A stretch of DNA of 64,000 nt from Bacteroidales bacterium. Lineage in GTDB: Bacteria > Bacteroidota > Bacteroidia > Bacteroidales > VadinHA17. The translations under genes and the position numbers were made by a program. This document shows positions 1-64,000 of this stretch, piece by piece; within the stretch, counting starts at the first letter, position 1, and each line of letters opens with the position of its first letter. The notes beneath the pieces were generated by a model, which was not told where the DNA came from, did no database searches, and worked only from the letters and a program-made list of their open reading frames with translations. Where the stretch lies: contig JAIVHO010000031.1 in assembly GCA_020201035.1 (NCBI GenBank), positions 230,122 to 294,121 on the forward strand, in the 5' to 3' direction.

Positions 1-1028
1 TCAGGGGTGGGGACTATTCCCCCCATTCTTCCCCAGTGCTCTACCGGAATTAATCCGTTTACTGCCAGCCTGACGTCCTCTACCATCTGTCCGGCACTCA
101 TCTCCACGCAAAGTATTCCTTTTACCTGACCGGCTCTTTCATGTATTATCTTCTTCGGAAAAGGGAAGAGGGTAATTGGTCTGAGCAGCCCAACCTTGAT
201 TCCTTCCGCCCTGGCCAGCTGGATAGCCTTCTGACATACCCTTGCACTTGTACCATAGGCAACAAACAGATATTCAGCATCATCGCACTGAAACTCCTCA
301 TACCGTACCTCATTCTTTTCCATCTCGCGGTATTTGGCCTGCAGCTTATGATTAAACTGCTCCTGCTTTGCCGGATTGAGATCCAGGGAGGTAATGATAT
401 TGCGTTCACGCCCGGGTGTTTTACCGGTGGTTCCCCATTCGGGAAGTTTAAGGTTACGTTCCTTCTGCGGCTTCAGCCATACCTTCTCCATCATCTGACC
501 AATAGCTCCGTCAGAAAGGATCATGGCAGGGTTACGGTATTTGAATGCCAGATCAAAGGCAAGTTCCACAAAATCAGCCATCTCCTGCACCGAGGAAGGC
601 GCCAGCACTATAAGGTTATAGTCACCATGGCCACCGCCCTTGGTTGCCTGAAAATAGTCTGACTGTGCAGGCTGAATAGTGCCGAGTCCCGGACCTCCCC
701 TGACTACGTTCACTATCAGGCATGGTAGTTCAGCACCCGCTATATAGGTTATACCTTCCTGTTTGAGACTCACCCCGGGGGATGAGGATGAGGTCATCAC
801 CATCTTCCCGCAACCGGCACCTCCATATACCATATTGATTGCAGCAACTTCGCTCTCTGCCTGCAAAACAACCATTCCTGTTCGCTCATGAGGCTTCTCC
901 TGCATAAGATATTCCATCACTTCACTCTGCGGTGTTATGGGATAACCGAAATAACCATCGGCACCGGCCCTGATTGCTGCTTCAGCCAGGGCTTCGTTGC
1001 CTTTCATTAATCTTAATTCCTTTTCCAT
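1..1028 (-). CDS. vorB: 2-oxoacid:ferredoxin oxidoreductase, VorB/KorA-type subunit (3' end cut by window edge)
   Basis: About 342 codons are visible from the ATG at 1028, with no stop before the window edge. The product begins MEKELRLMKGNEALAEAAIR and reads through the pyrimidine-binding (domain I) region with GYPITPQSE, QAESEVAAINMVYGGA and SSSSPGVSLKQEG, which are hallmarks of the VorB/KorA family. It ends near MGGIVPTP, close to the usual C-terminus of this roughly 350-360-residue subunit. The enzyme oxidatively decarboxylates 2-oxoacids (branched-chain or 2-oxoglutarate) to acyl-CoA and reduces ferredoxin. The ferredoxin subunit lies 20 bp upstream. The TPP-binding and gamma subunits are presumably beyond the edge. 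Substrate choice between Vor and Kor is inferred; the nearby aminotransferase and acyl-CoA synthetase favour a fermentation role. Confidence 0.85.
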   Translation of the reverse strand, partial: MEKELRLMKGNEALAEAAIRAGADGYFGYPITPQSEVMEYLMQEKPHERTGMVVLQAESEVAAINMVYGGAGCGKMVMTSSSSPGVSLKQEGITYIAGAELPCLIVNVVRGGPGLGTIQPAQSDYFQATKGGGHGDYNLIVLAPSSVQEMADFVELAFDLAFKYRNPAMILSDGAIGQMMEKVWLKPQKERNLKLPEWGTTGKTPGRERNIITSLDLNPAKQEQFNHKLQAKYREMEKNEVRYEEFQCDDAEYLFVAYGTSARVCQKAIQLARAEGIKVGLLRPITLFPFPKKIIHERAGQVKGILCVEMSAGQMVEDVRLAVNGLIPVEHWGRMGGIVPTP

Positions 1029-1048
1029 TATCTTTTTTCTGTTTATTG

Positions 1049-1273
1049 TTAATTCTTTATACGGTAAACCGATATAACCCCGTCAGGACATACAACCGCA
1101 CAGTTTGTACAGCCGGTACAAGCATCATGGTTAACAGGCTCCGCATAGTGATAACCTTTACTGTTTACATTTGGTGAGAGCTCAATCACCGAGGCAGGGC
1201 ATGCTACCACGCATACTCCGCAACCCTTGCATTTTTCAATGTCAACAACTATCGCTCCTCTTACTTTGGCCAT
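1049..1273 (-). CDS. 2x[4Fe-4S] ferredoxin subunit of the 2-oxoacid oxidoreductase
   Basis: A 74-residue protein with two complete CxxCxxCxxxCP motifs (CKGCGVCVVACP and CTGCTNCAVVCP). This is the bacterial 2[4Fe-4S] ferredoxin fold used as the VorD/KorD delta subunit. It would pass electrons from the TPP active site to free ferredoxin. It sits directly upstream of vorB on the same strand with a 20-bp gap, and 26 bp downstream of the aminotransferase, so all three are probably cotranscribed. It could be called KorD as readily as VorD. Confidence 0.88.
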   Translation of the reverse strand: MAKVRGAIVVDIEKCKGCGVCVVACPASVIELSPNVNSKGYHYAEPVNHDACTGCTNCAVVCPDGVISVYRIKN

Positions 1274-1299
1274 TTTTCTATTATTAAAATTGTTACTAT

Positions 1300-2640
1300 T
1301 TAATTTCTGTTACTCACCGGATGATCTGATTCAAACTGCCTGAGCCGCTTCTCCAGGTCATCAAAGAGATCTCTCGGAACCATTGACACACATGCCCTTA
1401 TACCTTCAGTACGGTCGCTGCCAGTGATTGCAAGAGAGATAGCACTGATCCCGTAGCATAAAAGTTCTCTTAGAAGTGTTTCACCATCCATCCCTGGATA
1501 GGAGACTGTAAAATAGAAGCCATCTGCCACAGGGGTATCTATATCAGTATCATAAACAATGGTAAATCCGTTATCCGTGAAAAGCTTCTTCATTATGACA
1601 GCTTTGCGTCCGTACTCCAGCACATCTTCACGGTAGTTGTACTCCCGGTTATTTATTGCCCTGAACAGGGCTGTCAAGGCAGCCTGAACCGACTGTGGCA
1701 CTCCTGCTGAAAGAGCATAAAGAGCTCCGAAAATCATTGAGTGCCCAAACCTGTCTGAATTGTAATATCTCAGAAGGTCAGGATATCTCCTGTTATACAG
1801 ATGATCTGACATAACCAGCATACCGATACGCTGACCTGCATAGCTAAAGGCTTTTGAACTGGAGATAAGCATTATATAATCATCGCAATATTTTGCCACA
1901 GAAGGCTGGTAAGGTGGCACACCCGGCTGTGAATAGTCCTGCCTGAAATCCATCCCGAAATAAGCAAGATCTTCAATAACGACCACATCATATTTCTTCG
2001 CCAGCGTACCTATAATCTGCAACTCCTCTTCCGTGAAACATATCCAGGAGGGATTGTTCGGATTGGAATAGAGGATACTGGAGACCTTTCCCGTTTCCAG
2101 ATAGGACTCAAGCTTATCCCTCAGTTTTTCACCCCTGTAATTATATACATCAAAAGAGCGGAATTCCTGACCCAGTATTCTTACCTGCTGCTTCTGTACA
2201 GGGAAGCCCGGATCAATAAAAAGCGTCCCTTCCCGGGTGGCATCATTCCTGTTTACAACCAAAAAACTGGCTATTCCGCCCATCATTGAACCGATAGTGG
2301 GAACACACCCCTGCGGGCTTATGTCAATATCCAGAAAAAGCTTAAGAAACCTGGAGGTTTCATCCTTGAGTTCTCTCAATCCTTCAATATTGGGATAAAC
2401 AGACGCAAGACCTGAATCCAGAGCTTTCTTCTCTGCCTCAATTCCAATCTGCGGCGCCTTCAGTCCCGGCACCCCCATCTCCATCCGGATAAACCTTAAC
2501 CCGGTCTCCCTCTCCAGATTGTTAACAAGCTTAACTACCTCCCTGATACTTGAACGCATCACTGAACTTATCTCAAGTCGGGAAAGTACACTTTCCACTA
2601 TTTCCCTGCTTACAGGCGTACCATTCATACTTATTTCCAT
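1300..2640 (-). CDS. Fold-type I PLP-dependent aminotransferase
   Basis: A 446-residue class I/II aminotransferase-like protein. The Schiff-base lysine is in SSSKAFSYAGQRIG, the substrate-binding asparagines are in SNPNNPSW, and the PLP-ring aspartate is in VVIEDLAYFGMD. It is somewhat longer than typical 390-residue aminotransferases. It lies in the same direction as the ferredoxin and vorB genes. It would supply 2-oxoacids from amino acids for the oxidoreductase; this is inferred from context and the donor amino acid cannot be read from the sequence. An in-frame ATG four codons in (2628) is an alternative start. Confidence 0.85.
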   Translation of the reverse strand: MEISMNGTPVSREIVESVLSRLEISSVMRSSIREVVKLVNNLERETGLRFIRMEMGVPGLKAPQIGIEAEKKALDSGLASVYPNIEGLRELKDETSRFLKLFLDIDISPQGCVPTIGSMMGGIASFLVVNRNDATREGTLFIDPGFPVQKQQVRILGQEFRSFDVYNYRGEKLRDKLESYLETGKVSSILYSNPNNPSWICFTEEELQIIGTLAKKYDVVVIEDLAYFGMDFRQDYSQPGVPPYQPSVAKYCDDYIMLISSSKAFSYAGQRIGMLVMSDHLYNRRYPDLLRYYNSDRFGHSMIFGALYALSAGVPQSVQAALTALFRAINNREYNYREDVLEYGRKAVIMKKLFTDNGFTIVYDTDIDTPVADGFYFTVSYPGMDGETLLRELLCYGISAISLAITGSDRTEGIRACVSMVPRDLFDDLEKRLRQFESDHPVSNRN

Positions 2641-2848
2641 TCAAAAAGAGAGGGCAGCTATTGTGCCACCCTTCCTACATTTATTCAATACTACAGATGA
2701 TCCCTTTAATAAAAATAATATCACAGGCTATAAGACCTGATGATGTTAACACATCTCCCCTCTTCTCCATATTTCTGTATGTTTTATATGATATCATTGT
2801 TATCAGGAACCTTAAATATACAAAATTATCGCTAACCCCATTATGTTA

Positions 2849-3565
2849 TTAATCATTTTTGGCCCGGGCTGAAAATGCCAGTATAATACCCAGTATAATA
2901 CCGTATATTGCCGCAATCAGCACCCTGAACTTCTCCGGCATAAGAAAATTGAGTGTTTGGGCAGGAATCCAGAAAAGGGGGATGGTCCTTTTAATCACAA
3001 ATCCCCACAACATCTGCCAGTCGGTTCGCTCCAGTATCTCCCTCACCCTTACAGGCCGGAAAAAACCTGAAATAATGCCGCCGTTCATCACAATATGTGT
3101 GTCTGTTACCTTGTGCGTTACCATCAGAACAGGGGCATAAAAAATATTGAGCAAGGCGCTTATGGCAAATGCCACCCCTACCTTACCTGATGTGAGGGGT
3201 CCTGCAAGAGTCGATGATGCATCCCCTGCGCCTGCAAAAGTGAGCAATTCAGGGACCCCTCTGGCAAAAATTATAAATGCAGCCTGGATAGTCATACCCA
3301 GAAAGCCCCATACTATTGCCCTTGGAACAAGACCGAAGTCCTTTGCTGTATAACTGCCCGTCCTGATCCTCAGTCCTATTATCTCACCCGCAGTTGCCAG
3401 TATGGCAAACTTTATAAAACTGGTGATAAAAGGAAATGATCCGTAAAAATTATCATAGAAACTGTATGCTCTTTCAAACAATATAAAGGGAGCGAAAACA
3501 GCAGACAGGAACAGCAACGGATATATATCTTTTCTTTTCATCTGCAAACAGTTAATCTCTTTCAA
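2849..3565 (-). CDS. Mpv17/PMP22-like integral membrane protein
   Basis: A hydrophobic protein of 238 residues with about five membrane segments. The C-terminal stretch FWIPAQTLNFLMPEKFRVL matches the pattern of the Mpv17/PMP22 family signature (W-P-Q-xxNF-P-R). That family is best known from eukaryotic organelle membranes, with scattered bacterial members of unknown function. The start at 3565 overlaps the upstream acyl-CoA synthetase by 14 bp. An in-frame ATG at 3541 (MKRKDIYP) avoids the overlap and is equally plausible. It is probably in the same operon as the synthetase. Family assignment is by eye and moderate. Confidence 0.6.
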   Translation of the reverse strand: MKEINCLQMKRKDIYPLLFLSAVFAPFILFERAYSFYDNFYGSFPFITSFIKFAILATAGEIIGLRIRTGSYTAKDFGLVPRAIVWGFLGMTIQAAFIIFARGVPELLTFAGAGDASSTLAGPLTSGKVGVAFAISALLNIFYAPVLMVTHKVTDTHIVMNGGIISGFFRPVRVREILERTDWQMLWGFVIKRTIPLFWIPAQTLNFLMPEKFRVLIAAIYGIILGIILAFSARAKND

Positions 3566-5615
3566 TCCTTATCCTGGCATCAACCGCAACAATACTGTCA
3601 GGAGTCCCGAGCAGCGGGTTAATATCCATCTCAAATATCTCCGGTGCAGCATCTGCCAGCAGCGATAATCTTACCACTATTCCCCTGAAAGCCTGCAGGT
3701 CAACCCCCTCCTGCCCTCTTACACCTTCAAGAATGCGATACCCTTTCAGGGAGCGTATCATATAATCTGCCTCATCTGCACCAACAGGAGCTATCCCTGT
3801 TGCAATATCCCTGAGTACTTCAATAAAAATCCCCCCCAGTCCGCACATAACAAGGTGACCGAAGTTACCCTCCCTCTTTACTCCTGCAAAGAGCTCTGTA
3901 CCTTTTAGCATCGGCTGTACAAGAACGCCGGATGCTCCCTCAATCTCCATCAAACGTTTAAACGAGGAGAGCGCTGCTTCATCAGTATTGATATTAAGAA
4001 TCACTCCACCCACATCTGATTTGTGAACCGGTCCGGTAACCTTCATTACCAGAGGGTATCCTGTTTTCACAGCAACATCCTCAACCTCTTCCTCCCTTGT
4101 AATAACCCTCTCGTAAGGTCTGCCAATACCTGCTGCATCAAGCAGTGCACCAGTATCTTCTATGCCGAGATACCCGTTCCCGGCTCTTTCAACAACTCTT
4201 CTGACAGCCTCACTGTCTATTGTATAACCGGCAGAAATAGCCTTTTCCTGAAAATGGGGTATACCGGCTGCCATGCACATCGCCCTTGCCAGTACCACCT
4301 CATCCGGAAAGTTTATCCTGCCCCTGCCTATAAAGTCACGCACCTCGCGTTGGGCCGTTATCAACGACGGCAACACAGGGAAGATGGGTTTCTTCATGCT
4401 CTTCATCCTCTGGTCAAGAAGAGTATAAACATCATCAACTGGAAAGAGTCCGGGTGTACCAAAAATGACCACCACACCATCTATATCGTCAAAATCATTC
4501 TCACAGGCATCCAGTATCTGGCCAAGCTGTTCAGCTGTTCCCGTTGCAAGGAAGTCTATGGGGTTGGCTACTGACGATCCGGGAAAAAGTTTTGCAAGAA
4601 GATCTTCAGCCTTTTTGCCACTCAGCGGAGGAACTGTTAGTCCGCCCGAGGAAAGGGCATCAGTCATCATTACCGCCGGCCCGCCGGCATGAGTGACTAT
4701 TGCAATTCTTTTACCTGCCAGCGGCGGATGAAGCATGACACCGGTTACAGCCACCAGCTCCTGCCTGCTGTAACACCTTATAATTCCTGCCTTGCGGAAC
4801 AGGGCATCTACTGCAACATCCGGATTTGACAATGCACCGGTATGAGAGGAGGCTGCCCTGCTGCCGGCTTCTGAACTGCCAGCCTTGACCGCAGCTATCC
4901 GGCATCCCTTTTCAACAAGTGAAGAAGCATGCTTCAGCAACATTTCAGGCTTTGAAATACTCTCAATATAAAGAATCTTTACCGGGGCACTTTCACCCTC
5001 AATATAGGTTTCATCGAGATGCCGTAATACCTCCTCAACTCCGGTCTGAGCACTGTTCCCAACTGACCATATGCTTGAAAATAATATTCCGTCAGGAATG
5101 GCTGACTCCATAATAAAGACTGCAGTAGCCCCTGATCCCGAGATAAAATCCACTCCTGCACTGTTGAGTTGTGGTACAGGAGATGTAAATATTCCGTTGT
5201 AGTTGTGGTTGAGAAACCCGATACAGTTGGGGCCGATCAAGGTGGCGCCTGCCGACTCAACAATCCTTACTATCTCTCTTTCAAGCTCGGCACCGGCTTC
5301 ATCCTCCTCACTGAATCCTGCAGACAGGATTATAAAACCACCTGTACCCTTTTCTTCGGCAAGAATGGAAACAATATCCCTGCACCAGGGTGCCGCAACA
5401 GCAATTATTGCAAGATCTGTTGCGGGAAGCTCCCTTACATCCCGGTACGATTTTATTCCCTGCACCAGGTCGCATTTAGGATTTACCACCCTCAGCTCAC
5501 CACTGAAGCCGCCCTCAATAATATTCCTCAGCACCTTGCCTCCTGGCTTGGAATGGTCATCAGAACCACCAATAATGGCAATATGTGACGGATTTAGTAA
5601 TTTTTGATTTATCAT
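3552..5615 (-). CDS. ADP-forming acetyl/acyl-CoA synthetase (alpha-beta fusion)
   Basis: A 687-residue fused NDP-forming acyl-CoA synthetase. The N-terminal CoA-binding domain starts HIAIIGGSDDHSKPGGKVLRN. The succinyl-CoA-ligase-like domain carries the phospho-histidine in ASSHTGALSNPDVAVDALF. The C-terminal ATP-grasp half has YPLVMKVTGPVHKSDVGGV and ends in the metal-binding FEMDINPLL. The reaction is acyl-CoA + ADP + Pi to acid + CoA + ATP, giving substrate-level phosphorylation during amino-acid fermentation. It is first in the minus-strand group with the oxidoreductase, which would make the acyl-CoA. The initiator ATG at 5615 is preceded by a 349-bp intergenic region. Confidence 0.9.
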   Translation of the reverse strand: MINQKLLNPSHIAIIGGSDDHSKPGGKVLRNIIEGGFSGELRVVNPKCDLVQGIKSYRDVRELPATDLAIIAVAAPWCRDIVSILAEEKGTGGFIILSAGFSEEDEAGAELEREIVRIVESAGATLIGPNCIGFLNHNYNGIFTSPVPQLNSAGVDFISGSGATAVFIMESAIPDGILFSSIWSVGNSAQTGVEEVLRHLDETYIEGESAPVKILYIESISKPEMLLKHASSLVEKGCRIAAVKAGSSEAGSRAASSHTGALSNPDVAVDALFRKAGIIRCYSRQELVAVTGVMLHPPLAGKRIAIVTHAGGPAVMMTDALSSGGLTVPPLSGKKAEDLLAKLFPGSSVANPIDFLATGTAEQLGQILDACENDFDDIDGVVVIFGTPGLFPVDDVYTLLDQRMKSMKKPIFPVLPSLITAQREVRDFIGRGRINFPDEVVLARAMCMAAGIPHFQEKAISAGYTIDSEAVRRVVERAGNGYLGIEDTGALLDAAGIGRPYERVITREEEVEDVAVKTGYPLVMKVTGPVHKSDVGGVILNINTDEAALSSFKRLMEIEGASGVLVQPMLKGTELFAGVKREGNFGHLVMCGLGGIFIEVLRDIATGIAPVGADEADYMIRSLKGYRILEGVRGQEGVDLQAFRGIVVRLSLLADAAPEIFEMDINPLLGTPDSIVAVDARIRIERD

Positions 5616-5964
5616 AACGGGTTAATAATTGCTTTTTGGATACCTGTTGAAGCGTGCTGGCAGTTCAGCCCATGAAGAAAAGAATCAGCGTAATTACAAT
5701 CCTGCGAAACGTTTGCTAAAGCCTGCATTCCGGGCAATATTGTAAAGGTATCGTACAGATATGTATTGAGTTAACATCTTAACATTACTTTTTTTACAAC
5801 AAGCGAAAGATAAAAAGAATATGATTATTTCCAAATATGAATTATCATCTGATCCTTTTATGGCCCTGAGGCAACAATTTGACTAAAGAAGGTTATTTTT
5901 GTCTCCCTGAACAGACAGGCAGATACAAATCAGACGTGCATACTGATCCTGAAAAACAAAGGAG
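5616..5964. other. Divergent intergenic region, no gene seen
   Basis: 349 bp between the acyl-CoA synthetase (minus) and the THEP1 fusion gene (plus). It is AT-rich. It holds two close direct TTAACAT elements at 5770-5785 that resemble Rex half-sites, but they are not arranged as a palindrome. No clear TAnnTTTG or reverse CAAAnnTA box was found. Confidence 0.4.
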
Positions 5965-7731
5965 TTGAAAACAATAAGGAAAATTGAGAATAAAGAGCTG
6001 AACCCTGTATGGCTTAAAGCATCAGTTCTGGGGAGTATATGGGCTTCCTTTGAGATAATTACAGGCAGCTTTCTGCACAACCTCAATATTCCCTTTTCCG
6101 GCACAATACTATCAGTAATGAGTGTTTGGTTACTGGTTGCCTTTCTTCAGGTATGGAAAGATAAAGGTATTGTTTGGAGAGCCGGATTGATCTGTGCCCT
6201 GATGAAGTCAATATCACCGAGCGCGGTTATCATCGGGCCTATGACCGGCATAATAATGGAAGCATTCCTTCTTGAGTTCGCTATCCGACTGATGGGAAGG
6301 AACCTGGCAGGTTATATCACCGGCGGAGCGCTTGCAGTAATGAGCAGTCTGCTGCATAAAATCATAACCCTCCTTATCATATATGGCTTTGATCTGGTAA
6401 GAATTGCAGACTCCTTTTACCGTTTTGCAGTAAACAGAATGGGAGGCAGCAACGGGAATCCGGCTGTAATTGTTACTGCTGTGGTAGTGATATATGCTGC
6501 TGCAGGAATTGCTGCCGCAACAGGAGGATATCTGGCAGGAAAAAGATATGTCAAAAACCCTGTAAAGGATAACAGTGACAAACTTATATTAACGGAGGAG
6601 AATACACTCTTTGAAAGATCATCGGGGAGATATTCCATTCCCCTGCTGGCAGCTAATATTGCAGCAATGTCAGCATGTATGATTATAATATCCAGGTGCC
6701 ACTTCCTTTTTGCATCACTCTGCTCCCTTGTTTATATAACCATTGTTGCATTTTACTACCGTAACTCCCTGTACAGACTGGCGAAATGGTCTGTATGGAT
6801 CCAGTTCATTGCAATTGCAATTGTTTCAGCATTCCTGTGGAACAGCACCTCCGGGGAAGGTATTTTCGGAACAGAGGGCCTTATAGCCGGAGGTTCAATG
6901 ATACTGCGTGCGGCCGTTATCATCCTTGGCTTCGCAGCTATAAGCGTTGAACTGAAGAATCCCCTGATAAGAAGCCTGCTCTATAACAGAGGGTTTGCAC
7001 TTATTTACCAGGCACTGACTCTTGGTTTCTCTGCCCTTCCGGCCCTGATAGCGTTAATGCCTGGTATTGGTGAAATCAGGAAGATAAAAGGGAGATTCAT
7101 AGGCAGAATGCTCCACATCTCAGAACTGTTGCTTCCCGTTATTACAGAAAAGGAGAGAAGGAGACCGGATATCTTTATCCTGGCAGGAGATAAGGGAGAA
7201 GGGAAGAGCACTTTCGCTGAGCAGATTACATTGTTGCTTAAACAAAAAGGAGTGAAAACCGCCGGTTTTATATCACGTGGCACATGGGACGGAAATGCCC
7301 GGAAAAACTTCACCCTTACTGATATTGAATCGGGTCGCGAGAAGCTCCTCTGCTCGGTTGATAAAAGTACCGGAACGGTAAAACAGGGCCGATTCTGGTT
7401 CAACAATGATGCACTTGAAATGGGGGAAAAAATTATTACTGATGCCGCATCGAAAAACGATACAGTAACAATAATTGATGAGGTGGGACCGCTTGAGATC
7501 GGGGGAAAAGGGTGGTACCGGGCAATTGAATACCTATGCAGCACATCTGACTCCCCACAGTTATGGAGCGTCAGAAGCTCTCTGGCACATAAAGCCGCAC
7601 GCAGATGGAATAGTGGAAATATCTATATAATTCAGGTTTCGGAAATTACACCCGAAGCTGCAGCAACGCTGATAGAAAAAAGTATGGCCGGCAGATTATC
7701 CGGCCATAACTCCGGTGATTTTAAAGCCTGA
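5965..7731 (+). CDS. Polytopic membrane protein fused to a THEP1-type nucleoside-triphosphatase
   Basis: 588 residues. Roughly residues 1-390 form many hydrophobic helices. Residues about 400-585 are a P-loop NTPase of the THEP1/NTPase_1 family, with Walker A GDKGEGKST (near 410) and Walker B IIDEVGPLEIGG (near 504). The membrane part appears to hold two modules. The first resembles a small-molecule or ECF S-component-like domain. The second, near YNRGFALIYQALTLGF, vaguely recalls an ECF T component; this is a weak inference. The start is TTG at 5965 directly abutting GGAG, an unusually short spacing, and no ATG lies nearby in frame. The gene converges on the thioferritin gene with an 11-bp overlap. 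Function is unknown; an energised uptake system or metal/cofactor handling is possible. Confidence 0.6.
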   Translation: MKTIRKIENKELNPVWLKASVLGSIWASFEIITGSFLHNLNIPFSGTILSVMSVWLLVAFLQVWKDKGIVWRAGLICALMKSISPSAVIIGPMTGIIMEAFLLEFAIRLMGRNLAGYITGGALAVMSSLLHKIITLLIIYGFDLVRIADSFYRFAVNRMGGSNGNPAVIVTAVVVIYAAAGIAAATGGYLAGKRYVKNPVKDNSDKLILTEENTLFERSSGRYSIPLLAANIAAMSACMIIISRCHFLFASLCSLVYITIVAFYYRNSLYRLAKWSVWIQFIAIAIVSAFLWNSTSGEGIFGTEGLIAGGSMILRAAVIILGFAAISVELKNPLIRSLLYNRGFALIYQALTLGFSALPALIALMPGIGEIRKIKGRFIGRMLHISELLLPVITEKERRRPDIFILAGDKGEGKSTFAEQITLLLKQKGVKTAGFISRGTWDGNARKNFTLTDIESGREKLLCSVDKSTGTVKQGRFWFNNDALEMGEKIITDAASKNDTVTIIDEVGPLEIGGKGWYRAIEYLCSTSDSPQLWSVRSSLAHKAARRWNSGNIYIIQVSEITPEAAATLIEKSMAGRLSGHNSGDFKA

Positions 7732-8233
7732 GCTTTTTTATCTGGTTCTTCATTATTTCAAGATCTTCAAGCCAGGCCTCTATATCCTCTTCATGCTCGA
7801 GCTCCTCATTGAGTATATTGATCGCCATCTGATGGGTTGAATGATCCTTCCCATAAGTAAATTCAGCTATATCCTGATACCTTTGAATGGCACACCTTTC
7901 GCCTTTCAGATTCTGATTGAGAATCATCTCCACATATGGATCAACAGGCTCCTCGTAATCACATCCGGCAAGCTTGATCCATTGCGCAGGATTAAGAACG
8001 GGAGTACCACCAATCTGAATAATCCGGTTAGTAACCAGTACTGCATGATTCAGCTCCTGATCTGCATGAAGCAGTAATTCAGGCTCTATCTCACTCCTCA
8101 TGGGACCTTCCATTACCCTTGCTCCTATCCAGTACTGATAATAGGCAAGCCACTCTTCTGCAAGAGCAGCATTAAGCATCTTAATAAGTTCCTTGGCATC
8201 TACCTTCAGAATCTTTACTGCATGTTTTCCCAT
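7721..8233 (-). CDS. Thioferritin / Dps-like (DPSL) ferritin-fold protein
   Basis: 170 residues with a four-helix ferritin pattern of iron ligands: E26/E27 in AEEW, E60 and H63 in DQELNH, E112 in GERC, and E143/E144 and H147 in NEELEHEED. Two cysteines, C91 (AGCDYEEP) and C114 (GERCAIQRY), sit where the DPSL/thioferritin subfamily carries its cysteine pair near a bacterioferritin-like site. Such proteins form 12-mer cages that consume peroxide and store iron, protecting anaerobes from oxidative stress. The DPSL call over plain bacterioferritin rests on length and the cysteine pair. Its 3' end overlaps the end of the convergent THEP1 fusion gene. Confidence 0.75.
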   Translation of the reverse strand: MGKHAVKILKVDAKELIKMLNAALAEEWLAYYQYWIGARVMEGPMRSEIEPELLLHADQELNHAVLVTNRIIQIGGTPVLNPAQWIKLAGCDYEEPVDPYVEMILNQNLKGERCAIQRYQDIAEFTYGKDHSTHQMAINILNEELEHEEDIEAWLEDLEIMKNQIKKLRL

Positions 8234-8520
8234 AAATTTCGGTTTTTTAATGTTGTGTTATATAGAATATTATAGTTTTGCCTCGTCATTCACTGCATTA
8301 TGAGCCGCCATCGGCAGGCTGAAGATTCTTGATTGCTGCAATAACTATTCGATTATATCATCATAGCTACAGGTCAGTACCATCATCCGGCCGAATCTGT
8401 AACGGAAATAACAATATAGCCATTTTTCACCGAAGTAAAAAGTATTTTAACGCATCTTTTCTGCAGATATATTAACACAGGCAGAATGCTGCAAATGATG
8501 TTCTTTAATATAAATAATAA

Positions 8521-8552
8521 TTGAAGTTAGGTTGCCGGAAAAATTATATTTG
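8521..8552 (+). promoter_or_regulatory. Bacteroidota-type promoter for the C69 dipeptidase
   Basis: TTG at 8521-8523, then 21 bp, then TATATTTG at 8545-8552. This fits the Bacteroidota sigma-ABfr consensus TTTG / TAnnTTTG. It lies 38 bp before the ATG at 8590. The rest of the 8234-8589 intergenic stretch is AT-rich with no recognisable gene or RNA. Confidence 0.6.
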
Positions 8553-8589
8553 TAGATTAGCTTTTCATATAACCTAAACTAAATAATTT

Positions 8590-10203
8590 ATGAATCTGTT
8601 ACACTTAAAAAGATTAACCGTAATCCTTCTCTCAATGGTTGCGGTGCAGCTCTGGGGACAGGAGATTGATCCGTTCGGACCCGGATACCCGGAGAGTTGC
8701 ACAAGTATTATGGTGGGAAAAAAGGCCAGTACAGATGGTTCCGTCATGACAGCCCACAGCTGTGATGGCAACTACCGCACATGGATGGAGATTGTGCCAG
8801 GTAGAACATTTGAGGATGGTGCAATGCACAAGGTTTACTGGGGAACACTCCATACGGAAACAGCCTGGGATATGAGGAACCTGGAACTGAAAGGAGAGAT
8901 TCCTGAAGTAAAAGAGACCTATTCATACCTCAGCGTAGCCTATCCCTGCCTGAATGAAAAACAACTTGCAATAGGGGAAACAACAATCACCGGAAGACGT
9001 GAGCTACGCAACACGGATGGACTCTTCCTGATTGAAGAGCTTGAAAAGATAGCACTTGAAAGATGCACAACTGCACGTGAAGCAATAAAGCTTATGGGTG
9101 CCCTGGCTGAAAAGTATGGCTACGGAGATTATGCAGAATGCCTGACGGTTGCTGACCCCAAAGAGGTATGGCATTTTGAGATATCAGGTGCAGGTACTGA
9201 TGAGAAGGGTGCGTTGTGGTGTGCCCAGAGAATACCCGACGATCATGTGGGTGTCTCAGCCAATATATCCAGAATATCGGATGTCGATTTTAACAACCCC
9301 GATTTCTTTATGACCTCATCAGACCTGCGGGAAAGATCAAAAAATCTTAAGCTGTGGGACGGAAAGGCCCCCTTCAAGTTTTATCAGGTTATAAGTGGCC
9401 GTAAGCCTTATTCGCGCCGTGAGCACTTTGTTCTGAGCACTATAGCCCCATCACTGAATCTCACTGACGATATGGAAGAGCTTCCTTTCTCGGTCAGGCC
9501 TGAGAAGAAACTTTCACCTGCAGATGTGATGGCATTTTACCGTGCAACATACGAGGGGACAGAGTGGGACATGACTAAGAACCTGATGGTTGAAAGAAGG
9601 TCCAGACCAGGAAGCGCATCGGAAGAACCATCGGTTGACACAGCTAAGAGTTCTGTCGCCAATCCCTGGATGAGCAATGACCTGATGACACTGCTTAACA
9701 CTCTTGCACCCGGCACAGTAACAAGGGAGAGAGCAATAGCAATTGCCGGATGCTCCTATTCACATGTTATTCAGTGCCGCGACTGGCTGCCCGATGAAGT
9801 TGGTGCAGTAGCCTGGCTATCATTTGACAATCCTGGCCAGAGTCCCAGAATTCCTGTCTTCTCAGGAACACTATATCTTCCTGAAAGCTTTAAAATATGC
9901 GGTCAGCACCGCTATCGCACTGATGCTGCCCTATGGAGCTACCGCGAAGCAAACAGGCTCGCTACAGTAAACTGGGGTCGGGGCCGGGAACTTATTGAAC
10001 CTGAAGTAATGGCCTTTGAAAAAAAGGGATTTGAAGAGATGCCTATGGTTGAAGAGAAGGTAAAAAAGCTCGTTGCCGAAGGTAAAAATGACGAAGCCCG
10101 CGAATATGTTACTGATTATACCAATAACTTCGCTTTTGCCACAATGAAAAGATGGGAAGCACTGAAGGGTGAACTGTGGCATATGTTCGGAAGAGGCTTC
10201 TGA
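8590..10203 (+). CDS. Secreted C69-family dipeptidase
   Basis: 537 residues. An N-terminal signal peptide (RLTVILLSMVAVQLWG) is followed by Cys37 in PESCTSIMVGKKASTDGS. This is the N-terminal-nucleophile cysteine of the C69 (PepD, Ntn-hydrolase) family, exposed after processing. Further family features are DGNYRTW, the AECLTVADPKEVWHFE region and the C-terminal YTNNFAFATMKRWEALK. Such enzymes cleave dipeptides in the periplasm, which fits an amino-acid-fermenting lifestyle. Length and layout match Bacteroidales homologues. A good promoter lies just upstream. Confidence 0.88.
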   Translation: MNLLHLKRLTVILLSMVAVQLWGQEIDPFGPGYPESCTSIMVGKKASTDGSVMTAHSCDGNYRTWMEIVPGRTFEDGAMHKVYWGTLHTETAWDMRNLELKGEIPEVKETYSYLSVAYPCLNEKQLAIGETTITGRRELRNTDGLFLIEELEKIALERCTTAREAIKLMGALAEKYGYGDYAECLTVADPKEVWHFEISGAGTDEKGALWCAQRIPDDHVGVSANISRISDVDFNNPDFFMTSSDLRERSKNLKLWDGKAPFKFYQVISGRKPYSRREHFVLSTIAPSLNLTDDMEELPFSVRPEKKLSPADVMAFYRATYEGTEWDMTKNLMVERRSRPGSASEEPSVDTAKSSVANPWMSNDLMTLLNTLAPGTVTRERAIAIAGCSYSHVIQCRDWLPDEVGAVAWLSFDNPGQSPRIPVFSGTLYLPESFKICGQHRYRTDAALWSYREANRLATVNWGRGRELIEPEVMAFEKKGFEEMPMVEEKVKKLVAEGKNDEAREYVTDYTNNFAFATMKRWEALKGELWHMFGRGF

Positions 10204-10239
10204 TAAAGAGGAGACATAATCAGATAAACCGGAAATTAC

Positions 10240-10385
10240 GGGCAGGGGAATAAACTGCCATAGTTGCCTGAAGTTAAGAATGAAGCTGGACCGGAGAGAA
10301 AAAATAAGTAAGTTGCTGAACCGGAAACTAAAAATTAAGGAAACAGGCAAACCGGAAGCTAAGGAAACAGCCAAATCTGGCTATA
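10240..10385. repeat. Degenerate direct repeats in an intergenic spacer
   Basis: The 200-bp gap between the dipeptidase and hydE holds several imperfect units built around ACCGGAAnCTAAGGAAACAG, clearest at 10318-10376. No coding potential is convincing here. Confidence 0.4.
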
Positions 10386-10404
10386 TTTACAGGCTTAAAG
10401 GGAT

Positions 10405-11511
10405 ATGGCAGCAATTGTTTCAGAAATATTAAGGAAGGGTGAGCTATCGAAAGAGGATATTATTTATCTTCTGGGTGCTGATGGCGATGACTTGAGAGAA
10501 CTCTTCAGAGAAGCAGCACGGATCAAACAGCAATACGTCGGGAACAGCGTATACTACCGGGGACTGATAGAATTCTCAAACATATGCGCCAAGAACTGCT
10601 ACTATTGCGGCATACGAAAAGGCAACAGGGAGGTAAAGAGGTACAATATAACTGATGATGAGATAGTTGCTGCAGCACAATTTGCCCTCGACAACAATTA
10701 CGGATCCATTGCCCTGCAGGCGGGTGAACTTGAATCGGATAGCTTCACATCCAGGATTACAGGCCTTCTGAAAAGGATAAAACTTATATCAGAAGGGAAA
10801 CTGGGTATTACCATCTCGCTCGGTGAACAGACAATGGAGGTCTACAAAGAGTGGTTTGATGCAGGTGCTCACAGGTACCTGCTGCGTATTGAATCCTCAG
10901 ACAGGGAGCTATATAAAAAAATACATCCGCAGGATGATCTGCACAGTTTTGACAGAAGGACAGAGTGCCTCAGGGATCTGCAAAAGGCAGGATACCAGAC
11001 AGGAACAGGGGTGATGATTGGTCTTCCGTTCCAGACACTCTCCAATCTGGCAGAGGATATACTATTTATGAGGGATATGGATATAGATATGGTTGGCATG
11101 GGACCCTATATAGAACATGAAAACACCCCCCTGATACATTACAGGGACCAGCTGCTGCCCATAGCTGAAAGATTTGATATGTCACTGAAGATGATTGCCG
11201 TCCTGAGAATTGTTATGAAGGATATAAATATTGCTGCGGCCACGGCTCTCCAGGCTATTGACCCAATGGGCCGTGAGAAAGCAATCAGGATAGGAGCCAA
11301 TATTATTATGCCCAATATTACACCCGGAATGTACCGCGACAGCTACAGTCTGTATGAAAATAAACCATGTACCGACGAGGCTGCCGACGATTGCAGGGGA
11401 TGCCTCGAAGCCAGACTAAGCATGGCGGATGCAGATATCGGTTATGGGGAGTGGGGCGATTCAAAACACTGGCACGCGCGGCAACAGGAGGATAGGGATA
11501 CCGCTAAATAA
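10405..11511 (+). CDS. hydE: [FeFe] hydrogenase H-cluster maturation radical SAM enzyme HydE
   Basis: 368 residues. The radical-SAM cluster motif CxxxCxxC is in NICAKNCYYCGIRKGN. The SAM-binding and barrel sequence ALQAGELES, SLGEQTMEVYKEWFDAGAHRYLLRIE-like region and TGTGVMIGLPFQT are typical of HydE. HydE acts with HydG and HydF to build the di-iron subcluster of [FeFe] hydrogenases. It is followed 15 bp later by a saccharopine-dehydrogenase-like gene on the same strand. hydG is on the opposite strand about 2 kb away, and no hydF is present in the window. Confidence 0.93.
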   Translation: MAAIVSEILRKGELSKEDIIYLLGADGDDLRELFREAARIKQQYVGNSVYYRGLIEFSNICAKNCYYCGIRKGNREVKRYNITDDEIVAAAQFALDNNYGSIALQAGELESDSFTSRITGLLKRIKLISEGKLGITISLGEQTMEVYKEWFDAGAHRYLLRIESSDRELYKKIHPQDDLHSFDRRTECLRDLQKAGYQTGTGVMIGLPFQTLSNLAEDILFMRDMDIDMVGMGPYIEHENTPLIHYRDQLLPIAERFDMSLKMIAVLRIVMKDINIAAATALQAIDPMGREKAIRIGANIIMPNITPGMYRDSYSLYENKPCTDEAADDCRGCLEARLSMADADIGYGEWGDSKHWHARQQEDRDTAK

Positions 11512-11526
11512 ATAAAACTATAGCCT

Positions 11527-12657
11527 ATGAGACAGAAAGTACTTGTTATGGGATGTGGCCTGGTAGGCTCAGCCATAGTAAAGGACCTCGCCCCTGAATA
11601 CAGGGTAACAGCAGCAGATATATCTGGCGAAAATCTCGGAATGATAAATTCAATCGCCGGAGTTGAGGTTGTTACTGCAGATCTGTCAGATGCAGCCACC
11701 GTTAATAAGCTGGCAGCGGATCATGACCTTGTAATTGGTGCCCTCCCGGGGTTTATGGGATACAACTCGGTAAAGCACGTTATTGCAGCAGGCAAAAATA
11801 TGGTAGATATATCCTTTTTCCCGGAGGATCCGTTCGGACTGGACCGACTGGCAAAATCAAAAGGAGTAACTGTGGTTACGGATTGCGGTGTGGCACCGGG
11901 TATGGGAAATATTATTCTGGGTTATCACCATCCCAGAATGAACGTTCAGAAGTTTACCTGTATGGTGGGCGGCCTGCCGTTTAAAAGAGAGTGGCCATGG
12001 CAGTATAAGGCTGTCTTTTCACCGGCTGATGTGATAGAGGAGTACACCAGACCTGCCCGCTATATCATCAATGGCGAAATGGTGATCAGGGAGGCTCTCT
12101 CTGAGCCTGAATATGTGGAGTTTGAAAAGGTCGGTACCCTTGAAGCATGGAATTCAGACGGACTAAGGAGTCTGATTCAAACCATGCCTGTACCCAACAT
12201 GATTGAAAAAACCCTCAGATATCCCGGAACCATCGATTACCTTAGAATGCTTCGTGAGACAGGTTTCTTCAGTAACGACGAAATAGAGGTGAAGGGCGTC
12301 AGGATCAAACCAATCGATCTCACCTCGCAACTGGTCTTCCCGAAATGGAAACTTAAGGAAGGAGAAGAGGATTTCACAGTAATGAGGATTGTGGTGGAGG
12401 GTATAAATGCGGGAGTAAAGGAGAGATATACCTATAACCTTTTTGACCGATTCGACAGGGATAACGGGATAACCAGTATGGCCCGTACCACTGGATATAC
12501 CTGCACTGCCGTGGCAAACCTGATGCTTGAAGGAAGATTCAGCAGACCCGGTATCAATCCGGCCGAATATACCGGCACAGAAGATGGTAACCTTACCTTT
12601 ATACTGGAATACCTGAAAGAGAGGAATGTAATCTACAGTATGGAAAAAATCAGCTGA
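11527..12657 (+). CDS. Saccharopine dehydrogenase / lysine 6-dehydrogenase-like oxidoreductase
   Basis: 376 residues. The Rossmann dinucleotide motif is at the very N-terminus (VLVMGCGLVGSAIVKDLA). It is followed by VTADLSD, DLVIGALPGFMGYNSVK and the conserved TDCGVAPGMGNIILG. The family oxidises or reduces the C-N bond of saccharopine, lysine or related amino acids with NAD(P). The exact substrate cannot be read from the sequence. It starts 15 bp after hydE and is probably cotranscribed. Its last 8 bp overlap the convergent TM1266-like gene. A link to hydrogenase maturation is not established. Confidence 0.78.
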   Translation: MRQKVLVMGCGLVGSAIVKDLAPEYRVTAADISGENLGMINSIAGVEVVTADLSDAATVNKLAADHDLVIGALPGFMGYNSVKHVIAAGKNMVDISFFPEDPFGLDRLAKSKGVTVVTDCGVAPGMGNIILGYHHPRMNVQKFTCMVGGLPFKREWPWQYKAVFSPADVIEEYTRPARYIINGEMVIREALSEPEYVEFEKVGTLEAWNSDGLRSLIQTMPVPNMIEKTLRYPGTIDYLRMLRETGFFSNDEIEVKGVRIKPIDLTSQLVFPKWKLKEGEEDFTVMRIVVEGINAGVKERYTYNLFDRFDRDNGITSMARTTGYTCTAVANLMLEGRFSRPGINPAEYTGTEDGNLTFILEYLKERNVIYSMEKIS

Positions 12658-13180
12658 AAGAGACTGCTGAAACAGTAATATCTCCTGATTCAGATAACCG
12701 CTTAAGCAGATTCATCTGTTCCTGCGTATCACCTGTAAGTTCAAGAACAATTATTCCAATATCGCGGCCGTTGACCCTCTCGTTCAGCCCCAGCCGAGTT
12801 CTTATTGAGCAGCCATATCTTGAAAGGATATCCTGCATCTCCGTAACCACCGTCTCCCGGTTATCAATTAACAGTGTTGCAATGGTCCGGTTAGCAATGA
12901 TCCCAGGCAGTATGTCGGTTCCTACCGAAGAACCAGTCGGGGTAACGTGACGCACCTCCAGCCCGCGGATAGTTTCAAGGCTGTCGAGCAGACTCCTGTA
13001 TCCATTATCCTCATCCCGCAGCAAAAGAACCATATAGGCCTCACGGCTGCATGTTTCTGAACTGAGTTCATGAAAACCAAGCCTTGCACGTATTGCTCCG
13101 GCGTGAGCGGTCAGAGCTTTCTGTGTATTTCCGGCCTCCTTTATCCTGTCTGTTATTCTGAGTGCAACAATTCTGATCAT
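12650..13180 (-). CDS. Tandem TM1266-type (iron-only hydrogenase system) regulator with two ACT-like domains
   Basis: 176 residues. The second half (from IATLLIDNRETVVTEMQDIL) matches the TM1266 'iron-only hydrogenase system regulator' pattern with RTRLGLNERVNGRDIGII and a closing VSAVSF. Family members are normally about 80-90 residues. The first half repeats the scheme (IVALRITDRI, RARLGFHEL, MVLLLRDED, LEVRHVTP), so this is an internal duplication of an ACT/NikR-C-like fold. The ligand and mode of action are unknown. It lies directly downstream of hydG on the same strand, separated by repeat copy 1. Confidence 0.72.
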   Translation of the reverse strand: MIRIVALRITDRIKEAGNTQKALTAHAGAIRARLGFHELSSETCSREAYMVLLLRDEDNGYRSLLDSLETIRGLEVRHVTPTGSSVGTDILPGIIANRTIATLLIDNRETVVTEMQDILSRYGCSIRTRLGLNERVNGRDIGIIVLELTGDTQEQMNLLKRLSESGDITVSAVSFS

Positions 13181-13196
13181 AGTACTCCCTGTTTAA

Positions 13197-13310
13197 TAAA
13201 TGGTATTATACCCCAGGGCAAGCCCTGGACCCTTCTTTCCGGGGCAAGCCCCGGGGAATTTAACCACACCCTCTCGTCCGCCGAAGCGGAACGCGAAGGT
13301 GGATTAAAAA
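13197..13310 (+). repeat. Interspersed structured repeat, copy 1
   Basis: Runs from TAAATGGTATTATA to GGTGGATTAAAAA. It contains three hairpins: CCAGGGCAAGCCCTGG (13213-13228), CCGGGGCAAGCCCCGG (13239-13254) and TCCGCCGAAGCGGA (13277-13290). The right end overlaps the last codons of hydG and supplies its stop codon (13304-13306). It is one of five copies in the window, all in this orientation. Confidence 0.9.
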
Positions 13311-14728
13311 TAGAGATCCCTCTCACCGTTCCTTATTCGCTGCAGCCTATCCTTCAGATCACCAACAATCTTCTCATCAATGGTTGCCAGATTTCTTTCG
13401 ATAGCCTTCCACCCCTTCTCTGCCAGCTCGGGCCCGGCATAATCCTCAATATATTCGGCAAGGGTTAATGCAGCATTTGGTGAGCAGTACCTCTTTATAA
13501 ATCCCGGAACTGAAAACTCCATAAAGTGTTCACCCGTTCTTCCCAACCGGTAACACGCAGTACAGAAAGAGGGAAGAAAGTCATCGTCCAGGAGCTCATC
13601 AATTACTTCGGCCAGACTCCTTTCATCACTTATCCTGAACTGCTCCCTGTTAAGATTCTGATCATTGTTTTTGATATCAGAGTAGGATCCCAGCTCAATC
13701 TTTGTACCGCCATCAATCTGTGAAACGCCATACTGAATAACCTCCCTGCGCACATCATGATCTTCGCGTGCAGTAAGTATCAGTCCGGTATATGGCACTG
13801 CAAGCCTAAGTATGGCAACAAGCTTCTTAAAATCATCATCACTCACCTGATACCTGTCATCCAGATCAAGTGCAGCAGCATCCTTTATTCTTGGGAAGGA
13901 GATGGTGTGGGGACCAACGTTGTAGCATGCCTCAAGGTGGTTGGTGTGTCTTACCAGACCCAGCACCTCAAAACGCCAGTCGTAAAGTCCAAACAACACC
14001 CCTATTCCAACATCATCTATTCCGGCCTCCTGAGCACGATCAAGTCCGGTCAGCCGCCATTCATAATCAGCCTTCTTTCCGCTCAGATGATACCATTTAT
14101 ATGCTTCCGGATGATATGTCTCCTGAAATATCTGATAGGTGCCAATACCTGATTTACCAACCGTTCTGAAACCCTCAATATCAAGAGGGGCTGCATTAAT
14201 ATTTACCCTTCTTATTTCACCATTACCTTTTTTTACGCTGTAGACCGTTCTGGCCGTATGCGCAATAAATTCCGGAGAATAGTCACGGTGTTCACCGTAA
14301 ACAAGGATTAATCTCTTCTGACCATTATCCTCAAGGGCCGCCACCTCCCTGACTATCTCTTCATCGCTGAGTGTCATTCGCTGAGCCTCTGTGTTACCCG
14401 ACCTGAAACCGCAGTAACTGCAGTTGTTACTGCAGTAATTTCCTACGTAGAGAGGAGCAAACAGAACTATCCTGTTACCGTAAACACGCTTTTTCAGTTC
14501 GCGCGCACCTTCTTTAATCTCTTCTATCAGTTCAGGGTCGGAAGCATTTACAAGCACAGCAGTCTCTTCGAGAGTTAGCCTCTGCTTATCCAGAGACTTT
14601 GCTATGACACTACGAACCTTCTCCCTGTCTGAAGTGGTATTGTTTATAATGTTCCATATTTCATCGGGATCAATAAAGGGCTTCATCCTTTCATCCCTGA
14701 TTGACAACTTTTCGGGTGTAAACTTCAT
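13304..14728 (-). CDS. hydG: [FeFe] hydrogenase H-cluster maturation radical SAM enzyme HydG
   Basis: 474 residues. The radical-SAM CxxxCxxC is at C99/C103/C106 (YCSNNCSYCGFRSGN). The C-terminal cluster motif CxxC-x22-C begins CTACYRLGRTGEHFMEF and ends RYC, and is diagnostic of HydG. The enzyme cleaves tyrosine to give the CO and CN- ligands delivered as an Fe-Cys synthon. A reverse TAnnTTTG box (CAAAAATA, 14838-14845) about 110 bp upstream is a possible promoter. The stop codon lies inside interspersed repeat copy 1, so the extreme C-terminus may have been altered by the repeat. Confidence 0.94.
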   Translation of the reverse strand: MKFTPEKLSIRDERMKPFIDPDEIWNIINNTTSDREKVRSVIAKSLDKQRLTLEETAVLVNASDPELIEEIKEGARELKKRVYGNRIVLFAPLYVGNYCSNNCSYCGFRSGNTEAQRMTLSDEEIVREVAALEDNGQKRLILVYGEHRDYSPEFIAHTARTVYSVKKGNGEIRRVNINAAPLDIEGFRTVGKSGIGTYQIFQETYHPEAYKWYHLSGKKADYEWRLTGLDRAQEAGIDDVGIGVLFGLYDWRFEVLGLVRHTNHLEACYNVGPHTISFPRIKDAAALDLDDRYQVSDDDFKKLVAILRLAVPYTGLILTAREDHDVRREVIQYGVSQIDGGTKIELGSYSDIKNNDQNLNREQFRISDERSLAEVIDELLDDDFLPSFCTACYRLGRTGEHFMEFSVPGFIKRYCSPNAALTLAEYIEDYAGPELAEKGWKAIERNLATIDEKIVGDLKDRLQRIRNGERDLYF

Positions 14729-14905
14729 CTCCCTTGCTCTCCTATATTATATAAATCACCGAAATATACCAACCTGATCTGAAATCCCATCCTCTTTCCG
14801 GTGCTGTCTGGAATTAAACTAAATAAAAAATATACTACAAAAATAGCAAAACCCTGATTAAAAACTTATGAATATTATCATGCAAAACAGCAGAAAATCA
14901 GAGAA

Positions 14906-15017
14906 TAAATGGTATTATACCCCAGGGCAAGCACTGGACCCTTCTTTCCGGGGCAAGCCCCGGGGAATTTAACCACACCCTCTCGTCCGCCGAAGCGGAA
15001 CGCGAAGGTGGATTAAA
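14906..15017 (+). repeat. Interspersed structured repeat, copy 2
   Basis: Same element as copy 1, upstream of hydG, so hydG is bracketed by two direct copies 1.7 kb apart. It has a base change in the first hairpin (GCACTGG in place of GCCCTGG) and a right end of GATTAAATTT. The rest of the 14729-15036 gap is AT-rich with no gene seen. Confidence 0.9.
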
Positions 15018-15036
15018 TTTTCGTGTAACCGTATGA

Positions 15037-15963
15037 TTAATAAATAAGATCCTCCACCTCCCGCACAACCGACTCAATAAAACGTGGATCATCCTGAAAG
15101 ATACTGCTTTTAAAGGGAGCACTCATCCGGCGGTGGAAATTAATCCTGACTGTCCCAACCTGCAGGGAGTGAATATCCTTGCCCTCAAAAAGACTCAGAA
15201 AGAGATGGCTGCTTCCAGCCATATCGCTGGTTATCAGAGATATTCCCCTGTGCTCTAATTTGTCTGTAATAACTGTAACTGCATATGCTCCCGCCGGGGG
15301 CAAAAGTTTATCTTCTTCATCCGTGGCTACCAGAGCAAAACTGGTATCACCTGATAACAGTGGTGGCACAGGCTCTATATCTGCAATTACCATATAATAG
15401 TGATCAAGGTAAGCGTTAACTCTCTGTATAAAGCCCTCCCTCAGCGATCTTCTTATTTCGGTTGAACTGACAGTCTCATTCTGCACCTCCTGCTCAGGTA
15501 TCATCTCTGTAATAAACCCCAGCCTTTCAGCCATTCCCTCAAGGGAAGAGAAATCTCCCTCCTTGTTATGACCGAAGAAATGATTGAATCCAACCACAAT
15601 TACCCTTGCATGAAGCAGGCCAACCAGATACTTCTCAACGAAGCAGGCAGAAGAGATATCTGCAAACTGCCTGTTAAATTCTATAATAATCAGATTATCC
15701 AGACCCGACTCCCGCAACAGTTCTATTTTTTCCTTCTGGGTATTAATCAGACTTAGACCCTTCCCAACAGTTTCCGGATAGAGAACCTTACGCGGATGCG
15801 GGTGAAAGGTTATAAGAACTGACTCTCCGTTATATCTGTGTGCCAGCTGCTTCAGCCGGTTCAAAATCACTTTATGCCCAAAATGAACCCCGTCAAAGGT
15901 TCCGGTTGTTACCACAGGGTTAACTATTTTATCACACCCCTCAAATCCCCTGAATATTCTCAT
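15037..15963 (-). CDS. RibF-like FAD synthetase with degenerate riboflavin-kinase domain
   Basis: From the ATG at 15963 (MRIFRGFEG) the product is 308 residues. The next upstream ATG (16011) would overlap rex and is less likely. The N-terminal nucleotidyltransferase has TTGTFDGVHFGHKVIL, TFHPHPRKVL and VVGFNHFFGHNKEGD, and ends in SSTEIRRSLREG. The C-terminal part keeps the general shape of a flavokinase (PPAGAYAV, SLFEGKDIHSLQV) but lacks the GxGxGRxLGxPTAN motif. It may therefore make FAD from FMN only. It is the last gene of the Rex/HydABC-like operon, 10 bp after rex, consistent with flavin supply to HydB. Confidence 0.78.
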   Translation of the reverse strand: MRIFRGFEGCDKIVNPVVTTGTFDGVHFGHKVILNRLKQLAHRYNGESVLITFHPHPRKVLYPETVGKGLSLINTQKEKIELLRESGLDNLIIIEFNRQFADISSACFVEKYLVGLLHARVIVVGFNHFFGHNKEGDFSSLEGMAERLGFITEMIPEQEVQNETVSSTEIRRSLREGFIQRVNAYLDHYYMVIADIEPVPPLLSGDTSFALVATDEEDKLLPPAGAYAVTVITDKLEHRGISLITSDMAGSSHLFLSLFEGKDIHSLQVGTVRINFHRRMSAPFKSSIFQDDPRFIESVVREVEDLIY

Positions 15964-15973
15964 CACCCTGCTG

Positions 15974-16627
15974 CTATCTTGCTTCTTTAACAAAATAGGC
16001 AACCTTTTCAAGAAAGGTAATCATATCAAACTCTTCCAGATATACATTTGGCGGCATATTGAGTGCAACCGTGGTAAAGTTCAAAAAACCCTTAAGGCCG
16101 TAACGTATCCCCTCCTCGGCAACTGCCCTTGCACTTTCAGGAGGAACGGTAAGGATGGCAATTGAAATATTCTCACTCCGTATTATCTCTTCCATCTTCT
16201 CAACGGGGTGACATCTGACACCCGCAATTACCCTGTTAATCTTCTGAGGATCATTATCAAAAGCTGCCACAATATTCAGCTTTGATCGTTTTCCCTTGAA
16301 ATAGGCGGTAACTGCTCTTCCAAGATTACCAAGGCCTATTACTGCTACATTCTGCCCCTGTTCAGAATCTATTATTTCACCAATAGTTCTGATAAGCTCC
16401 TTTACATCATATCCTTTTTTCAGAACGCTTGAATAACCTATAAGCATAAGGTCACGACGCACCTGTACCGCTGTAATGTGGAGCAATCCGGCGAGCTCAT
16501 GTGAATAGATGTAGTTATTACCCTCATCCAGATATTTGAGAAGTGTACGCCTGTATTCGCTAAGCCTCTCAACTGTTTTACCGGGGAGTTTATCCATGGT
16601 GAGTTTTTTTAAGTTTCTGGTTATCAT
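15974..16627 (-). CDS. rex: Redox-sensing transcriptional repressor Rex
   Basis: 217 residues. An N-terminal winged helix (ERLSEYRRTLLKYL, HITAVQVRRDLMLIGY) precedes a Rossmann NAD(H)-binding domain with VAVIGLGNLGRAV and AAFDNDPQKI, and a C-terminal swap helix with EFDMITFLEKVAYF. Rex senses the NADH/NAD+ ratio and represses fermentation and hydrogenase genes when NADH is low. The start at 16627 overlaps the upstream kinase stop as ATGA; MDKLPGKT at 16597 is an alternative. It sits in the operon it probably controls, and a matching dyad lies upstream of hydC (24250-24265). Confidence 0.93.
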   Translation of the reverse strand: MITRNLKKLTMDKLPGKTVERLSEYRRTLLKYLDEGNNYIYSHELAGLLHITAVQVRRDLMLIGYSSVLKKGYDVKELIRTIGEIIDSEQGQNVAVIGLGNLGRAVTAYFKGKRSKLNIVAAFDNDPQKINRVIAGVRCHPVEKMEEIIRSENISIAILTVPPESARAVAEEGIRYGLKGFLNFTTVALNMPPNVYLEEFDMITFLEKVAYFVKEAR

Positions 16628-17748
16628 AATTTCAGGGGAAGTCTTACTGTAAAAACAGAACCTTCACCCGGACTGCTTTTTACATCTATGCTTCCCTTAT
16701 ACAATTCTACAACTTTTTTTACAATTGAGAGACCCAATCCGCTACCCAAAATATTTTTAGTCTGTTCATTCCGTATTCTTACAAACTCATTAAACAGCAT
16801 TCCTATCTCCTCCTTGCTCATTCCTATGCCTGTATCTGACACGGTGATTACAGCACTTCTTTCATCAGAATCCATAACAATATCCACCCTGCCCCCGTCC
16901 CGGTTATATTTTACAGCATTTGACAGCAGATTATTGCATATCATTTCAAGATCATCAGGATCAGCCATCATGGTTACCTCCTTTCTGACCTCCTTATGCA
17001 GCTCCACATCTCTCTGTATTGCATAGGGTTGTACTGTTCCCAGTGCATTTTCACACACTGCTCCAAGCTGTACCTCCCGTACTTTATCTTCCCGTATCTC
17101 GAATCGTATCCTGGTAAAGTCGAGCAGGTCAAGTATCAGGTTACGCATGCCCTGAATTCGTTTGACCGATCTCTCAATCATGGGCATATAATTGTCTATG
17201 CTCTCCCCCTCTCCCTTTTCAAGCATGATCTTAAGATATCCCTCAATCGCATTAAGGGGCGATTTCAGTTCATGGGAGAGAACTGAGAGAAACTGGTATC
17301 TTATCTTTTTCCCCTCCTGCTTCATCCGGGATGTAATACGCCTGAGGTATAATTGTTTGGAGATATTCTCAATGGAGGATTTCAGCTCTTGTGGTGTAAA
17401 TGGTTTGGGTATAAAATCGGATGCTCCGTTTCTGGTTGCCCGAACGGCAACATCAAGAGAAGCGTAGGAGGTAATCATGGCAACTACCATATCATAGTTT
17501 CTGTTCCTCACATATTCAAGCACCTCCACACCCTGTATTCCGGGCAGTTTATTATCAAGGAGCAGGATGTCGGGCATCCACTCTTCAATTACTTCTATTC
17601 CCTCCTCTCCTGAAGCCACTTCACGCAACAGATAAGTAAAATCATCATCCATAAAGGGATAGGAGACCCTGAAGTTCCGGAGTATCCGTGAAACTCCTGA
17701 TCGTATTCCGGGCTCATCATCCACCACAAGTATTTTTAGTTCAGCCAT
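16624..17748 (-). CDS. Receiver-histidine kinase hybrid (REC-HisKA-HATPase)
   Basis: 374 residues. An N-terminal receiver domain (KILVVDDEPGIRSG, phospho-Asp in DILLLDNKLPG, KPFTPQEL) is followed by a dimerisation/phospho-acceptor domain (SVLSHELKSPLNAIEGYL) and a HATPase_c domain (NLLSNAVKYN, VSDTGIGM, GSGLGLSIV). There is no membrane segment, so it is cytoplasmic and would take input through its receiver. It overlaps the upstream response regulator by 8 bp and rex by 4 bp, so the genes are translationally coupled. The receiver first, kinase second layout suggests a relay from the HydS/kinase. Confidence 0.9.
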   Translation of the reverse strand: MAELKILVVDDEPGIRSGVSRILRNFRVSYPFMDDDFTYLLREVASGEEGIEVIEEWMPDILLLDNKLPGIQGVEVLEYVRNRNYDMVVAMITSYASLDVAVRATRNGASDFIPKPFTPQELKSSIENISKQLYLRRITSRMKQEGKKIRYQFLSVLSHELKSPLNAIEGYLKIMLEKGEGESIDNYMPMIERSVKRIQGMRNLILDLLDFTRIRFEIREDKVREVQLGAVCENALGTVQPYAIQRDVELHKEVRKEVTMMADPDDLEMICNNLLSNAVKYNRDGGRVDIVMDSDERSAVITVSDTGIGMSKEEIGMLFNEFVRIRNEQTKNILGSGLGLSIVKKVVELYKGSIDVKSSPGEGSVFTVRLPLKL

Positions 17749-18148
17749 CCTGAAACTTTAAAAGTTTAACAATTGCTGCATCCAGCTGTTCGGCTCCGGG
17801 ACCTTTTTCCAGATAAAGGTCAGCCCTTATCCACTCTCTCTCACGACTGCTGTCAAGTCCGAATGACATACCAGTCTCACGGGTTACTGCAGTTGAGAGG
17901 ATGACCGGAACATCAGGATACAATCTCCTTATTTTATAGCATAGTATGAACCCGCTGTCCTCATTCTCCATCATCAGGTCAAATACGGCTATATCCGGTT
18001 TAATCTTCTCAAGAACCTTCTCGGCCTCAAACTGACCGGTAGCCCGTATCACCTCATATCCTGCCTTCTCCAGTCCATGAGCTATCTGAAACAGGTAATC
18101 AGGATCATCATCTGCAATCAGTACCCTTATCTTATTCTTTTCTGTCAT
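17741..18148 (-). CDS. Stand-alone response regulator (receiver only)
   Basis: 135 residues made of one receiver domain: acidic pocket VLIADDDPDYLF, phospho-Asp in DIAVFDLMMEND, and conserved Thr/Ser and Lys positions later (STAVTRETG, LEKGPGAEQ). There is no DNA-binding output domain. It lies between the HydS/kinase gene (65 bp upstream) and the receiver-kinase (8-bp overlap), so it probably shuttles phosphate between them. Confidence 0.87.
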   Translation of the reverse strand: MTEKNKIRVLIADDDPDYLFQIAHGLEKAGYEVIRATGQFEAEKVLEKIKPDIAVFDLMMENEDSGFILCYKIRRLYPDVPVILSTAVTRETGMSFGLDSSREREWIRADLYLEKGPGAEQLDAAIVKLLKFQDG

Positions 18149-18213
18149 CCTTCTATCTGCTAATATAATAACTATATCTGTTTTACAGCTCTGCCGGGGA
18201 GCGCATTCAGGTA

Positions 18214-19548
18214 TCAGGTTTGCCCGGCCTGTCTGGGGAGGGTAATCCTGAATAGTGTACCACGTTCCTTAGTTTCATTCCCTGTCTCTGACTCAACCAC
18301 TATCTTTCCACGGTGCATCTTTACAATGCCATATGCTGTTGCAAGCCCCAGACCGGTCCCTTTACCTGTCGATTTGGTGGTAAAAAAGGGCTCAAAAATT
18401 TTAGGCAGGTGTTCAGCAGGTATTCCGGGACCATTATCTGACACCTCAATAATAACGTTATCCTTTTCACCATCCCTGTCACCATCCAGTTTCAGTCTCA
18501 CAACACCCTCTTCTCCAAGGGCATCCACACTGTTCTTTATAAGGTTTGAAACAACCTGTGTCATCTGTTCCATATCGGCCATCACCTCGGGATCCTTCAG
18601 GTTGTCAACAAACTCTATCGATATTCCTGAAGGTATAATAACCGACTCTATACTTTTTCTGACCAGCTGACGCAGATCAATAAAGTCATGACTTACCTGG
18701 TTTTTCCTCGAAAAATTGAGAAGACCTGCCACTATTGACTTACATCTTCCTGCCTGTTCAGCAATTAACTGCAAATCACCCCTCAGGGGATCGTTCTTCT
18801 CACACTCCTCAAGCAGTATATTGCTGTACATTATAACAACCCCGAGCGGATTGTTGAGTTCATGGGCAATGCCGGCAGAGAGCTGGCCCATATGTGCCAG
18901 TTTTTCAGACTGTTTAAGTGCCTGCCGCATCGTTGAAAGTTTCTCATTGGAGAGCGCCAGGTCCTTCACTGAGTCATGCAGCTTTTCAATGGTATGAGGC
19001 AGGCACATCTCAACCTCGGCCAGCCCCTTGGTGATGGCAACAGCATGATCAATGCAACTCTCATAGCCGCAGGCGCCGCAATTGAGATGATCTGATTCAA
19101 CGTACTTTCCCATCTCCCTGAGCACCCTTTCAACCTCTGCCTCCTCCGGGGTCAGCAACCTTCTGTCGTCAGGAGTAAATGAGGCCGAAAGGTTGGTGTT
19201 GCTGAATTTCCTGATCCATTGCTTCCAGCTGCTGATGTCAATACTCTTCAGCTTCTCACGGGCATAGCTGCTGACATGTGCGCGCCTGTTGTAATACTTA
19301 CCCTGCTCTGACATTCCAGGGCCCATAATACAACCCTTACAACAGAGCAGTTCAAGATGCTGATCACTAATCAGACCAGCTTCAAACTCCTTTATCGCCT
19401 CCTGGAAGAGAATTCTACCTTCTGCTGCCAGAATATTACCATCAACGGCATCATCATTTATTCCTGCAGTCTGCAACAAGCCCCTTGCCACAGGAAAGAT
19501 TTCTGGCCATTGCAACCATTGGAGAGACAAGGGGTGCCAGATTATCAA
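18214..19548 (-). CDS. HydS-type sensor, C-terminal fragment: H-domain end, 4Fe-4S (Fes) domain, histidine kinase
   Basis: 444 codons are open, but the first about 18 residues are an out-of-frame reading of the upstream fragment. Homology resumes at FPVARGLLQTAGI. Seen in order are the H-domain motif-3 equivalent LLCCKGCIMGPGM, the spacer FTPDDRRL, a Fes/4Fe-4S domain (CGACGYESCIDHA), a coiled coil, HisKA (AGIAHELNNPLGVV) and HATPase_c (NLIKNSVDAL, GTGLGLATAYG). The frame-intact paralogue at 24930-26795 shows that about 70 codons, including the motif-2 cysteine, are missing between this and the next fragment. It may be a pseudogene, a split gene or a frameshifted product. A real in-frame start is not evident. 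Confidence 0.75.
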   Translation of the reverse strand: MIIWHPLSLQWLQWPEIFPVARGLLQTAGINDDAVDGNILAAEGRILFQEAIKEFEAGLISDQHLELLCCKGCIMGPGMSEQGKYYNRRAHVSSYAREKLKSIDISSWKQWIRKFSNTNLSASFTPDDRRLLTPEEAEVERVLREMGKYVESDHLNCGACGYESCIDHAVAITKGLAEVEMCLPHTIEKLHDSVKDLALSNEKLSTMRQALKQSEKLAHMGQLSAGIAHELNNPLGVVIMYSNILLEECEKNDPLRGDLQLIAEQAGRCKSIVAGLLNFSRKNQVSHDFIDLRQLVRKSIESVIIPSGISIEFVDNLKDPEVMADMEQMTQVVSNLIKNSVDALGEEGVVRLKLDGDRDGEKDNVIIEVSDNGPGIPAEHLPKIFEPFFTTKSTGKGTGLGLATAYGIVKMHRGKIVVESETGNETKERGTLFRITLPRQAGQT

Positions 19549-20017
19549 TCAGGTTGGGATGGTAATATTTGATATAGTTTACTATGGATGGACAATCTGA
19601 TGAAATATAGTATTGTGTTTTACGAATATCAACCAGTTCTTTGTATGCATCTGCCACCAGGTCTGCTCCAAAAGCCACCTCATAAACAGATGAAAACCCC
19701 AGGGCCCTTACCATCCCGGTAAACTGACCGGAATCCATATCATAAAACTCCGCTGGAAAACTGGGAGCTATCATTGCTGCAACCTTTCCTCCTTTAAGCA
19801 GTTCCTCCACCCTGTCGCCGGTTTTCAGGTATACTTTTGCTCCCTGGCTGCATACCCTTGTACAGTTGCCACATCCGATACACCTGTCGCTCATCACCTC
19901 TGCCTGACCATTCTCTATCCTTATGGCCTTGGCCGGACACTCCCTCACACAGGTATAACAGGTTCTGCATAGCTCCCGCCGGGTATAAACAAGTTCTGTC
20001 AGAATATCTCCTCCCAT
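19454..20017 (-). CDS. HydS-type sensor, N-terminal fragment: 2x[4Fe-4S] and start of H-domain
   Basis: The ATG at 20017 overlaps the hydA stop as TGATG, so translation is coupled. The roughly 187-residue product has two ferredoxin motifs (CRTCYTCVRECP and CIGCGNCTRVCS), then the start of a group C/D [FeFe]-hydrogenase domain with ISSDCPSIVNYIKYYHP and NLAPLVSPMVAMAR. After MAR the frame differs from its paralogue and stops within 10 codons. The other reading frame then carries the rest of the protein. The relay-cysteine position of motif 1 is Asp. Confidence 0.75.
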   Translation of the reverse strand: MGGDILTELVYTRRELCRTCYTCVRECPAKAIRIENGQAEVMSDRCIGCGNCTRVCSQGAKVYLKTGDRVEELLKGGKVAAMIAPSFPAEFYDMDSGQFTGMVRALGFSSVYEVAFGADLVADAYKELVDIRKTQYYISSDCPSIVNYIKYYHPNLIDNLAPLVSPMVAMARNLSCGKGLVADCRNK

Positions 20018-21750
20018 CACATCAGTACATCACGTTCAATATATTCTCTTCCGGCTATATCTGTATAACCGCTATTTCCATTATCATCTCTCTTATCCTG
20101 GATAAGGGTAAGCAATTTCTTTGTTTCGGGGTTCCTTGAAGGAAGAGGCATTGAATGGTTCTCCTCGCCTCTCACTATCTGCCTGTATCTCTCCCTGGGA
20201 CCGTCAGCACCCGCTCCGAATCCGAGTCCTCCACCATTTACACAACCGCCTCTGCATACGACAACCTCAACAAAGTCAAATTTACGGCCTGCGTCCATAC
20301 CCTCCTTCAGGCGATCAAAAGAGGTTAATCCATCGACCACTGCAAAAAGGTAATCCCTTTTTGAGGTACTGAATGATATCTCACGGTATAAACCCGGTGT
20401 GCGAAACCTTTTTATGTCCTGGGAAGTTAATCCCGGACCTCCCTCTGTCTCTGACAGAATTCTGGCGACCCCTTCGGCCACGCCGCCTGAAATTTCTGCC
20501 AAATCTGCCGTAAAGCTCCTGAGGGACAGCGGTTCGTCAGCAAAGCCCGATCCACTGGCTGCAAGGTCAATTCCATACAACTTGAGCAATCTGACAAGTT
20601 CCCTTACCGTCAGCACAGAATCAACGCCTGGCTGCGCTCCCTGGATAAGATTGTCTCTTCTGGCATCAAATTTTGCTGCCAGGCATGGTGAAACACTTAC
20701 CCTTCTTACTTTTACTTCCTCCCTACCCGCCTCTTCTCCCTGAATAAGCGGTATCAGTGTTCCTGTTATTAACTGCGGGGTTTTCAGTTTTGATATATCT
20801 TTCAGAAGGTTATGACCCGACTGCTCCGCATGCTTTATCCAGGAAGGACAATGGGATGAATAAATTGGTGTATCCCTGCCGTTCTCCCTCCCTGTCGCCA
20901 GCTCTTCAGCCAGCAGCGATAGCATAATATCTGTTCCGGAGCCTGTTGAATAGATTCTGTGAAAACCTATATTCCTGAGTGCACTGTTGAGCTGCCTTTC
21001 AAAAAGAGCGGTAAATCTTAACCCCATCTCCTCTGCCACTCCATATGCTGCAAGAGGGGAATAGAACAATGCAGTGAGGGTCTTCTCATCTGCAAGATAG
21101 TCCTCCACCTCTGAGATCGAGCTTTTCTCATGCAGTGCACTGGTAGGACACACCTTAACACACTGTCCGCAAAAAAGGCAATTTGAAAGATTAAGATCAT
21201 AATCCATTGCCACCCCGATATGGGTATTCTCGCCGCGTGAAAGAAAATCAAAAGTTCCTGCTCCCACCTCCTCTTCACAAACTCTTACACATCTGCCACA
21301 TACAATGCATTTTACCGGTTCCCTGGTTATTGCCTCTCCTGAGAGATCACCCTTGCGGCCCTGCTTCTGATAGTTACCCTGTTGTTTTTCACGAAGATTG
21401 AGTTCATAGGCAAGGTTCTGCAGTTCACATGCCAGGTTACGGTCACACGACAGGCAGTCGTGTGGATGACTTGAAAGCAGTAGTTCAACTATTGTACGCC
21501 TTGCCTCCACAACCCTGGAAGAGTGTGTTTTAATCTTCATCCATTCAGATACCGGCTGTGAGCAGGCAGTTACCAGTGAGGGTGATCCCTCCACCTCCAC
21601 CACACATATCCTGCATGCACCTGTAGGCGTTAAGCCGGGCAGTCTGCAGAATGTTGGAATATCAATACCGTTACTGTTAAGGGCAGAGAGAATGGTCTCA
21701 CCCTTTTCAGCCTTTATCCTTCTGCCGTTTACTTCAATAATTACATGCAT
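20017..21750 (-). CDS. HydA-like [FeFe]-hydrogenase subunit with non-canonical active-site residues
   Basis: 577 residues with the HydA layout of trimeric bifurcating hydrogenases. It has an N-terminal [2Fe-2S] domain (C35, C46, C49, C63), a His-ligated [4Fe-4S] site (H95, C99, C102, C108), two [4Fe-4S] motifs (CIVCGRCVRVC, CLFCGQCVKVCP), then an H-domain. The four cysteines that hold the H-cluster cubane are present (C301, C356, C499, C503). Motif 1 reads SSHCPSW rather than TSCCPxW, so the proton-relay cysteine is His300. Motif 2 is SPCLAAKFD (Met to Ser354), motif 3 is VVCRGGC (Met to Val497), and the Glu pair of the usual IMEE stretch reads LSLL. It follows hydB by 2 bp. Activity cannot be assumed. 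Confidence 0.85.
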   Translation of the reverse strand: MHVIIEVNGRRIKAEKGETILSALNSNGIDIPTFCRLPGLTPTGACRICVVEVEGSPSLVTACSQPVSEWMKIKTHSSRVVEARRTIVELLLSSHPHDCLSCDRNLACELQNLAYELNLREKQQGNYQKQGRKGDLSGEAITREPVKCIVCGRCVRVCEEEVGAGTFDFLSRGENTHIGVAMDYDLNLSNCLFCGQCVKVCPTSALHEKSSISEVEDYLADEKTLTALFYSPLAAYGVAEEMGLRFTALFERQLNSALRNIGFHRIYSTGSGTDIMLSLLAEELATGRENGRDTPIYSSHCPSWIKHAEQSGHNLLKDISKLKTPQLITGTLIPLIQGEEAGREEVKVRRVSVSPCLAAKFDARRDNLIQGAQPGVDSVLTVRELVRLLKLYGIDLAASGSGFADEPLSLRSFTADLAEISGGVAEGVARILSETEGGPGLTSQDIKRFRTPGLYREISFSTSKRDYLFAVVDGLTSFDRLKEGMDAGRKFDFVEVVVCRGGCVNGGGLGFGAGADGPRERYRQIVRGEENHSMPLPSRNPETKKLLTLIQDKRDDNGNSGYTDIAGREYIERDVLM

Positions 21751-21752
21751 GA

Positions 21753-23705
21753 TTATCTAACAATTACTGCCCCGAATTTACAAACCTCAAAACAGAGCCC
21801 GCATCCGGCACATCTCTCCTCCACAATAAAGTGAGGCTGCAGCCTGGTACCATATATGGCTCCTGCCGGACATCTCACGGCACACAGGGTACATCCTGTA
21901 CACTTTTCAACATCGATAGAAAAAATCCTCAGTCCCCTGCAGTGACCGGTTCTGCAGATACGGTCAAATATATGCTCCTCAAGCTCCGCCCTGAATCCGG
22001 TCATAAGATCAAGCAGCAGGTTGGGCGCATTTTGTCCCAATCCGCATAACGACGTCTCCTTCATAACCCTTGCAATTGTCTCAAGCTGCATTACACCCCT
22101 GAACCTTGAAAGAGCACTCTCGCCTTCCGCTTCCGAGGGCCTTGAGGTAACTGAATTCATAATATAATGCAATCTGCCGGTACCCTCACGGCATGGAATA
22201 CACTTACCACAGCTCTGGTCTTTTAAAAATGCAAGAGAATACCTTACCAGATCAACCAGGCAGGTAGCTTCACCCAAAAGCACCACTCCTCCTGAGCCGA
22301 GTGAAACGGATTGATTGGCCGCTTCATCAAAATCAATCTTTAATCCTGTTGCTGCAGGAGGAAGGATATGGCCGGCCGGACCGCCAAGCAGCACTCCCTT
22401 CAGTTCATCTCCTCCCACAACACCGTCACAGACATTATTTATCAGATAGTCTATGCTTTTGCCCATCTCCACCTCAACCAGTCCTTTGAGCCTGGCATCT
22501 CCCGTAACATAAAACAGTTTTGTCCCTGGACATCCTTCACTGCCTGTTCCCCGGTAATGATCAGGACCATCCCTCATAATAACCGGAATGTTAGCGAGTG
22601 TTTCAGGATTATTTATTATTGTGGGAAACCCCTTGTATCCGTTGGTGGCAGGATAGGGCGGCTTCAGCTGTGGCATGCCTCTTTTCCCCTCCAGACTGCT
22701 GATCAAGGCAGTCTCTTCGCCACATACAAATGCACCGGGATTAATCCGTAGCTCTATATTAAAACTGAATCCGCTGTCAAAAATATCATATCCCAGGAGT
22801 CCGGTCGCACGTGCCGCCTCTATAGCCTCTGATACAACCCTTACGGCATAATCAGACCTGTTATGTATTGCTATTATCCCCTGGCCGGCACCCGTTGCAT
22901 ATCCGGCAATTGCCATTCCTTCAATAACAGAGTGGGGCTGAGTCTCAAGCAGCAGTGTATCGGTTGAACTTCCCGGATCACTCTCCATCGCATTGCACAC
23001 TATATACCTGGTAGCTGAATCGGTGGCAAGTGCATTTTTCCACTTTTCTGCTGTGAAATATCCCGATCCGCTCCTGCCCCTGAGCTGCGCAGCTTCTACG
23101 GTACTTACAACCTCTTCCATTGTAAAATTACGGATCGTCCTTACCAGACTTGTATATCCACCACGTGCAATGTAACCTGCTGCATCAGATGGATTATAAC
23201 AATTAAAATTATTCAGTACCTGCCTTCTCTGAGAAACAATCCATTTAATGTCATCTACCCAGACAATACCCGGCCAGGCCTCAAAACCCCTGTTCCCCTG
23301 TTGTCCTATAAGGTCACTCTCAGGTATATCATTATGGAAAACACCATTAATGACACCATCTATTTTTTCCGGCGTTACATTCCTGAATATCAATCTGTTT
23401 CTGCCAGGCATCTGTACAGACACCATGGGAATATAGTTTAAAGGCCCCTGATAGCCGGCAGCCACAAGATCGGCCTCAATATCATGATCGTCCATAAACT
23501 CCCTGACTGCCCGCCAGGTATCCATTGCCCCTGCAAGTATGGCACCACCGGAGAATCCAACCCTGATAACAGGCCTCACAACCTTGTCGCCACGCAACAT
23601 GGCAAGCCTTACCCTATCTTCAGAGGCGGGTCCGGTTTCGTGAGCCGAAAGAAGTATCCTCTTTAGAAAAGAGATCTCATTTTCAAGCCGAGCAGACTTA
23701 TTCAT
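21753..23705 (-). CDS. HydB/NuoF-like flavoprotein subunit with altered FMN loops
   Basis: 650 residues with the HydB layout: N-terminal thioredoxin-like domain (about 40-115), NuoF FMN/NAD(H) core (about 140-440), [4Fe-4S] site CGKCIPCREGTG (C499, C502, C505, plus the later SLCGLG), and two C-terminal [4Fe-4S] motifs (CTGCTLCAVRCP, CAGCGLCFEVCK). The usual thioredoxin-like [2Fe-2S] cysteines are absent (VGFSGGAILAG, AGYQGPLNYIP). FMN motifs differ from consensus: RGRSGSGYF for RGRGGxGFP, NAMESDPG for N(A/G)DEGDPG, and IIAIHNRSDY for YIYxRxEYP. GAFVCGEETALISSLEGKRG is intact. It overlaps hydC by 8 bp. Confidence 0.85.
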   Translation of the reverse strand: MNKSARLENEISFLKRILLSAHETGPASEDRVRLAMLRGDKVVRPVIRVGFSGGAILAGAMDTWRAVREFMDDHDIEADLVAAGYQGPLNYIPMVSVQMPGRNRLIFRNVTPEKIDGVINGVFHNDIPESDLIGQQGNRGFEAWPGIVWVDDIKWIVSQRRQVLNNFNCYNPSDAAGYIARGGYTSLVRTIRNFTMEEVVSTVEAAQLRGRSGSGYFTAEKWKNALATDSATRYIVCNAMESDPGSSTDTLLLETQPHSVIEGMAIAGYATGAGQGIIAIHNRSDYAVRVVSEAIEAARATGLLGYDIFDSGFSFNIELRINPGAFVCGEETALISSLEGKRGMPQLKPPYPATNGYKGFPTIINNPETLANIPVIMRDGPDHYRGTGSEGCPGTKLFYVTGDARLKGLVEVEMGKSIDYLINNVCDGVVGGDELKGVLLGGPAGHILPPAATGLKIDFDEAANQSVSLGSGGVVLLGEATCLVDLVRYSLAFLKDQSCGKCIPCREGTGRLHYIMNSVTSRPSEAEGESALSRFRGVMQLETIARVMKETSLCGLGQNAPNLLLDLMTGFRAELEEHIFDRICRTGHCRGLRIFSIDVEKCTGCTLCAVRCPAGAIYGTRLQPHFIVEERCAGCGLCFEVCKFGAVIVR

Positions 23706-24168
23706 TTTTTATCCCCTTGATAAATTTTCTGATCCCGGCCACAGGATCATCTCCATCTTCAAACAACACAGGTTCTCCATTATAAAGAACAACGGGGCCC
23801 TTCTGACAGGCACCACGACACCCTGTAAGATCAAGACTCCACTGCGAATCAGTGCTTACACCACCGGGTAATACACCCGTCTCATCTTCAATCATACGGG
23901 TGATCATCTCCGATCCTCTCATCCAGCATGTTGCCCCGCAGCATACAACAAAATGGTTACTGCCCCTCCTCCTGAACCTGAATTCATCATAGAACGTGGC
24001 AAGGGAGTATATCCTGGCAGTACTGATGCCCAGATATTCTCCTGTCACTGCAACAGCCTCCTCGTCAATAAAGCCCCTCTCCTCCTGTATCTTCATAAGG
24101 ATTGGAATCAGATGCTCCCTTGATGCTCCGGTGTATTGTCTGAATATATTTGACAGATAGTTTTCCAT
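23698..24168 (-). CDS. HydC/NuoE-like [2Fe-2S] subunit
   Basis: 156 residues from the ATG at 24168 (MENYLSNIFRQ). The frame opens further upstream at a TTG at 24213, but that codon lies under the probable -7 promoter box (24211-24218), so the ATG is preferred. The NuoE fold is seen in IPILMKIQEERGFI and IYSLATFYDEF. The [2Fe-2S] ligands are CCGATC (Cx4C) and CRGAC (Cx3C). It is the first gene of the operon and would carry electrons to HydB. Unlike HydA and HydB its cofactor motifs look normal. Confidence 0.88.
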   Translation of the reverse strand: MENYLSNIFRQYTGASREHLIPILMKIQEERGFIDEEAVAVTGEYLGISTARIYSLATFYDEFRFRRRGSNHFVVCCGATCWMRGSEMITRMIEDETGVLPGGVSTDSQWSLDLTGCRGACQKGPVVLYNGEPVLFEDGDDPVAGIRKFIKGIKNE

Positions 24169-24210
24169 TCCCTCTGAATAACTAAAAACCTGTTTAAAAC
24201 GTGATTTGCA

Positions 24211-24218
24211 CAAATATA
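24211..24218 (-). promoter_or_regulatory. Probable -7 box of the hydCBA operon
   Basis: CAAATATA on the plus strand reads TATATTTG on the minus strand, a full match to TAnnTTTG. It is 43 bp upstream of the hydC ATG. No clean TTTG -33 box lies at the expected distance. Confidence 0.5.
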
Positions 24219-24249
24219 AAAATAATTATAATTGTTATCACTAAAACAG

Positions 24250-24265
24250 TGTTATTTTATTAACA
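24250..24265. promoter_or_regulatory. Candidate Rex operator upstream of hydC
   Basis: TGTTATTTTATTAACA is a dyad with TGTTA and TAACA arms and matches the core of the Rex consensus (TTGTTAAnnnnTTAACAA) except at one inner base. It sits just upstream of the hydC -7 box, in the operon that encodes rex. A second small dyad, CACTAAAACAGTG (24239-24251), adjoins it. Confidence 0.45.
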
Positions 24266-24505
24266 TCTTAGGACAACGACCATCCTCCATCTGCATTTTC
24301 CCGCCCTGCAATACTTAAGCAAGACGCAAAAGTTGAAAAAAGGAAGAGAGTTAACACCGAAGGCACCTGACAGGCAGTTTCCCTATTTGCTTCAGGTTTC
24401 AGTTAAATATATAGCGCTGGATATCATCTTTTTAATAATGCCAAAAGCTGTTTAAGTCTCCATCTGCGCCATACCGGAAAGCAATCTTTTAAAATATTTA
24501 AGGAA

Positions 24506-24532
24506 TTGTTATTCAGGAATTATGTATTTTTG
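24506..24532 (+). promoter_or_regulatory. Probable promoter of the ferredoxin-HydS-SpoIIE operon
   Basis: TATTTTTG at 24525-24532 matches TAnnTTTG. A TTG at 24506-24508 could serve as -33, though the 16-bp spacing is short. The box is 21 bp before the GTG start. The rest of the 24169-24552 divergent region is AT-rich without a gene. Confidence 0.45.
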
Positions 24533-24552
24533 AACTGTTATTACAAAAACAG

Positions 24553-24810
24553 GTGACTTTGTCAAAAACATATAACATAACGATTTGCATGGGAAGTTCC
24601 TGTTTCTCAAGGGGCAATAAAGAGATACTTGAGAAAATAAGAGAATTTATAACAAGGCATCACCTTACCGACAGGGTTATTCTACGGGGATCACATTGTC
24701 TGGGAAACTGCAGTAAAGGTCCATCGATGATTGTTGATGACAGGCTTATCTCTCCTCTCTCAATAGTCACAATTGACTCAATTCTGGAGAAAGAGCTGAA
24801 AACCGGATAA
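24553..24810 (+). CDS. Thioredoxin-like [2Fe-2S] ferredoxin
   Basis: 85 residues from a GTG start at 24553; a TTG two codons later is an alternative. The [2Fe-2S] pattern is CMGSSC (Cx4C) and CLGNC (Cx3C), as in the thioredoxin-like ferredoxins related to NuoE. Such small ferredoxins often accompany HydS-type sensors in hydrogenase clusters. It is the first gene of the divergent plus-strand operon. Its TAA stop coincides with the first bases of repeat copy 3, so the repeat may define its C-terminus. Confidence 0.82.
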   Translation: MTLSKTYNITICMGSSCFSRGNKEILEKIREFITRHHLTDRVILRGSHCLGNCSKGPSMIVDDRLISPLSIVTIDSILEKELKTG

Positions 24811-24921
24811 ATGGTATTATACCCCAGGGCAAGCCCTGGATCCTTCTTTCCGGGGCAAGCCCCGGGGAATTTAACCACACCCTCTCGTCCGCCGAAGCGG
24901 AACGCGAAGGTGGATTAAAAA
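24808..24921 (+). repeat. Interspersed structured repeat, copy 3
   Basis: Same element as copy 1, with all three hairpins kept. It fills nearly the whole gap between the ferredoxin stop and the next ATG (24930), so it must be transcribed within the operon mRNA. Confidence 0.92.
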
Positions 24922-24929
24922 CAGAGACT

Positions 24930-26795
24930 ATGTCAAATAATGATCCGGTAATATTTATCAATAACAAGAAGTGTAACAACTCATATTCCTGCGTCAGGGT
25001 TTGCCCTGTCAAAGCGATAGAAGTAACTCCGGGAAGGGAGCATCCTGTGATACTGCCCAACAGATGCATAGGGTGCGGACTATGTTTTATTGCATGTGCA
25101 ACAGGAGCAGTTGAGTACAGAAATTCAACAGGATCAGTTAAGTCAGCACTTGAATCTGACACTCGTACAGTGGCCCTGGTGGCTCCCAGTATTGCATCAG
25201 AATTTGATGATATAACGGATTACCGCAAGCTGGTTGCAATGATCAGGTCACTCGGTTTTGATTATGTACATGAAGTATCCTTTGCCGTTGATATAGTTGC
25301 ATCGGCCTACCGGCAGCTGTTCGAAGAGAGTGGGGGCAAATATTATATTACTTCAAACTGCCCTTCAATAGTAAAGATGGTAAGGAAGTATTACCCTGAG
25401 ATGGTCCCAAATCTTGCCCCGGTTGTCTCTCCGGCAATTGCGGCCGGAATAATGGTAAAGAAAATCTACGGGGAGGAGATAAAAAGCGTCTTCATTGGCC
25501 CCTGTATTGATGCAAAGGATGAGATACTCTCTCACCCCGGGAAACCAGTTGACGAGGTACTTACATTCCTTGAACTTCGTGAACTTTTCAGCCTGCAATC
25601 GGTACAGGAAAAAAATGTTTCATTCTCTGACTTTGACCCGCCACACGGCAACTGGGGCGCACTTTACCCCATTCCCGCCGGCATATTGCATGCTGCAGGT
25701 ATTAAACGCGATCTGATGGAGAGTGGAATTATCACAGCATCAGGAAGGGAGGAGTCAATAGAGGCACTTAACGACTTTAATAAACACATTGATACAATCA
25801 GGCACCACTTTAATCTCTTTATTTGCCACGGCTGTCTGCTCGGACCCGGAATGGAACACCATAATGAAAGATTCAGAAGGCGTGACCTCGTAAGAAAATA
25901 TTCTGCAAAAAGGGTAAATACGCTGGATAAGGAGGAATGGACCGGGGCAATGAACAAATGGTCAGAGCTGGATCTTTCCGCATCATTCACTCCTGACGAC
26001 CGGCGACTTCCGGAACCACCTGAAGAGGCTATAGATGAGGTGCTTAAAATAATCGGCAAGGAGAATGACAGCAATGATGGCGACTGCCGTGCATGCGGAT
26101 ATGAATCGTGTCGCGACTTCGCCGTAACTGTTGCCCAGGGACTTACAATACCAGAGATGTGCCATAAATTCAATATTCGAAACAAGGAGGATTATATTGA
26201 GAAGCTGCGTAAGACAAACAAAAAACTGGCTGAAACAAGAAAGGCACTGATGGAATCGGAGAAAACAGCCCTGCGCGAAAGCGAAACGGCCCTGGAAGCT
26301 TCTGAAACTCTCAGCTCAATGATAGAAAAGCTTCCGTCAGGAGTAGTGATTGTTGATAATCACCTTAAGGTGGTGCATTCAAACAGTGCATTTATAACGC
26401 TGCTTGGAGAGGATGCCACATCTGTGGCTGAGGTTATCCCGGGACTTATGGGAGCAGATATTAAGTCTCTCCTTCCTTTTAATATATACAATATGTTCAG
26501 CTATTCACTGAAACAGGATGAACCTGTAGTAAGCCGGGATATAAGCCTGGGAGACAGGATGCTGAATGTTTCAGTTTTCCCTATCACACCCAAAAAAATT
26601 GCAGGAGCTATCCTGAGGGATATCTACTCTCCCGAAGTGCATGGAGAAGAGGTAATCACCAGAATCACGGATGTTATTGACAAAAATCTGGCGATGGTGC
26701 AAAAAATAGGTTTTCTGCTGGGAGAAGGGGCCTCTGAGACAGAGAAGATGCTCAACTCGATCCTTGAATCGTATAAAAAAGTAAAAAGAGATTGA
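24930..26795 (+). CDS. HydS-type sensory [FeFe]-hydrogenase-like protein with Fes and PAS domains
   Basis: 621 residues. Domains in order: two [4Fe-4S] motifs (second is CIGCGLCFIAC), an H-domain with TSNCPSIV (N143, C144), GPCIDAKDE (C192) and ICHGCLLGPGM (C299, C302), a Fes domain (CRACGYESC, then C411), a coiled coil (about 420-470) and a PAS domain (about 470-570). The proton-relay cysteine is Asn143, as expected for non-catalytic group C/D sensory proteins. There is no kinase domain. It is followed by a SpoIIE phosphatase, its likely output partner. It is the intact paralogue of the broken gene at 18214-20017. Confidence 0.88.
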   Translation: MSNNDPVIFINNKKCNNSYSCVRVCPVKAIEVTPGREHPVILPNRCIGCGLCFIACATGAVEYRNSTGSVKSALESDTRTVALVAPSIASEFDDITDYRKLVAMIRSLGFDYVHEVSFAVDIVASAYRQLFEESGGKYYITSNCPSIVKMVRKYYPEMVPNLAPVVSPAIAAGIMVKKIYGEEIKSVFIGPCIDAKDEILSHPGKPVDEVLTFLELRELFSLQSVQEKNVSFSDFDPPHGNWGALYPIPAGILHAAGIKRDLMESGIITASGREESIEALNDFNKHIDTIRHHFNLFICHGCLLGPGMEHHNERFRRRDLVRKYSAKRVNTLDKEEWTGAMNKWSELDLSASFTPDDRRLPEPPEEAIDEVLKIIGKENDSNDGDCRACGYESCRDFAVTVAQGLTIPEMCHKFNIRNKEDYIEKLRKTNKKLAETRKALMESEKTALRESETALEASETLSSMIEKLPSGVVIVDNHLKVVHSNSAFITLLGEDATSVAEVIPGLMGADIKSLLPFNIYNMFSYSLKQDEPVVSRDISLGDRMLNVSVFPITPKKIAGAILRDIYSPEVHGEEVITRITDVIDKNLAMVQKIGFLLGEGASETEKMLNSILESYKKVKRD

Positions 26796-26841
26796 TTACA
26801 TTGCAGGCATAGTAAATCAGGCTGAAACAATTTAATAACTA

Positions 26842-28023
26842 TTGAGAAACGAATTTCATACAGAAGTTGACTGCCGGCAGAAAAATCATCATGATTCAAG
26901 AATCTGCGGCGATGTCTTTCTCTCCAGAATGATAAAGGAGGAGAAGAGGATTATTGCTGTACTTTCCGATGGCATGGGTCACGGTGTTAAAGCCAATATT
27001 CTGGCCACCCTCAGCTCAACCATGGCACTTAACTTCACAATTGAGCATAAGGAGATTGAGCGCATTGCAGAGATAATTATGAATACCCTGCCGGTCTGTG
27101 CTGAAAGAAAGATAAGCTATGCCACCTTCTCCATCATTGACATTGATTCACAGGGATTTACCAGAATACTTGAATATGATAATCCCTTAGCCATAATCTT
27201 CAGGGGCCCTGCTGTTTTTACTCCACGCTGGGAGAAAGTAATGCTTAAAGGAGAAAACCACAGCGGTAAAATTCTGAATACCTGCAGTTTTACCGCAACC
27301 CTTGAAGACCGGATAGTGATTATGAGTGATGGAATAGTACAGAGCGGAATGGGCAGTGAAAAACACCCCTTTGGCTGGGGCAGGGAGAATGTTGAGAGTT
27401 ACGCCCTTTCTCTGATTGCCGGTGATCCTACTATTTCAGCCACCGCACTCTCCTCAAAAATCCTCAATATGGCTCATAAGAATGATGGGTACCAGCTAAA
27501 GGATGATGCCAGCTGCGCTACCGTTTATTTCAGGGAACCCAGGAAACTGCTTATATGTACAGGACCTCCTTTTGACAGTGAAAAAGACAGGGTGCTCGCC
27601 GGTATTGTTGAAAATTTCATTGGCAGGGTAATCCTGAGCGGTGGCACAACAGCCGACATAATTGCAAGGGAACTTGAGAGAAAAATCAATGACAACCTGG
27701 AATTTACCGATCCGGAGTTACCACCCGAAAGCTTTATGGAGGGAATAGAACTGGTAACTGAAGGGATACTTACACTCCAGAAAGTAAGCAGGATTATTGA
27801 TATTTACCCGAATCATACTCCCGGAAAGGGCCCTGCCGACAAAATTGTGAAACTGATAATGGACTCTGATGAGATATCCTTTATAATAGGAACCCGCATC
27901 AATGAAGCCCATCAGGACCCTACCCTGCCGGTAGATCTGGAGATAAGAAGGAATGTGGTGCGCAGGATAGCCGCCATGCTGGAAGAGAAATGGCTTAAAC
28001 AGGTTGATCTGGAGTATATCTGA
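26842..28023 (+). CDS. SpoIIE-family PP2C-type serine phosphatase
   Basis: 393 residues from a TTG start at 26842 (LRNEFHTEVDCRQ read with Met). The PP2C/SpoIIE domain has the metal-binding aspartates in ICGDVFLS, VLSDGMGHGVKAN and IVIMSDGIVQSG, and DDASCATVYF near residue 230. A further about 150 residues follow with no clear family. It is 46 bp after the HydS/PAS gene. Together they form the common sensory pair in which the H-domain protein controls a phosphatase. The target, perhaps an anti-sigma antagonist, is not in the window. Confidence 0.85.
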   Translation: MRNEFHTEVDCRQKNHHDSRICGDVFLSRMIKEEKRIIAVLSDGMGHGVKANILATLSSTMALNFTIEHKEIERIAEIIMNTLPVCAERKISYATFSIIDIDSQGFTRILEYDNPLAIIFRGPAVFTPRWEKVMLKGENHSGKILNTCSFTATLEDRIVIMSDGIVQSGMGSEKHPFGWGRENVESYALSLIAGDPTISATALSSKILNMAHKNDGYQLKDDASCATVYFREPRKLLICTGPPFDSEKDRVLAGIVENFIGRVILSGGTTADIIARELERKINDNLEFTDPELPPESFMEGIELVTEGILTLQKVSRIIDIYPNHTPGKGPADKIVKLIMDSDEISFIIGTRINEAHQDPTLPVDLEIRRNVVRRIAAMLEEKWLKQVDLEYI

Positions 28024-28110
28024 AACAACACCTGCCGCCTCCGGAATTGCTACAGGCTTAACATACCTTTCTTAACTACCAGCGCCTGAATTGTCAGCTA
28101 TCAGGCATTT

Positions 28111-28614
28111 CTATTCTTTATCGCCTCTTTTTAGGTGATAACTCTCAAGAAAATTAAAGAGAAGCCTGTGAACTCCAGGGAAGGCAACATCTTCAGGCAA
28201 TTGGTCAGCAAACTGAATACTGCCTATCTCTTCCCTGTCTATAATCTCGCCAAGTTCTCTTATAATGGCATAATAAAGCCTGCCGGATCCTGCTGCTCCA
28301 TCCCTGATTACAGTATAGGTAGCCACAGGTTCAATAATATAGCTGACAGCTCCGGTCTCCTCAACCAGTTCACGCTCTGCAGTCTCATCAGGAGTCTCCC
28401 CGGCCTCCACATGACCTGCCGGCATTCCCCAGTTACCCCTTCTGTTGTGATAAACAAAAACCCACTTACCAAGGTAGCGTGCTCCTATAATTGCATAGGT
28501 AAAGCCATGGGGCGGCTGATCATCATTGGAAGAAAATAGAACCTCTTCGTTCATCCGTTTCCTCTTAAAGAAAGAATACAATATAGTAATAACCCTTTTT
28601 AACACCGCCATCAT
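28111..28614 (-). CDS. NUDIX hydrolase
   Basis: 167 residues with a complete Nudix box, GHVEAGETPDETAERELVEE followed by TG (GX5EX7REUXEEXGU). These enzymes cleave nucleoside diphosphates linked to a further group; the substrate is unknown. The N-terminus up to MNEEVLF (residue 21) is basic and may be untranslated, with the real start at that internal ATG. It is divergent from the metallophosphoesterase, and its annotated start lies 5 bp from that gene's -7 box. Confidence 0.85.
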   Translation of the reverse strand: MMAVLKRVITILYSFFKRKRMNEEVLFSSNDDQPPHGFTYAIIGARYLGKWVFVYHNRRGNWGMPAGHVEAGETPDETAERELVEETGAVSYIIEPVATYTVIRDGAAGSGRLYYAIIRELGEIIDREEIGSIQFADQLPEDVAFPGVHRLLFNFLESYHLKRGDKE

Positions 28615-28618
28615 TGGC

Positions 28619-28626
28619 TATATTTG
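28619..28626 (+). promoter_or_regulatory. -7 box upstream of the metallophosphoesterase
   Basis: TATATTTG, a full TAnnTTTG match, 20 bp before the ATG at 28646. No good -33 TTTG is present at the normal distance. Confidence 0.4.
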
Positions 28627-28645
28627 AATAGAAATAGAGTCAATA

Positions 28646-29827
28646 ATGGTGTTACAATTCATGCTGCTTCTGCTTCTGGATACCCTGTTCTATTTTACCC
28701 TGATAAAAAAAGAGGTAATCAAGAACAGGAAGGCCCTGTCGGTGACACTGGTACTCTCTGCCACACACTCCGGCATGATGGTCGTTAAAATAATTCAGAT
28801 ACTGGCATACAATGGGGATATAGCAGTAAATGAGCATATTGATAATTTGCTTGACCTTACACTCCTTTTTGCCGCAGGCTCTCTGCCCAAACTTGTGCTG
28901 ACAATTGCATCTTTGGTGGTCCGACAGGGAGCAAAAGGGAGGTCAGCCTCTCCTTTAATGCGTGCCGGCTGGATAACTGCATCAATCATAATAATCCTTG
29001 TTTTGTCGGGGACATACAGGGGAAGGTACAATTTTACCGTGGAGAAAATTACACTCCCGGTGGCGGGGCTGCATCCCGATCTCTGCTCACTCAGGATAGT
29101 ATTAATCTCAGACCTCCATCTGAGTTCATTCCATGATAATCCAGACAAGCTAAGTAAAGCAATGGAGATAACAGAATCTCTTGATCCTGATATAATTGTA
29201 AATGCAGGAGACTATGTTACCATTGGATGGAAGGAGATGGTGCCCTTTGTTGAAACCCTTGCCTCCGTCAAAGGCAGGTACGGCTCTGTTGGCATACCGG
29301 GAAATCATGATACGGGCATCTACCACCCATTATGGAATCAGGAGGAGATGGCTGATAACAGAAGAAGAATTAAGGAGATGATTATAGCCTCGGGCTCAAG
29401 GTACCTGAGCAACAGCCACACTTATTTCTCAATCGGAGATGCCATTGTATCCTTTACAGGAATAACATCGACAGGCAGAATCCCCGATATAATCTATGGC
29501 GATTCGGACCTTGCAAGGCCAACCGCTGACACGGCAGATTTCGCGGTACTTATCTCACACGATCCAAACTACTGGATTGAAAATCAACAGAAAGTTAAAA
29601 GCTTCGACCTTACTCTTGCAGGTCATACACACGGAATGCAGCTCGGTCTGATTGCAGGAAAATTACGTATCAGTCTGGCCGCAATTATCTTCCCCGTATG
29701 GAACGGACTTGAAAAAAGAGATTATGGAACACTGTATGTCAATCGCGGACTCGGAACTCTGGGATTTCCTTTCAGGATTGGTATGCCTCCGGAGATTACC
29801 CTAATTATTCTGCAGGGAGAGTCATAA
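28646..29827 (+). CDS. Membrane-anchored calcineurin-like metallophosphoesterase
   Basis: 393 residues. Three to four N-terminal hydrophobic helices (residues 1-130) are followed by a metallophosphoesterase domain with the full motif set: LISDLHLSSF (DxH), VNAGDYVT (GD), GIPGNHDTG (GNHD), VLISHDPNYW (H) and LAGHTHGMQLG (GHxH). It matches the YkuE/YaeI-type family, in which substrates are lipid or nucleotide phosphates. The active site would face the periplasm or cytoplasm depending on helix number, which cannot be settled here. Confidence 0.85.
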   Translation: MVLQFMLLLLLDTLFYFTLIKKEVIKNRKALSVTLVLSATHSGMMVVKIIQILAYNGDIAVNEHIDNLLDLTLLFAAGSLPKLVLTIASLVVRQGAKGRSASPLMRAGWITASIIIILVLSGTYRGRYNFTVEKITLPVAGLHPDLCSLRIVLISDLHLSSFHDNPDKLSKAMEITESLDPDIIVNAGDYVTIGWKEMVPFVETLASVKGRYGSVGIPGNHDTGIYHPLWNQEEMADNRRRIKEMIIASGSRYLSNSHTYFSIGDAIVSFTGITSTGRIPDIIYGDSDLARPTADTADFAVLISHDPNYWIENQQKVKSFDLTLAGHTHGMQLGLIAGKLRISLAAIIFPVWNGLEKRDYGTLYVNRGLGTLGFPFRIGMPPEITLIILQGES

Positions 29828-29868
29828 CCCTTTTTCAGATCAACAGATTGTTCCACTACCACCATTTG

Positions 29869-29912
29869 CAAAAAAAGCGAAAAGGGGTACACCCTTTCAC
29901 CGGTGCACCCCT
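29869..29912 (-). terminator. Rho-independent terminator
   Basis: On the minus strand a stem AGGGGTGCACC / GGTGTACCCCT (one mismatch) is followed by CTTTTCGCTTTTTTT. It lies about 40 bp after the stop of the CpxP/Spy-like gene. Confidence 0.7.
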
Positions 29913-29953
29913 CATCATCCATAACCTAAACCTAACCTGAAAAACTCTTTACA

Positions 29954-30364
29954 TTATAATCCACGGCCTCTTCCTCTCTCCGAACGCCGCTTCTCCATCT
30001 CCTTTGTATATTTTTCCATTCTATCTTTCCCGAGTATCTTTGTCAACTCCTCATCTCTTTTCTTCTGCATCTCCTGCATCTTTGCCTGCATCTCTTCGCG
30101 GTTACCCGACTGTCCCATATCCTGGAACTGCTTCTGACGCTCCCCGGCCTCGGTTACAAAGACCTCCTTCACTTTGGCCTCTTCCTTCTTATCGAGCTTT
30201 ATAATCTCTTTCATAACAGTCAGCTGTCTGTCAGCAGCCTGTTCAGGATCCATTGATCTCATTCCTCCGCCTGCCCGCTGCTGAGCGAAAAGGGATGTTG
30301 CAAAAAGGGTAAACAGTACTACCCATGCTGTTCTTGCTGCCATTTTCATAATTCCTTTATTCAT
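29954..30364 (-). CDS. Secreted CpxP/Spy-like small protein
   Basis: 136 residues with a signal peptide (AWVVLFTLFATSLFAQQ). The rest is charged and helical: DRQLTVMKEIIKLDKKEEAKVKEVF, a Met/Gln-rich stretch, and an Arg-rich tail (RRSERGRGRG). This fits the periplasmic Spy/CpxP-like (LTxxQ-type, DUF4890-like) proteins of Bacteroidota, which act as spheroplast-protein chaperones or stress sensors. The exact role is unknown. It is monocistronic with its own terminator. Confidence 0.65.
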   Translation of the reverse strand: MNKGIMKMAARTAWVVLFTLFATSLFAQQRAGGGMRSMDPEQAADRQLTVMKEIIKLDKKEEAKVKEVFVTEAGERQKQFQDMGQSGNREEMQAKMQEMQKKRDEELTKILGKDRMEKYTKEMEKRRSERGRGRGL

Positions 30365-30458
30365 TAATTGTGATTATACCTGTTTGACACCAGACTTATT
30401 AAGATTATTCCGGTCAGATACCCTTTTAAGAAAAATTTAACATTTATAACCTGGTATT

Positions 30459-31499
30459 CTACCTTATCAGAAATCCTCCTGCCAGTTCATCATCAGGATC
30501 AATCCATATCCTGTTGCTTCCTGTAAACGATGATGTTCCTGTAACCTCAGGAATAACAGCGGTATAACCTCCCCACTCAGCAACTTCAACTATTTCAAGA
30601 TCCATGGTGGTGCCAAGGATACTCTCAATGGTAACTTTTTCACCCCTAAGCAGCTCTCCCTTAGCATAATGCAGTGCAGCCCTTGCACTGAGGCCTGACC
30701 CGGTAGGTGACCTGTCCACCTCTCCATCCGCAAATATGCACACATTTCTGCTCCAGTGCCCCTTATCGTAAGAATCTCCTGTAAAGATTGTGCCGTAGAG
30801 AAATCCAAGATCATCCTCAAAGGGATGGGTTATAGGGTACTCCTCTGCCACAGCCCTTTTAATCCTCCTTCCGTAATCAATAAGCCTGTGTATATCATTG
30901 CCTTCGAGCTTAACACCAATATCCTCAGCATTTACAAAAGCATAGAAAGCTCCTCCATAGGCAACATCAAACCGGATTTTTCCTATGCCCGGCACATCAA
31001 TCAGTCTGTCTGAATAGAGCAGAAAGGATGGGATATTCCTGAAGGAGACACTCTCAGCCCGATCCCCCCGCATTGTAACAACACACCTGATTCTGCCGGG
31101 TGGTGCATCAATAATCAGCTCTGCCTTTCCATTGGTAGTCTCAACCATTCCGCTTTCCGCTGCCAGTCTGCCAAGTGCAATCACTGCGTGGCCACACATA
31201 GTGCTGTAACCCTCATTATGCATAAAGAAGGTACCGAAGGCAGATCCTTCACTTACCGGTGGCGTAATAACCGCCCCATACATATCGGCATGTCCCCTCG
31301 GTTCAAACATCGTTGCCCTGCGGATAAAATCATGGTTTTCCCTGAAGTGCCTTCTCATCTCCAGAATGGTGTCACCCTTTATCTCCGGCAACCCGGAGAT
31401 AAAAATCCGTAATGGCTCTCCGCATGTATGCATCTCTATAGTCTCAATAACCTTCCACCCTTCGCGGGGCTTAAAATTTTTAAATATAGTACCCGGCAT
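30459..31499 (-). CDS. Proline racemase family, probable trans-3-hydroxy-L-proline dehydratase
   Basis: 346 residues of the proline racemase/hydroxyproline epimerase family (EMHTCGEPLRI, MYGAVITPP). The first catalytic cysteine is present (C102 in STMCGHAVIALG). The second catalytic position, normally SPCGTG, is Thr266 in DRSPTGSG. In this family a Cys/Thr pair marks trans-3-hydroxy-L-proline dehydratases rather than racemases. The product would be pyrroline-2-carboxylate. This fits breakdown of collagen-like or other hydroxyproline-containing peptides. The substrate is inferred from that one residue. Confidence 0.78.
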   Translation of the reverse strand: MPGTIFKNFKPREGWKVIETIEMHTCGEPLRIFISGLPEIKGDTILEMRRHFRENHDFIRRATMFEPRGHADMYGAVITPPVSEGSAFGTFFMHNEGYSTMCGHAVIALGRLAAESGMVETTNGKAELIIDAPPGRIRCVVTMRGDRAESVSFRNIPSFLLYSDRLIDVPGIGKIRFDVAYGGAFYAFVNAEDIGVKLEGNDIHRLIDYGRRIKRAVAEEYPITHPFEDDLGFLYGTIFTGDSYDKGHWSRNVCIFADGEVDRSPTGSGLSARAALHYAKGELLRGEKVTIESILGTTMDLEIVEVAEWGGYTAVIPEVTGTSSFTGSNRIWIDPDDELAGGFLIR

Positions 31500-31658
31500 A
31501 ATTATGAAGTTTTGTATCGTTCTGTGAAGATAATCCCTTTCCCATTAATATGCATCTACAACATCTGACAGGATATCCCATTTTCTTTTTTTTAAGATCA
31601 CTTTTGAGTAAATTGGTACCTTGACCTGACTTCACGTAACCCATAAAACCGCAATACA

Positions 31659-33917
31659 ATGAAGAATCTTTTTTCAACCGGCACCATTATTACCGCCACA
31701 CTGCTCCTTATTGCCTCCTGCTCCACACAGGAGCCAGCATCAGAGGAGAGAATAGCCGCATTTAACCTCCATGTGGAGATGGAAGAGACAACACCGGTAA
31801 AAGGTGAATGGACTTTTATAGGACCTGAAATAATGAGCGGCCGGATCTCTGATGTGGATGTTCCTGCCGGTTCAGACAGCATAATCTATGCAGCCTCAGC
31901 ATCCGGCGGGATATGGAAAAGCGGGAATGGCGGAACAACATGGTTTCCTGTGATGGAAAAAGAGGCCTCTTCATCCGTTGGGGATATTGCCATTGCCCCT
32001 TCTGATCCTGACATTATTTATGCAGGCATGGGTGAGGCCAACGCATACCGAAGCGGAATGTCCGGAACAGGTATGTACCGCTCTTCTGATGCCGGAAACA
32101 GCTGGACTTATACCGGCCTTGCTGAAACAGGAACCATTGGAAGGGTGATAGTTCATCCGGCAAACCCTGACATTGTATATGTTGCTGCAGCAGGAAAAAC
32201 ATGGATTAATTCACCCGATCGCGGTGTCTACCGCACTATTGACGGTGGATTAACATGGGATAAGATATTCTACCTGAACGAGGGAGCAGGATGCATTGAT
32301 CTTGTCATGGATCCCTCTGACCCCGACCTGATGATTGCAGCCATGTGGAACAGGAAAAGAGAGAAATGGAATAATCCATATCCCGGCGACAATGACGGGG
32401 TGTACCGCACCACTGACGGTGGCACAACATGGGAAGAGTTAACAACCGGACTTCCTGATGCCGCTGATGCCGGACGCATAGGTCTAGATTTTTCAGAGAG
32501 TAATCCCGACGTTGTATATGCTGTGATTGATAACCATGCCTCTACCGGTGAGGAGCGACCCGACGGTTACGGGAGAGGGGCAATGGAAACAGTAAAATAC
32601 GGATGCGAGGTTTACAGATCAAACGATAAAGGAGTGTCCTGGAAAAAGGTGTCGCCCCAGGATGAATTTATGGAACGGGTTTACAACTCCTACGGCTACA
32701 TCTTCGGGCAGATAGTTGTTGATCCCTCCGACGAGAATCACGTTTTTGTTCTGGGTGTTCCCCTTATCGAATCGGGTGACGGAGGTATTACCTGGAACAG
32801 GATATCCTACCAGGGACTCCATTCTGATCATCATGCTCTATGGGTTAGCCCATCGGATCCTGACTATATTATAAATGGCAACGACGGTGGAATTAATATC
32901 AGTCGGGACGGCGGCAAAACATTCCACAATGTTGAAAACATGGGTGTGGTTCAGTACTACAACCTCGGATTTGATAACAGGGAACCTTTCAATATCTATG
33001 GCTCAATACAGGATAACGGAAGCTATATGGGCCCTGTTACACACCGCCCGGGAATTGATCCTGCTAATCAATGGAAGAGATGCCCGGGAGGAGAAGCCAG
33101 CTTCCATCAGATTAATCCTGACAATAACAACATCCTTTATAGTGCCGGCTTTTACGGAACACTCAGCCGATCAGAATGGAACGGAGAAAAATGGGAAACT
33201 GAGATTATCAACCCTGAAAATGAAGAGGGTGAATCAATGCAGCGGGGTCAGTGGCTGGCGCCTTTCCTGCTCTCACACCATGATTACAACACTGTTTATC
33301 TGGGAAAGCAGTCTCTTTACAGGACAAGGGATGAAGGCCGCACATGGGAGAAGATCAGCGACGATCTCACCCTGAATGACACATCAAAAACAGGAGACAT
33401 CAACTACCAGACAATCTTTGCTATAGGCGAATCACCTCTAACACCCGGCATCCTCTACTGCGGCACTGATGACGGCAGGCTGCATGTAACCCGTAACGAT
33501 GGTGAAACATGGAGTGACCTTACCGGTAATCTGCCCGAAAAGATGTGGGTATCACGTGTAGTTCCATCGCGCTACAGCGAAGGAAGGGTTTACGTTGCAC
33601 TCAACGGTAAGAGGGATGAAGATTACAGAGCATTAATATACAAATCTGAAGACTACGGAAACACATGGGAGAAGATCTCTGATTCAATGCCTGATGCACC
33701 TGTGAATGTTATTCGCGAAGACCTGCAGGATAGCTCAACCATATATGCGGGTACAGATATAGGTGTCTACGTTAGCAATGACCCCGGGAAGGAATGGAAT
33801 GTTATGGGCAAAAATCTGCCAACGGTATATGTACACGACCTGAAGATTCATCCGCGCGATAATATTATTGTAATAGCAACCCATGGCCGGGGCCTGTGGA
33901 AATATGATCTTAATTAA
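31659..33917 (+). CDS. BNR/sortilin-like beta-propeller lipoprotein
   Basis: 752 residues. The N-terminal lipoprotein signal ends in LLLIASC, with the lipid-modified Cys. The mature part has about 11 BNR/Asp-box motifs of the S/TxDxGxTW type, for example TTDGGTTWEEL, SGDGGITWNRI and SEDYGNTWEKI, spread along the chain, as in VPS10/sortilin-like glycosidase-fold proteins. These are cell-surface beta-propellers of unknown ligand. It is followed 6 bp later by phzF and is probably cotranscribed. Confidence 0.85.
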   Translation: MKNLFSTGTIITATLLLIASCSTQEPASEERIAAFNLHVEMEETTPVKGEWTFIGPEIMSGRISDVDVPAGSDSIIYAASASGGIWKSGNGGTTWFPVMEKEASSSVGDIAIAPSDPDIIYAGMGEANAYRSGMSGTGMYRSSDAGNSWTYTGLAETGTIGRVIVHPANPDIVYVAAAGKTWINSPDRGVYRTIDGGLTWDKIFYLNEGAGCIDLVMDPSDPDLMIAAMWNRKREKWNNPYPGDNDGVYRTTDGGTTWEELTTGLPDAADAGRIGLDFSESNPDVVYAVIDNHASTGEERPDGYGRGAMETVKYGCEVYRSNDKGVSWKKVSPQDEFMERVYNSYGYIFGQIVVDPSDENHVFVLGVPLIESGDGGITWNRISYQGLHSDHHALWVSPSDPDYIINGNDGGINISRDGGKTFHNVENMGVVQYYNLGFDNREPFNIYGSIQDNGSYMGPVTHRPGIDPANQWKRCPGGEASFHQINPDNNNILYSAGFYGTLSRSEWNGEKWETEIINPENEEGESMQRGQWLAPFLLSHHDYNTVYLGKQSLYRTRDEGRTWEKISDDLTLNDTSKTGDINYQTIFAIGESPLTPGILYCGTDDGRLHVTRNDGETWSDLTGNLPEKMWVSRVVPSRYSEGRVYVALNGKRDEDYRALIYKSEDYGNTWEKISDSMPDAPVNVIREDLQDSSTIYAGTDIGVYVSNDPGKEWNVMGKNLPTVYVHDLKIHPRDNIIVIATHGRGLWKYDLN

Positions 33918-33923
33918 TCAGGT

Positions 33924-34712
33924 ATGGGAAAAACAATTTATCAGGTAGATGCATTTACCAGTACTCCCTTCAAGGGGAACCCGGCAGGGGTGATGATCTG
34001 GGACACCCTCCCAACGGAGGAGTATATGCACAATATTGCCATGGAGATGAACCTCTCCGAAACAGCATTCCTGTCGCCCGATAACGGCAGGTTTAAAATA
34101 CGGTTCTATACTCCGGAGAAAGAGATCGACCTTTGCGGTCATGCCACCCTTTCATCTGCCCACATCCTGTTTGAACAGGGAATGGCAGCAGACAATATTG
34201 AATTCATTTCAAAAGCCGGCCCACTACATATCCGGAAAGAGGGAGATCTTATTGTGATGAACTTTCCCAAATACAGCTACTCCAGGCGTGAAATTCCTGA
34301 AGAGTTGATCAGGGGCGCCGGCTTTACTCCGCAGGAACTGTACGACTGTGACTATGACTGGAAACTGGCCCTGCTGAAAGATGAGATGGAGGTGAGAGAT
34401 GCACGCCCCGATTTCAATGCAATCAGAGAGGCAGGATTCGGGGATCTGATGATCACCGCTCCCTCCTCCTCCCGTGAGTATGATTTCGTAGTAAGGTGCT
34501 TTGTGCCTGAAATGGGAATTGATGAAGATCCGGTAACAGGATCAGCGCACTGCGCACTTACTCCATTCTGGTCAGAGAAGCTGGGGCGTAAATCCTTCAG
34601 GTCATACCAGGCATCAGCAAGGGGCGGCTACCTGGATGTAAGCATAAAGGGTGACAGGGTGGAAATTGCCGGAACCGCAGTTACTGTAATGAAGGGGGAG
34701 TTTCTGATCTGA
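33924..34712 (+). CDS. PhzF-family isomerase
   Basis: 262 residues matching the PhzF phenazine-biosynthesis-like fold. It has YQVDAFTSTPFKGNPAGV, the catalytic glutamate in NLSETAFL, the IDLCGHATLSSAH motif, and GIDEDPVTGSAHCALTPFW near the C-terminus. Most PhzF-like proteins are not phenazine enzymes; the substrate is unknown. The fold is related to that of the proline-racemase-family protein encoded nearby. Confidence 0.87.
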   Translation: MGKTIYQVDAFTSTPFKGNPAGVMIWDTLPTEEYMHNIAMEMNLSETAFLSPDNGRFKIRFYTPEKEIDLCGHATLSSAHILFEQGMAADNIEFISKAGPLHIRKEGDLIVMNFPKYSYSRREIPEELIRGAGFTPQELYDCDYDWKLALLKDEMEVRDARPDFNAIREAGFGDLMITAPSSSREYDFVVRCFVPEMGIDEDPVTGSAHCALTPFWSEKLGRKSFRSYQASARGGYLDVSIKGDRVEIAGTAVTVMKGEFLI

Positions 34713-34797
34713 AACCGGGTGAGCCGGGTGGCTGTTTAACAGAGTGGTTGCAAGGAAGTATTTCTGCGCAGCCAACTATTTGGTTTGCCCGGTATCT

Positions 34798-34905
34798 GCT
34801 GCCGGAAAAGGAAGCTGCCGGAAAAGGAAGCTGCCGGAAAAGGAAGCTGCCGGAAAAGAAGCTGCCGGAAAAGAAAGAAGCCGGAAAAGGAAGCTGCCGG
34901 AAAAG
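34798..34905. repeat. Short tandem repeat, about 7 x 16 bp
   Basis: Seven copies of GCCGGAAAAGGAAGCT, starting at 34801, 34817, 34833, 34849, 34864, 34880 and 34896; copies 4 and 5 carry small indels. It lies in the spacer and ends 3 bp before the stop of the SpmA/SpmB-like gene. Confidence 0.9.
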
Positions 34906-34908
34906 ATA

Positions 34909-36141
34909 TCAGGCAAAGAAGAGATAACCAATAAATATTGCGGCAATAATACCGGTAAAATCAGCAATCAGTCCGCACGTAACGGCATACCTGGTATTTC
35001 GGATCCCGACTGATCCAAAGTAGACCGCAATTATATAGAAGGTTGTGTCGGTAGCCCCCTGGAGCGTTGATGCTAGTCGCCCCGTAAAGGAATCAGCGCC
35101 AAAGGTGGTCATTGCATCCACCATCATCCCTCTGGCACCTGCTCCGCTCAAAGGCTTCATAAGGGCTGTTGGAAGGGCATCCACAAAACCTGCATCTATT
35201 CCGGTGGCAATTACCACCGCCCTTATTCCCTCAATCAGATAGTCCATGGCACCTGACGCCCTGAAGACACCTATGGCAACCAGTATGGCAACCAGGAAGG
35301 GAATAATCCTTACGGCGATATTAAATCCATCCTTCGCCCCCTCAATAAAGGTATCGTAAATATTTACCCTCTTCCGCATGCCCAGAATAATAAAGACCAC
35401 AATGGTTGAAAAGAGGAGAAAACTGGCAATAAAGGTTGATATGGCTGTTATCTGGTCTTTATCGAGGCGACTGAAATACCAGATTATGCCTGCAATAATA
35501 AGTGTCATTCCGCCCAGATAGGCAAGAATCACCCTGTCATACAGTTTGATTTTCTGCATTATTGATACCGATATCAGCCCGGCTATTGTGGAGAAGAATG
35601 TGGCAAGCAGTATCGGCAGAAATATGTCGGCCGGATTAACAGCACCCAGCTGTGCCCGGTAAACCATAACGCTTACCGGGATTATTGTCAGCCCTGATGT
35701 ATTAAGAACCAGAAACATTATCTGTGCATCTGACGCCCTCTCCTTCTCGGGATTAACCTCCTGCATCTGCTCCATGGCCTTGAGTCCCATCGGAGTGGCA
35801 GCGTTATCCAGCCCGAGCATATTGGCGGCCAGGTTCATCATAATTGATCCGTAGGCAGGATGATCAGGAGGCAAACCAGGAAACAGCCGTCTGAAAAAGG
35901 GTCCCACCACCCGTGACATAATTCGTACAACACCACCCTTTTCCCCAATTTTCATTATTCCCATCCAGAGCGAGAGAACACCTGTCAGACCCAGTGAAAG
36001 TTCAAATCCTGTTTTGGCACTATCAAAGGTTGAGTTAAGGATATCACTGAAAACCTGCGTATTACCTGTAAATATCAACTGTACAAGTGCAAAGACAAAT
36101 GCAATCAGAAAAAAAGAAATCCAAATATAATTAAGGGCCAT
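34909..36141 (-). CDS. Nucleoside-recognition domain membrane protein (SpmA-SpmB fusion type)
   Basis: The ATG at 36141 (MALNYIWISF) is chosen because the longer frame from 36195 runs into the divergent gene and its promoter. The product is 410 residues with about ten membrane segments. It carries two nucleoside-recognition (Gate) domains. The first has MNLAANMLGLDNAATPMGLKAM (SpmA-like); the second has MKPLSGAGARGMMVDA and QGATDTTFYIIAVYFG (SpmB-like). It is a predicted transporter, named after spore-maturation proteins but widespread in non-sporulating Bacteroidota. The substrate is unknown. Confidence 0.85.
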   Translation of the reverse strand: MALNYIWISFFLIAFVFALVQLIFTGNTQVFSDILNSTFDSAKTGFELSLGLTGVLSLWMGIMKIGEKGGVVRIMSRVVGPFFRRLFPGLPPDHPAYGSIMMNLAANMLGLDNAATPMGLKAMEQMQEVNPEKERASDAQIMFLVLNTSGLTIIPVSVMVYRAQLGAVNPADIFLPILLATFFSTIAGLISVSIMQKIKLYDRVILAYLGGMTLIIAGIIWYFSRLDKDQITAISTFIASFLLFSTIVVFIILGMRKRVNIYDTFIEGAKDGFNIAVRIIPFLVAILVAIGVFRASGAMDYLIEGIRAVVIATGIDAGFVDALPTALMKPLSGAGARGMMVDAMTTFGADSFTGRLASTLQGATDTTFYIIAVYFGSVGIRNTRYAVTCGLIADFTGIIAAIFIGYLFFA

Positions 36142-36151
36142 TTTACCTCTC

Positions 36152-36185
36152 TTTGCAGCGAATATACCAAATTCCCCTATCTTTG
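36152..36185 (+). promoter_or_regulatory. Bacteroidota-type promoter for the secreted TIM-barrel gene
   Basis: TTTG at 36152-36155, 22 bp, then TATCTTTG at 36178-36185, both full consensus matches. Its position excludes the frame's first Met at 36153 and supports the ATG at 36213 or 36279. Confidence 0.65.
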
Positions 36186-36212
36186 GGGATATCACATTAC
36201 TTTTTTTCAGAC

Positions 36213-39038
36213 ATGGATCACAGTCATCAGCAAAACAGCATCACCAGAAGTTCAAAAGGAGTTTTTTTCAGGTACGGGATGATGTCATCTAAATATTTCC
36301 TTTTTACACTGTTTTTGCTGATTCTTACAAGCCAGCATACGAAAGCAGCCGAAAACGACATCCCTAAAATTACTGAATCCTTATCAACACAAACTGTAAA
36401 TGACGGCATCACCATATCTGGAAGGGTTAATGATATCAATGGTACTTCTGTTGCCGGCGCACTGGTCAGCTTTACCATTTATTCAACACAATTTGCAGCC
36501 AGAACAGCCGGTGACGGTACCTATGCAGTTACAATAAACGGCATTCCCCGGGATACAGACGGCAGCTTCAGAACATGGCCTCCCTTTCCCAACCCTACAT
36601 CAGGGAGTGTAAGAATACCATTCTCCATCCCGTCATCCGGTGATGTTACTCTGGATATATATTCGCTCAACAGTACCAGGGTTTTTTCAGAGAGATTCAG
36701 CAACCTGGAGTCGGGTAGCTACCGGGTAGTCTGGAACGGAGCCCTTGAAAATGGCTCCTCCAATGCGGCCGGACTATATATCTACGCACTTACATGGGGT
36801 GGCAAAACAGTCTCGGGACGAATTATTCTGACCGGTAACAACGGGTACGGTGACGGATCAGCCTATCTTGAACCATTTATTCTTACCGGAGATTATCAGC
36901 AGGATATCACAACAATAGAGACAACAGCCACTATATCAGCAGACGGATACCATACACTGCGGTACACCGGTATATCATTCAGTACCGATACCACTGCCAA
37001 CTTTACCCTTGTGCCCTTTGATAATATGCCTTATGCCATCACAGGTGATTTTATTGGTAAAAAGGAGGCATCAGGATACCTCCCGGTGATACTTAAGGGT
37101 ATCAACCTCGGGTCGTCACCTCCCGGTTTTTTCCCGGGAGAGATAGCTTATGCCATTCCGGGCGACACATATGAGAGATGGATTAAAATGATGACCTCAG
37201 CGGGCTTCAATTCTGTCAGGGTATATACCCTTCATCCCCCGGTATTCTACGAAAAGCTGGCCGAGTATAACAGTGAGAATCCGGATAATCCTTTATACCT
37301 TTTTCAGGGAATATGGCTTGAAGAGATTGATAATCGGACCGACCCTGATGAATACAACCTCTTTCTGAAAGAGGAGCAGTTCAGCCAGAGCATTGTTGAG
37401 GTTATTGACTGTATTCATGGTAACAGGGATATCCCGTTCAGGCCGGGAAGGGCGTACGGCGATTACCATACCGATATCTCTCCGTGGGTTGCAGGCTATA
37501 TTATCGGGAGAGAGGTAGCTCCCCAGGAGATAGATTCAACAAACGCCACAAACAGTACAGTCACCAGCTTTAACGGCCAAAGGTTTTCTGTTACAGACGC
37601 CGATCCTTCAGAGGTCTTTTTTACACGCATGCTCGACAAAACGGCATCATACGAGATGAATAACTACTTCACAGGCCGGCCCGTAAGTATATCCAGCTGG
37701 CCCACACTCGATCCCCTGACACACCCAACCGAGATATTCACCGATGAGGATGCTGCTTCAGTTGATATTACCATCATTGTGGAACAGGGCGATGAAAATC
37801 TCCTCTTCGCCAGCTACCATGCATACCCCTACTACCCTGATTTTATCAGCCAGGAGCCTGGGTACCGGACCTTCAGTGACGCTGTTGGCCCCAACAGCTA
37901 TCTGGGATACATAACAGACCTTCGGAACCATTATGGTAATATCCCTCTTATTATAGCCGAGTTTGGCGTACCATCATCGCGCGGTGACGCCCATACCTCA
38001 TTTAGCGGAATGAATCACGGAGGTCATAGCGAGGAGGAACAGGGAGTTAACAATGTGCGGTTGCTTCGCAATATACTCAATGCAGGAGGCGGTGGTGGTT
38101 TCATGTTCTCGTGGATGGATGAATGGTTTAAACGGACATGGATTGTTGAATACCTTGAGGCGGTCGGATTTGAATCGGGTAGTTCCTTTATTACAACCCG
38201 ACAGTTATGGCACAATATTGTATCTCCTGAGCAGAACTTCGGCCTTATCTCATTTGAACAGGAGGAGTATTTTCAATCACACTCCTTTGCAACCGATGAT
38301 ACCTCTCCCGATCCGATAGAGCTTGCCGCATATGCAGGCAACGATTTCCTGAGGATATCCGTTAACACTGGAGATCCTCTGCCTGCAGGGGACTCAGTGA
38401 TTATTGCCTTTGATACCTACAGGGCAGATCTGGGAGAATCAGTATTACCGGGAGGCAACAGTGTAACCAATCGCGCCGAGTTTATGATTACCAGCACAAG
38501 AGGACGTGACACCGCAACCCTTTTTGTTACTGCAGCCTATAATATGAAAGGACTTACACCAAGGTTTAATCTCACCGATCAGGATGTGCAGAAATTCAGG
38601 TCAACAGTAAGTGATGGTGCACCATGGGTAAGGGTTGAGTGGTTCAATAACGGTTTTACCGGTGAAGAAGCGTATCCGGGTATATTAAGAGCGGGAATAG
38701 ATGAAGAGCCAGACAGGGGAAGGGGAGAGAGCATAAGCTGGAACGGATCAGATATAATAATTGATATACCATGGACACTGATCCATTTCTTTGATCCCAC
38801 ACGGATGAGGGTTATTGATGGTGCCACCTCCGTTGACGGGGGCTACAGCTGGAATATCAATGACAGTGAAAGTGACGGCGTGGCCATATCGCTGCTGATC
38901 AACGGAGAAGTGATCAGTACCCTTACAAGATTCTCGTGGCCCTCATGGCAGGTGGTTCCTCCAACCGTTGAAAGGGAAAAGGCATCACTAAAAATAATCA
39001 GAGAGGGGCTCTCACTTATACCTGACCACAGTTACTGA
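36213..39038 (+). CDS. Secreted multidomain glycoside-hydrolase-like (TIM-barrel) protein
   Basis: From the ATG at 36213 the product is about 941 residues. The ATG at 36279 (MMSSKYFLFTLFLLILTSQ) would put the signal peptide at the terminus and may be the true start. Order: a carboxypeptidase-regulatory-like fold (ISGRVNDINGTSVAGALV), a FlgD-like/T9SS-type module (VTLDIYSLN, SYRVVWNG, AAGLYIYALTWGG), a second regulatory-like fold, then a clan-A TIM-barrel domain (VILKGINLGSSPPG, FNSVRVYTL) with likely acid/base GREVAP and nucleophile IIAEFGVPSS, and a C-terminal beta domain. Divergent to the transporter and convergent with the GT2 locus. The polysaccharide target is unknown. Confidence 0.65.
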   Translation: MDHSHQQNSITRSSKGVFFRYGMMSSKYFLFTLFLLILTSQHTKAAENDIPKITESLSTQTVNDGITISGRVNDINGTSVAGALVSFTIYSTQFAARTAGDGTYAVTINGIPRDTDGSFRTWPPFPNPTSGSVRIPFSIPSSGDVTLDIYSLNSTRVFSERFSNLESGSYRVVWNGALENGSSNAAGLYIYALTWGGKTVSGRIILTGNNGYGDGSAYLEPFILTGDYQQDITTIETTATISADGYHTLRYTGISFSTDTTANFTLVPFDNMPYAITGDFIGKKEASGYLPVILKGINLGSSPPGFFPGEIAYAIPGDTYERWIKMMTSAGFNSVRVYTLHPPVFYEKLAEYNSENPDNPLYLFQGIWLEEIDNRTDPDEYNLFLKEEQFSQSIVEVIDCIHGNRDIPFRPGRAYGDYHTDISPWVAGYIIGREVAPQEIDSTNATNSTVTSFNGQRFSVTDADPSEVFFTRMLDKTASYEMNNYFTGRPVSISSWPTLDPLTHPTEIFTDEDAASVDITIIVEQGDENLLFASYHAYPYYPDFISQEPGYRTFSDAVGPNSYLGYITDLRNHYGNIPLIIAEFGVPSSRGDAHTSFSGMNHGGHSEEEQGVNNVRLLRNILNAGGGGGFMFSWMDEWFKRTWIVEYLEAVGFESGSSFITTRQLWHNIVSPEQNFGLISFEQEEYFQSHSFATDDTSPDPIELAAYAGNDFLRISVNTGDPLPAGDSVIIAFDTYRADLGESVLPGGNSVTNRAEFMITSTRGRDTATLFVTAAYNMKGLTPRFNLTDQDVQKFRSTVSDGAPWVRVEWFNNGFTGEEAYPGILRAGIDEEPDRGRGESISWNGSDIIIDIPWTLIHFFDPTRMRVIDGATSVDGGYSWNINDSESDGVAISLLINGEVISTLTRFSWPSWQVVPPTVEREKASLKIIREGLSLIPDHSY

Positions 39039-39197
39039 AAAAAGTGGTACAAGACACTGCTGCGACAACCTGCGCTACGGAGCCTTTGCTGATAATGATT
39101 TACTGCTGGTTGAGTTCTGGCTGCTAAAGCTTTGCTGATACCGAAACCATTGCTGGCGGAGTACCTGTTGTCGGAGCCTTGATGATAAAGCCTGATT

Positions 39198-40640
39198 CTA
39201 CTTCTTCTTTCGTCTGGGAATTACTGACCGGCGTTTGTTATTCTTCATCTCGAATCCCCGACGGTCGGCTCCACCCCATCCCTTCTTGCCCCTGAGGAAC
39301 TGGAAATTGCCTATTACTGCAAAGATAGTATGAACAGGATAAAAGAAGGGCTCAAAAAGGGCAGTGACCAATAATCTCAGGACTTCACGCTTCTTCTCAT
39401 ATTTATGAAATGTTATCTCCTCAAACAATACAGCCCAGGTTGAAAGGCAGACGGCAAAAGTATAAACAAACGTGAAAAGAAGCAGGAAAAACGGCCAGTT
39501 GATTACTCCGGTAATTGCCAGAAAAATCGAATAAACAATTCCACCAAAAGCAATCAGCGGAGCCATCCATTCAAAAAAGAGCCAGTATGGATAACCAAGA
39601 AAGCCGAGCCTTCCGAATTTCGGGTTAAACAATATCTTCCTGTGGGTAATCAGTGACTCGGCCAAACCCCTGGTCCACCGTGTCCGCTGCCTGCGCATTG
39701 AACCGAGATCAGACGGCACCTCAGTCCAGCAGAGAGGATCAGGAATATAGGTTACCTCATACTTCTCTTCCTGTTCTGACATATATCTTCTCATCCGTAA
39801 TACAAGCTCCATATCCTCCCCAACCGTTTTGGTACTGTATCCGCCAGCCTTTATTACAGTATCACGGTCAAACATACCCATAGCTCCGGAGATCAGCATT
39901 AACCCGTCAAGATGACTCCATGCCATGCGTCCGAGCAGGAAAGCACGGGTATATTCAAGTACCTGAAGACGTGGAAGTATCTTCTCCGGCAGATTAATCT
40001 TCCTGATATGCCCCTTCTCCACATCGCAGGAGTTGACAATCCTGATAACCCCTCCTGTTCCTATAACCTTGCTATCCTTCTCCTCAAGAAAAGGTTTTAC
40101 CAGTTTAAGGATAGAGCCAGGCTCAATAATTGAATCGGCATCTATGGAAACCACAAGTGAACTACGGGAGATATTGATCCCGGCATTCAGGGAGTCTGCC
40201 TTACCACCGTTATTCTTATCAATTACGGTTAACCGGTTAAAAGAGGGATCTTCAGATTTATAGACACCCCTGATCCTCTCGCAGGGAATCCGGTAATCAA
40301 AAAAGTAGTTGACCTTTACCAGACTGTAGACCTCCTTTACTTTCTCAAAAGTGTCATCCGTAGAACCATCGTTCACTATAATAATCTCAAAATTATTATA
40401 GTACAATGAGAGCAGGGTGCGCACATTGTCAATAATATTCCTGCTCTCATTATAGGCAGGGGCTATAATCGAAACCCTTGGACTGAACGGGCTGGTTACC
40501 AGTGAATTATAGTTAATATAGCTATTCTTACGCAGGTAGTTTCTCAGTGCCATGGCTGAAAACACTCCAAGCAGAAGGTAGGACCCGAAAAGAAGAAGGG
40601 TCAGTAAAAAGATAATATTTATAAAAAATCCTGCTACCAT
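39198..40640 (-). CDS. Processive GT2 glycosyltransferase (polysaccharide synthase type)
   Basis: 480 residues: one N-terminal membrane helix, a GT-A catalytic domain, and several C-terminal helices (about residues 350-450). Motifs: VNDGSTDD (near 93), SIDADSII (DxD, near 168), GEDMELVLRMRR (near 278) and RRQRTRW (QxxRW, near 316). That set marks processive beta-synthases such as PgaC/BcsA-like enzymes. The basic C-terminus (KNNKRRSVIPRRKKK) is notable. It lies 6 bp downstream of the HEAT-repeat gene, so it is part of the 39.2-43.5 kb operon. Confidence 0.87.
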   Translation of the reverse strand: MVAGFFINIIFLLTLLLFGSYLLLGVFSAMALRNYLRKNSYINYNSLVTSPFSPRVSIIAPAYNESRNIIDNVRTLLSLYYNNFEIIIVNDGSTDDTFEKVKEVYSLVKVNYFFDYRIPCERIRGVYKSEDPSFNRLTVIDKNNGGKADSLNAGINISRSSLVVSIDADSIIEPGSILKLVKPFLEEKDSKVIGTGGVIRIVNSCDVEKGHIRKINLPEKILPRLQVLEYTRAFLLGRMAWSHLDGLMLISGAMGMFDRDTVIKAGGYSTKTVGEDMELVLRMRRYMSEQEEKYEVTYIPDPLCWTEVPSDLGSMRRQRTRWTRGLAESLITHRKILFNPKFGRLGFLGYPYWLFFEWMAPLIAFGGIVYSIFLAITGVINWPFFLLLFTFVYTFAVCLSTWAVLFEEITFHKYEKKREVLRLLVTALFEPFFYPVHTIFAVIGNFQFLRGKKGWGGADRRGFEMKNNKRRSVIPRRKKK

Positions 40641-40646
40641 TACCTT

Positions 40647-41936
40647 TTAATATATTCTCCTGTCAAGTACATGTCTGATAATAATATTATAGTTTTTATA
40701 CTCTGACTTCATCAGTTTCACCAGCGCTTTAACTCCCTCTTCACCTATATTTTCTATTGCCTTTGTAGCTTCAATCTGTAACTGCACATCATCCTCCTTG
40801 TCCAGCACCAGCTTAAGAAAACTGAGCATTGAGACATGGGGCATTTTGCCCATTGATTTCAATATCTCAAGCGAGTTATTGTATTCCTCATGCTTGTACA
40901 TCCGTTTCATTACCTTCCGTGCTGATTCCATATTAAGATCACCTGCCACCTCTATCGCCAGGCCCCGTACCTCGGGTGAGTCATGTGACATAATCTTTTT
41001 AACATCCTCCTCTGTTTCATACTGTCTAAACTCCCTTATCATTCTGAGGGCAAACATTACAACCGTGTAGTTTTCGGAAGTGAACCATTTGCTGAAAAGA
41101 GGTACTTCCAGTGAGTGCTGTACAATCAATTCATGAAGTGAAATCTGCTCCCATAGTGAAAGTGGCTGCTTCATGTGATTAAGGAACTCAAAAGGATCAT
41201 AATCACTGAGCCTTACAAGGGCGATTTGTGCCTCCATCCTGAGCACTTCATTACCTGAATTAAGGGCACTGAAGATTACATCATTTGCATCAGGTATATT
41301 CATAAAGGCAAGTTCTCTGAATCCCTTAACTTTGATATGCCAGGGTCTGGAATGCGCTTTACGTATTGAATCAGCGTCAAGCCCGAGCTCAAGGTAGAGT
41401 TCGCGGAGCCGTAACCATGACTCCCCTTTAAGGTTTACAGCCACATCCTTCATCTGATCAATCAACACCTGGCGGCGGTATCTGGAGGATGCAATTTCCC
41501 TGAATCTGCCGGCATCAGCCTCACCATACAGGTACTCTATTATCAATCCCTGGTAAGCTTCCAGGAGATACTGGTAAAGTTTTGCACGACGCTCCATCCT
41601 TCTCCTGTTCAGAAGGATAAAAACAAGTAATGACATCATGGTTATTATTGATCCTGCTATAACAATTATAAGCAGGTTAACCAGTGCCACCGACCTTCCA
41701 AAATAGTTTACACTACTCAGCCATGGATTATCACCATGAAATATCCATCCGTTTCTTACCTCTGTGGTATCAGGCTGTGCAGTTTCCGTGATTGAGGGGG
41801 AGAACAATGTACCTGAAGACTGAGAGACTGTTACCTCCGTTCCACTGTAAACAATTTCCTCTTCTCCCCTGCTGCAACCAGAGGAGAGTTGAATTATTAT
41901 CAACAGAGTCAGTAGTACGGAGAGAGTTATTTTCAT
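40647..41936 (-). CDS. HEAT-repeat membrane lipoprotein
   Basis: 429 residues. The N-terminus is a lipoprotein-type signal (LSSGC near residue 21). A second hydrophobic helix follows (LVNLLIIVIAGSIITMMSLLV, about 90-115), then helical HEAT-like repeats (ALNSGNEVLRMEAQIALVRL, MSHDSPEVRGLAIEVAGDL, VLDKEDDVQLQIEATKAI). It may be an adaptor linking the synthase to the barrel. The overlap with the upstream YaiO-like gene is 4 bp. Confidence 0.72.
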   Translation of the reverse strand: MKITLSVLLTLLIIIQLSSGCSRGEEEIVYSGTEVTVSQSSGTLFSPSITETAQPDTTEVRNGWIFHGDNPWLSSVNYFGRSVALVNLLIIVIAGSIITMMSLLVFILLNRRRMERRAKLYQYLLEAYQGLIIEYLYGEADAGRFREIASSRYRRQVLIDQMKDVAVNLKGESWLRLRELYLELGLDADSIRKAHSRPWHIKVKGFRELAFMNIPDANDVIFSALNSGNEVLRMEAQIALVRLSDYDPFEFLNHMKQPLSLWEQISLHELIVQHSLEVPLFSKWFTSENYTVVMFALRMIREFRQYETEEDVKKIMSHDSPEVRGLAIEVAGDLNMESARKVMKRMYKHEEYNNSLEILKSMGKMPHVSMLSFLKLVLDKEDDVQLQIEATKAIENIGEEGVKALVKLMKSEYKNYNIIIRHVLDRRIY

Positions 41937-43102
41937 TTTCCGACCGGACTGTAAGTTAGTGTAACAAACCCCTCAAAACGGTTTCTCTTCAGGCTACCTG
42001 TATACTCCTCACGTGAATACCCCACCCCTGCCTTTACCGATAACTGTCGTCCCAACCCTTTATTAACAGCTGCCTTAAAGGCAATAGCCTTTTGACGATC
42101 AAGATCAGTAGCAATATCGAATGGTTCATCTGGAGCGGTACCTGCTCCTGCTGTCAGTTGCAGGTAATCAAAATCATTGAGGTAACGGCGCGCTTTCAGA
42201 AAGAATGAAGCCGTAGTGCCAGCATCCTTAAGGTGAACATATGTTTTACCTGAAAACCAGAACTTCCCCAGATATTTTTCAACCGAGAAAGCGGGAATAA
42301 AAATATTACGGTCAAAATAGTAGTATGAGGCTCCTGCTGAAACCACCCATCCCTTTGAAAGGTTACGCCAGTATTCTGCTGATATCCTGTGTTGCGGAAA
42401 ATAGCGGAACGGACTGTAGGCCCAGGCAATCCACATATACCCCTTCTCCCCTGTTTTAGGCCAGTACTCAACCTGAAGCTGAATACCTGTTTCGGATACA
42501 CCTGACAATTGGTCTGAACGGAGATTCCCAAAATTAACACCTCCCAGCAGAGGTCCTTTTGCAGTGGGGTAGATTGCACCCATCGAAAATATCTGCCAGA
42601 ATCTCTGGTAGGGCTTATCAAAAGCATCAAAGCTGTATCCTGTATATAGATCAACTCCTCTGAAAGCAGTATCGCTCTCCATGCCCGCTGCCTCAATATC
42701 ACTCTTCTCCATACCTTCCCCGGTCAAAACAGTGTTGTATTCCTGAATTCCGGCGGCACTGTCCATCCATTCCCGGATGGTCTCACGGGCATCCCGGGCA
42801 TCTGCATGTTCCGGCTGCAGGATAATCAGTGAATCAAGAATTTCCACGGCCTCTGGATACCTCTCCTGCCATGCAATTATCCGTGCCAACAGAACCACAG
42901 CATCACCATACCCGCTATGATTTTCAACAAGATCCCGTGCCATCACCTCTGCTTCCGTCAGCCGGCCGTCAAGAGCAATGACCCTGATAGAATCATAAAG
43001 CAATTCAGGCTTTGACTCAATAGTCTGAGCATTAACTGGTGTAATAACAGCCGACACAAAGATTATTATCAGCAGTACTGAATGGATGAATTGATATCTC
43101 AT
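41933..43102 (-). CDS. YaiO-type outer-membrane beta-barrel with N-terminal TPR
   Basis: 389 residues. A signal peptide (LLIIIFVSAVITPVNAQ) and a short TPR section (DAVVLLARIIAWQERYPEAVEIL, residues about 50-110) precede a beta-barrel region rich in alternating aromatic strands (GVDLYTGYSFDAFDKP, GYMWIAWAYSPFRYFP, SAEYWRNLSKGWVVSAGASY). It ends in a C-terminal strand (FEGFVTLTYSPVGK). This is the YaiO family layout, probably polysaccharide export across the outer membrane. Confidence 0.78.
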   Translation of the reverse strand: MRYQFIHSVLLIIIFVSAVITPVNAQTIESKPELLYDSIRVIALDGRLTEAEVMARDLVENHSGYGDAVVLLARIIAWQERYPEAVEILDSLIILQPEHADARDARETIREWMDSAAGIQEYNTVLTGEGMEKSDIEAAGMESDTAFRGVDLYTGYSFDAFDKPYQRFWQIFSMGAIYPTAKGPLLGGVNFGNLRSDQLSGVSETGIQLQVEYWPKTGEKGYMWIAWAYSPFRYFPQHRISAEYWRNLSKGWVVSAGASYYYFDRNIFIPAFSVEKYLGKFWFSGKTYVHLKDAGTTASFFLKARRYLNDFDYLQLTAGAGTAPDEPFDIATDLDRQKAIAFKAAVNKGLGRQLSVKAGVGYSREEYTGSLKRNRFEGFVTLTYSPVGK

Positions 43103-43465
43103 TTATTTTTGCTTTAAGAGAGATTCAATCCTTTCGATAAGCGTCCGGGTATCTATAGGCTTTACAAGATAGTCACTTATGCCCAGTTCTCTGGCCTGCT
43201 TCTGCACCTGGGGATCACTGAATGCGGAGACTACTATTACCGGGGTCTCCAGTTTCAGATCCTGCCGCATATATCTTACCAGTTCAAGGCCGCTGTGATA
43301 AGGAAGGTGGATATCCATTATTACCAGATCATAATCACCGCGGGCTATCTCCTCCATGGCCTTATTACCATCGGTTGCAACATCAATCCCGAACCCCTGC
43401 TTCTTAAGCACGGCAGAGATCGCAAGTGATGCAAGCTTATTATCTTCGCAAACCAGTATTTTCAT
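43103..43465 (-). CDS. CheY-like single-domain response regulator
   Basis: 120 residues forming one receiver domain: acidic pair in KILVCEDNKLA, phospho-Asp in DLVIMDIHLPYHSG, then VVSAF and the conserved Lys in DYLVKPIDTRTL. There is no output domain. It starts the operon and abuts the YaiO-like gene directly. It probably controls the export/synthesis machine by protein contact; no kinase is encoded beside it. Confidence 0.9.
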   Translation of the reverse strand: MKILVCEDNKLASLAISAVLKKQGFGIDVATDGNKAMEEIARGDYDLVIMDIHLPYHSGLELVRYMRQDLKLETPVIVVSAFSDPQVQKQARELGISDYLVKPIDTRTLIERIESLLKQK

Positions 43466-43677
43466 CTTTTGAGCGATTCAGTTTATCGGCCCGGATAATC
43501 TTCCTGTAATCCGGGTCCAAAATTGGTTATTTTAATCTGAGTGTCCAAATAATAACCTGCCGTTTTGATCAACCCCCACATTGAATTGTTTAACGTCATA
43601 ATCTATCACTGCAACAAACACGGCCATCTTTTAACCATCCCCACTGTAACAGAGCATAGGCTGCTTCTATATGTCTG

Positions 43678-46600
43678 TCAGAGCTCTTTTATCCTGATAT
43701 TCCTGAACCGTACCACCGATCCGTGTCCAAGAAACCCGATATGCCCCCTATCCCTGAGGAGACCGGGGTGTTCATTATGATCCATGGTTCCGTTCCTGAT
43801 AGCATCAGAGATATCACCATCAACAATAGTTGTACCGTTGAGTATTACCCTGATTCGTGTCCCCTCAACAATTACCTCCTGGCTGTTCCACTCTCCAACA
43901 GGATTCAGGTATCCCCTCCTTGCCGGTATAACTCCATAAACCGATCCGTGGTACTGATAGGGTTCAAGCCCTGCATATACAGGAGCCGTGTTATCGAGTA
44001 TCTGAAGTTCCATTCCCACATATGCCGGATCACCGGTAATAGGGGTGCGTATGCCCAGACCGTTGTTTGCACCCGGGGTAAGCTGAAAATCGAATCTGAA
44101 GTTAAAATCATCATACTCCCTCTCTGTATATAAATTACCACCACTCCCCTCCTGAGGCCTCACAACTATTGTTCCGTTATCTGCACTGTAGGCATTCTTG
44201 TTACCTGTCCAGTTATCAAGGTCATAACCGTTAAAGAGCGACACAAACCCATCCTCCATCTCCTCAGGGGTTATTCCATATCCTGCCCTGTCAAATTTTC
44301 TTATATATATATCCCTAAAGGCCAATTCATTACCATGCGCCTGCAGCTCAACCGGACCAAACCGGAAGATAGGCCGTGACCTGTCCCAGTAGTTCTCCAT
44401 CACCACCTCATCAACAACAAGGATACCATTCAGCCATACCGACACAACCTCCCCCTTCATTACTATCCTGAAGCTGTTCCATTGTGTCACCGGATTATCA
44501 GCCACCACAAGGGGTCTGCTCTTATGTTCCTGGTTATTATAAAGGCCTCCTGATCCCACCTCCGCACCCACATCGGTGAGTGATGTGTCCCATATCTGCA
44601 CCTGCGGGGTACCCCTGAGGTATATGCCGCTGTCGCCGTTTTTTGTAATACGCCAGTCGACAAGCAGTTCAAAGTCGCCATACTCTTCCACAGAACAGAG
44701 ATTTGCACCATTCCCGCTAAACCAGATGGCGCCCCTGTCAACACTCCAGTTCTTTGTCATCTCCATGTCGGCTGCCGCCTGTTTCCCGGCAAGCTCGCGA
44801 TCTGTCATGCGTGACCGGGCAATAGGGTTTTCCACCAGTCCCTGCCAGCCATCAAGGTCACGTCCGTTGAACATTGAGACAAATCCCTCCTCGCCGGAAA
44901 TTGATGATACCCGGGCCTCAGCCCTTGCGGCCTTTTCGCTGTCTTTTAACATGCGGACAGCCTTTTTCAGAATCTCCATGGCCATTTCACCTGTGAAACC
45001 TCCCTGTTCATCCTCTCCGGGAAGGGCAATATCAATTATTATCCCTGCTGCCTCTCTGGCAATAACATCATCATTATCAAGGTATCCCGACAGCCATACC
45101 ATACCGGTGAAGCTCCTGATATCCTTCACAGCATTAATAAGCATCAGCCTCCTTTCATCCGATGTTGCCCAGGGCTCTATCCTGCGGGCAAGCAAAAGCT
45201 TCTGCTCACCTGGGATATTTCCTTCACCCACCTTCCTGCAGTATTCACTGAATGCTCTATCCTGATAACTCTTGTTTCCTGAGGCAACAATCTCATAAAG
45301 TGTATGTACTATTTCAATCTCAGGCCATTGCTCCATCAGGGAATAAATGAATTCACGTGACTCAGCATCCCCCGCCTCAAAAGCCTTGAGTATACACTCT
45401 GCCGATCTGATGTCTCCTATCAGGGGCAATGCTGCAACAAGATTTCTGTTATATCCGCTCTTTTCCACCCTCTGCGAAAAGAGCTCAGATACATTGGCCG
45501 GATTATCGGAGTATTCAACTGACCGGGCAATGGCAGTCACAACAGACCCCACTCTCTCTTCACTCCTGCTCTGCAATGCCATTGATATCAGCATCTCAAT
45601 ATTTCCCGGCCCTGCCACCCGTGGCAGGGCATCATATGCAGCATCACTGACCAGTTTATCCTGTGAATTGCAATATTGAGCCATCATAGGAAAATATATG
45701 CTTTCTCCCCCAGATGCCACAAACATGATCATGTTAGCCTTTGTTACCGGCGGGGAGTCAGCAATTGCTGCGGCAATTTTCTGCATGGCCCCACTGTCGG
45801 CAGTAAAGGTCAGTGCTTCCACTGCTGCTGACTGATCCTCGTAGTAAGGATAGGATCTCATATAATCAATAATTGTTTCAACGCTCTCCGATCCTTCCAG
45901 TCTGGCATACGCCTTAATTCCGGGAATCCTTATCTCAGGAACGGAATTAAAGAGCAGCACCGAGAGAGGTTCAGAAGCCGAGCGGTCTCCGCGCAAACCT
46001 ATCACAGCAACTATATCAGAAGCAATACCGGGAGGCATCTCCCTTACCAGTGAGCAGAGTCTTGCTGTAACTGATTCACCTGGAATTCTCCCGGCCAGAT
46101 TAATAGCGGTACGTCTTATGCTCACATCACCTGACCTGAATTCCCTGATAAGCTGACTCAGCGCCTCTTCTCCCTGATATTCAACAAGGAGAGTCAGGGC
46201 AGCCTTACGGTAATGAACCGACCCTGGTGTAAGCGGCCTCCTGAGCAGCAGCGCAGCTACCTCTGCAGGCACATCAGTATCTCCCCTCTCTCCCGCCTTA
46301 AATGCAAAATTAATCAGTGCATCCGTTTCACCGGTATAGCCTGCACCAAAACCATTCTTCTCTGCTGCCTCTCTCAGGAAATGATATGGAGCCGCACCTG
46401 TTGACCTGCTAATGGCACTTATAGCTGCACGCTTCTCATCCTGGTCTCCCCTGCTGTACCATCCCATAAGCTGCTGAATCGCACTGTCAGCAATATCCCC
46501 TGACAGGCAGTTCATTATCCCTGCCGCGCAGGACAGATTGTTATCTTCCAGCAGGGCGATCAGCTGATCCTCCACACCCGCAGTGCCTGTAGCCATCAGC

Positions 46601-47055
46601 AGTGCTGCCGAGGATTCACACATCAATTCATTCTGAATATTTTCAACTGCCAGCTGTGCCGACTGACTTCCTCCTGAATATCTAAGTTGTGCCAGCATGA
46701 ACTCTTTTATCTCAGGGAGAGCAGATCGCCTGAAGAAAGCTATACATTCAGATTCCCATATGGCAGACTGGTCTCTTCTCTCCGGAACAGAGAGATAACG
46801 TGAGTAGCTCTCCACGGCAAATCTGGCATGGGTGTCATCACCACTACCTGGAACCTTCAGCAATAAGAGTATTCGCTCCCTGCCCTGACTGCCCATACGA
46901 GTCATCTCTTTCATCTGCCTCTCCAGTTCATTACTGTTATATACCGGCATCCGGGCGAGCAGATCTGCCACTTCAGTCTCTCTGCTCCTTACATCCTGTG
47001 AAACTGCCATAGGTCCTAATATGAGCAGTGCTGCCAGCAGTAATAAATTTTTCAT
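43678..47055 (-). CDS. Secreted HEAT-repeat protein with two DUF1080 (3-keto-disaccharide hydrolase) domains
   Basis: 1125 residues. A signal peptide (MKNLLLLAALLILGPMAVSQ) is followed by about 650 residues of HEAT-like helices (for example RRTAINLAGRIPGESVTARL), then two DUF1080/LamG-like domains. The first starts FVSMFNGRDLDGWQG (near 715), the second FVSLFNGYDLDNWTGN (near 930). Each has the FNGxDLdxW opening and a GIYLRG- or GLGIRTP-type core. DUF1080 proteins include 3-keto-glycoside hydrolases. The neighbouring Gfo/Idh/MocA oxidoreductase (25 bp upstream, same strand) would make or reduce 3-keto sugars. Confidence 0.85.
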   Translation of the reverse strand: MKNLLLLAALLILGPMAVSQDVRSRETEVADLLARMPVYNSNELERQMKEMTRMGSQGRERILLLLKVPGSGDDTHARFAVESYSRYLSVPERRDQSAIWESECIAFFRRSALPEIKEFMLAQLRYSGGSQSAQLAVENIQNELMCESSAALLMATGTAGVEDQLIALLEDNNLSCAAGIMNCLSGDIADSAIQQLMGWYSRGDQDEKRAAISAISRSTGAAPYHFLREAAEKNGFGAGYTGETDALINFAFKAGERGDTDVPAEVAALLLRRPLTPGSVHYRKAALTLLVEYQGEEALSQLIREFRSGDVSIRRTAINLAGRIPGESVTARLCSLVREMPPGIASDIVAVIGLRGDRSASEPLSVLLFNSVPEIRIPGIKAYARLEGSESVETIIDYMRSYPYYEDQSAAVEALTFTADSGAMQKIAAAIADSPPVTKANMIMFVASGGESIYFPMMAQYCNSQDKLVSDAAYDALPRVAGPGNIEMLISMALQSRSEERVGSVVTAIARSVEYSDNPANVSELFSQRVEKSGYNRNLVAALPLIGDIRSAECILKAFEAGDAESREFIYSLMEQWPEIEIVHTLYEIVASGNKSYQDRAFSEYCRKVGEGNIPGEQKLLLARRIEPWATSDERRLMLINAVKDIRSFTGMVWLSGYLDNDDVIAREAAGIIIDIALPGEDEQGGFTGEMAMEILKKAVRMLKDSEKAARAEARVSSISGEEGFVSMFNGRDLDGWQGLVENPIARSRMTDRELAGKQAAADMEMTKNWSVDRGAIWFSGNGANLCSVEEYGDFELLVDWRITKNGDSGIYLRGTPQVQIWDTSLTDVGAEVGSGGLYNNQEHKSRPLVVADNPVTQWNSFRIVMKGEVVSVWLNGILVVDEVVMENYWDRSRPIFRFGPVELQAHGNELAFRDIYIRKFDRAGYGITPEEMEDGFVSLFNGYDLDNWTGNKNAYSADNGTIVVRPQEGSGGNLYTEREYDDFNFRFDFQLTPGANNGLGIRTPITGDPAYVGMELQILDNTAPVYAGLEPYQYHGSVYGVIPARRGYLNPVGEWNSQEVIVEGTRIRVILNGTTIVDGDISDAIRNGTMDHNEHPGLLRDRGHIGFLGHGSVVRFRNIRIKEL

Positions 47056-47070
47056 ACGTTTAAAATTTTG
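47056..47070 (-). promoter_or_regulatory. Translation leader shared with the upstream Gfo/Idh gene
   Basis: The bases before the ATG read AAAATTTTAAACGT on the minus strand, identical to those before the Gfo/Idh ATG (48350-48364). There is no Shine-Dalgarno in either, so this AT-rich leader probably defines the start. Confidence 0.45.
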
Positions 47071-47080
47071 TTAATTCTGT

Positions 47081-48349
47081 CTAAATGCTCCAGGGTGGTC
47101 TCATTGGCTGGAAAATCATCCTGTTGGCACCTTCATCATCAATAAACCTCTGATTCACCGGGTCAAACTTAAGGTTGCGTCCAAGGCGCAACGCCGTAAT
47201 CCCAAGATTAACCAGGGTGCACGACCGGTGACCGTTAACCTCATTCAGTGCAAATTTCTGTCTGGTACGCACCGATTCACTGAAACTGGTTATTTCAGGC
47301 TCAGGATCAGGCAGAGACTCTGCCAGCCTCTCAATATCCATGATATCTGACCTGAATCCCTTAAATATTTTTCCATCTGGCCCCTCAATATAAGCAGCAT
47401 CGCGGTCCATGTTGGCACCATCAAGGATTATCCTGCATCCGTCAGCATAAGTATATTCAATCCTGCGCCATGAGCCTACTGCATCATAGTGTTGCTGGGG
47501 TGCATCAATCTCAACTGAAACAGGTGAAGTATGATCTTTCCCGAGCATATACTGAACCGGATCAAGGTAGTGCTGCCCCATATCCCCCAGACCTCCCCCG
47601 TCGTAATCCCAGTATCCCCTGAAATTAGCGTGAACCCTGGCTTCATTATAGGGCTTCACAGGGGCCGGACCAAGCCACATATCATAATCAAGCCACTCCG
47701 GAACCTGCTGCGGTTCAAGGTTATGCTTCCCGCTCCAGTAAAATTTCCAGTCGTAACCGGTAACCCCGCTTACTGTCACTTTCAGTGGCCAGCCAAGCAC
47801 CCCGCTGTCAATTATCTTCTTAAGAGGCTTAACAGTTGTGCCCAGGCCGTAGAACTGATCCTTAAACCTGAACCAGGTATTAAGCCTGAACATTGCACCG
47901 TTTCTCCTGACTGCCTCCACAACCTTAATGCCTTCTCCTATCGTTCTGGTCATTGGTTTCTCACACCATATATCCTTGCCCGCCTCTGCTGCCATAACCG
48001 ACATAATTCCATGCCAGTGTGGTGGAGTGGCAATATGAATAATATCAATATCAGGCCTCAGGATCATCTCCCTGAAATCGGTGAACAGTGGAACACCTTT
48101 CCCTGTAATTGAGAGTGCTGATTCAAGATGTTTGCGGTCAACATCACACATGGCAACCACTCTGGTACCCTCATACGGTATATGGCCTTTCCCCATACCC
48201 CCCAGACCTATTACTCCTTTTGTAAGTTGTTCTGATGGTGCTGTATAGCCTTTTCCGCCAAGAACATGCCTTGGCACCACCGTTAATGCAAATGCTGCTG
48301 ACGCTGATTTCCTCAGAAAACTTCGTCTGCAATATCCTTCTGATTTCAT
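47081..48349 (-). CDS. Gfo/Idh/MocA-family oxidoreductase with Tat signal
   Basis: 422 residues. It starts with a Tat-type signal (CRRSFLRKSASAAFALTVV), followed by the NAD(P)-binding motif KGVIGLGGMGKGH, then IIHIATPPHWH, the Gfo/Idh signature WCEKPMTRT and a C-terminal domain with GGGLGDMGQHYLD. Secreted Gfo/Idh proteins of Bacteroidota keep a tightly bound cofactor and oxidise or reduce sugars at C3. It pairs with the downstream double-DUF1080 protein as a likely 3-keto-sugar unit. Confidence 0.88.
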   Translation of the reverse strand: MKSEGYCRRSFLRKSASAAFALTVVPRHVLGGKGYTAPSEQLTKGVIGLGGMGKGHIPYEGTRVVAMCDVDRKHLESALSITGKGVPLFTDFREMILRPDIDIIHIATPPHWHGIMSVMAAEAGKDIWCEKPMTRTIGEGIKVVEAVRRNGAMFRLNTWFRFKDQFYGLGTTVKPLKKIIDSGVLGWPLKVTVSGVTGYDWKFYWSGKHNLEPQQVPEWLDYDMWLGPAPVKPYNEARVHANFRGYWDYDGGGLGDMGQHYLDPVQYMLGKDHTSPVSVEIDAPQQHYDAVGSWRRIEYTYADGCRIILDGANMDRDAAYIEGPDGKIFKGFRSDIMDIERLAESLPDPEPEITSFSESVRTRQKFALNEVNGHRSCTLVNLGITALRLGRNLKFDPVNQRFIDDEGANRMIFQPMRPPWSI

Positions 48350-48387
48350 ACGTTTAAAATTTTGTAATTATCTGACAAGAAGTTAAA

Positions 48388-48501
48388 TAAATGGTATTAT
48401 CCCCCAGGGCAAGCCCTGGACCTTTCTTTCCGGGGCAAGCCCCGGGGAATTTAACCACACCCTCTCGTCCGCCGAAGCGGAACGCGAAGGTGGATTAAAA
48501 A
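48388..48501 (+). repeat. Interspersed structured repeat, copy 4
   Basis: Same element as copy 1 with a few substitutions (TATTATCCCCC in the left part). It lies 38 bp upstream of the Gfo/Idh start on the opposite strand. Confidence 0.92.
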
Positions 48502-48843
48502 TTTGAGGACGAATGGAACCGTTTCGCTTTCTCATAATACTTTTTAAACATATTCTTTTGTGATATTTATGCTTAAATAATATCATGTTCGTTTCATTTT
48601 ACTATATTTTTTTAACCTACCGCAGTGCCAATATCATAAAGCAGTGGGTATTATTCACCCGCCCACAATTTACCCGCCCGTAGTATGAGTATAGTCGGGG
48701 TATAATTTACCCGTCCGCAGTGTAGGTACAAATAGAGTCACTGGTGCGGAATTATAGCTTAAATATAGTAAATAAGCAGCTAAAAAAAGCAAAACACTGC
48801 TTATGCCACAGAAAAAGGTCCGGGCTGTCAGAGAGATTCCATC
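48502..48843. repeat. Intergenic spacer with imperfect ~30-bp direct repeat
   Basis: The 48502-48843 stretch has no convincing gene. At 48645-48730 it has imperfect copies built on GGGTATAATTTACCCGYCCG, followed by a YAGTRT element. The remainder is AT-rich. Confidence 0.45.
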
Positions 48844-48874
48844 AAAAAAAAGGGTAAGCCTTCAGGCCTACCCT
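48844..48874 (-). terminator. Rho-independent terminator of the PqqD/ATP-grasp operon
   Basis: On the minus strand AGGGTAGGCCTGAAGGCTTACCCT forms a stem-loop followed by a run of eight Ts (broken up here: stem arms AGGGTAGGCC and GGCTTACCCT). It lies 21 bp after the stop of the TPR gene, the last of the operon. Confidence 0.8.
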
Positions 48875-48894
48875 CCATAATTAGAATCAGTTAA

Positions 48895-49527
48895 CTATTT
48901 GAGCAGATCAAGTCCCTCCAGTGCAGAGCTTCCGTTAGGTGTATTGAGCAGTGCCTTCTGAAAAAGGACACGTGCCTCCCGTAAATTTCCTGCCCGGTAA
49001 TTTGTCCATGCAAGCATTGAAAGGGCATCATAATCGAAAGGATACAGGTTAACAACTTTCTGAAAATATTTCATTGCATTTGTATAATCTTCCCTTCCGT
49101 AATAGATAAGTCCCAGCCGGTGCATTGCCACCGAGTTATTGGGGGTTATCTCCAGAATCTTCTCATACTGTTCAATAACCTCCGACCAGTTGCCCATAGC
49201 CGCAGCGGGATAAACATATCCGAATCTTGACTCAACCGAATAGGGCATAAGGGTAATTGCCCGGCTGTAGTATGCCCTGGATTCTGTGAAACTTCCCGTG
49301 AGATAGGTTAACCATCCCAGCCTTAAATTAATCTCATATGACTGTTCGCTATATATATTCCTCAGGGATTTGGCTGCCTCAGTGTAGTTCCCTGTTGCCT
49401 CATCAATATAGCTCTTCTGGAAAGCATCTCTTATTTCGGTAAAAGTCTGACTCTCTGAGCTTAGAGAGAACAGAAAAAATAATATCAGGAGCATTGCTCC
49501 CTTTTTTACAGATTTTAAAATAGCCAT
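48895..49527 (-). CDS. Secreted TPR-repeat protein
   Basis: 210 residues. A signal peptide (GAMLLILFFLFSLSSESQ) is followed by four to five TPR units, for example AKSLRNIYSEQSYEINLRLG, AYYSRAITLMPYSVESRFG, EQYEKILEITPNNSVAMHRLG and KYFQKVVNLYPFDYDALSMLA. It is a periplasmic scaffold, probably for the outer-membrane protein encoded just upstream (13-bp overlap). It is the last gene before the terminator. Confidence 0.82.
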   Translation of the reverse strand: MAILKSVKKGAMLLILFFLFSLSSESQTFTEIRDAFQKSYIDEATGNYTEAAKSLRNIYSEQSYEINLRLGWLTYLTGSFTESRAYYSRAITLMPYSVESRFGYVYPAAAMGNWSEVIEQYEKILEITPNNSVAMHRLGLIYYGREDYTNAMKYFQKVVNLYPFDYDALSMLAWTNYRAGNLREARVLFQKALLNTPNGSSALEGLDLLK

Positions 49528-50849
49528 GATATACCTCCTGTTATTGATATTGATTTATAATTTGTTTCATTATTATCCGGAACCTCTGATCCGGCCGGAA
49601 TAAATGCTGTATAACCTGAACTGTACCCTGCACCTCCGTAAAGCACCAGACCGGATTTACCAGTCTGAAGTGAGACTATTCCTGAGAACAGATAATCTGT
49701 CCTGTTTACAGAGTTGAAAACTACGGATCCCGACCGGTGAATATAATTCCTGAGATCACCTCCAAGAGCTGTAATATCCAGACTGACCCTGCCTGCAACC
49801 ACAACCCCCAGATATCCTCCGTAAACCATACCACTCTCCTCCCCGGTGGTAGCTGAAGGCGACTTGACCGCAGCCGAGGCTCCCATGCTGAGAGTCTTAT
49901 TTCCCAGAGGCATTATCTTCAGAGTGCCTCCTGCCTGGAGTCCCGACCCGGATGTAAATCCTGCCCACGATGCTTCTCCTGACAGCGAAATAAATCGTGT
50001 CGTTGAGCGTACTGCCAGTGTGGTGATAATATTATGTTCTCTTACCGTGTACAGCCAGGCTCCCGGGGTCATCCCATAGCCGGTGGTAATATTCACCAGT
50101 GAGTATCCAGCCGTCAGATAATGGATTGACGGCTCAAATGTAATCCCTGACCCGGAGGCAAGGGAAAGAGCCGCATATAACTGAAACTGGTTTACCCTGT
50201 GTTCAGGGTAGTCGTAACTGTAGCCACCGTCATTATATACCAGCAGATTGTTTTTTTGCAGATATGTTGCGGCAAGTGTAAGGGCACTTCTGTCTCCTGT
50301 AATTCCTGACCAGGCAAAGGTGGTCCCTGAATACCAGAGCGGAATAATCAGGTTGCCACTATCTCCGTAACCCTCCGCCAGGGAGGGTGCTGATACCAGT
50401 TCCTCGCTGCGGGCATTATGAAAAAGGTATTCACCCCACATCCTGTTTTTTGCGGTTGAATCGATACCGTAAAGTTTTCTCTGATCGTACGGCATATCTG
50501 CGGCAATAGCAGATGCTGTAAGTGGTTCTCCTGCATAGAGCCATGAATAGTACAGGTATGATGTGGCCACTGGATCACCTTCATTAAACTCAAGTGCTTT
50601 TCTGAAATAGGGTATCGCATAGAGATACTGTCGCCTTTCGAAAAGGCTTATCCCGATCCTCATTCTCATGTAGTAATAATCATATCCCAGAGAGAGAGCT
50701 CTCCTGCCCTCACCTGTGAGACTGCGCCAGTCACTCTGTTCATACATGGTATATGTAAGTGAGTCATAGTAGAAAAAGCTCTTCTTTCCCTGTGCACCCG
50801 CAAGCAGTGATATCACTGCAAAAAGTATTATTAAACCTGCTCTCTGCAT
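49515..50849 (-). CDS. Outer-membrane beta-barrel protein with N-terminal TPR-like segment
   Basis: 444 residues. It has a signal peptide (LIILFAVISLLAGAQG) and a short TPR-like part (FERRQYLYAIPYFRKALEFNE, residues about 70-130). The roughly 300-residue C-terminal region is rich in alternating Gly/aromatic strands (ATYLQKNNLLVYNDGGYSYDY, GGTLKIMPLGNKTLSMGAS) and ends in GGISWLF with a terminal Phe, as in outer-membrane barrels. No specific family is recognised. It overlaps the M23 fusion gene by 19 bp. Confidence 0.65.
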   Translation of the reverse strand: MQRAGLIILFAVISLLAGAQGKKSFFYYDSLTYTMYEQSDWRSLTGEGRRALSLGYDYYYMRMRIGISLFERRQYLYAIPYFRKALEFNEGDPVATSYLYYSWLYAGEPLTASAIAADMPYDQRKLYGIDSTAKNRMWGEYLFHNARSEELVSAPSLAEGYGDSGNLIIPLWYSGTTFAWSGITGDRSALTLAATYLQKNNLLVYNDGGYSYDYPEHRVNQFQLYAALSLASGSGITFEPSIHYLTAGYSLVNITTGYGMTPGAWLYTVREHNIITTLAVRSTTRFISLSGEASWAGFTSGSGLQAGGTLKIMPLGNKTLSMGASAAVKSPSATTGEESGMVYGGYLGVVVAGRVSLDITALGGDLRNYIHRSGSVVFNSVNRTDYLFSGIVSLQTGKSGLVLYGGAGYSSGYTAFIPAGSEVPDNNETNYKSISITGGISWLF

Positions 50850-53023
50850 TCCGCCATGATATTAATTCCCTTCCCTTTAATACTTATCCTGGATATTCCG
50901 GATTCAGTTATTACTATCTCAGATCGTGTTTCACGCGTAACAAAGCCGGCTACCCTGTTTGTGTGCACCGATTCCAATACTATCCGCGTGGGAGAAATTT
51001 CACTGTCAGTACTTTTGTAAAATAGCTGGTATTCAGACCTGACAAACAAGAAGAAAGGAGCGACAAAATCCTGAAAGAACTGCAGCCACCGTCGTACATA
51101 CAGATTAAGCGGATACCTGTCATGCAGTTTCAATCCGGGATAAAAGCCCTGCTGAACCCTGTAGAGGGACAGATGCACCCAGTATAGAAAATCGCGCCTA
51201 CCGCCGTCATAATGCCTGAATATCAACATGTTGCCATCATTCACAAACCATGACACCGATCCGGTCTCGCTGCACCGCAGATACCGGTTATTATACTCAT
51301 CAACAGCTGCCTCCCAGGTTTCATCCATCTCTTTCCCGTTAACCGAAACCCTGAACCGGATATCGCGTCCCGGAATAAATTTAAAAGCACTCTTTACAAG
51401 ATCATTAACGACGGCATTGGAAACCCTGTCACCCTCAGCCGGTGCATAATAATTTTTTAATGAGAACGTACTCTCCCCCTCATGATGGATATAGTAGCTG
51501 AGGGGGTATTTTATTGTACGCGACCCTATCCATGGTGTTGCCTGCATCTGGAAATGGAGATGAGGATATGGTGAACGTCCTGAGTTGCCGCAATGTCCTA
51601 TCACCTCACCCTGAACAACCTTGTCGCCCTCATTTACTGTAACAGAACCGGCACGCAGATGACTGATCTTTGAATAGAGATAATCGGCATGTTTGATTAT
51701 CACTGTGTTGCCCCAATTTTTCACCAGGTTAACCTCACCCGTAATATTATCCTTTATTCCGTTTTCGACATACTCCACCACTCCGTCGGCAACAGCAATC
51801 ACCGGCTTGTCAAAGCAATAATAATCAGAAAGTTCAAGCCCTTCACCCTTAAACTGCAACCCTTTGGAATCTGTAATTACAAAATCCCATGCATATTTCC
51901 AGTCACCCTTATGAGTATACTCACCCTCATATCCCTGTGATACTTCCCAAACTCCAAAGAAAGGGAGCTTTACCGGAGTAACTCCGTATCTGAACCTGTA
52001 CAGTTCATTAACATATGAATAGAGATTTCTCTCAGGTGAGTTCTGCTGAATAACTACCTCGGCAAGGGAGGGAGAGGGCCTGGTTCTGAACTTAAGCACA
52101 TAGATAAAGAGCAGCACCACCAGATTAAAGGGAAGGGCAAACAGCGGCAGGCTGAAAATTGCAAATACCGACGAGAGGCTTATCGTTAGCAGGGCCACCA
52201 GCGGAACCATCAGTACAACCCAGAAATAGGATCGGTATGAAGGAATAACAAAAAACCCTCCTATTGCAATAGATGTAAGAATGTAGTTAAACCCGATATA
52301 ACTGTAACTGAAATCGGATATTCCCGTACCTGTTATTCCATAAAAAAGATAGGCCGTAAAGAATCCCAGCAGGGAGAGAGAAAATGATATACGGGAGTGA
52401 AACAGGAGTCCGGCCGCAATAATCATCCCGGCAAGGGTATTGTACTGAAAAAGAATGGCTCCAAGGCTTATAAAATAGATCCTGAGCGGTCTTGCGATCC
52501 CTATGCTGTTCCACCACTCATATACCGCCACCATACGGCCACCTCCCAGGATATACATTTCATTAATTGTAAATATACCTCTTTCGCTTATGCCCAGGGT
52601 GGTGAACTCTCTTGTTGCCAGTGTAACCATCCATGCGGCCAGAATAAACGGGACGCTCAGGTAAGGGAGGTTATACTTTCCTATTATCCCCTGCATTGCC
52701 ACAGAGATAAAAAATGTAAAAATGGCCGACAAAATGATTATCAGAGTCAGAACAATTCCCGGCTGAAAATAGATTCCCAGTCCCAGTCCCACCAGCAGGC
52801 TGTTGAACCCATACAGCCCTTTTGCCACGGTATTACGGTCAAACCCCATGGCAAACCCGGTCAGAGAAGTTACCAGTACTGCCAGCAACCCGTAAATACC
52901 TGCATAGAGATCGGTAAAGGAGACACCCAGCAACATCAGGGCAAACACTCTGTTGTCAGAAAAGAATATCTGTGAATAGCTGTTCAGTATACTCTCGCCA
53001 AATTGTCCTGTTGTCCGTTTCAT
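50831..53023 (-). CDS. Urea-transporter-like membrane domain fused to an M23 (LytM) peptidase
   Basis: 730 residues. Residues about 20-310 are the UT fold with its repeated signature (GLYGFNSLLVGLGLG, LPYLSVPFIL; second half FYGITGTG, SYIGFNYILTSIAIGGFF). Residues about 350-500 are an M23 metallopeptidase with Zn ligands in YTHKGDWKYAWDF (HxxxxxxxD type) and YPHLHFQM. A further roughly 200-residue beta-rich tail follows, of unknown fold. The 4-bp ATGA overlap with the decarboxylase gene shows coupling. UT-M23 fusions occur in some Bacteroidota, but their role is not established. Confidence 0.8.
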   Translation of the reverse strand: MKRTTGQFGESILNSYSQIFFSDNRVFALMLLGVSFTDLYAGIYGLLAVLVTSLTGFAMGFDRNTVAKGLYGFNSLLVGLGLGIYFQPGIVLTLIIILSAIFTFFISVAMQGIIGKYNLPYLSVPFILAAWMVTLATREFTTLGISERGIFTINEMYILGGGRMVAVYEWWNSIGIARPLRIYFISLGAILFQYNTLAGMIIAAGLLFHSRISFSLSLLGFFTAYLFYGITGTGISDFSYSYIGFNYILTSIAIGGFFVIPSYRSYFWVVLMVPLVALLTISLSSVFAIFSLPLFALPFNLVVLLFIYVLKFRTRPSPSLAEVVIQQNSPERNLYSYVNELYRFRYGVTPVKLPFFGVWEVSQGYEGEYTHKGDWKYAWDFVITDSKGLQFKGEGLELSDYYCFDKPVIAVADGVVEYVENGIKDNITGEVNLVKNWGNTVIIKHADYLYSKISHLRAGSVTVNEGDKVVQGEVIGHCGNSGRSPYPHLHFQMQATPWIGSRTIKYPLSYYIHHEGESTFSLKNYYAPAEGDRVSNAVVNDLVKSAFKFIPGRDIRFRVSVNGKEMDETWEAAVDEYNNRYLRCSETGSVSWFVNDGNMLIFRHYDGGRRDFLYWVHLSLYRVQQGFYPGLKLHDRYPLNLYVRRWLQFFQDFVAPFFLFVRSEYQLFYKSTDSEISPTRIVLESVHTNRVAGFVTRETRSEIVITESGISRISIKGKGINIMAECREQV

Positions 53024-54372
53024 TCACTCTTCAGATGGGTTGGAACAATCTCATTATGTGTTACTGTATCTACAGTTTCACGTTCTCTTATTATATGAGG
53101 TTTACCAGCTTCGTCAATCATCACTACAGCAGGCCTGAGAGTGATAAACTGCATCCACTGTGTCATATTATAGGCACCTACCCTCTTAACCACGAAATTG
53201 TCGCCACGCCGCAGAAGAGGAAAAGCCACTGATTCCCTCAGGACATCAATATTCATACAGAGAGGCCCGTAGATTGTGGTCTCCTCAAGATGATCCGATG
53301 TGTGCTTTGCCGGATAGAACTCATGCTCATACCAGAATGATGTAAATAATATATTGACTCCGGCATCTATAATTGTTGACCGCCTGCCGTCTGAAAGTCT
53401 CTTGTTGGCCAGTACTGTTCCCAGCAGGTAACCGGCATCATCAACCAGTGCCCGTCCTGTCTCAAGAATCAGCAGGGGAAGTCTGCCGGGGTTGATCTCC
53501 GAATTGAGGAGAGCTCCCGTAATTGCGTTTGCATAATCATCAAATGAGGGTACAGTATCCCTTCCCGGGAGATATGCTCCCTTAAGGGTGTTCCGTGAAG
53601 CAAAGCCACCGCCCATATCAATATACTTAATTGATGTTTCATATTTGCGTTCAATGCGTACTGCAAGGTCTGCCAGCTTTGATGCTGCCACTGCGTAAGC
53701 ATTTACAGCGAGCATGTAGGTGCCTATGTGGGTATGGAGACCTGTGAGCTCCAGCTTGCCTGTCATCATTATCCTGTTGATTGCATCCCATGCCTCACCG
53801 TTTTCATAGTTAAAGCCGAAGCGGTCCCACATAGGATAGATACCTGTATCCATATTTATGCGTATTGCCACCCGAGGCTTCTTTCCAAGGGTTTCAGCCA
53901 CCTCGGTAACCATATAAAGTTCATCAAAATGATCAATATGAATCAGGGAGTTGTTCTCTGTTGCCTTTACTATATCGTCCCGACTTTTTTCAGGTCCGTT
54001 AAAAATTATCTGTGAGCCTTTGATCCCGTTTGAAAGCGCCTTATCGTATTCAAATCCTGATACAACCTCTGCCCACGAGCCTTCACTGTGGTATGTCCTG
54101 CATACAGCATCCAGGTAATTGGTTTTATATGACCATGCAAACTGCACCTCCGGATACCTGCTTCTGAAAGCTTCCAGAGCCTCCCTGTATGTTCTGCGGA
54201 TACTCTTTTCTGAAATAACAAACAGGGGTGAGCCGAAATCCGTTATCAGCTCCGCTACCGGCACCCCGTCAATATGTGTCACCGGTTCAGCCTGTACCGG
54301 CATGCCAAATTTACTCGGGACACCCGCTCTGATTTTTTTAATATATGGCCTTTCAAATTCTTTCTTTTCCAT
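53020..54372 (-). CDS. Fold-type III PLP decarboxylase, diaminopimelate-decarboxylase-like
   Basis: 450 residues of the LysA/ornithine decarboxylase family. The PLP lysine is in FAWSYKTNYL, the ring-stacking histidine in GLHTHIGTYM, the phosphate loop in DMGGGFASRN, and the substrate region in LETGRALVDDAGYL and YGPLCMNIDV (catalytic Cys). It lacks a regulatory domain. It may decarboxylate or racemise an amino acid bound for the pathway of this operon; the amino acid is not known. It is unlikely to be the housekeeping LysA given its neighbours. Confidence 0.8.
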   Translation of the reverse strand: MEKKEFERPYIKKIRAGVPSKFGMPVQAEPVTHIDGVPVAELITDFGSPLFVISEKSIRRTYREALEAFRSRYPEVQFAWSYKTNYLDAVCRTYHSEGSWAEVVSGFEYDKALSNGIKGSQIIFNGPEKSRDDIVKATENNSLIHIDHFDELYMVTEVAETLGKKPRVAIRINMDTGIYPMWDRFGFNYENGEAWDAINRIMMTGKLELTGLHTHIGTYMLAVNAYAVAASKLADLAVRIERKYETSIKYIDMGGGFASRNTLKGAYLPGRDTVPSFDDYANAITGALLNSEINPGRLPLLILETGRALVDDAGYLLGTVLANKRLSDGRRSTIIDAGVNILFTSFWYEHEFYPAKHTSDHLEETTIYGPLCMNIDVLRESVAFPLLRRGDNFVVKRVGAYNMTQWMQFITLRPAVVMIDEAGKPHIIRERETVDTVTHNEIVPTHLKSE

Positions 54373-54488
54373 CTCTTACGATTATTGTGTTGTATTTAAT
54401 AAATTGTCCCTCTGCTTTTTATAGCCTGGCTATTACCCTGGCCTGCTCTAATACTGATACCGGCATAAAGCTGGTCCAGGTTAATCCG

Positions 54489-55535
54489 TCACAGTTCACC
54501 CTCCATTGAGAGTTTCTCAAACTCTTTTATATCGGTAATAAGATCATAAGAGTACCTTATAAATACCTTGCCTGTCTGATATGTCTTAAAAGGCTTTACC
54601 TCCATCCCCAGAGCCAGTTTCACAAGTGCCTCAGGCAGATTTTGTCCTGCCCCAACAGCAAGGTAGACCCATGCAGGTATCCTTGGATTTATCTCTATCA
54701 GGAAAAATTTGTTTTCCTCAGATCTTATAAGCTCCAGCTCCATCCCTCCCTTCCACTTTGTTGCATTGATAAGGTCATGTGTCAGGTCCAGCATCCGTTT
54801 ATCATCAAGCGTTACACCAGACCATGCCTTTCCCTTGTCAGTTATATACTGCTTGCGCATCGGCACCGCCCCTATTGTATTACCCTCACCATCCCCAAGG
54901 GCCACAACATTTACCTCTGTCCCCCTGACAAACTCCTGAATAATCACCGGAAGGCCCCATTTGGCAGCAACCCGGGAAAAATATATCCCGGTCTGCTCCC
55001 TGTTATAGGCAATATAGGCGTCATAATACCTGCCCTTTACAACGAGCGGATACTCAAAATCATCACGCAGCGAATCAAGGTCTGACTGCGACACCACCTC
55101 CTTGCTGAAAGGAACATTTATCCCGTATTTTTTTCCGAAAGAGGGTAGATTGGACTTCTGCCTCTCTTCAAACTGCTCTATGCGAGGAAGAAATGTTTTG
55201 ATCCCCGCCTCCCTGAGCTGTTGCTCAGCTTTCATAAAAGCAAGCAATTCAGCATCAAAATTAGGAATCAGTACATCTATCATCTCGGTTTCATTGATCT
55301 CAAGCACCTTCCTTATCAGGATCTCCGCACCCTCTGAGGGATATGGAATCCGATAGGTATGATCAACTATATCATGCATATAAATCGCAGGCTCCATACT
55401 CTCGTAGGCAAGTCCCACGATCCTGGGATCAAACAGCGCCGAATCACGTATACCTCTGATTACAGGAACACCAGGACCCGGATTATCTGTATTATTAAGC
55501 CCGGTCAGGGCCACTGTAACCTTAATCCTGTTCAT
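54489..55535 (-). CDS. ATP-grasp ligase
   Basis: The ATG at 55535 (MNRIKVTVALTG) is used; upstream residues in the open frame look untranslated. The product is 348 residues: an N-terminal Rossmann-like preATP-grasp domain (DVLIPNFDAELLAFM), ATP-grasp central loop (YPLVVKGRYYDAYIAY, VIIQEFVRGTEVNVVALGDGEG) and metal/ATP residues in KFFLIEINPRIPAWV. It forms amide or ester bonds between a carboxylate and an amine or peptide. It overlaps the PqqD-like gene by 14 bp, which makes a peptide or carrier-linked substrate likely. Confidence 0.85.
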   Translation of the reverse strand: MNRIKVTVALTGLNNTDNPGPGVPVIRGIRDSALFDPRIVGLAYESMEPAIYMHDIVDHTYRIPYPSEGAEILIRKVLEINETEMIDVLIPNFDAELLAFMKAEQQLREAGIKTFLPRIEQFEERQKSNLPSFGKKYGINVPFSKEVVSQSDLDSLRDDFEYPLVVKGRYYDAYIAYNREQTGIYFSRVAAKWGLPVIIQEFVRGTEVNVVALGDGEGNTIGAVPMRKQYITDKGKAWSGVTLDDKRMLDLTHDLINATKWKGGMELELIRSEENKFFLIEINPRIPAWVYLAVGAGQNLPEALVKLALGMEVKPFKTYQTGKVFIRYSYDLITDIKEFEKLSMEGEL

Positions 55536-55779
55536 CTTCCAGAAGTCTGAATTGCCGCAACATGGATGCAAAATCAAAGAAATACTTTTCAAAATCGTTT
55601 CGTCCTACATTATAAATGCTTACCATGTAATCGGTAATTTCACTTAACTCCTTTCCTTCATTCATAAGTCGTACAACCTCCCTGGCCTCCTGATTCAGAG
55701 AGTAGGAGTCGCCCGTTGTAGGGTCAAATACAAACCCTGACTCACTAAGGGCTATGTTCTTTTTCAACTTCATATTCAT
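55522..55779 (-). CDS. PqqD-like (peptide chaperone / RRE-type) small protein
   Basis: 85 residues with the PqqD/HPr-rel-A pattern: an N-terminal LKKNIALSESGFVFDPTTGDSYSLNQEAREVV type region (beta strand, then SLNxxAxxV) and a helical end. PqqD-type domains bind the leader peptides of ribosomally made, modified peptides. It is the first gene of the operon. No clear precursor gene is seen, though a 27-codon frame lies just upstream (55838-55921). Confidence 0.8.
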   Translation of the reverse strand: MNMKLKKNIALSESGFVFDPTTGDSYSLNQEAREVVRLMNEGKELSEITDYMVSIYNVGRNDFEKYFFDFASMLRQFRLLEDEQD

Positions 55780-55837
55780 CTACTTAATTGTTTTCCTGAT
55801 TTACTATTCAAAATACTCAACTATTTTTCCGGTTTGA

Positions 55838-55921
55838 CTATTCGCCATACATAAACCCTATATACAAACCAAGCAGACCGACCATTACCCTACCACTGTC
55901 TGACAATTTTACCGCAACCAT
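55838..55921 (-). CDS. Possible 27-codon small ORF upstream of the PqqD-like gene
   Basis: From the ATG at 55921 to a TAG at 55838 the product opens MVAVKLSDSG and ends in a hydrophobic GLLGLYIGFMYGE. There is no Shine-Dalgarno and no homology can be judged. It is placed as a precursor peptide for the PqqD/ATP-grasp pair would be, but the evidence is position only. Confidence 0.2.
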   Translation of the reverse strand: MVAVKLSDSGRVMVGLLGLYIGFMYGE

Positions 55922-55970
55922 GTCAAATATTCGGTTAAAACAAACATGGCACAGTATATGTATATATGTG

Positions 55971-55978
55971 TATATTTG
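55971..55978 (+). promoter_or_regulatory. -7 box reading toward the glutaredoxin gene
   Basis: TATATTTG matches TAnnTTTG, but no -33 box is clear. If used, the leader would be about 190 nt and would include repeat copy 5. The remaining 55780-56021 sequence is AT-rich, with the small ORF on the other strand. Confidence 0.35.
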
Positions 55979-56021
55979 CATTAGAAACAGAATTAAAAGA
56001 AGGTTCATTAAATAGTTTTAT

Positions 56022-56148
56022 TAAATGGTATTATTAAATGGTATTATCCCCCAGGGCAAGCCCTGGACCCTTCTTTCCGGGGCAAGCCCCGGGGAATTTA
56101 CCCACACCCTCTCGTCCGCCGAAGCGGAACGCGAAGGTGGATTAAAAA
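56022..56148 (+). repeat. Interspersed structured repeat, copy 5 with a doubled left end
   Basis: The main element runs from 56035. A second copy of its first 13 bases (TAAATGGTATTAT) begins at 56022, giving a short direct repeat. It carries the three hairpins and lies 28 bp before the glutaredoxin gene. Confidence 0.92.
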
Positions 56149-56175
56149 CGAAAAACAAAAAATCAGGTTCAGGTA

Positions 56176-56751
56176 ATGAAGACCATCGACACAGAATCAT
56201 TTGACCACCTTTTGGGTGCTACCCGGGAAAAAAACAGGGAGTGGCTGCTATTGTACCGCAGCGGAAGCGAACTCAGTGAATGTGCCCTGAGGTCACTTAT
56301 TGATACAGAGGCAACTGAAGAGACAGGATATGTTTACATTGCGGATGTAAACAGAACCAGGGATATTCATACCAGGCTTGGGGTGGACAGTGTTCCGGTT
56401 CTGGTAGAGCTTGAGAAGGGGTCAGCAAAGAGGGTTTACAAGGGCTGTAACGGAACCGGTTTTTACTCATCACTATTCTCAGGAGGATCAGCAGTAACAG
56501 TTTCACAGGGCAAGGAGTCAAAAAGCGTTACTGTCTATACTACTCCATCATGTTCATGGTGTACAACATTAAAGAACTATCTGAGGGAAAAAGGAATCTC
56601 ATTCAGGGACATTGATGTTTCAAAGGATCAGAAAGCAGCTGAACTTATGGTAAAGAAAAGCGGTCAGCAAGGTGTGCCTCAAACAGATATTAACGGCAGG
56701 ATTATCGTTGGATTTGACAAAAAGAGTATAGACCAGATGCTTGGCTTATAA
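56176..56751 (+). CDS. Thioredoxin-fold / glutaredoxin fusion protein
   Basis: 191 residues. The N-terminal half (residues 1-110) is a thioredoxin-like fold (VYIADVNRTRDIHTRLGVDSVPVLVEL) whose CxxC position reads SELSEC, so only one cysteine is present. The C-terminal half is a complete NrdH/glutaredoxin-like domain with VTVYTTPSCSWCTTLKNYL (CSWC) and GVPQTDINGRIIVGF. It is a cytoplasmic dithiol reductase, probably reduced by thioredoxin reductase. The thioredoxin lipoprotein and GroES genes follow it. Confidence 0.82.
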   Translation: MKTIDTESFDHLLGATREKNREWLLLYRSGSELSECALRSLIDTEATEETGYVYIADVNRTRDIHTRLGVDSVPVLVELEKGSAKRVYKGCNGTGFYSSLFSGGSAVTVSQGKESKSVTVYTTPSCSWCTTLKNYLREKGISFRDIDVSKDQKAAELMVKKSGQQGVPQTDINGRIIVGFDKKSIDQMLGL

Positions 56752-56952
56752 CCACAAAGTGGACTTAAAGCAGGCAGAAAGAAAGTTAGGTTAAAGAGAG
56801 ATAAAGCGTAAGAGAGAAGGAAAGAGAGAAGGAAAGAGAGAAGGAAAAGCCAAAGAAAAGAACGATAATCAGGCCAATAGAAAGAGAGAAAAAAAAGCCT
56901 GTAGAAAGTCCGCAAAACAGAAATTATTAACCACATCATAAAACAGATTAAA
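56752..56952. repeat. Purine-rich spacer with AGAGAGAAGGAA repeats
   Basis: The 201-bp spacer is almost all purine on the plus strand, with at least three tandem AGAGAGAAGGAA units at about 56811-56848. No gene is seen. It may act as a long leader. Confidence 0.5.
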
Positions 56953-57519
56953 ATGAACAGAAAAGCGCTATTAGCAATATTAATGACAGCATCGGTAGTA
57001 CTGGCCGGTTGTTCAGATACCAATGCTTCAGAGAAGAAAAACAATTCAGAGAAGGGAGTATCAGGCACTGATGGGGGCCTCACTGCAGCAGAATCATCAG
57101 ATAAATCAGGAGATCCGTCAGACGCCAAAGGCACTATTAACCTTAACAGATCAGATTTTATAAAAAAAGTCTTCAACTACGAGGCCAACAGTGAAGAGTG
57201 GAAATATGAGGGAGATCTGCCGGCCATAGTTGACTTTTATGCCGACTGGTGTCAGCCCTGCCGTATTGCCTCACCGATACTGGATGAGCTGGCAAAAGAG
57301 TATGAGGGAAAAATATATGTATATAAAATAGATACAGAAAAAGAGCGTGAACTATCATCCGTTTTCGGGATACAGAGCCTTCCTACATTTATGCTTATTC
57401 CCATGGATGGCAATCCACAGGTATTCAGCGGCATAGGACAGACACCCGAAGCTACGAAAGAGATATTTAAAAAGGCAATAGATGAAGTATTACTTAAAAC
57501 AAAAACAGAATCAAAATGA
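56953..57519 (+). CDS. Thioredoxin-domain lipoprotein
   Basis: 188 residues. The signal peptide ends in the lipobox VLAGC (residues 16-20). A Ser/Lys-rich linker is followed by a thioredoxin domain from about residue 85 with VDFYADWCQPCRIASPIL (WCQPC), DTEKERELSSVFGIQSLPTFML and the cis-Pro. It is a periplasmic disulphide reductase or heme-maturation-type thioredoxin. It overlaps the GroES-like gene by 4 bp (ATGA). Confidence 0.88.
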   Translation: MNRKALLAILMTASVVLAGCSDTNASEKKNNSEKGVSGTDGGLTAAESSDKSGDPSDAKGTINLNRSDFIKKVFNYEANSEEWKYEGDLPAIVDFYADWCQPCRIASPILDELAKEYEGKIYVYKIDTEKERELSSVFGIQSLPTFMLIPMDGNPQVFSGIGQTPEATKEIFKKAIDEVLLKTKTESK

Positions 57520-57800
57520 GAGAATTACAGCCAATTAACCAGCACGTTCTCCTTGAACTGGAGAAAGCTGCTGAAGAGAAGACCGCTTCTGGTATTATCA
57601 TCCCTGACACTGCGCAGGACAAACCACAGTTTGCCAGGGTTGCAGCAATCAGCGGTATTGAGAAACCGGAAATTAGTATCGGAGACACTGTTTTTTATAA
57701 ACCCTTTGCAGGTAGTGAACTGGAGTATGAAGGGAAGAAATTCCTTATGATACCCTACGCCGATATACTTGGAAAGGTAGTTGAAACAGAAAAGATCTGA
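57516..57800 (+). CDS. groES: GroES-like co-chaperonin, without adjacent groEL
   Basis: 94 residues with the Cpn10 fold: PINQHVLLELEKAAEEKTASG, IIIPDTAQDKPQ (mobile loop, LIPD variant), RVAAISG and GDTVFYKPFAG, closing with MIPYADILGKV. The mobile loop lacks the usual GGI(V/L)LP order but keeps IIIP. There is no groEL next to it, and the overlap with the thioredoxin lipoprotein suggests a stress-related operon. It may be a second, divergent GroES. Confidence 0.8.
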   Translation: MRELQPINQHVLLELEKAAEEKTASGIIIPDTAQDKPQFARVAAISGIEKPEISIGDTVFYKPFAGSELEYEGKKFLMIPYADILGKVVETEKI

Positions 57801-57868
57801 CAGATAATCAGCTGTAATTAAATTTACCGACAGTAAAACCTTTTGATTGCCAATTCTATTTGCTTTTA

Positions 57869-57897
57869 GCCTGCCCCTGCCGGGGCGGGCTTTTTTT
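57869..57897 (+). terminator. Rho-independent terminator after the GroES-like gene
   Basis: GCCTGCCCC-TGCC-GGGGCGGGC stem-loop followed by seven Ts. It is a strong GC stem, 69 bp after the GroES stop. Confidence 0.88.
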
Positions 57898-58190
57898 GAT
57901 CTGAAGTGTACTGTTTTATGTTTTGCGACATATAAACCATGGATATCTTTTCTTTTCCTTCTACTAATTATATCATAAATTAGTAATGTTATTGAGTAAT
58001 GCGATAGTTCGGGTATCGCCGGTAGAAAAACCGGTAGAAAAAATCAAATTAAACAGTAGACCAATCACGCTAAACAGGGTTTTATTGTTTAAAAATCAGT
58101 ACTGTTTTTTAATTAACAACCAGACGATTAAGCCAAAACAACAGTACCTGCAACGAAGATACCTGAACTGTGAGAGACCCGACTTAAAAA
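57898..58190. other. Intergenic region, no gene seen
   Basis: AT-rich spacer before the FkbM methyltransferase. It has a direct 12-bp repeat (CCGGTAGAAAAA twice at 58018-58041). An 80-codon open frame at 57986-58228 overlaps the next gene and looks spurious. Confidence 0.4.
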
Positions 58191-59018
58191 ATGCTGACAT
58201 TGAAATTTTTAAAGACTCTTTTATATAAGCTGGCCGGAAAGCGGAACTACCTGAAGATTGTCAGTTCTCTCTTCTTCCTGTTCTACCGTACAGGACTCCT
58301 TAAGCTCTTCAATAAATTTGACACGCACTATCTGGCCCCGTCACTTGTCAAAAGGGGCTGGGTCATTATTGATATAGGTGCCAACCTGGGATATTACTCG
58401 GTTATCCTGGGAAAAGCAACCGGCGAGAAAGGAAAGCTTTACGCAGTTGAGCCTGTGGATGACTACCGTATTATTCTCAGGCGGAATATTAAAAACCTCC
58501 CCTGGGTGGAAGTGGTGCCCTATGCGCTGGGAGTAAGCAGCGGCAGGGCCAGAATGGCAATACCGGGAAACGACAAAACACGTCATGGTCTCACCCGGAT
58601 TACCGGTGAGGCAGAGAAACCATACGGTAGTCAATTTTCACCTGCGGGAAGCACTGTAACGGCAGAAAATGAACCGGTTCAGGACAGCGGCTGGAATGTA
58701 GAGATAAAGAGCCCTGCTGAACTGTTTGGGAATATCGGAACTGTTCACTATATTAAATGCGATATTGAAGGGTATGAAGCAAAACTATTTCCCGCGCTTA
58801 TGCCACTGGTTACAAAATCCAGACCGGTAATCCAGATTGAGATAGCAAGGGAAAACAGGAGCCTGATAAGGGATCTTATGATTCCACTGGGATATAACAG
58901 TTTTAAGGCGGCAGGCAGACGACTGACAGCAGTTGATACCAATGATGCAGAGAGCAGTGATGTGATTTTTATACCTGAAGAAATAACAAGAAATTATTCT
59001 GAACTCATAAATAATTAA
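58191..59018 (+). CDS. FkbM-family SAM-dependent methyltransferase
   Basis: 275 residues. The SAM-binding motif VIIDIGANLGYYSVIL and post-motif AVEPVDDY are clear. KCDIEGYEAKLF and VIQIEIARENRSLI are the later motifs of the FkbM type. It probably methylates a sugar hydroxyl in a surface glycan; the acceptor is unknown. The malic enzyme begins 25 bp later, so the two may share a transcript. Confidence 0.85.
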   Translation: MLTLKFLKTLLYKLAGKRNYLKIVSSLFFLFYRTGLLKLFNKFDTHYLAPSLVKRGWVIIDIGANLGYYSVILGKATGEKGKLYAVEPVDDYRIILRRNIKNLPWVEVVPYALGVSSGRARMAIPGNDKTRHGLTRITGEAEKPYGSQFSPAGSTVTAENEPVQDSGWNVEIKSPAELFGNIGTVHYIKCDIEGYEAKLFPALMPLVTKSRPVIQIEIARENRSLIRDLMIPLGYNSFKAAGRRLTAVDTNDAESSDVIFIPEEITRNYSELINN

Positions 59019-59043
59019 ACACACAATCTAACACCATCAAATT

Positions 59044-60369
59044 ATGCCAAAAGTAACAAAGGAAAATGCGCTCAGGTACCACAGTACAGGACGCAAGGGA
59101 AAAGTAGAGGTAATCCCCACAAAACCCTACAGAACACAGTTCGATCTCAGCCTCGCCTACACACCCGGGGTTGCCCATCCATGTCTTGAAATAGAGGCAA
59201 ATCCAATGGATGCGTATAAATACACAGCAAAAGGAAACCTGGTAGCGGTAATCTCAAACGGGACAGCAGTACTTGGCCTGGGTGATATAGGTGCCATGTC
59301 AGGAAAGCCTGTAATGGAGGGTAAAGGTCTGCTCTTCAAGGTATTTGCTGATGTTGATGTATTTGATATCGAAGTAGAAGAGAAAGATCCTGAAAAAATG
59401 ATCGAGTTCTGCAGGCAGATAGCCCCCACTTTCGGGGGAATCAATCTTGAAGATATCAAGGCGCCGGAGTGTTTTGAAATTGAGGAGAGACTAAAGGAGA
59501 TGCTTGATATTCCTGTTTTCCATGACGACCAGCACGGTACGGCTATTATTTCAGGAGCAGGACTTCTGAATGCACTGGCCATCTCAGGCAAAAAGATTGA
59601 AGAGGTGAAAATGGTTGTTAACGGTGCCGGAGCAAGTGCTATCTCATGCTCCAAGCTCTATGTAGCCCTCGGCGTAAAGAGGGAAAATATTGTAATGGTT
59701 GACAGTAAGGGTGTTATTACCAAAAAAAGGACTGATATCAACAAGTACAAGGCTGAGTTCGCCACCGACAGGGATATTTCAACACTTGCTGAAGCATGCG
59801 TTGGAGCAGACCTTTTCCTTGGTCTGTCTGTTGCCGGGACTCTTAAAAAGGAGATGCTTGCCTCCATGGCCCCCGAACCTATTGTTTTTGCCATGGCCAA
59901 CCCCAATCCTGAAATCTCATACGAAGATGCAATGGCAACCCGCGACGATCTGATTTTTGCTACCGGTAGATCCGACTATCCCAACCAGGTAAATAATGTT
60001 CTGGGATTCCCCTTTATCTTCAGGGGAGCACTTGATGTTATGGCATCTGACATCAACGAGGAGATGAAGCTGGCTGCTGCATATGCACTGGCCGAGCTTG
60101 CAAAGGAGCCCGTTCCGGATGAGGTTGCAAAGGCATATAATGTAGACAAGCTTGAGTTCGGAAGAGATTATATCATCCCCAAACCACTTGACCTCAGACT
60201 TATATCAAGGGTGGCCCCGGCCGTTGCAAAAGCTGCTATTGAAACAGGGGTAGCACGGACTATGATAACCGACTGGGATGCCTACACCAAAGAACTTGAC
60301 CACAGGGTAAGGGAACATATAAACGCAATATCTACCTGCGCGGTTGAGGAGATCGAGTATAACGACTAA
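59044..60369 (+). CDS. NAD(P)-dependent malic enzyme (short form)
   Basis: 441 residues of the malic enzyme family. It has [72 protein letters not shown] and [11 protein letters not shown], which cover the malate and NAD sites. It lacks the phosphotransacetylase domain found in long MaeB forms. The reaction is malate to pyruvate + CO2 + NAD(P)H. A short hairpin and T-run follow the stop. Confidence 0.93.
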
Positions 60370-60397
60370 CTGTAATATTTGAGGTAAAAAAAAGAGA

Positions 60398-60422
60398 GGC
60401 TGTCCGCAAGGGGCAGCTTTTT
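60398..60422 (+). terminator. Rho-independent terminator after malic enzyme
   Basis: GGCTGTCC-GCAA-GGGGCAGC stem-loop followed by TTTTTC, 29 bp after the malic enzyme stop. Confidence 0.72.
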
Positions 60423-60443
60423 CTTTGTAGTACCCTTTCATCA

Positions 60444-60539
60444 GATTAATACCGCTTCATCAACTCAGATTAATACCGCTTCATCAACTCAGATTAATAC
60501 CGCTTCATCAACTCAGATTAATACCGCTTCATCAACTCA
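60444..60539. repeat. 24-bp tandem repeat, 4 copies, that includes the kinase stop codon
   Basis: Four perfect 24-bp units start at 60444, 60468, 60492 and 60516. On the minus strand each unit holds the bases for the end of the cytidylate-kinase-like protein (ELMKRY and a TAA). The gene uses the stop in the last unit (60518-60520), so three extra copies lie downstream of it. Confidence 0.92.
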
Positions 60540-61198
60540 CTATCCTGTGAGAGATTTTTTATGGCCTCCACCCGTTTGCCATACATAACGGTGATTATCT
60601 CCGCAATCTGGTCAACGCTGTATGAACTTCTGTTTATGGTTGCATCAAACAGGTAATCCAAGTTTAATGGTTTCTTATCCATAAAGTTAACAATAAGATT
60701 ATACCTCTTTTCATCGGTATCCACAACAAATTCTTCTGCCTCCTCTATGGTAAGATTTCTCTTCTTCATAATATTCTCAACGCGCCAGTAGAAAGGGGCC
60801 ACCAGCCTTATGTGAAGGGAATTCACAACCTTATGAGCCACCGAGACACCTCCCCTGCCTACAATAATTGCCTCACCCTCATTGCAGATGGTAAGCAGTA
60901 CCTCCCTGATAACCTTCCTCACTTTCATATCGCTGACAAAACGTCCTGATACAGCCATCAGCATTTCCGACAGTCCTGACAATTCATGACCTGCAATATA
61001 ACTCTCAACCCGTGATGTATCAGTTTCAAGTTGCCGTGCAGCATTCATCAGCACCTCCTTATCGATCCAGTGCCAGGCTGATGTCTCATACCTGCGGTTA
61101 AGCTTCCCGGCCAGACTCCTGGCCACTGCCACAGCATCACACCCTGTCTGCCGGGATATAGTCACTACCGGGCCGCAGTCGTGTTGCCGGCCTTTCAC
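60518..61198 (-). CDS. Cytidylate kinase-like family protein
   Basis: 226 residues. The N-terminal nucleotide-binding start is VVTISRQTGCDAVAVARSLA, with HWIDKEVLMNAA, then VGRGGVSVAHKVVNSLHIRLVAP and DTDEKRYNLI further on. This matches the Cytidylate_kin-like family often seen in Bacteroidota beside the true Cmk. The substrate is not known. It is divergent from the membrane protein gene at 61254. Its 3' end is the source of a 24-bp tandem repeat. Confidence 0.82.
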   Translation of the reverse strand: MKGRQHDCGPVVTISRQTGCDAVAVARSLAGKLNRRYETSAWHWIDKEVLMNAARQLETDTSRVESYIAGHELSGLSEMLMAVSGRFVSDMKVRKVIREVLLTICNEGEAIIVGRGGVSVAHKVVNSLHIRLVAPFYWRVENIMKKRNLTIEEAEEFVVDTDEKRYNLIVNFMDKKPLNLDYLFDATINRSSYSVDQIAEIITVMYGKRVEAIKNLSQDSELMKRY

Positions 61199-61253
61199 AG
61201 AGAGGCGGAAAAAATATTTTTTACCTTCATCTCACGAACCGATAAACAGATCG

Positions 61254-62294
61254 ATGCCTTCAATCCTCAACAATAAACCTCTCCTTGTATTTCTCCTTGC
61301 CCTTGCCGTGATAAGCGGACCAGCCTGGGAGTCAATGGATAAACTCATTCAGGATGAATGCGTTGACTGCCAGACATACCTCGCCCTTGCCAAAGGAGAT
61401 TTTGACCAGAGTGCTGTAAGGCGGTACCGTATTATTATCCCGGTTATTGCAGGATCGCTCGATATGGTTGTTGGAAGAGTAATGAAAAAGGTGAAGCCTG
61501 AAACAGGTCCGAATGAGTACTCCCTGCACCTTAGTTTTCTGATTGTCAACTCCCTGATGATGTCACTCTTTGCCCTGCTTGTGTACAGGCTGGCTCTTAC
61601 ATGGGTCTCATCAGATATTCCTGTGCTGCTGGCACTGCTGGCTCTTCTTACCTGCAGATGGACAGCCATCTTTACCGGGTGGCCACTGACCGACTCCCTC
61701 TACTTTGTTGCTATCACACTTGCCCTGCTTGGAATAAGGGAGAAAAACAGTGCCTTTATTCTTATTTCAATAATACTGGGCCCCTGGGCTAAAGAGTCAT
61801 ACATCATTATGGCGCCCCTGGTACTCTTCTATGCCCCTGTAAAAAAATGGAGAGTGATCCTCTGGTTCCTGATCTCCGGGACGCTGGTCTTCACCTTCAG
61901 GTTCCTCTTTGATTATTTTGCCGGTCTCAGTTTCAGGGAAGGAGTCATTGCCGGTCCCTCTCACATTGAATATATAGGGACTTCCCTGATAAAAATATTC
62001 TCACTTCACGGCCTTTATCAACTGCTTTCGGTAACCGGGATATGGGTTGTGCTGCTCCTGCTACCCTCAAAAAAGGGAGACATTGCCGGAAAAATATTCG
62101 GCACGCTCCCTTCCTATATGTGGTGGTATACAGCTGTAGTGCTCCTTCAAATGCTTCTATCAACCGATATTGCACGGATGTTTTATCTTATTATGCCACT
62201 GCTTGTTACTATCTATGCCATAAAAATTGACAGCTTTACCTCAGGCGTGGTGCCTGCAAACCCTGAAAAAGAAACAGATCCCCATACCGGCTGA
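61254..62294 (+). CDS. Polytopic membrane protein, possible GT-C-type glycosyltransferase
   Basis: 346 residues with about nine hydrophobic helices. The first loop carries acidic residues after the first helix (DECVDCQTYLALAKGDFDQSAVRRYR), and WTAIFTGWPLTDSLYFVAI and GPWAKESYIIMAPLVLFY lie later. An acidic first loop and a helix pattern like this are seen in GT-C or GT87-like enzymes, but no signature is certain. Its stop is directly followed by the 42-bp tandem repeat. Confidence 0.55.
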   Translation: MPSILNNKPLLVFLLALAVISGPAWESMDKLIQDECVDCQTYLALAKGDFDQSAVRRYRIIIPVIAGSLDMVVGRVMKKVKPETGPNEYSLHLSFLIVNSLMMSLFALLVYRLALTWVSSDIPVLLALLALLTCRWTAIFTGWPLTDSLYFVAITLALLGIREKNSAFILISIILGPWAKESYIIMAPLVLFYAPVKKWRVILWFLISGTLVFTFRFLFDYFAGLSFREGVIAGPSHIEYIGTSLIKIFSLHGLYQLLSVTGIWVVLLLLPSKKGDIAGKIFGTLPSYMWWYTAVVLLQMLLSTDIARMFYLIMPLLVTIYAIKIDSFTSGVVPANPEKETDPHTG

Positions 62295-62297
62295 AAG

Positions 62298-62495
62298 GTG
62301 ACCGTTTTCAGGTGATCGTTTCCGGGCAACCAACATATGGTAACCGTTTTCAGGTGACCGTTTCCGGGCGACCAACATATTGTGACCGTTTTCAGGTAAC
62401 CGTTTCCGGGCGACCAACATATTGTGACCGTTTTCAGGTAACCGTTTCCGGGCGACCAACATATTGTGACCGTTTTCAGGTGACCGGTACCGGGG
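62298..62495. repeat. 42-bp tandem repeat (4.7 copies) with a 3x14-bp substructure
   Basis: Units start at 62298, 62340, 62382, 62424 and 62466 (last incomplete). Each is made of three 14-mers: GTGACCGTTTTCAG, GTAACCGTTTCCGG and GCGACCAACATATT. The period is a multiple of three, which keeps frames open on both strands but gives no credible gene. Confidence 0.92.
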
Positions 62496-62519
62496 AAAAT
62501 AACTGCTAACCGCTTTTTG

Positions 62520-63917
62520 CTAGAGTGGTAAACCTTTCGCATGCTCGGCTTCCACATCCTCAATGGATTTGGGCTTTTTCTTACCCAGTAGTTTGAAGCC
62601 TGTCTCTGTAATAAGGAAATCCTCCTCATTACGGATACCGCCAAAATTCCTCATCTTGTCAACCTTTTCAAAATCAACAAATTCACTGTTATGACCTGTA
62701 GATCTCCACTGGTCTATCAGTTCAGGAATAAAATAGATCCCCGGTTCAATGGTAATAACGAACCCTGGCTCAAGCTTGCGACCCAGTCGGAGCGACTTGA
62801 TCCCAAACTGTGTTGGCCTGGTTTCGCCTGCCCATCCAACATATTTCTCACCCAGATCTTCCATATCATGGACATCCATTCCCATCATATGACCCAGTCC
62901 GCACGGGAAGAACAAGGCATGAGCACCATTCTCAACAGCAGAATCAACATCGCCTTTCATCAGTCCCATATCCTTCAGTCCGCGCACTATCACACGCGCT
63001 GACTCAAGATAAACCTCCCTGAAAGCGATTCCCGGCTTTAACATCTCTATTGACCTGTTGTGGCTCTGCAGGGTAAGGTTATAAATATCTCTCTGCAGGG
63101 GAGTAAAGTGCGGATCCACAGGTACAGTACTTGACAGGTCAGCTGCATAACCTGACGGCAGCTCAGCACCGGCATCAAGCAGGAACATATCACCGCTCTT
63201 AAGGGTGTTTCCATGGTAATGATTATGCAGAGTCTGCCCGTTTATAGTGGCTATAACAGGGAAGGAGATCCTGCAGCCTGCTGACTCAGCCACTGCAGTC
63301 ACTGCAGCCGCAATTTCGGCCTCTGTAACACCGGGTTCCGCCATACGCATGGCTGTGACATGCATGTCTACTGATATATCTGTAGCCTTACTTATTTCCG
63401 CAATCTCTTCAGCACTCTTGTAGTTTCTCTGTGCCACTACCGCCAGAACCAGCTCTTCTGATGATTCGGCATGAGTTTCGGCAGGCAGCACACCAAGCCA
63501 CTCAAACAGTTTGATCCTGTTCTCAGGCCGGTAAGGCGGTAGAAAATGAATCGTGCGACCCTTTGAGGAAAATTTTCCCAGCATCTCTACAAGCTCCTTA
63601 AGCGTTCCCGTCTTCTCAATTCCATATGGTAATGCACGCTCTGCTATTGTCGGCTGCGGACCCATCCATACAAAATCCTCAACGGTAAGGTCATTTCCGA
63701 ACAGTATCTCTTCACCTGTTTCGCAATCGAGTATCCCGGCCATAAAGGGGTAATTCATACCCATAAAATAGAGGAAGGTGCTGTCCTGCCTGAAATGGTA
63801 GGTATTGTCATAGTAGTTCATCGGGCTTTCATCATTACCCAGCAGAAGGATAACACCTGATCCGACATCTTTTCTTAGTCTCTCTCTTCTTTGCCTGTAA
63901 GTCTCTTTTTTAAACAT
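62520..63917 (-). CDS. pepP: Xaa-Pro aminopeptidase (M24B)
   Basis: 465 residues with an N-terminal AMP_N domain (YRQRRERLRKDVGSGVILLLG) and the pita-bread peptidase domain. Metal ligands are in LLDAGAELPSGYAADLSSTVP (two Asp), GLGHMMGMDVHDM (His), TIEPGIYFIPEL (Glu) and NEEDFLITETG (Glu). It removes the first residue from peptides with proline at position 2. It fits the peptide-using lifestyle suggested by the C69 dipeptidase and the proline-racemase-family dehydratase. Confidence 0.92.
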   Translation of the reverse strand: MFKKETYRQRRERLRKDVGSGVILLLGNDESPMNYYDNTYHFRQDSTFLYFMGMNYPFMAGILDCETGEEILFGNDLTVEDFVWMGPQPTIAERALPYGIEKTGTLKELVEMLGKFSSKGRTIHFLPPYRPENRIKLFEWLGVLPAETHAESSEELVLAVVAQRNYKSAEEIAEISKATDISVDMHVTAMRMAEPGVTEAEIAAAVTAVAESAGCRISFPVIATINGQTLHNHYHGNTLKSGDMFLLDAGAELPSGYAADLSSTVPVDPHFTPLQRDIYNLTLQSHNRSIEMLKPGIAFREVYLESARVIVRGLKDMGLMKGDVDSAVENGAHALFFPCGLGHMMGMDVHDMEDLGEKYVGWAGETRPTQFGIKSLRLGRKLEPGFVITIEPGIYFIPELIDQWRSTGHNSEFVDFEKVDKMRNFGGIRNEEDFLITETGFKLLGKKKPKSIEDVEAEHAKGLPL

Positions 63918-63941
63918 AAACTGATTTTTTCAAGTTGGTTT

Positions 63942-64000
63942 TTACATCGATTCGTGAGCGGTTCTCCTGATAATCTCATTCTGAAGATCTTCGCCCAGAT
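63942..64000 (-). CDS. 3' end of a gene running off the window
   Basis: Minus-strand frame ending LGEDLQNEIIRRTAHESM and a TAA at 63942-63944. Only about 18 codons are visible, so the product cannot be named. It lies 24 bp upstream of the pepP start on the same strand, which suggests a shared transcript. Confidence 0.45.
   Translation of the reverse strand, partial: LGEDLQNEIIRRTAHESM

Follow-up and report, generated by a model that had tools for sequence, protein, structure and literature searches.

A 108-bp palindromic repeat of a Bacteroidales genome is a predicted non-autonomous single-stranded-DNA transposon of the IS200/IS605 family

The window, the whole 64,000-nucleotide stretch of DNA analyzed here, contains five copies of a 108-bp repeat. 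Analysis of the sequences suggested that the repeat is very probably a homogeneous PATE (palindrome-associated transposable element), a non-autonomous single-stranded-DNA transposon of the IS200/IS605 family. This assignment is based on clean insertion, covarying hairpins, ends in common with IS200-type elements, joint changes of guide and target, and orientation relative to the replication strand. The element is a new family; the kind of element, the PATE, is already known. The assignment would explain an abundant and so far unnamed repeat of uncultured Bacteroidota, with about 50 copies in a 2.8-Mb genome, and tie it to a mechanism.

Copies in the window and in the genome

The five window copies were recovered by a repeat search. 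They are 93-98% identical over 121 nt and are all in the + orientation. In the alignment of the five, identity stops sharply at [A/T]TAAATGG and GGATTAAA. The search, the alignment and folding bear out the initial annotation, which had described five near-identical copies with three hairpins each at these places. Its limits for the first copy, 13197-13310, are replaced by an insert of 108 bp at 13196-13303, as the final bases TTAAA are target DNA. The top strand of the element, TTTAA^TCC..CCATTTAT, is on the minus strand in this copy, and likewise in copies 2 (14905-15012, target TTTAA at 15013-15017), 3 (24807-24914, target TTTAA at 24915-24919), 4 (48387-48494) and 5 (56034-56141, target TTTAA at 56142-56146). 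Ahead of copy 5 stands another copy of its own right end, with TTAAATGGTATTAT present twice in tandem at 56015-56050, as if the element had inserted beside a remnant of another.

The host genome is a 2.83-Mb metagenome-assembled genome (MAG) of 76 contigs, 94% complete. It holds at least 40 full matches, so copies are present well outside the window. Pairing the pattern matches of both ends gave about 50 copies, whose two ends are about 113 or 84 nt apart; no long, gene-carrying version was found among them in this genome-wide search. Forty-eight distinct copies were read together with their flanks. The core is 107 nt in 38 copies, 106 nt in three and 81 nt in seven. Ten of the 48 are letter-identical, which supports the earlier suggestion of recent spread. 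In the 81-nt-core copies hairpins 2 and 3 are fused (CCCCGGGGCTTGCCCTGGGG), as expected from a deletion between two GGGCTTGCCC repeats.

An open frame had also been reported on the minus strand of every copy. Of the 48 copies of this genome, 41 have frame 0 open and 41 have frame 1 open; among 22 relatives the counts are 11 and five, respectively, so that each frame is closed in at least half of them. On these counts the open frame was rejected as a signal and is not meaningful.

Insertion site and ends

Several copies of the element lie inside members of another repeat, family B. One of them is copy 4; the family-B member around it spans 48344-48597 on the plus strand, measures about 145 bp without the insert and is interrupted at TTAA^TTAA. 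Empty homologous sites are present elsewhere in the genome. Empty sites read ..AGTTAATTAAAAATTTGAG.. and filled ones ..AGTTAA[WTAAATGG..GGTGGA]TTAAAAATTTGAG..; in longer reads these are ..GACAAGAAGTTAATTAAAAATTTGAG.. and ..GACAAGAAGTTAA[WTAAATGG...GGTGGA]TTAAAAATTTGAG.., respectively. Comparison of the two states indicates that the insert is 108 bp and that no base was duplicated or lost, its limits being ambiguous by at most the single base W. Filled family-B members share private variants with different empty ones (L107 with L083, L174 with L087-L089, and L096 with L078), which points to three or more separate insertions at the same position. The filled members fall in at least three sub-lineages that also have empty members.

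On the minus strand the insertions follow the rule TTTAA^TCC...CCATTTA[T/A]^[T/C]. The target is TTTAA at 38 of the 48 insertions and a near variant at the remainder. A pyrimidine (T or C) directly follows the element in all 48. For copy 1, the empty family-B sites and the 38 insertions place the target pentanucleotide, the predicted left cleavage site C_L, at 13304-13308 (minus strand). The right end CCATTTAT at 13196-13203 (minus strand) contains the probable right cleavage site, TTTAT/TTTAA; the right ends of the related insertion sequences (IS) finish in TTTATT/TTCATT. The target duplication that had been proposed as a check was not observed, either between empty and filled family-B sites or as a consistent duplication of 2-9 bp in the 48 copies.

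Hairpins and covariation

Both strands of the repeat fold far better than shuffled sequences (z -3.7 to -6.2), and all three hairpins are present. In copy 1 all of them are described on the minus strand. Hairpin 1 (TCCGC-TTCG-GCGGA, 13277-13290) is an extra left-end hairpin. Hairpin 2 (CCGGGGC-TT-GCCCCGG, 13239-13254) is equivalent to the left-end palindrome of the IS, and hairpin 3 (CCAGGGC-TT-GCCCTGG, 13213-13228) is the right-end palindrome. Just 5' of the foot of hairpin 2 is the putative left guide TTAAA (13259-13263), complementary to the target TTTAA and placed as in the autonomous elements described below.

The recommended covariation test was carried out on 22 aligned versions. Base pairs are changed on both sides in six of seven positions in each of hairpins 2 and 3, i.e. 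in 12 of 14. In the structure as a whole, 93% of cells pair, compared to 38-45% when the structure is slid along the alignment, and none of 500 shuffles scored as high. Hairpin 1 hardly varies and therefore carries little covariation information. In some versions its loop contains a 35-nt palindromic insert (GCGCCACCGCTAAAGCTTTAGGCGGCACGCGGTCG) that is common to several genomes (loci L072-L076, L192, L201, L209 and L229 of CSMAG_3029; L187 and L202 of CSMAG_2400).

Orientation, replication strand and gene context

The single orientation noted earlier is correct for the window; in the genome as a whole both orientations occur. Copies on the same contig tend to point the same way (27 of 31, simulated p=0.0024). 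Since raw 20-kb GC skew is dominated by gene strand and was uninformative, we used GC3 skew corrected for gene strand as a proxy for replication direction. The orientation of the repeat follows it (p=0.0003 for 43 copies; p=0.006 for 33 regions; sign test p=0.002), with an effect size that is approximate because genes were called roughly. The TTTAA-bearing strand is the G-rich strand and, as the parental strand, would be the lagging-strand template. The bias fits insertion into this template, a preference known for IS608 and ISDra2 (PMC6006769), and accounts for the single orientation in the window. It may also serve to mark the direction of replication in draft genomes.

The copies are mostly intergenic. 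In the 48 cases the flanking genes are divergent in 15, co-directional in 26 and convergent in seven, and within the co-directional gaps the orientation relative to the genes is random (15 v 11, p=0.56). A terminator function was rejected on this gene context.

These data bear on the possibility that the repeat is a structured RNA or a cis-regulatory leader or terminator, spread by a transposon but kept for its RNA function. A structured RNA was among the initial suggestions, and its structural part stands: the fold is strong and stable on both strands, the covariation is real, and most copies are intergenic. However, covariation is equally expected for hairpins that TnpA reads as single-stranded DNA, no Rfam match was found in the window or in relatives, and the mixed gene context, the random orientation in co-directional pairs and the agreement with replication skew do not favor an RNA function. 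The repeat is probably not a functional RNA, and we regard this explanation as very improbable. Such repeats should no longer be annotated as RNA genes or short proteins.

The repeat family in relatives

Recognizable copies are found in 15 of 60 related genomes, and diverged versions in Bacteroidota MAGs. A scan of public genomes found at least 83 stretches; among the matches listed, all but one carry the label Bacteroidota or that of one of its subgroups. The left end, TTTAATCC.CCTTCGCGTTCCGC-NNCG-GCGGACGAGAAGG, shows almost no variation, in part because the scan pattern demands it, and the interior is modular. The right end is of two types, ..TTTAATACCTCG-hairpin-CGAGGTAGTTTATT (type 1) and ..TTTAATACC-A-TTTATT (type 2, in this genome). 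Both occur on the same left end in nzgw129. A covariance model run on 297 genomes of the phylum, with strict filters and 12 candidates scored per genome, matched only this genome, a result that speaks just against the family being common in the sampled phylum genomes. Viral contigs gave no match to the repeat.

Autonomous elements and the helper transposase

Consistent with the initial annotation, no transposase is near the repeats, and for Y1 enzymes this holds genome-wide: a Y1_Tnp search of the 94%-complete genome gave no matches, and the TnpA clade described below is also absent. The helper transposase that was to be sought is thus missing here; relatives contain autonomous elements with the same ends. 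Probing Y1 loci with the hairpin-1 start of the repeat found nothing, because the autonomous elements do not have hairpin 1. BLAST of whole repeat versions against the Y1 loci of relatives matched two loci, L113 and L115, right beside the gene.

L113 is organized as CTCTAA^TCTCTTTGGGGTTAGTTCCCCGAAGCTCTGCTTCGAGAAA - tnpA - TTTTAATACCTCGCAGCTCTGCTGCGAGGTAGTTTATT. Its TnpA of 148 aa matches the NCBIfam IS200/IS605 transposase (1.6e-40). Against solved transposases it matches 2xm3 (5e-21), whose group we take to be ISDra2 TnpA, and ISHp608 2a6m (2e-16). A search with this TnpA showed the clade to be present in 15 of 393 order genomes; within the family nine of 117 genomes matched, under a looser cut-off by which other clades pass as well. 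One genome, G241, contains five identical autonomous copies whose flanks are unrelated; their limits are TTTAA^TCTC and GATTCATT.

The autonomous elements (L113, L115, L264-L273, L278-L283, L318 and L319) start with T[T/C]TAA^TC. Like the repeats, they carry a left guide followed by a TTCC[C/T]CG-hairpin and a matching right end, in most ..TACC..TTTATT/TTCATT. The right end of L113, TTTAATACCTCG-hairpin-CGAGGTAGTTTATT, is the right end of the repeat in HyVt-579, AUK127 and nzgw129 with few changes. The left hairpin is present in all intact members of the clade and the right hairpin in nearly all; among the Y1 genes read from other clades, none has both. Unlike the repeat, the autonomous elements encode TnpA, are without hairpin 1 and were not found in this genome.

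The right-end subtype of this genome is without the terminal hairpin of the autonomous relatives, and no TnpA with the type-2 right end (TATAATACC-A-TTTATT) was found among the TnpA elements of relatives. The shared left end and the two right-end types of nzgw129 suggest, indirectly, that this subtype is related to the autonomous elements. Genomes with the repeat and genomes with the TnpA clade overlap little, and the clade TnpA is absent from most repeat-bearing genomes. The Y1 genes of repeat-bearing genomes have flanks without repeat ends, except L307, a decayed relative with a type-1 right end. The helper of the subfamily in this genome may have been gained and lost, may be missing from the assembly, or may be another Y1 enzyme. 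That it is missing from the assembly is conceivable because identical IS copies assemble badly. A separate observation concerns L297 (GMC10 MAG, 57-3189), in which the gene for a divergent Y1 (HUH) protein of about 200 aa is flanked by a cas1-like gene and, on the other side, an ORF identified by eye as cas9-end-like.

Guide and target

The autonomous elements use two targets. Those at TCTAA have TTAG (or TTTG) just 5' of the left hairpin foot, and those at TTTAA have TAAA, TTAA or another A-ending tetranucleotide there. The base before the foot is G in all seven TCTAA cases and A in all nine TTTAA cases (Fisher p=9e-5); two further TCTAA/TTAG cases are known beyond the 16 tested. TTAG:CTAA and TTAA:TTAA are antiparallel complements. 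Mapped on the TnpA tree, the target label has switched about four times (bootstrap 3-5). In the distant members L271-L274 and L279 the guide (..AGAA) is not a full complement of the target, so the case for pairing comes from the main clade.

By analogy with IS608, the joint change of guide and target is the behavior expected of a C_L/G_L pair (PMC5934647, PMC6006769). The autonomous relatives thus appear to be a natural experiment on guide-target pairing, with about four joint changes inside a single clade of TnpA, in support of the reprogramming logic that laboratory work showed for IS608. In the repeats of this genome the guide TTAAA stands opposite the target TTTAA. Two odd repeats fit the pairing as anecdotes: L064 (target TTTTA, guide TAAAA) and L056 (target TTGAA, guide TTTCA).

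Comparison with known systems

The closest parallels are with the PATEs of Haloquadratum walsbyi (PMC3119063). Both are too short to code, have no terminal inverted repeats or target duplication, and carry near-terminal palindromes, IS605-type ends and an adjoining target oligonucleotide. Both show core deletion between two palindromes, here in the 81-nt-core copies, and insertion into other repeats. They differ in host, Bacteroidota rather than haloarchaea, in partner, here a TnpA-only IS200-type element, and in target, here TTTAA. The repeat also has the extra conserved left-end hairpin 1 and modular interiors.

IS608 and ISDra2 encode an HUH/Y1 TnpA homologous by sequence to that of the relatives. 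They share with the repeat sub-terminal hairpins, a target-pairing guide 5' of the hairpin foot, the preference for the lagging-strand template, and a base preference just past the cleavage site (TTAC|C and TTGAT|G, compared to TTTAA|Y in the repeat) (PMC5934647, PMC6006769). The repeat is without tnpA or tnpB, and the letters of target and guide are different.

The repeat also resembles the REP, REPIN and BIME sequences and CGTC-tagged palindromes in being short, palindromic, intergenic, multi-copy and Y1-linked (PMC3733652, PMC6006769). A REP/BIME-type repeat mobilized by TnpA_REP (RAYT) instead of an IS200 TnpA would agree with the many RAYT-like Y1 genes in relatives; each of the 12 repeat-bearing genomes tested gave one or more Y1 matches, mostly to divergent proteins of about 200 aa. 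However, no Y1 match of any kind was found in this genome, and the other-clade Y1 genes that were read are not flanked by the repeat ends (TTTAATCC..CCATTTATT), whereas the intact IS200-clade genes are. The repeat has no GTAG or GGAG foot (PMC3733652, PMC6006769), GT[AG]G being absent at all three hairpin feet, and is built asymmetrically from three different hairpins, with ends that are defined. In CGTC-type REPs an unpaired CGTC tag precedes a stem that starts with A/T pairs (PMC3733652). The corresponding letters at 13275-13278 (plus strand) are largely inside the paired stem and are followed by C-G pairs. The REP/BIME analogy offered initially does not survive this comparison, and mobilization by a RAYT is very unlikely. 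A classical MITE with terminal inverted repeats (TIRs) moved by a DDE transposase would likewise be short, non-coding, multi-copy and near identical, but is barely credible given the clean insertion at empty sites, the lack of target duplication, and the lack of any inverted pair, beyond a few bases, between the ends ATAAATGG.. and ..GGTGGA. What remains of the earlier term MITE-like is a non-autonomous transposon, of the palindrome-associated IS200/IS605 type.

Proposed mechanism

For a PATE of this type, we propose that TnpA acting in trans would bind the hairpins of the strand TTTAA-TCC...CCATTTAT when it is single-stranded, i.e. in the lagging-strand template. The guide TTAAA would pair with TTTAA, and TnpA would cut after TTTAA and after the final TTTAW. 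The element would leave as a single-stranded circle and join another TTTAA^Y. Copies with the 81-nt core would arise by deletion between hairpins 2 and 3. The movement, the circle and the helper are inferred.

A more speculative scenario, which we consider possible but rather doubtful, is that a transposase-less single-stranded-DNA lineage persists and amplifies across uncultured Bacteroidota mostly without a matching TnpA. It would use transient or unrelated TnpAs through the guide-target pair, and hairpin 1 would be an added feature that makes it a better substrate than its parent.

Neighboring repeats and genes

Family B is an asymmetric repeat of about 145 bp (TTTCATACGTTTAAAATTTTG...CATGTTCGTTTCAT) with a GAACCGCTTCGCTC segment (loci L078-L107). 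More than 40 matches are found in the genome, including partial ones, and some 20 members are uninterrupted. Family B is probably another mobile repeat. Family C is a short element with 16-bp inverted ends, ATTAACTTTTTTAATC, found around positions 1500-1660 of loci L001 and L010. Both inverted ends contain TTTTTTAATC, and L001 and L010 carry the 108-bp repeat at mirror-image TTTAA sites. The window contains three tandem arrays, at 62256-62507 (42-bp unit), 60417-60560 (24 bp) and 34782-34938 (about 16 bp). The genes near copies 1-3 (12650-13180, 13304-14728 and 23698-26795) include those for a TM1266-like regulator, a radical SAM/BATS protein and the large subunit of an iron-only hydrogenase. 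These copies are located in an [FeFe]-hydrogenase neighborhood.

Follow-up and report, generated by a model that had tools for sequence, protein, structure and literature searches.

The HydABC complex encoded in the window (the whole 64,000-nucleotide stretch analysed here, from a Bacteroidales bacterium of the family VadinHA17) belongs to a set of homologues, termed group 2 below, for which we hold with middling confidence that a canonical trimeric [FeFe]-hydrogenase of the A3/Bfu type has been re-purposed: no longer an NAD(H)-coupled, bifurcating H2 enzyme, it would serve as a flavin and Fe–S redox relay or sensor whose output goes to the HydS1 kinase. Sequence comparison indicates purifying selection on the ligands all along the electron path, from the ferredoxin domain at the HydB C terminus, the HydC [2Fe-2S] cluster and the FMN contacts via B1 to the H-cluster cubane; in group 2 only, the loops on the NAD side, B5 and the surroundings of the [2Fe] subsite have apparently been lost repeatedly. 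The relay reading is also supported by a conserved gene order, low dN/dS, a separate canonical HydABC in the same genomes and sensory motifs in HydS1.

The 650-aa open reading frame lying exactly at 21753–23705 (minus strand) encodes a HydB/NuoF-family subunit with a degenerate Trx-like N-terminal domain, a Nuo51 FMN domain, a B1 [4Fe-4S] cluster site, a His/Cys site (Zn or B2) and a 2x[4Fe-4S] C-terminal domain. Pfam recognised the Nuo51 FMN domain, NADH_4Fe-4S and the 2x[4Fe-4S] domain, and the nearest solved chains are HydB/NfnB/HoxF-type subunits (7p5h_B, E 8e-133). An AlphaFold model built from 17 sequences, of the window and its relatives (pLDDT 84, pTM 0.84), superposes on NfnABC-B (Z 48.3, 580 residues) and on T. 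maritima HydB (7p92_B; Z 46.0, 600 residues), the latter being the comparison recommended in the original prediction, and the fold match spans residues 7–650, in keeping with the domain make-up of the HydB/BfuB family. Homology to solved chains and fold thus bear out the earlier naming of the protein as a HydB-like subunit.

The unusual motifs that had been read in this protein were found as described and at the same coordinates (all on the minus strand): the FMN/NAD glycine loop is RGRSGSGYF (residues 209–217, 23055–23081; canonical RGRGG[AG]GFP), with Ser212 as the fourth residue of RGRGG; NAMES (residues 238–242, 22980–22994) replaces NADEG, with Met240 at the Asp position, where family orthologues carry Lys or Arg; and IIAIHNRSDY (residues 277–286, 22848–22877) stands where the canonical sequence is [YF]IYIRAEYP. 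The Ser of NAMES is not odd in itself, because Aquifex complex I has Ser (S96) at the matching position (PMC6560083); the odd change is that from D to M. For the same reason the G-to-S change in NADES, universal in group 2 apart from one Ala, is no marker of loss by itself. The missing ligand cysteines of the Trx-like domain (23331–23573, minus strand; placed by alignment and predicted fold) were confirmed, the three B5 positions being G54, Y85 and L89 (0/3 Cys), and the domain nevertheless keeps a confident predicted fold in the AlphaFold model. The [4Fe-4S] motifs and GEETALI, described earlier as intact, are so: the four B1 cysteines, the His and Cys of the metal site, all eight cysteines of the C-terminal B3/B4 domain (21765–21917, minus strand) and CGEETALI are present. 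K221, N238 and E241 correspond to K177, N194 and E197, which bind FMN in A. mobile HydB (PMC8880783). The loop motifs AFM and GGPSG, which distinguish bifurcating enzymes (PMC8880783), read SST and GGPAG here.

At the other end of the complex, the 577-aa HydA-like subunit (20017–21750, minus strand) retains all [2Fe-2S] and [4Fe-4S] ligands and has an altered H-cluster pocket, as the original prediction had also noted. Its L1 motif is SSHCPSW (20839–20859; canonical TSCCPxW), with C299 changed to His and the cubane ligand C300 kept; L2 is SPCLAAKFD (20665–20691; canonical MPCxAKKxE), with M353 to Ser, K358 to Ala and ligand C355 kept; and L3, EVVVCRGGCVNGGG (20227–20268), reads EVVVCRGGC against canonical ExMxCxxGC, with M497 to Val and ligands C499 and C503 kept (all on the minus strand). 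The A3 H-cluster motif set is consequently incomplete, its ligands being kept and its pocket residues lost, and the protein scores 435 against the NF040763 cut-off of 765. The AlphaFold model of this subunit (pLDDT 73) bears out the H-domain fold, but it is weak around the N-terminal clusters and silent on cofactors. The chain is NuoG-like plus H-domain within a HydABC trimer, which differs from the single-chain architecture of group C sensors. The 171-aa HydC-like subunit (23698–24213, minus strand) keeps 4/4 [2Fe-2S] cysteines, as do all aligned HydC rows.

These features are shared by relatives. A HydB of this kind was found at E < 1e-200 in 70 of 117 family genomes searched (counted by hand), and all 30 family orthologues read have RGRS, lack RAEY and replace the NADE Asp by Lys, Arg or Met, which rules out chance or sequencing error in HydB. 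UBA5507 (L037) is partly intermediate at the HydB motifs. The same substitutions are absent from 24 HydB-like loci of other bacteria and from paralogues in the window's own genome, and so cannot be put down to random variation within the HydB family. Looked for in related NAD-dependent HydB proteins, where their presence would have told against the original prediction, they were absent as well: the canonical HydBs, also those encoded in the same genomes, have RGRGG, NADE and YIxRAEY. A strong match to canonical HydA occurs in all 70 family genomes with the altered HydB; in the ten genomes read, the canonical HydABC keeps TSCCPGW, MPCLAKKYE and NADEG, and mutual identity is 82% for canonical and 65% for altered HydA. 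Some canonical A3 HydA proteins, namely locus L084 (contig C61 of the window's own genome) and A. woodii HydA1 (7q4v), read TSCSP, with Ser aligned to the cubane ligand C300; this is the reverse of group 2, where the Cys at C300 is kept and C299 varies.

Across the order, the HydB subfamily was present in 131 of 393 sampled genomes (at least 540 bits; counted by hand), and the sequences read split into two sister groups (support 84 and 92) in a tree made by a quick method with trait columns removed and several open nodes. Group 1 (n=15) has the canonical residue at almost all sites, and its cluster contains no Rex, RibF-like, HydS3 or PP2C gene. Group 2 (n=47, window included) has Rex in 40/47 and PP2C in 39/47 loci, against 0/15 in group 1, and most of the group-2 loci lacking them lie at contig ends or are the window itself, which was unscored; the association (p ~2e-9) reflects one clade and one origin and does not count as independent evidence. 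In other classes of the phylum, the related HydBs are likewise canonical, so that the erosion is derived and, in this sample, confined to group 2. That any HydB can look like this is ruled out by the canonical same-genome paralogues, the group-1 sister clade and the HydBs elsewhere in the phylum. Some group-2 members, such as L116 and L123, look catalytically intact.

Residue counts over 47 group-2 HydB and 46 HydA sequences (28 of each from outside the window's family, 19 HydB and 18 HydA from inside) separate what is kept from what is lost. Kept in every sequence are the 16 N-terminal cluster ligands of HydA, its cubane cysteines C300, C355, C499 and C503, and, in HydB, the B1 cysteines, the His/Cys metal site and the eight C-terminal cysteines. 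The FMN contacts are nearly as constant (K221, N238 and E331 in 47/47, E241 in 46/47). On the NAD side of HydB, the NADE Asp is kept in 16/28 sequences outside the family, the fourth residue of RGRGG in 21/28 and the RAEY Glu in 14/28, and none of the three is kept in any of the 19 family sequences. The three B5 cysteines are kept in 16/28, 16/28 and 21/28 outside and in 0, 16 and 0 of 19 inside, so that no family HydB has more than one of the three. HydA C299, M353 and K358 are kept in 12/28, 14/28 and 14/28 outside the family and in 0/18 inside, K358 being replaced there by Met (15) or Ala (3). The adenine-stacking Phe180 is lost in the altered HydB, but the canonical sister group varies there as well (F in 9/15). 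Minimum numbers of changes on the tree (NADE Asp 6, C299 7, M353 7, K358 9, ligand C300 0) indicate repeated loss of the [2Fe]-pocket residues and the NADE Asp within group 2, where the B5 cysteines too were lost repeatedly; loss of K358 or C299 together with the NADE Asp in independent lineages gave 3–4 supported pairs only. In CpI structures, K358 lies on a CN ligand of the distal iron. A literature search returned no usable account of the structural role of the NADE Asp or of K358.

Could this still be an ordinary NAD(H)-dependent electron-bifurcating hydrogenase, with loops more tolerant than assumed? Early-branching group-2 members are nearly canonical in their motifs, the FMN contacts persist, the NuoF nicotinamide-loop acids E95, E97 and D103 (PMC6560083) have equivalents in HydB of the family clade, and three Bacteroidota are annotated as carrying BfuABC with two bfuT genes (PMC11406978). 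However, the NADE Asp and the fourth Gly of RGRGG, invariant in the canonical HydBs examined, are lost in all family members; B5 is lost, although every Bfu enzyme is said to conserve it (PMC9304861); and the Met of AFM, a motif marking bifurcating forms (PMC8880783), occurs in 0/19 family sequences. We consider this explanation hardly probable. It is extremely improbable that HydA is instead a cubane-only protein like eukaryotic Nar1/NARFL, with [4Fe-4S]H ligands and no [2Fe], working in cluster assembly or pure electron transfer: the four cubane cysteines are indeed invariant while the [2Fe] pocket erodes, but the gene context has no link to Fe–S assembly, the neighbours being hydrogenase sensors and maturases.

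The original prediction went further and suggested an electron partner other than NAD(H). The part of this concerning the substitutions stood, as they are derived, common to all family orthologues and accompanied by an eroded HydA pocket. Non-use of NAD(H) by the altered HydB is plausible from these changes but unproven, because the FMN contacts and the acidic nicotinamide-loop residues persist; for group-2 HydABC as a whole, NAD(H) use appears doubtful. A firmer result is that, inside a signalling locus, the complex is detuned at both ends and its Fe–S wire is invariant, which speaks for relay or sensing and not just for a different soluble carrier.

A hydrogenase that still works, though slowly, that takes electrons from ferredoxin or another one-electron carrier through HydC or the HydB C-terminal domain and that leaves NAD(H) unused, in line with the original prediction, is rather unlikely in our view, yet much is consistent with it. 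All Fe–S relays and [4Fe-4S]H ligands are intact, and hydE and hydG adjoin the cluster. Sensory [FeFe]-hydrogenases carry C299 to Ala and M353 to Ser/Thr/Gly changes, and TmHydS and TamHydS, with similar changes (C299A and M353G/S), still turn over H2, slowly (PMC10055695, PMC8163306), so that the altered residues are no proof of inactivity. The loss of K358, in the whole window family and half of the remaining sequences, goes further than the C299 and M353 changes, because the residues that hydrogen-bond the [2Fe] site are reported to be conserved in sensory enzymes (PMC10055695). Moreover, a canonical catalytic HydABC already exists in the same genomes.

The gene neighbourhood is that of a sensory system. 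The order is HydC, HydB, HydA, followed on the minus strand by the sensory hydrogenase/histidine kinase HydS1 (18214–20020), a response regulator receiver protein (17741–18148), a receiver-histidine kinase hybrid (16624–17748), a Rex-type NADH/NAD+-sensing repressor (15974–16627), a RibF-like protein with an FAD synthetase domain and no recognised flavokinase domain (15037–16011) and the H-cluster maturase HydG (13304–14728), with HydE and a TM1266-like regulator further down the cluster; Rex and the RibF-like gene are group-2 context genes. A divergent arm on the plus strand encodes a short Trx-like [2Fe-2S] ferredoxin (24553–24810), the hydrogenase-domain sensor-like protein HydS3, with its K358 position changed (24930–26795), and its partner, a SpoIIE/PP2C-type phosphatase (26842–28023). 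The same gene order is seen in family relatives and across many families of the order, and the HydC, HydB and HydA genes are all retained in nearly all cluster loci read. In relatives, HydS1 keeps the sensory H-cluster motifs SSDCPA, IGPCxAKKxE and LLCCxGC, including the K358 position. The Lys at that position is gone from HydS3 proper in most group-2 loci, the HydS3 row of our motif table being HydS1 in a few loci.

Several further observations concern these neighbours. The TM1266-like protein, a putative iron-only hydrogenase regulator encoded between HydE and HydG (12650–13180, minus strand), has an extra N-terminal half. The RibF-like flavokinase domain is also unrecognised in L071 and L077, and contig C29 of the window's own genome carries a further FAD synthetase gene. 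HydS3 of L117, L119 and L126 has lost most or all cubane cysteines (for example MSNDPVTV / ISPLIASKDE / LFYKE-F) and is still paired with PP2C, apparently as a hydrogenase-fold sensor without an H-cluster. In four loci (L122, L124, L131 and L140) a second, more canonical HydABC set shares one 20-kb stretch with the eroded set, and the eroded cluster may regulate it there.

Purifying selection on HydA and HydB appears to be strong: dN/dS for close family pairs, estimated by NG86 with dS partly near saturation, was 0.036–0.072 for HydA and 0.026–0.068 for HydB, like the neighbouring genes. A relic complex under relaxed selection and heading for loss would explain the patchy, repeated loss of catalytic residues, the acceleration of HydA and HydB in the window lineage and the damage to the adjacent HydS1. 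As an account of group 2 it is improbable, given dN/dS of 0.03–0.07, relay Fe–S ligands conserved at 100% in 47 lineages and three subunit genes kept in nearly all cluster loci read; low dN/dS and the invariant relay ligands rule out a pseudogene for the whole family. It may hold for the window's own lineage, in which lineage-specific changes in HydA and HydB are 1.4–2.2 times those of the sister lineage (for example 112 vs 58 sites); rates are near 1 for HydS3, PP2C, the receivers, the RibF-like protein and HydG, slightly raised for HydC and too noisy to judge for Rex. The SST for AFT, NNPET, AEKW and the loss of the last B5 Cys in the window may reflect such relaxed selection. HydS1, intact at about 650 aa in relatives, is split in the window into two open reading frames (19454–20020 and 18214–19548) by a deletion of about 65 codons and a frameshift near 19500, which is either a real deletion or an assembly fault in one lineage only. 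Its coincidence with the HydA and HydB acceleration is consistent with HydABC and HydS1 being a functional unit.

The relay or sensor reading begins with a canonical trimeric HydABC built into a sensory gene cluster. HydB would still bind FMN, NAD(H) would react poorly or not at all there, and H2 turnover at HydA would be slow or absent. Electrons at ferredoxin level could equilibrate with HydA by way of the C-terminal domain, HydC, FMN and B1; the resulting redox state, set by ferredoxin and possibly also by H2 at HydS1, would then reach the kinase of HydS1, both receiver proteins and perhaps the HydS3–phosphatase branch. The maturase genes hydE and hydG beside the cluster argue against this scheme, as do the remaining nicotinamide-loop acids and FMN contacts, the H2 turnover of TmHydS and TamHydS despite their similar C299/M353 changes, the single origin behind the context association and the intact-looking group-2 members. 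A stricter version is proposed tentatively: an order-wide pseudo-hydrogenase HydABC acting as a multi-cluster redox sensor, with no NAD(H) exchange or H2 turnover, wired to an intact H2-sensing kinase and an opposing hydrogenase-domain/PP2C branch.

Compared with the electron-bifurcating HydABC enzymes (A3, BfuABC) of T. maritima, A. woodii and T. kivui, the complex is alike in its three subunits, domain order, fold, relay ligands and FMN contacts, whereas the window's family has altered glycine, NADE and RAEY motifs, no B5, no AFM and no HydA C299, M353 or K358, and its NAD side is not bifurcation-like. NuoF/Nqo1 of complex I, FdsB, HoxF and NfnABC-B share the Nuo51 FMN fold, a B1-type cluster and the E95/E97/D103 equivalents, but keep the NADE Asp and RGRGG in the alignments read, both of which are missing from the window family. 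TmHydS and TamHydS (putative sensory groups C/D), for which a low-turnover sensing role has been proposed, resemble group 2 in their C299/M353 substitutions and kept cubane ligands; they differ in being single chains, often with PAS/kinase output, that keep the [2Fe] H-bonding residues, whereas here the changes lie in a HydABC trimer and extend to loss of K358. The closest described loci are sub-type V BfuABC with BfuT, a group C3 sensor, in Hydrogenedentota/Calditrichota, together with three Bacteroidota whose second bfuT gene lies upstream of bfuC and whose implications were called unclear (PMC11406978). The window-type loci are most likely of the same kind, two-bfuT Bacteroidota included: bfuCBA is followed by a kinase-type BfuT downstream of bfuA there, and HydS1 lies directly downstream of HydA in the loci read here. 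The same source treats these loci as bifurcating hydrogenases, and in the parts consulted we found no description of active-site erosion in the two-sensor group or of its Rex/RibF-like/PP2C context; nor did our literature search return a description of active-site erosion in such BfuABC loci.

In databases and surveys, loci of this type pass for electron-bifurcating hydrogenases, from which H2 metabolism is then inferred. If the group is non-catalytic or sensory, predictions of H2 cycling drawn from this locus would be wrong for many anaerobes of the Bacteroidales type. Canonical group 1, early group 2 and the eroded family form a natural series in which the NAD end, B5 and the [2Fe] end are removed and the relay stays. 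With this series one can test directly which parts of HydABC bifurcation, H-cluster assembly and signalling each require, and how electrons are supplied to sensory hydrogenases.
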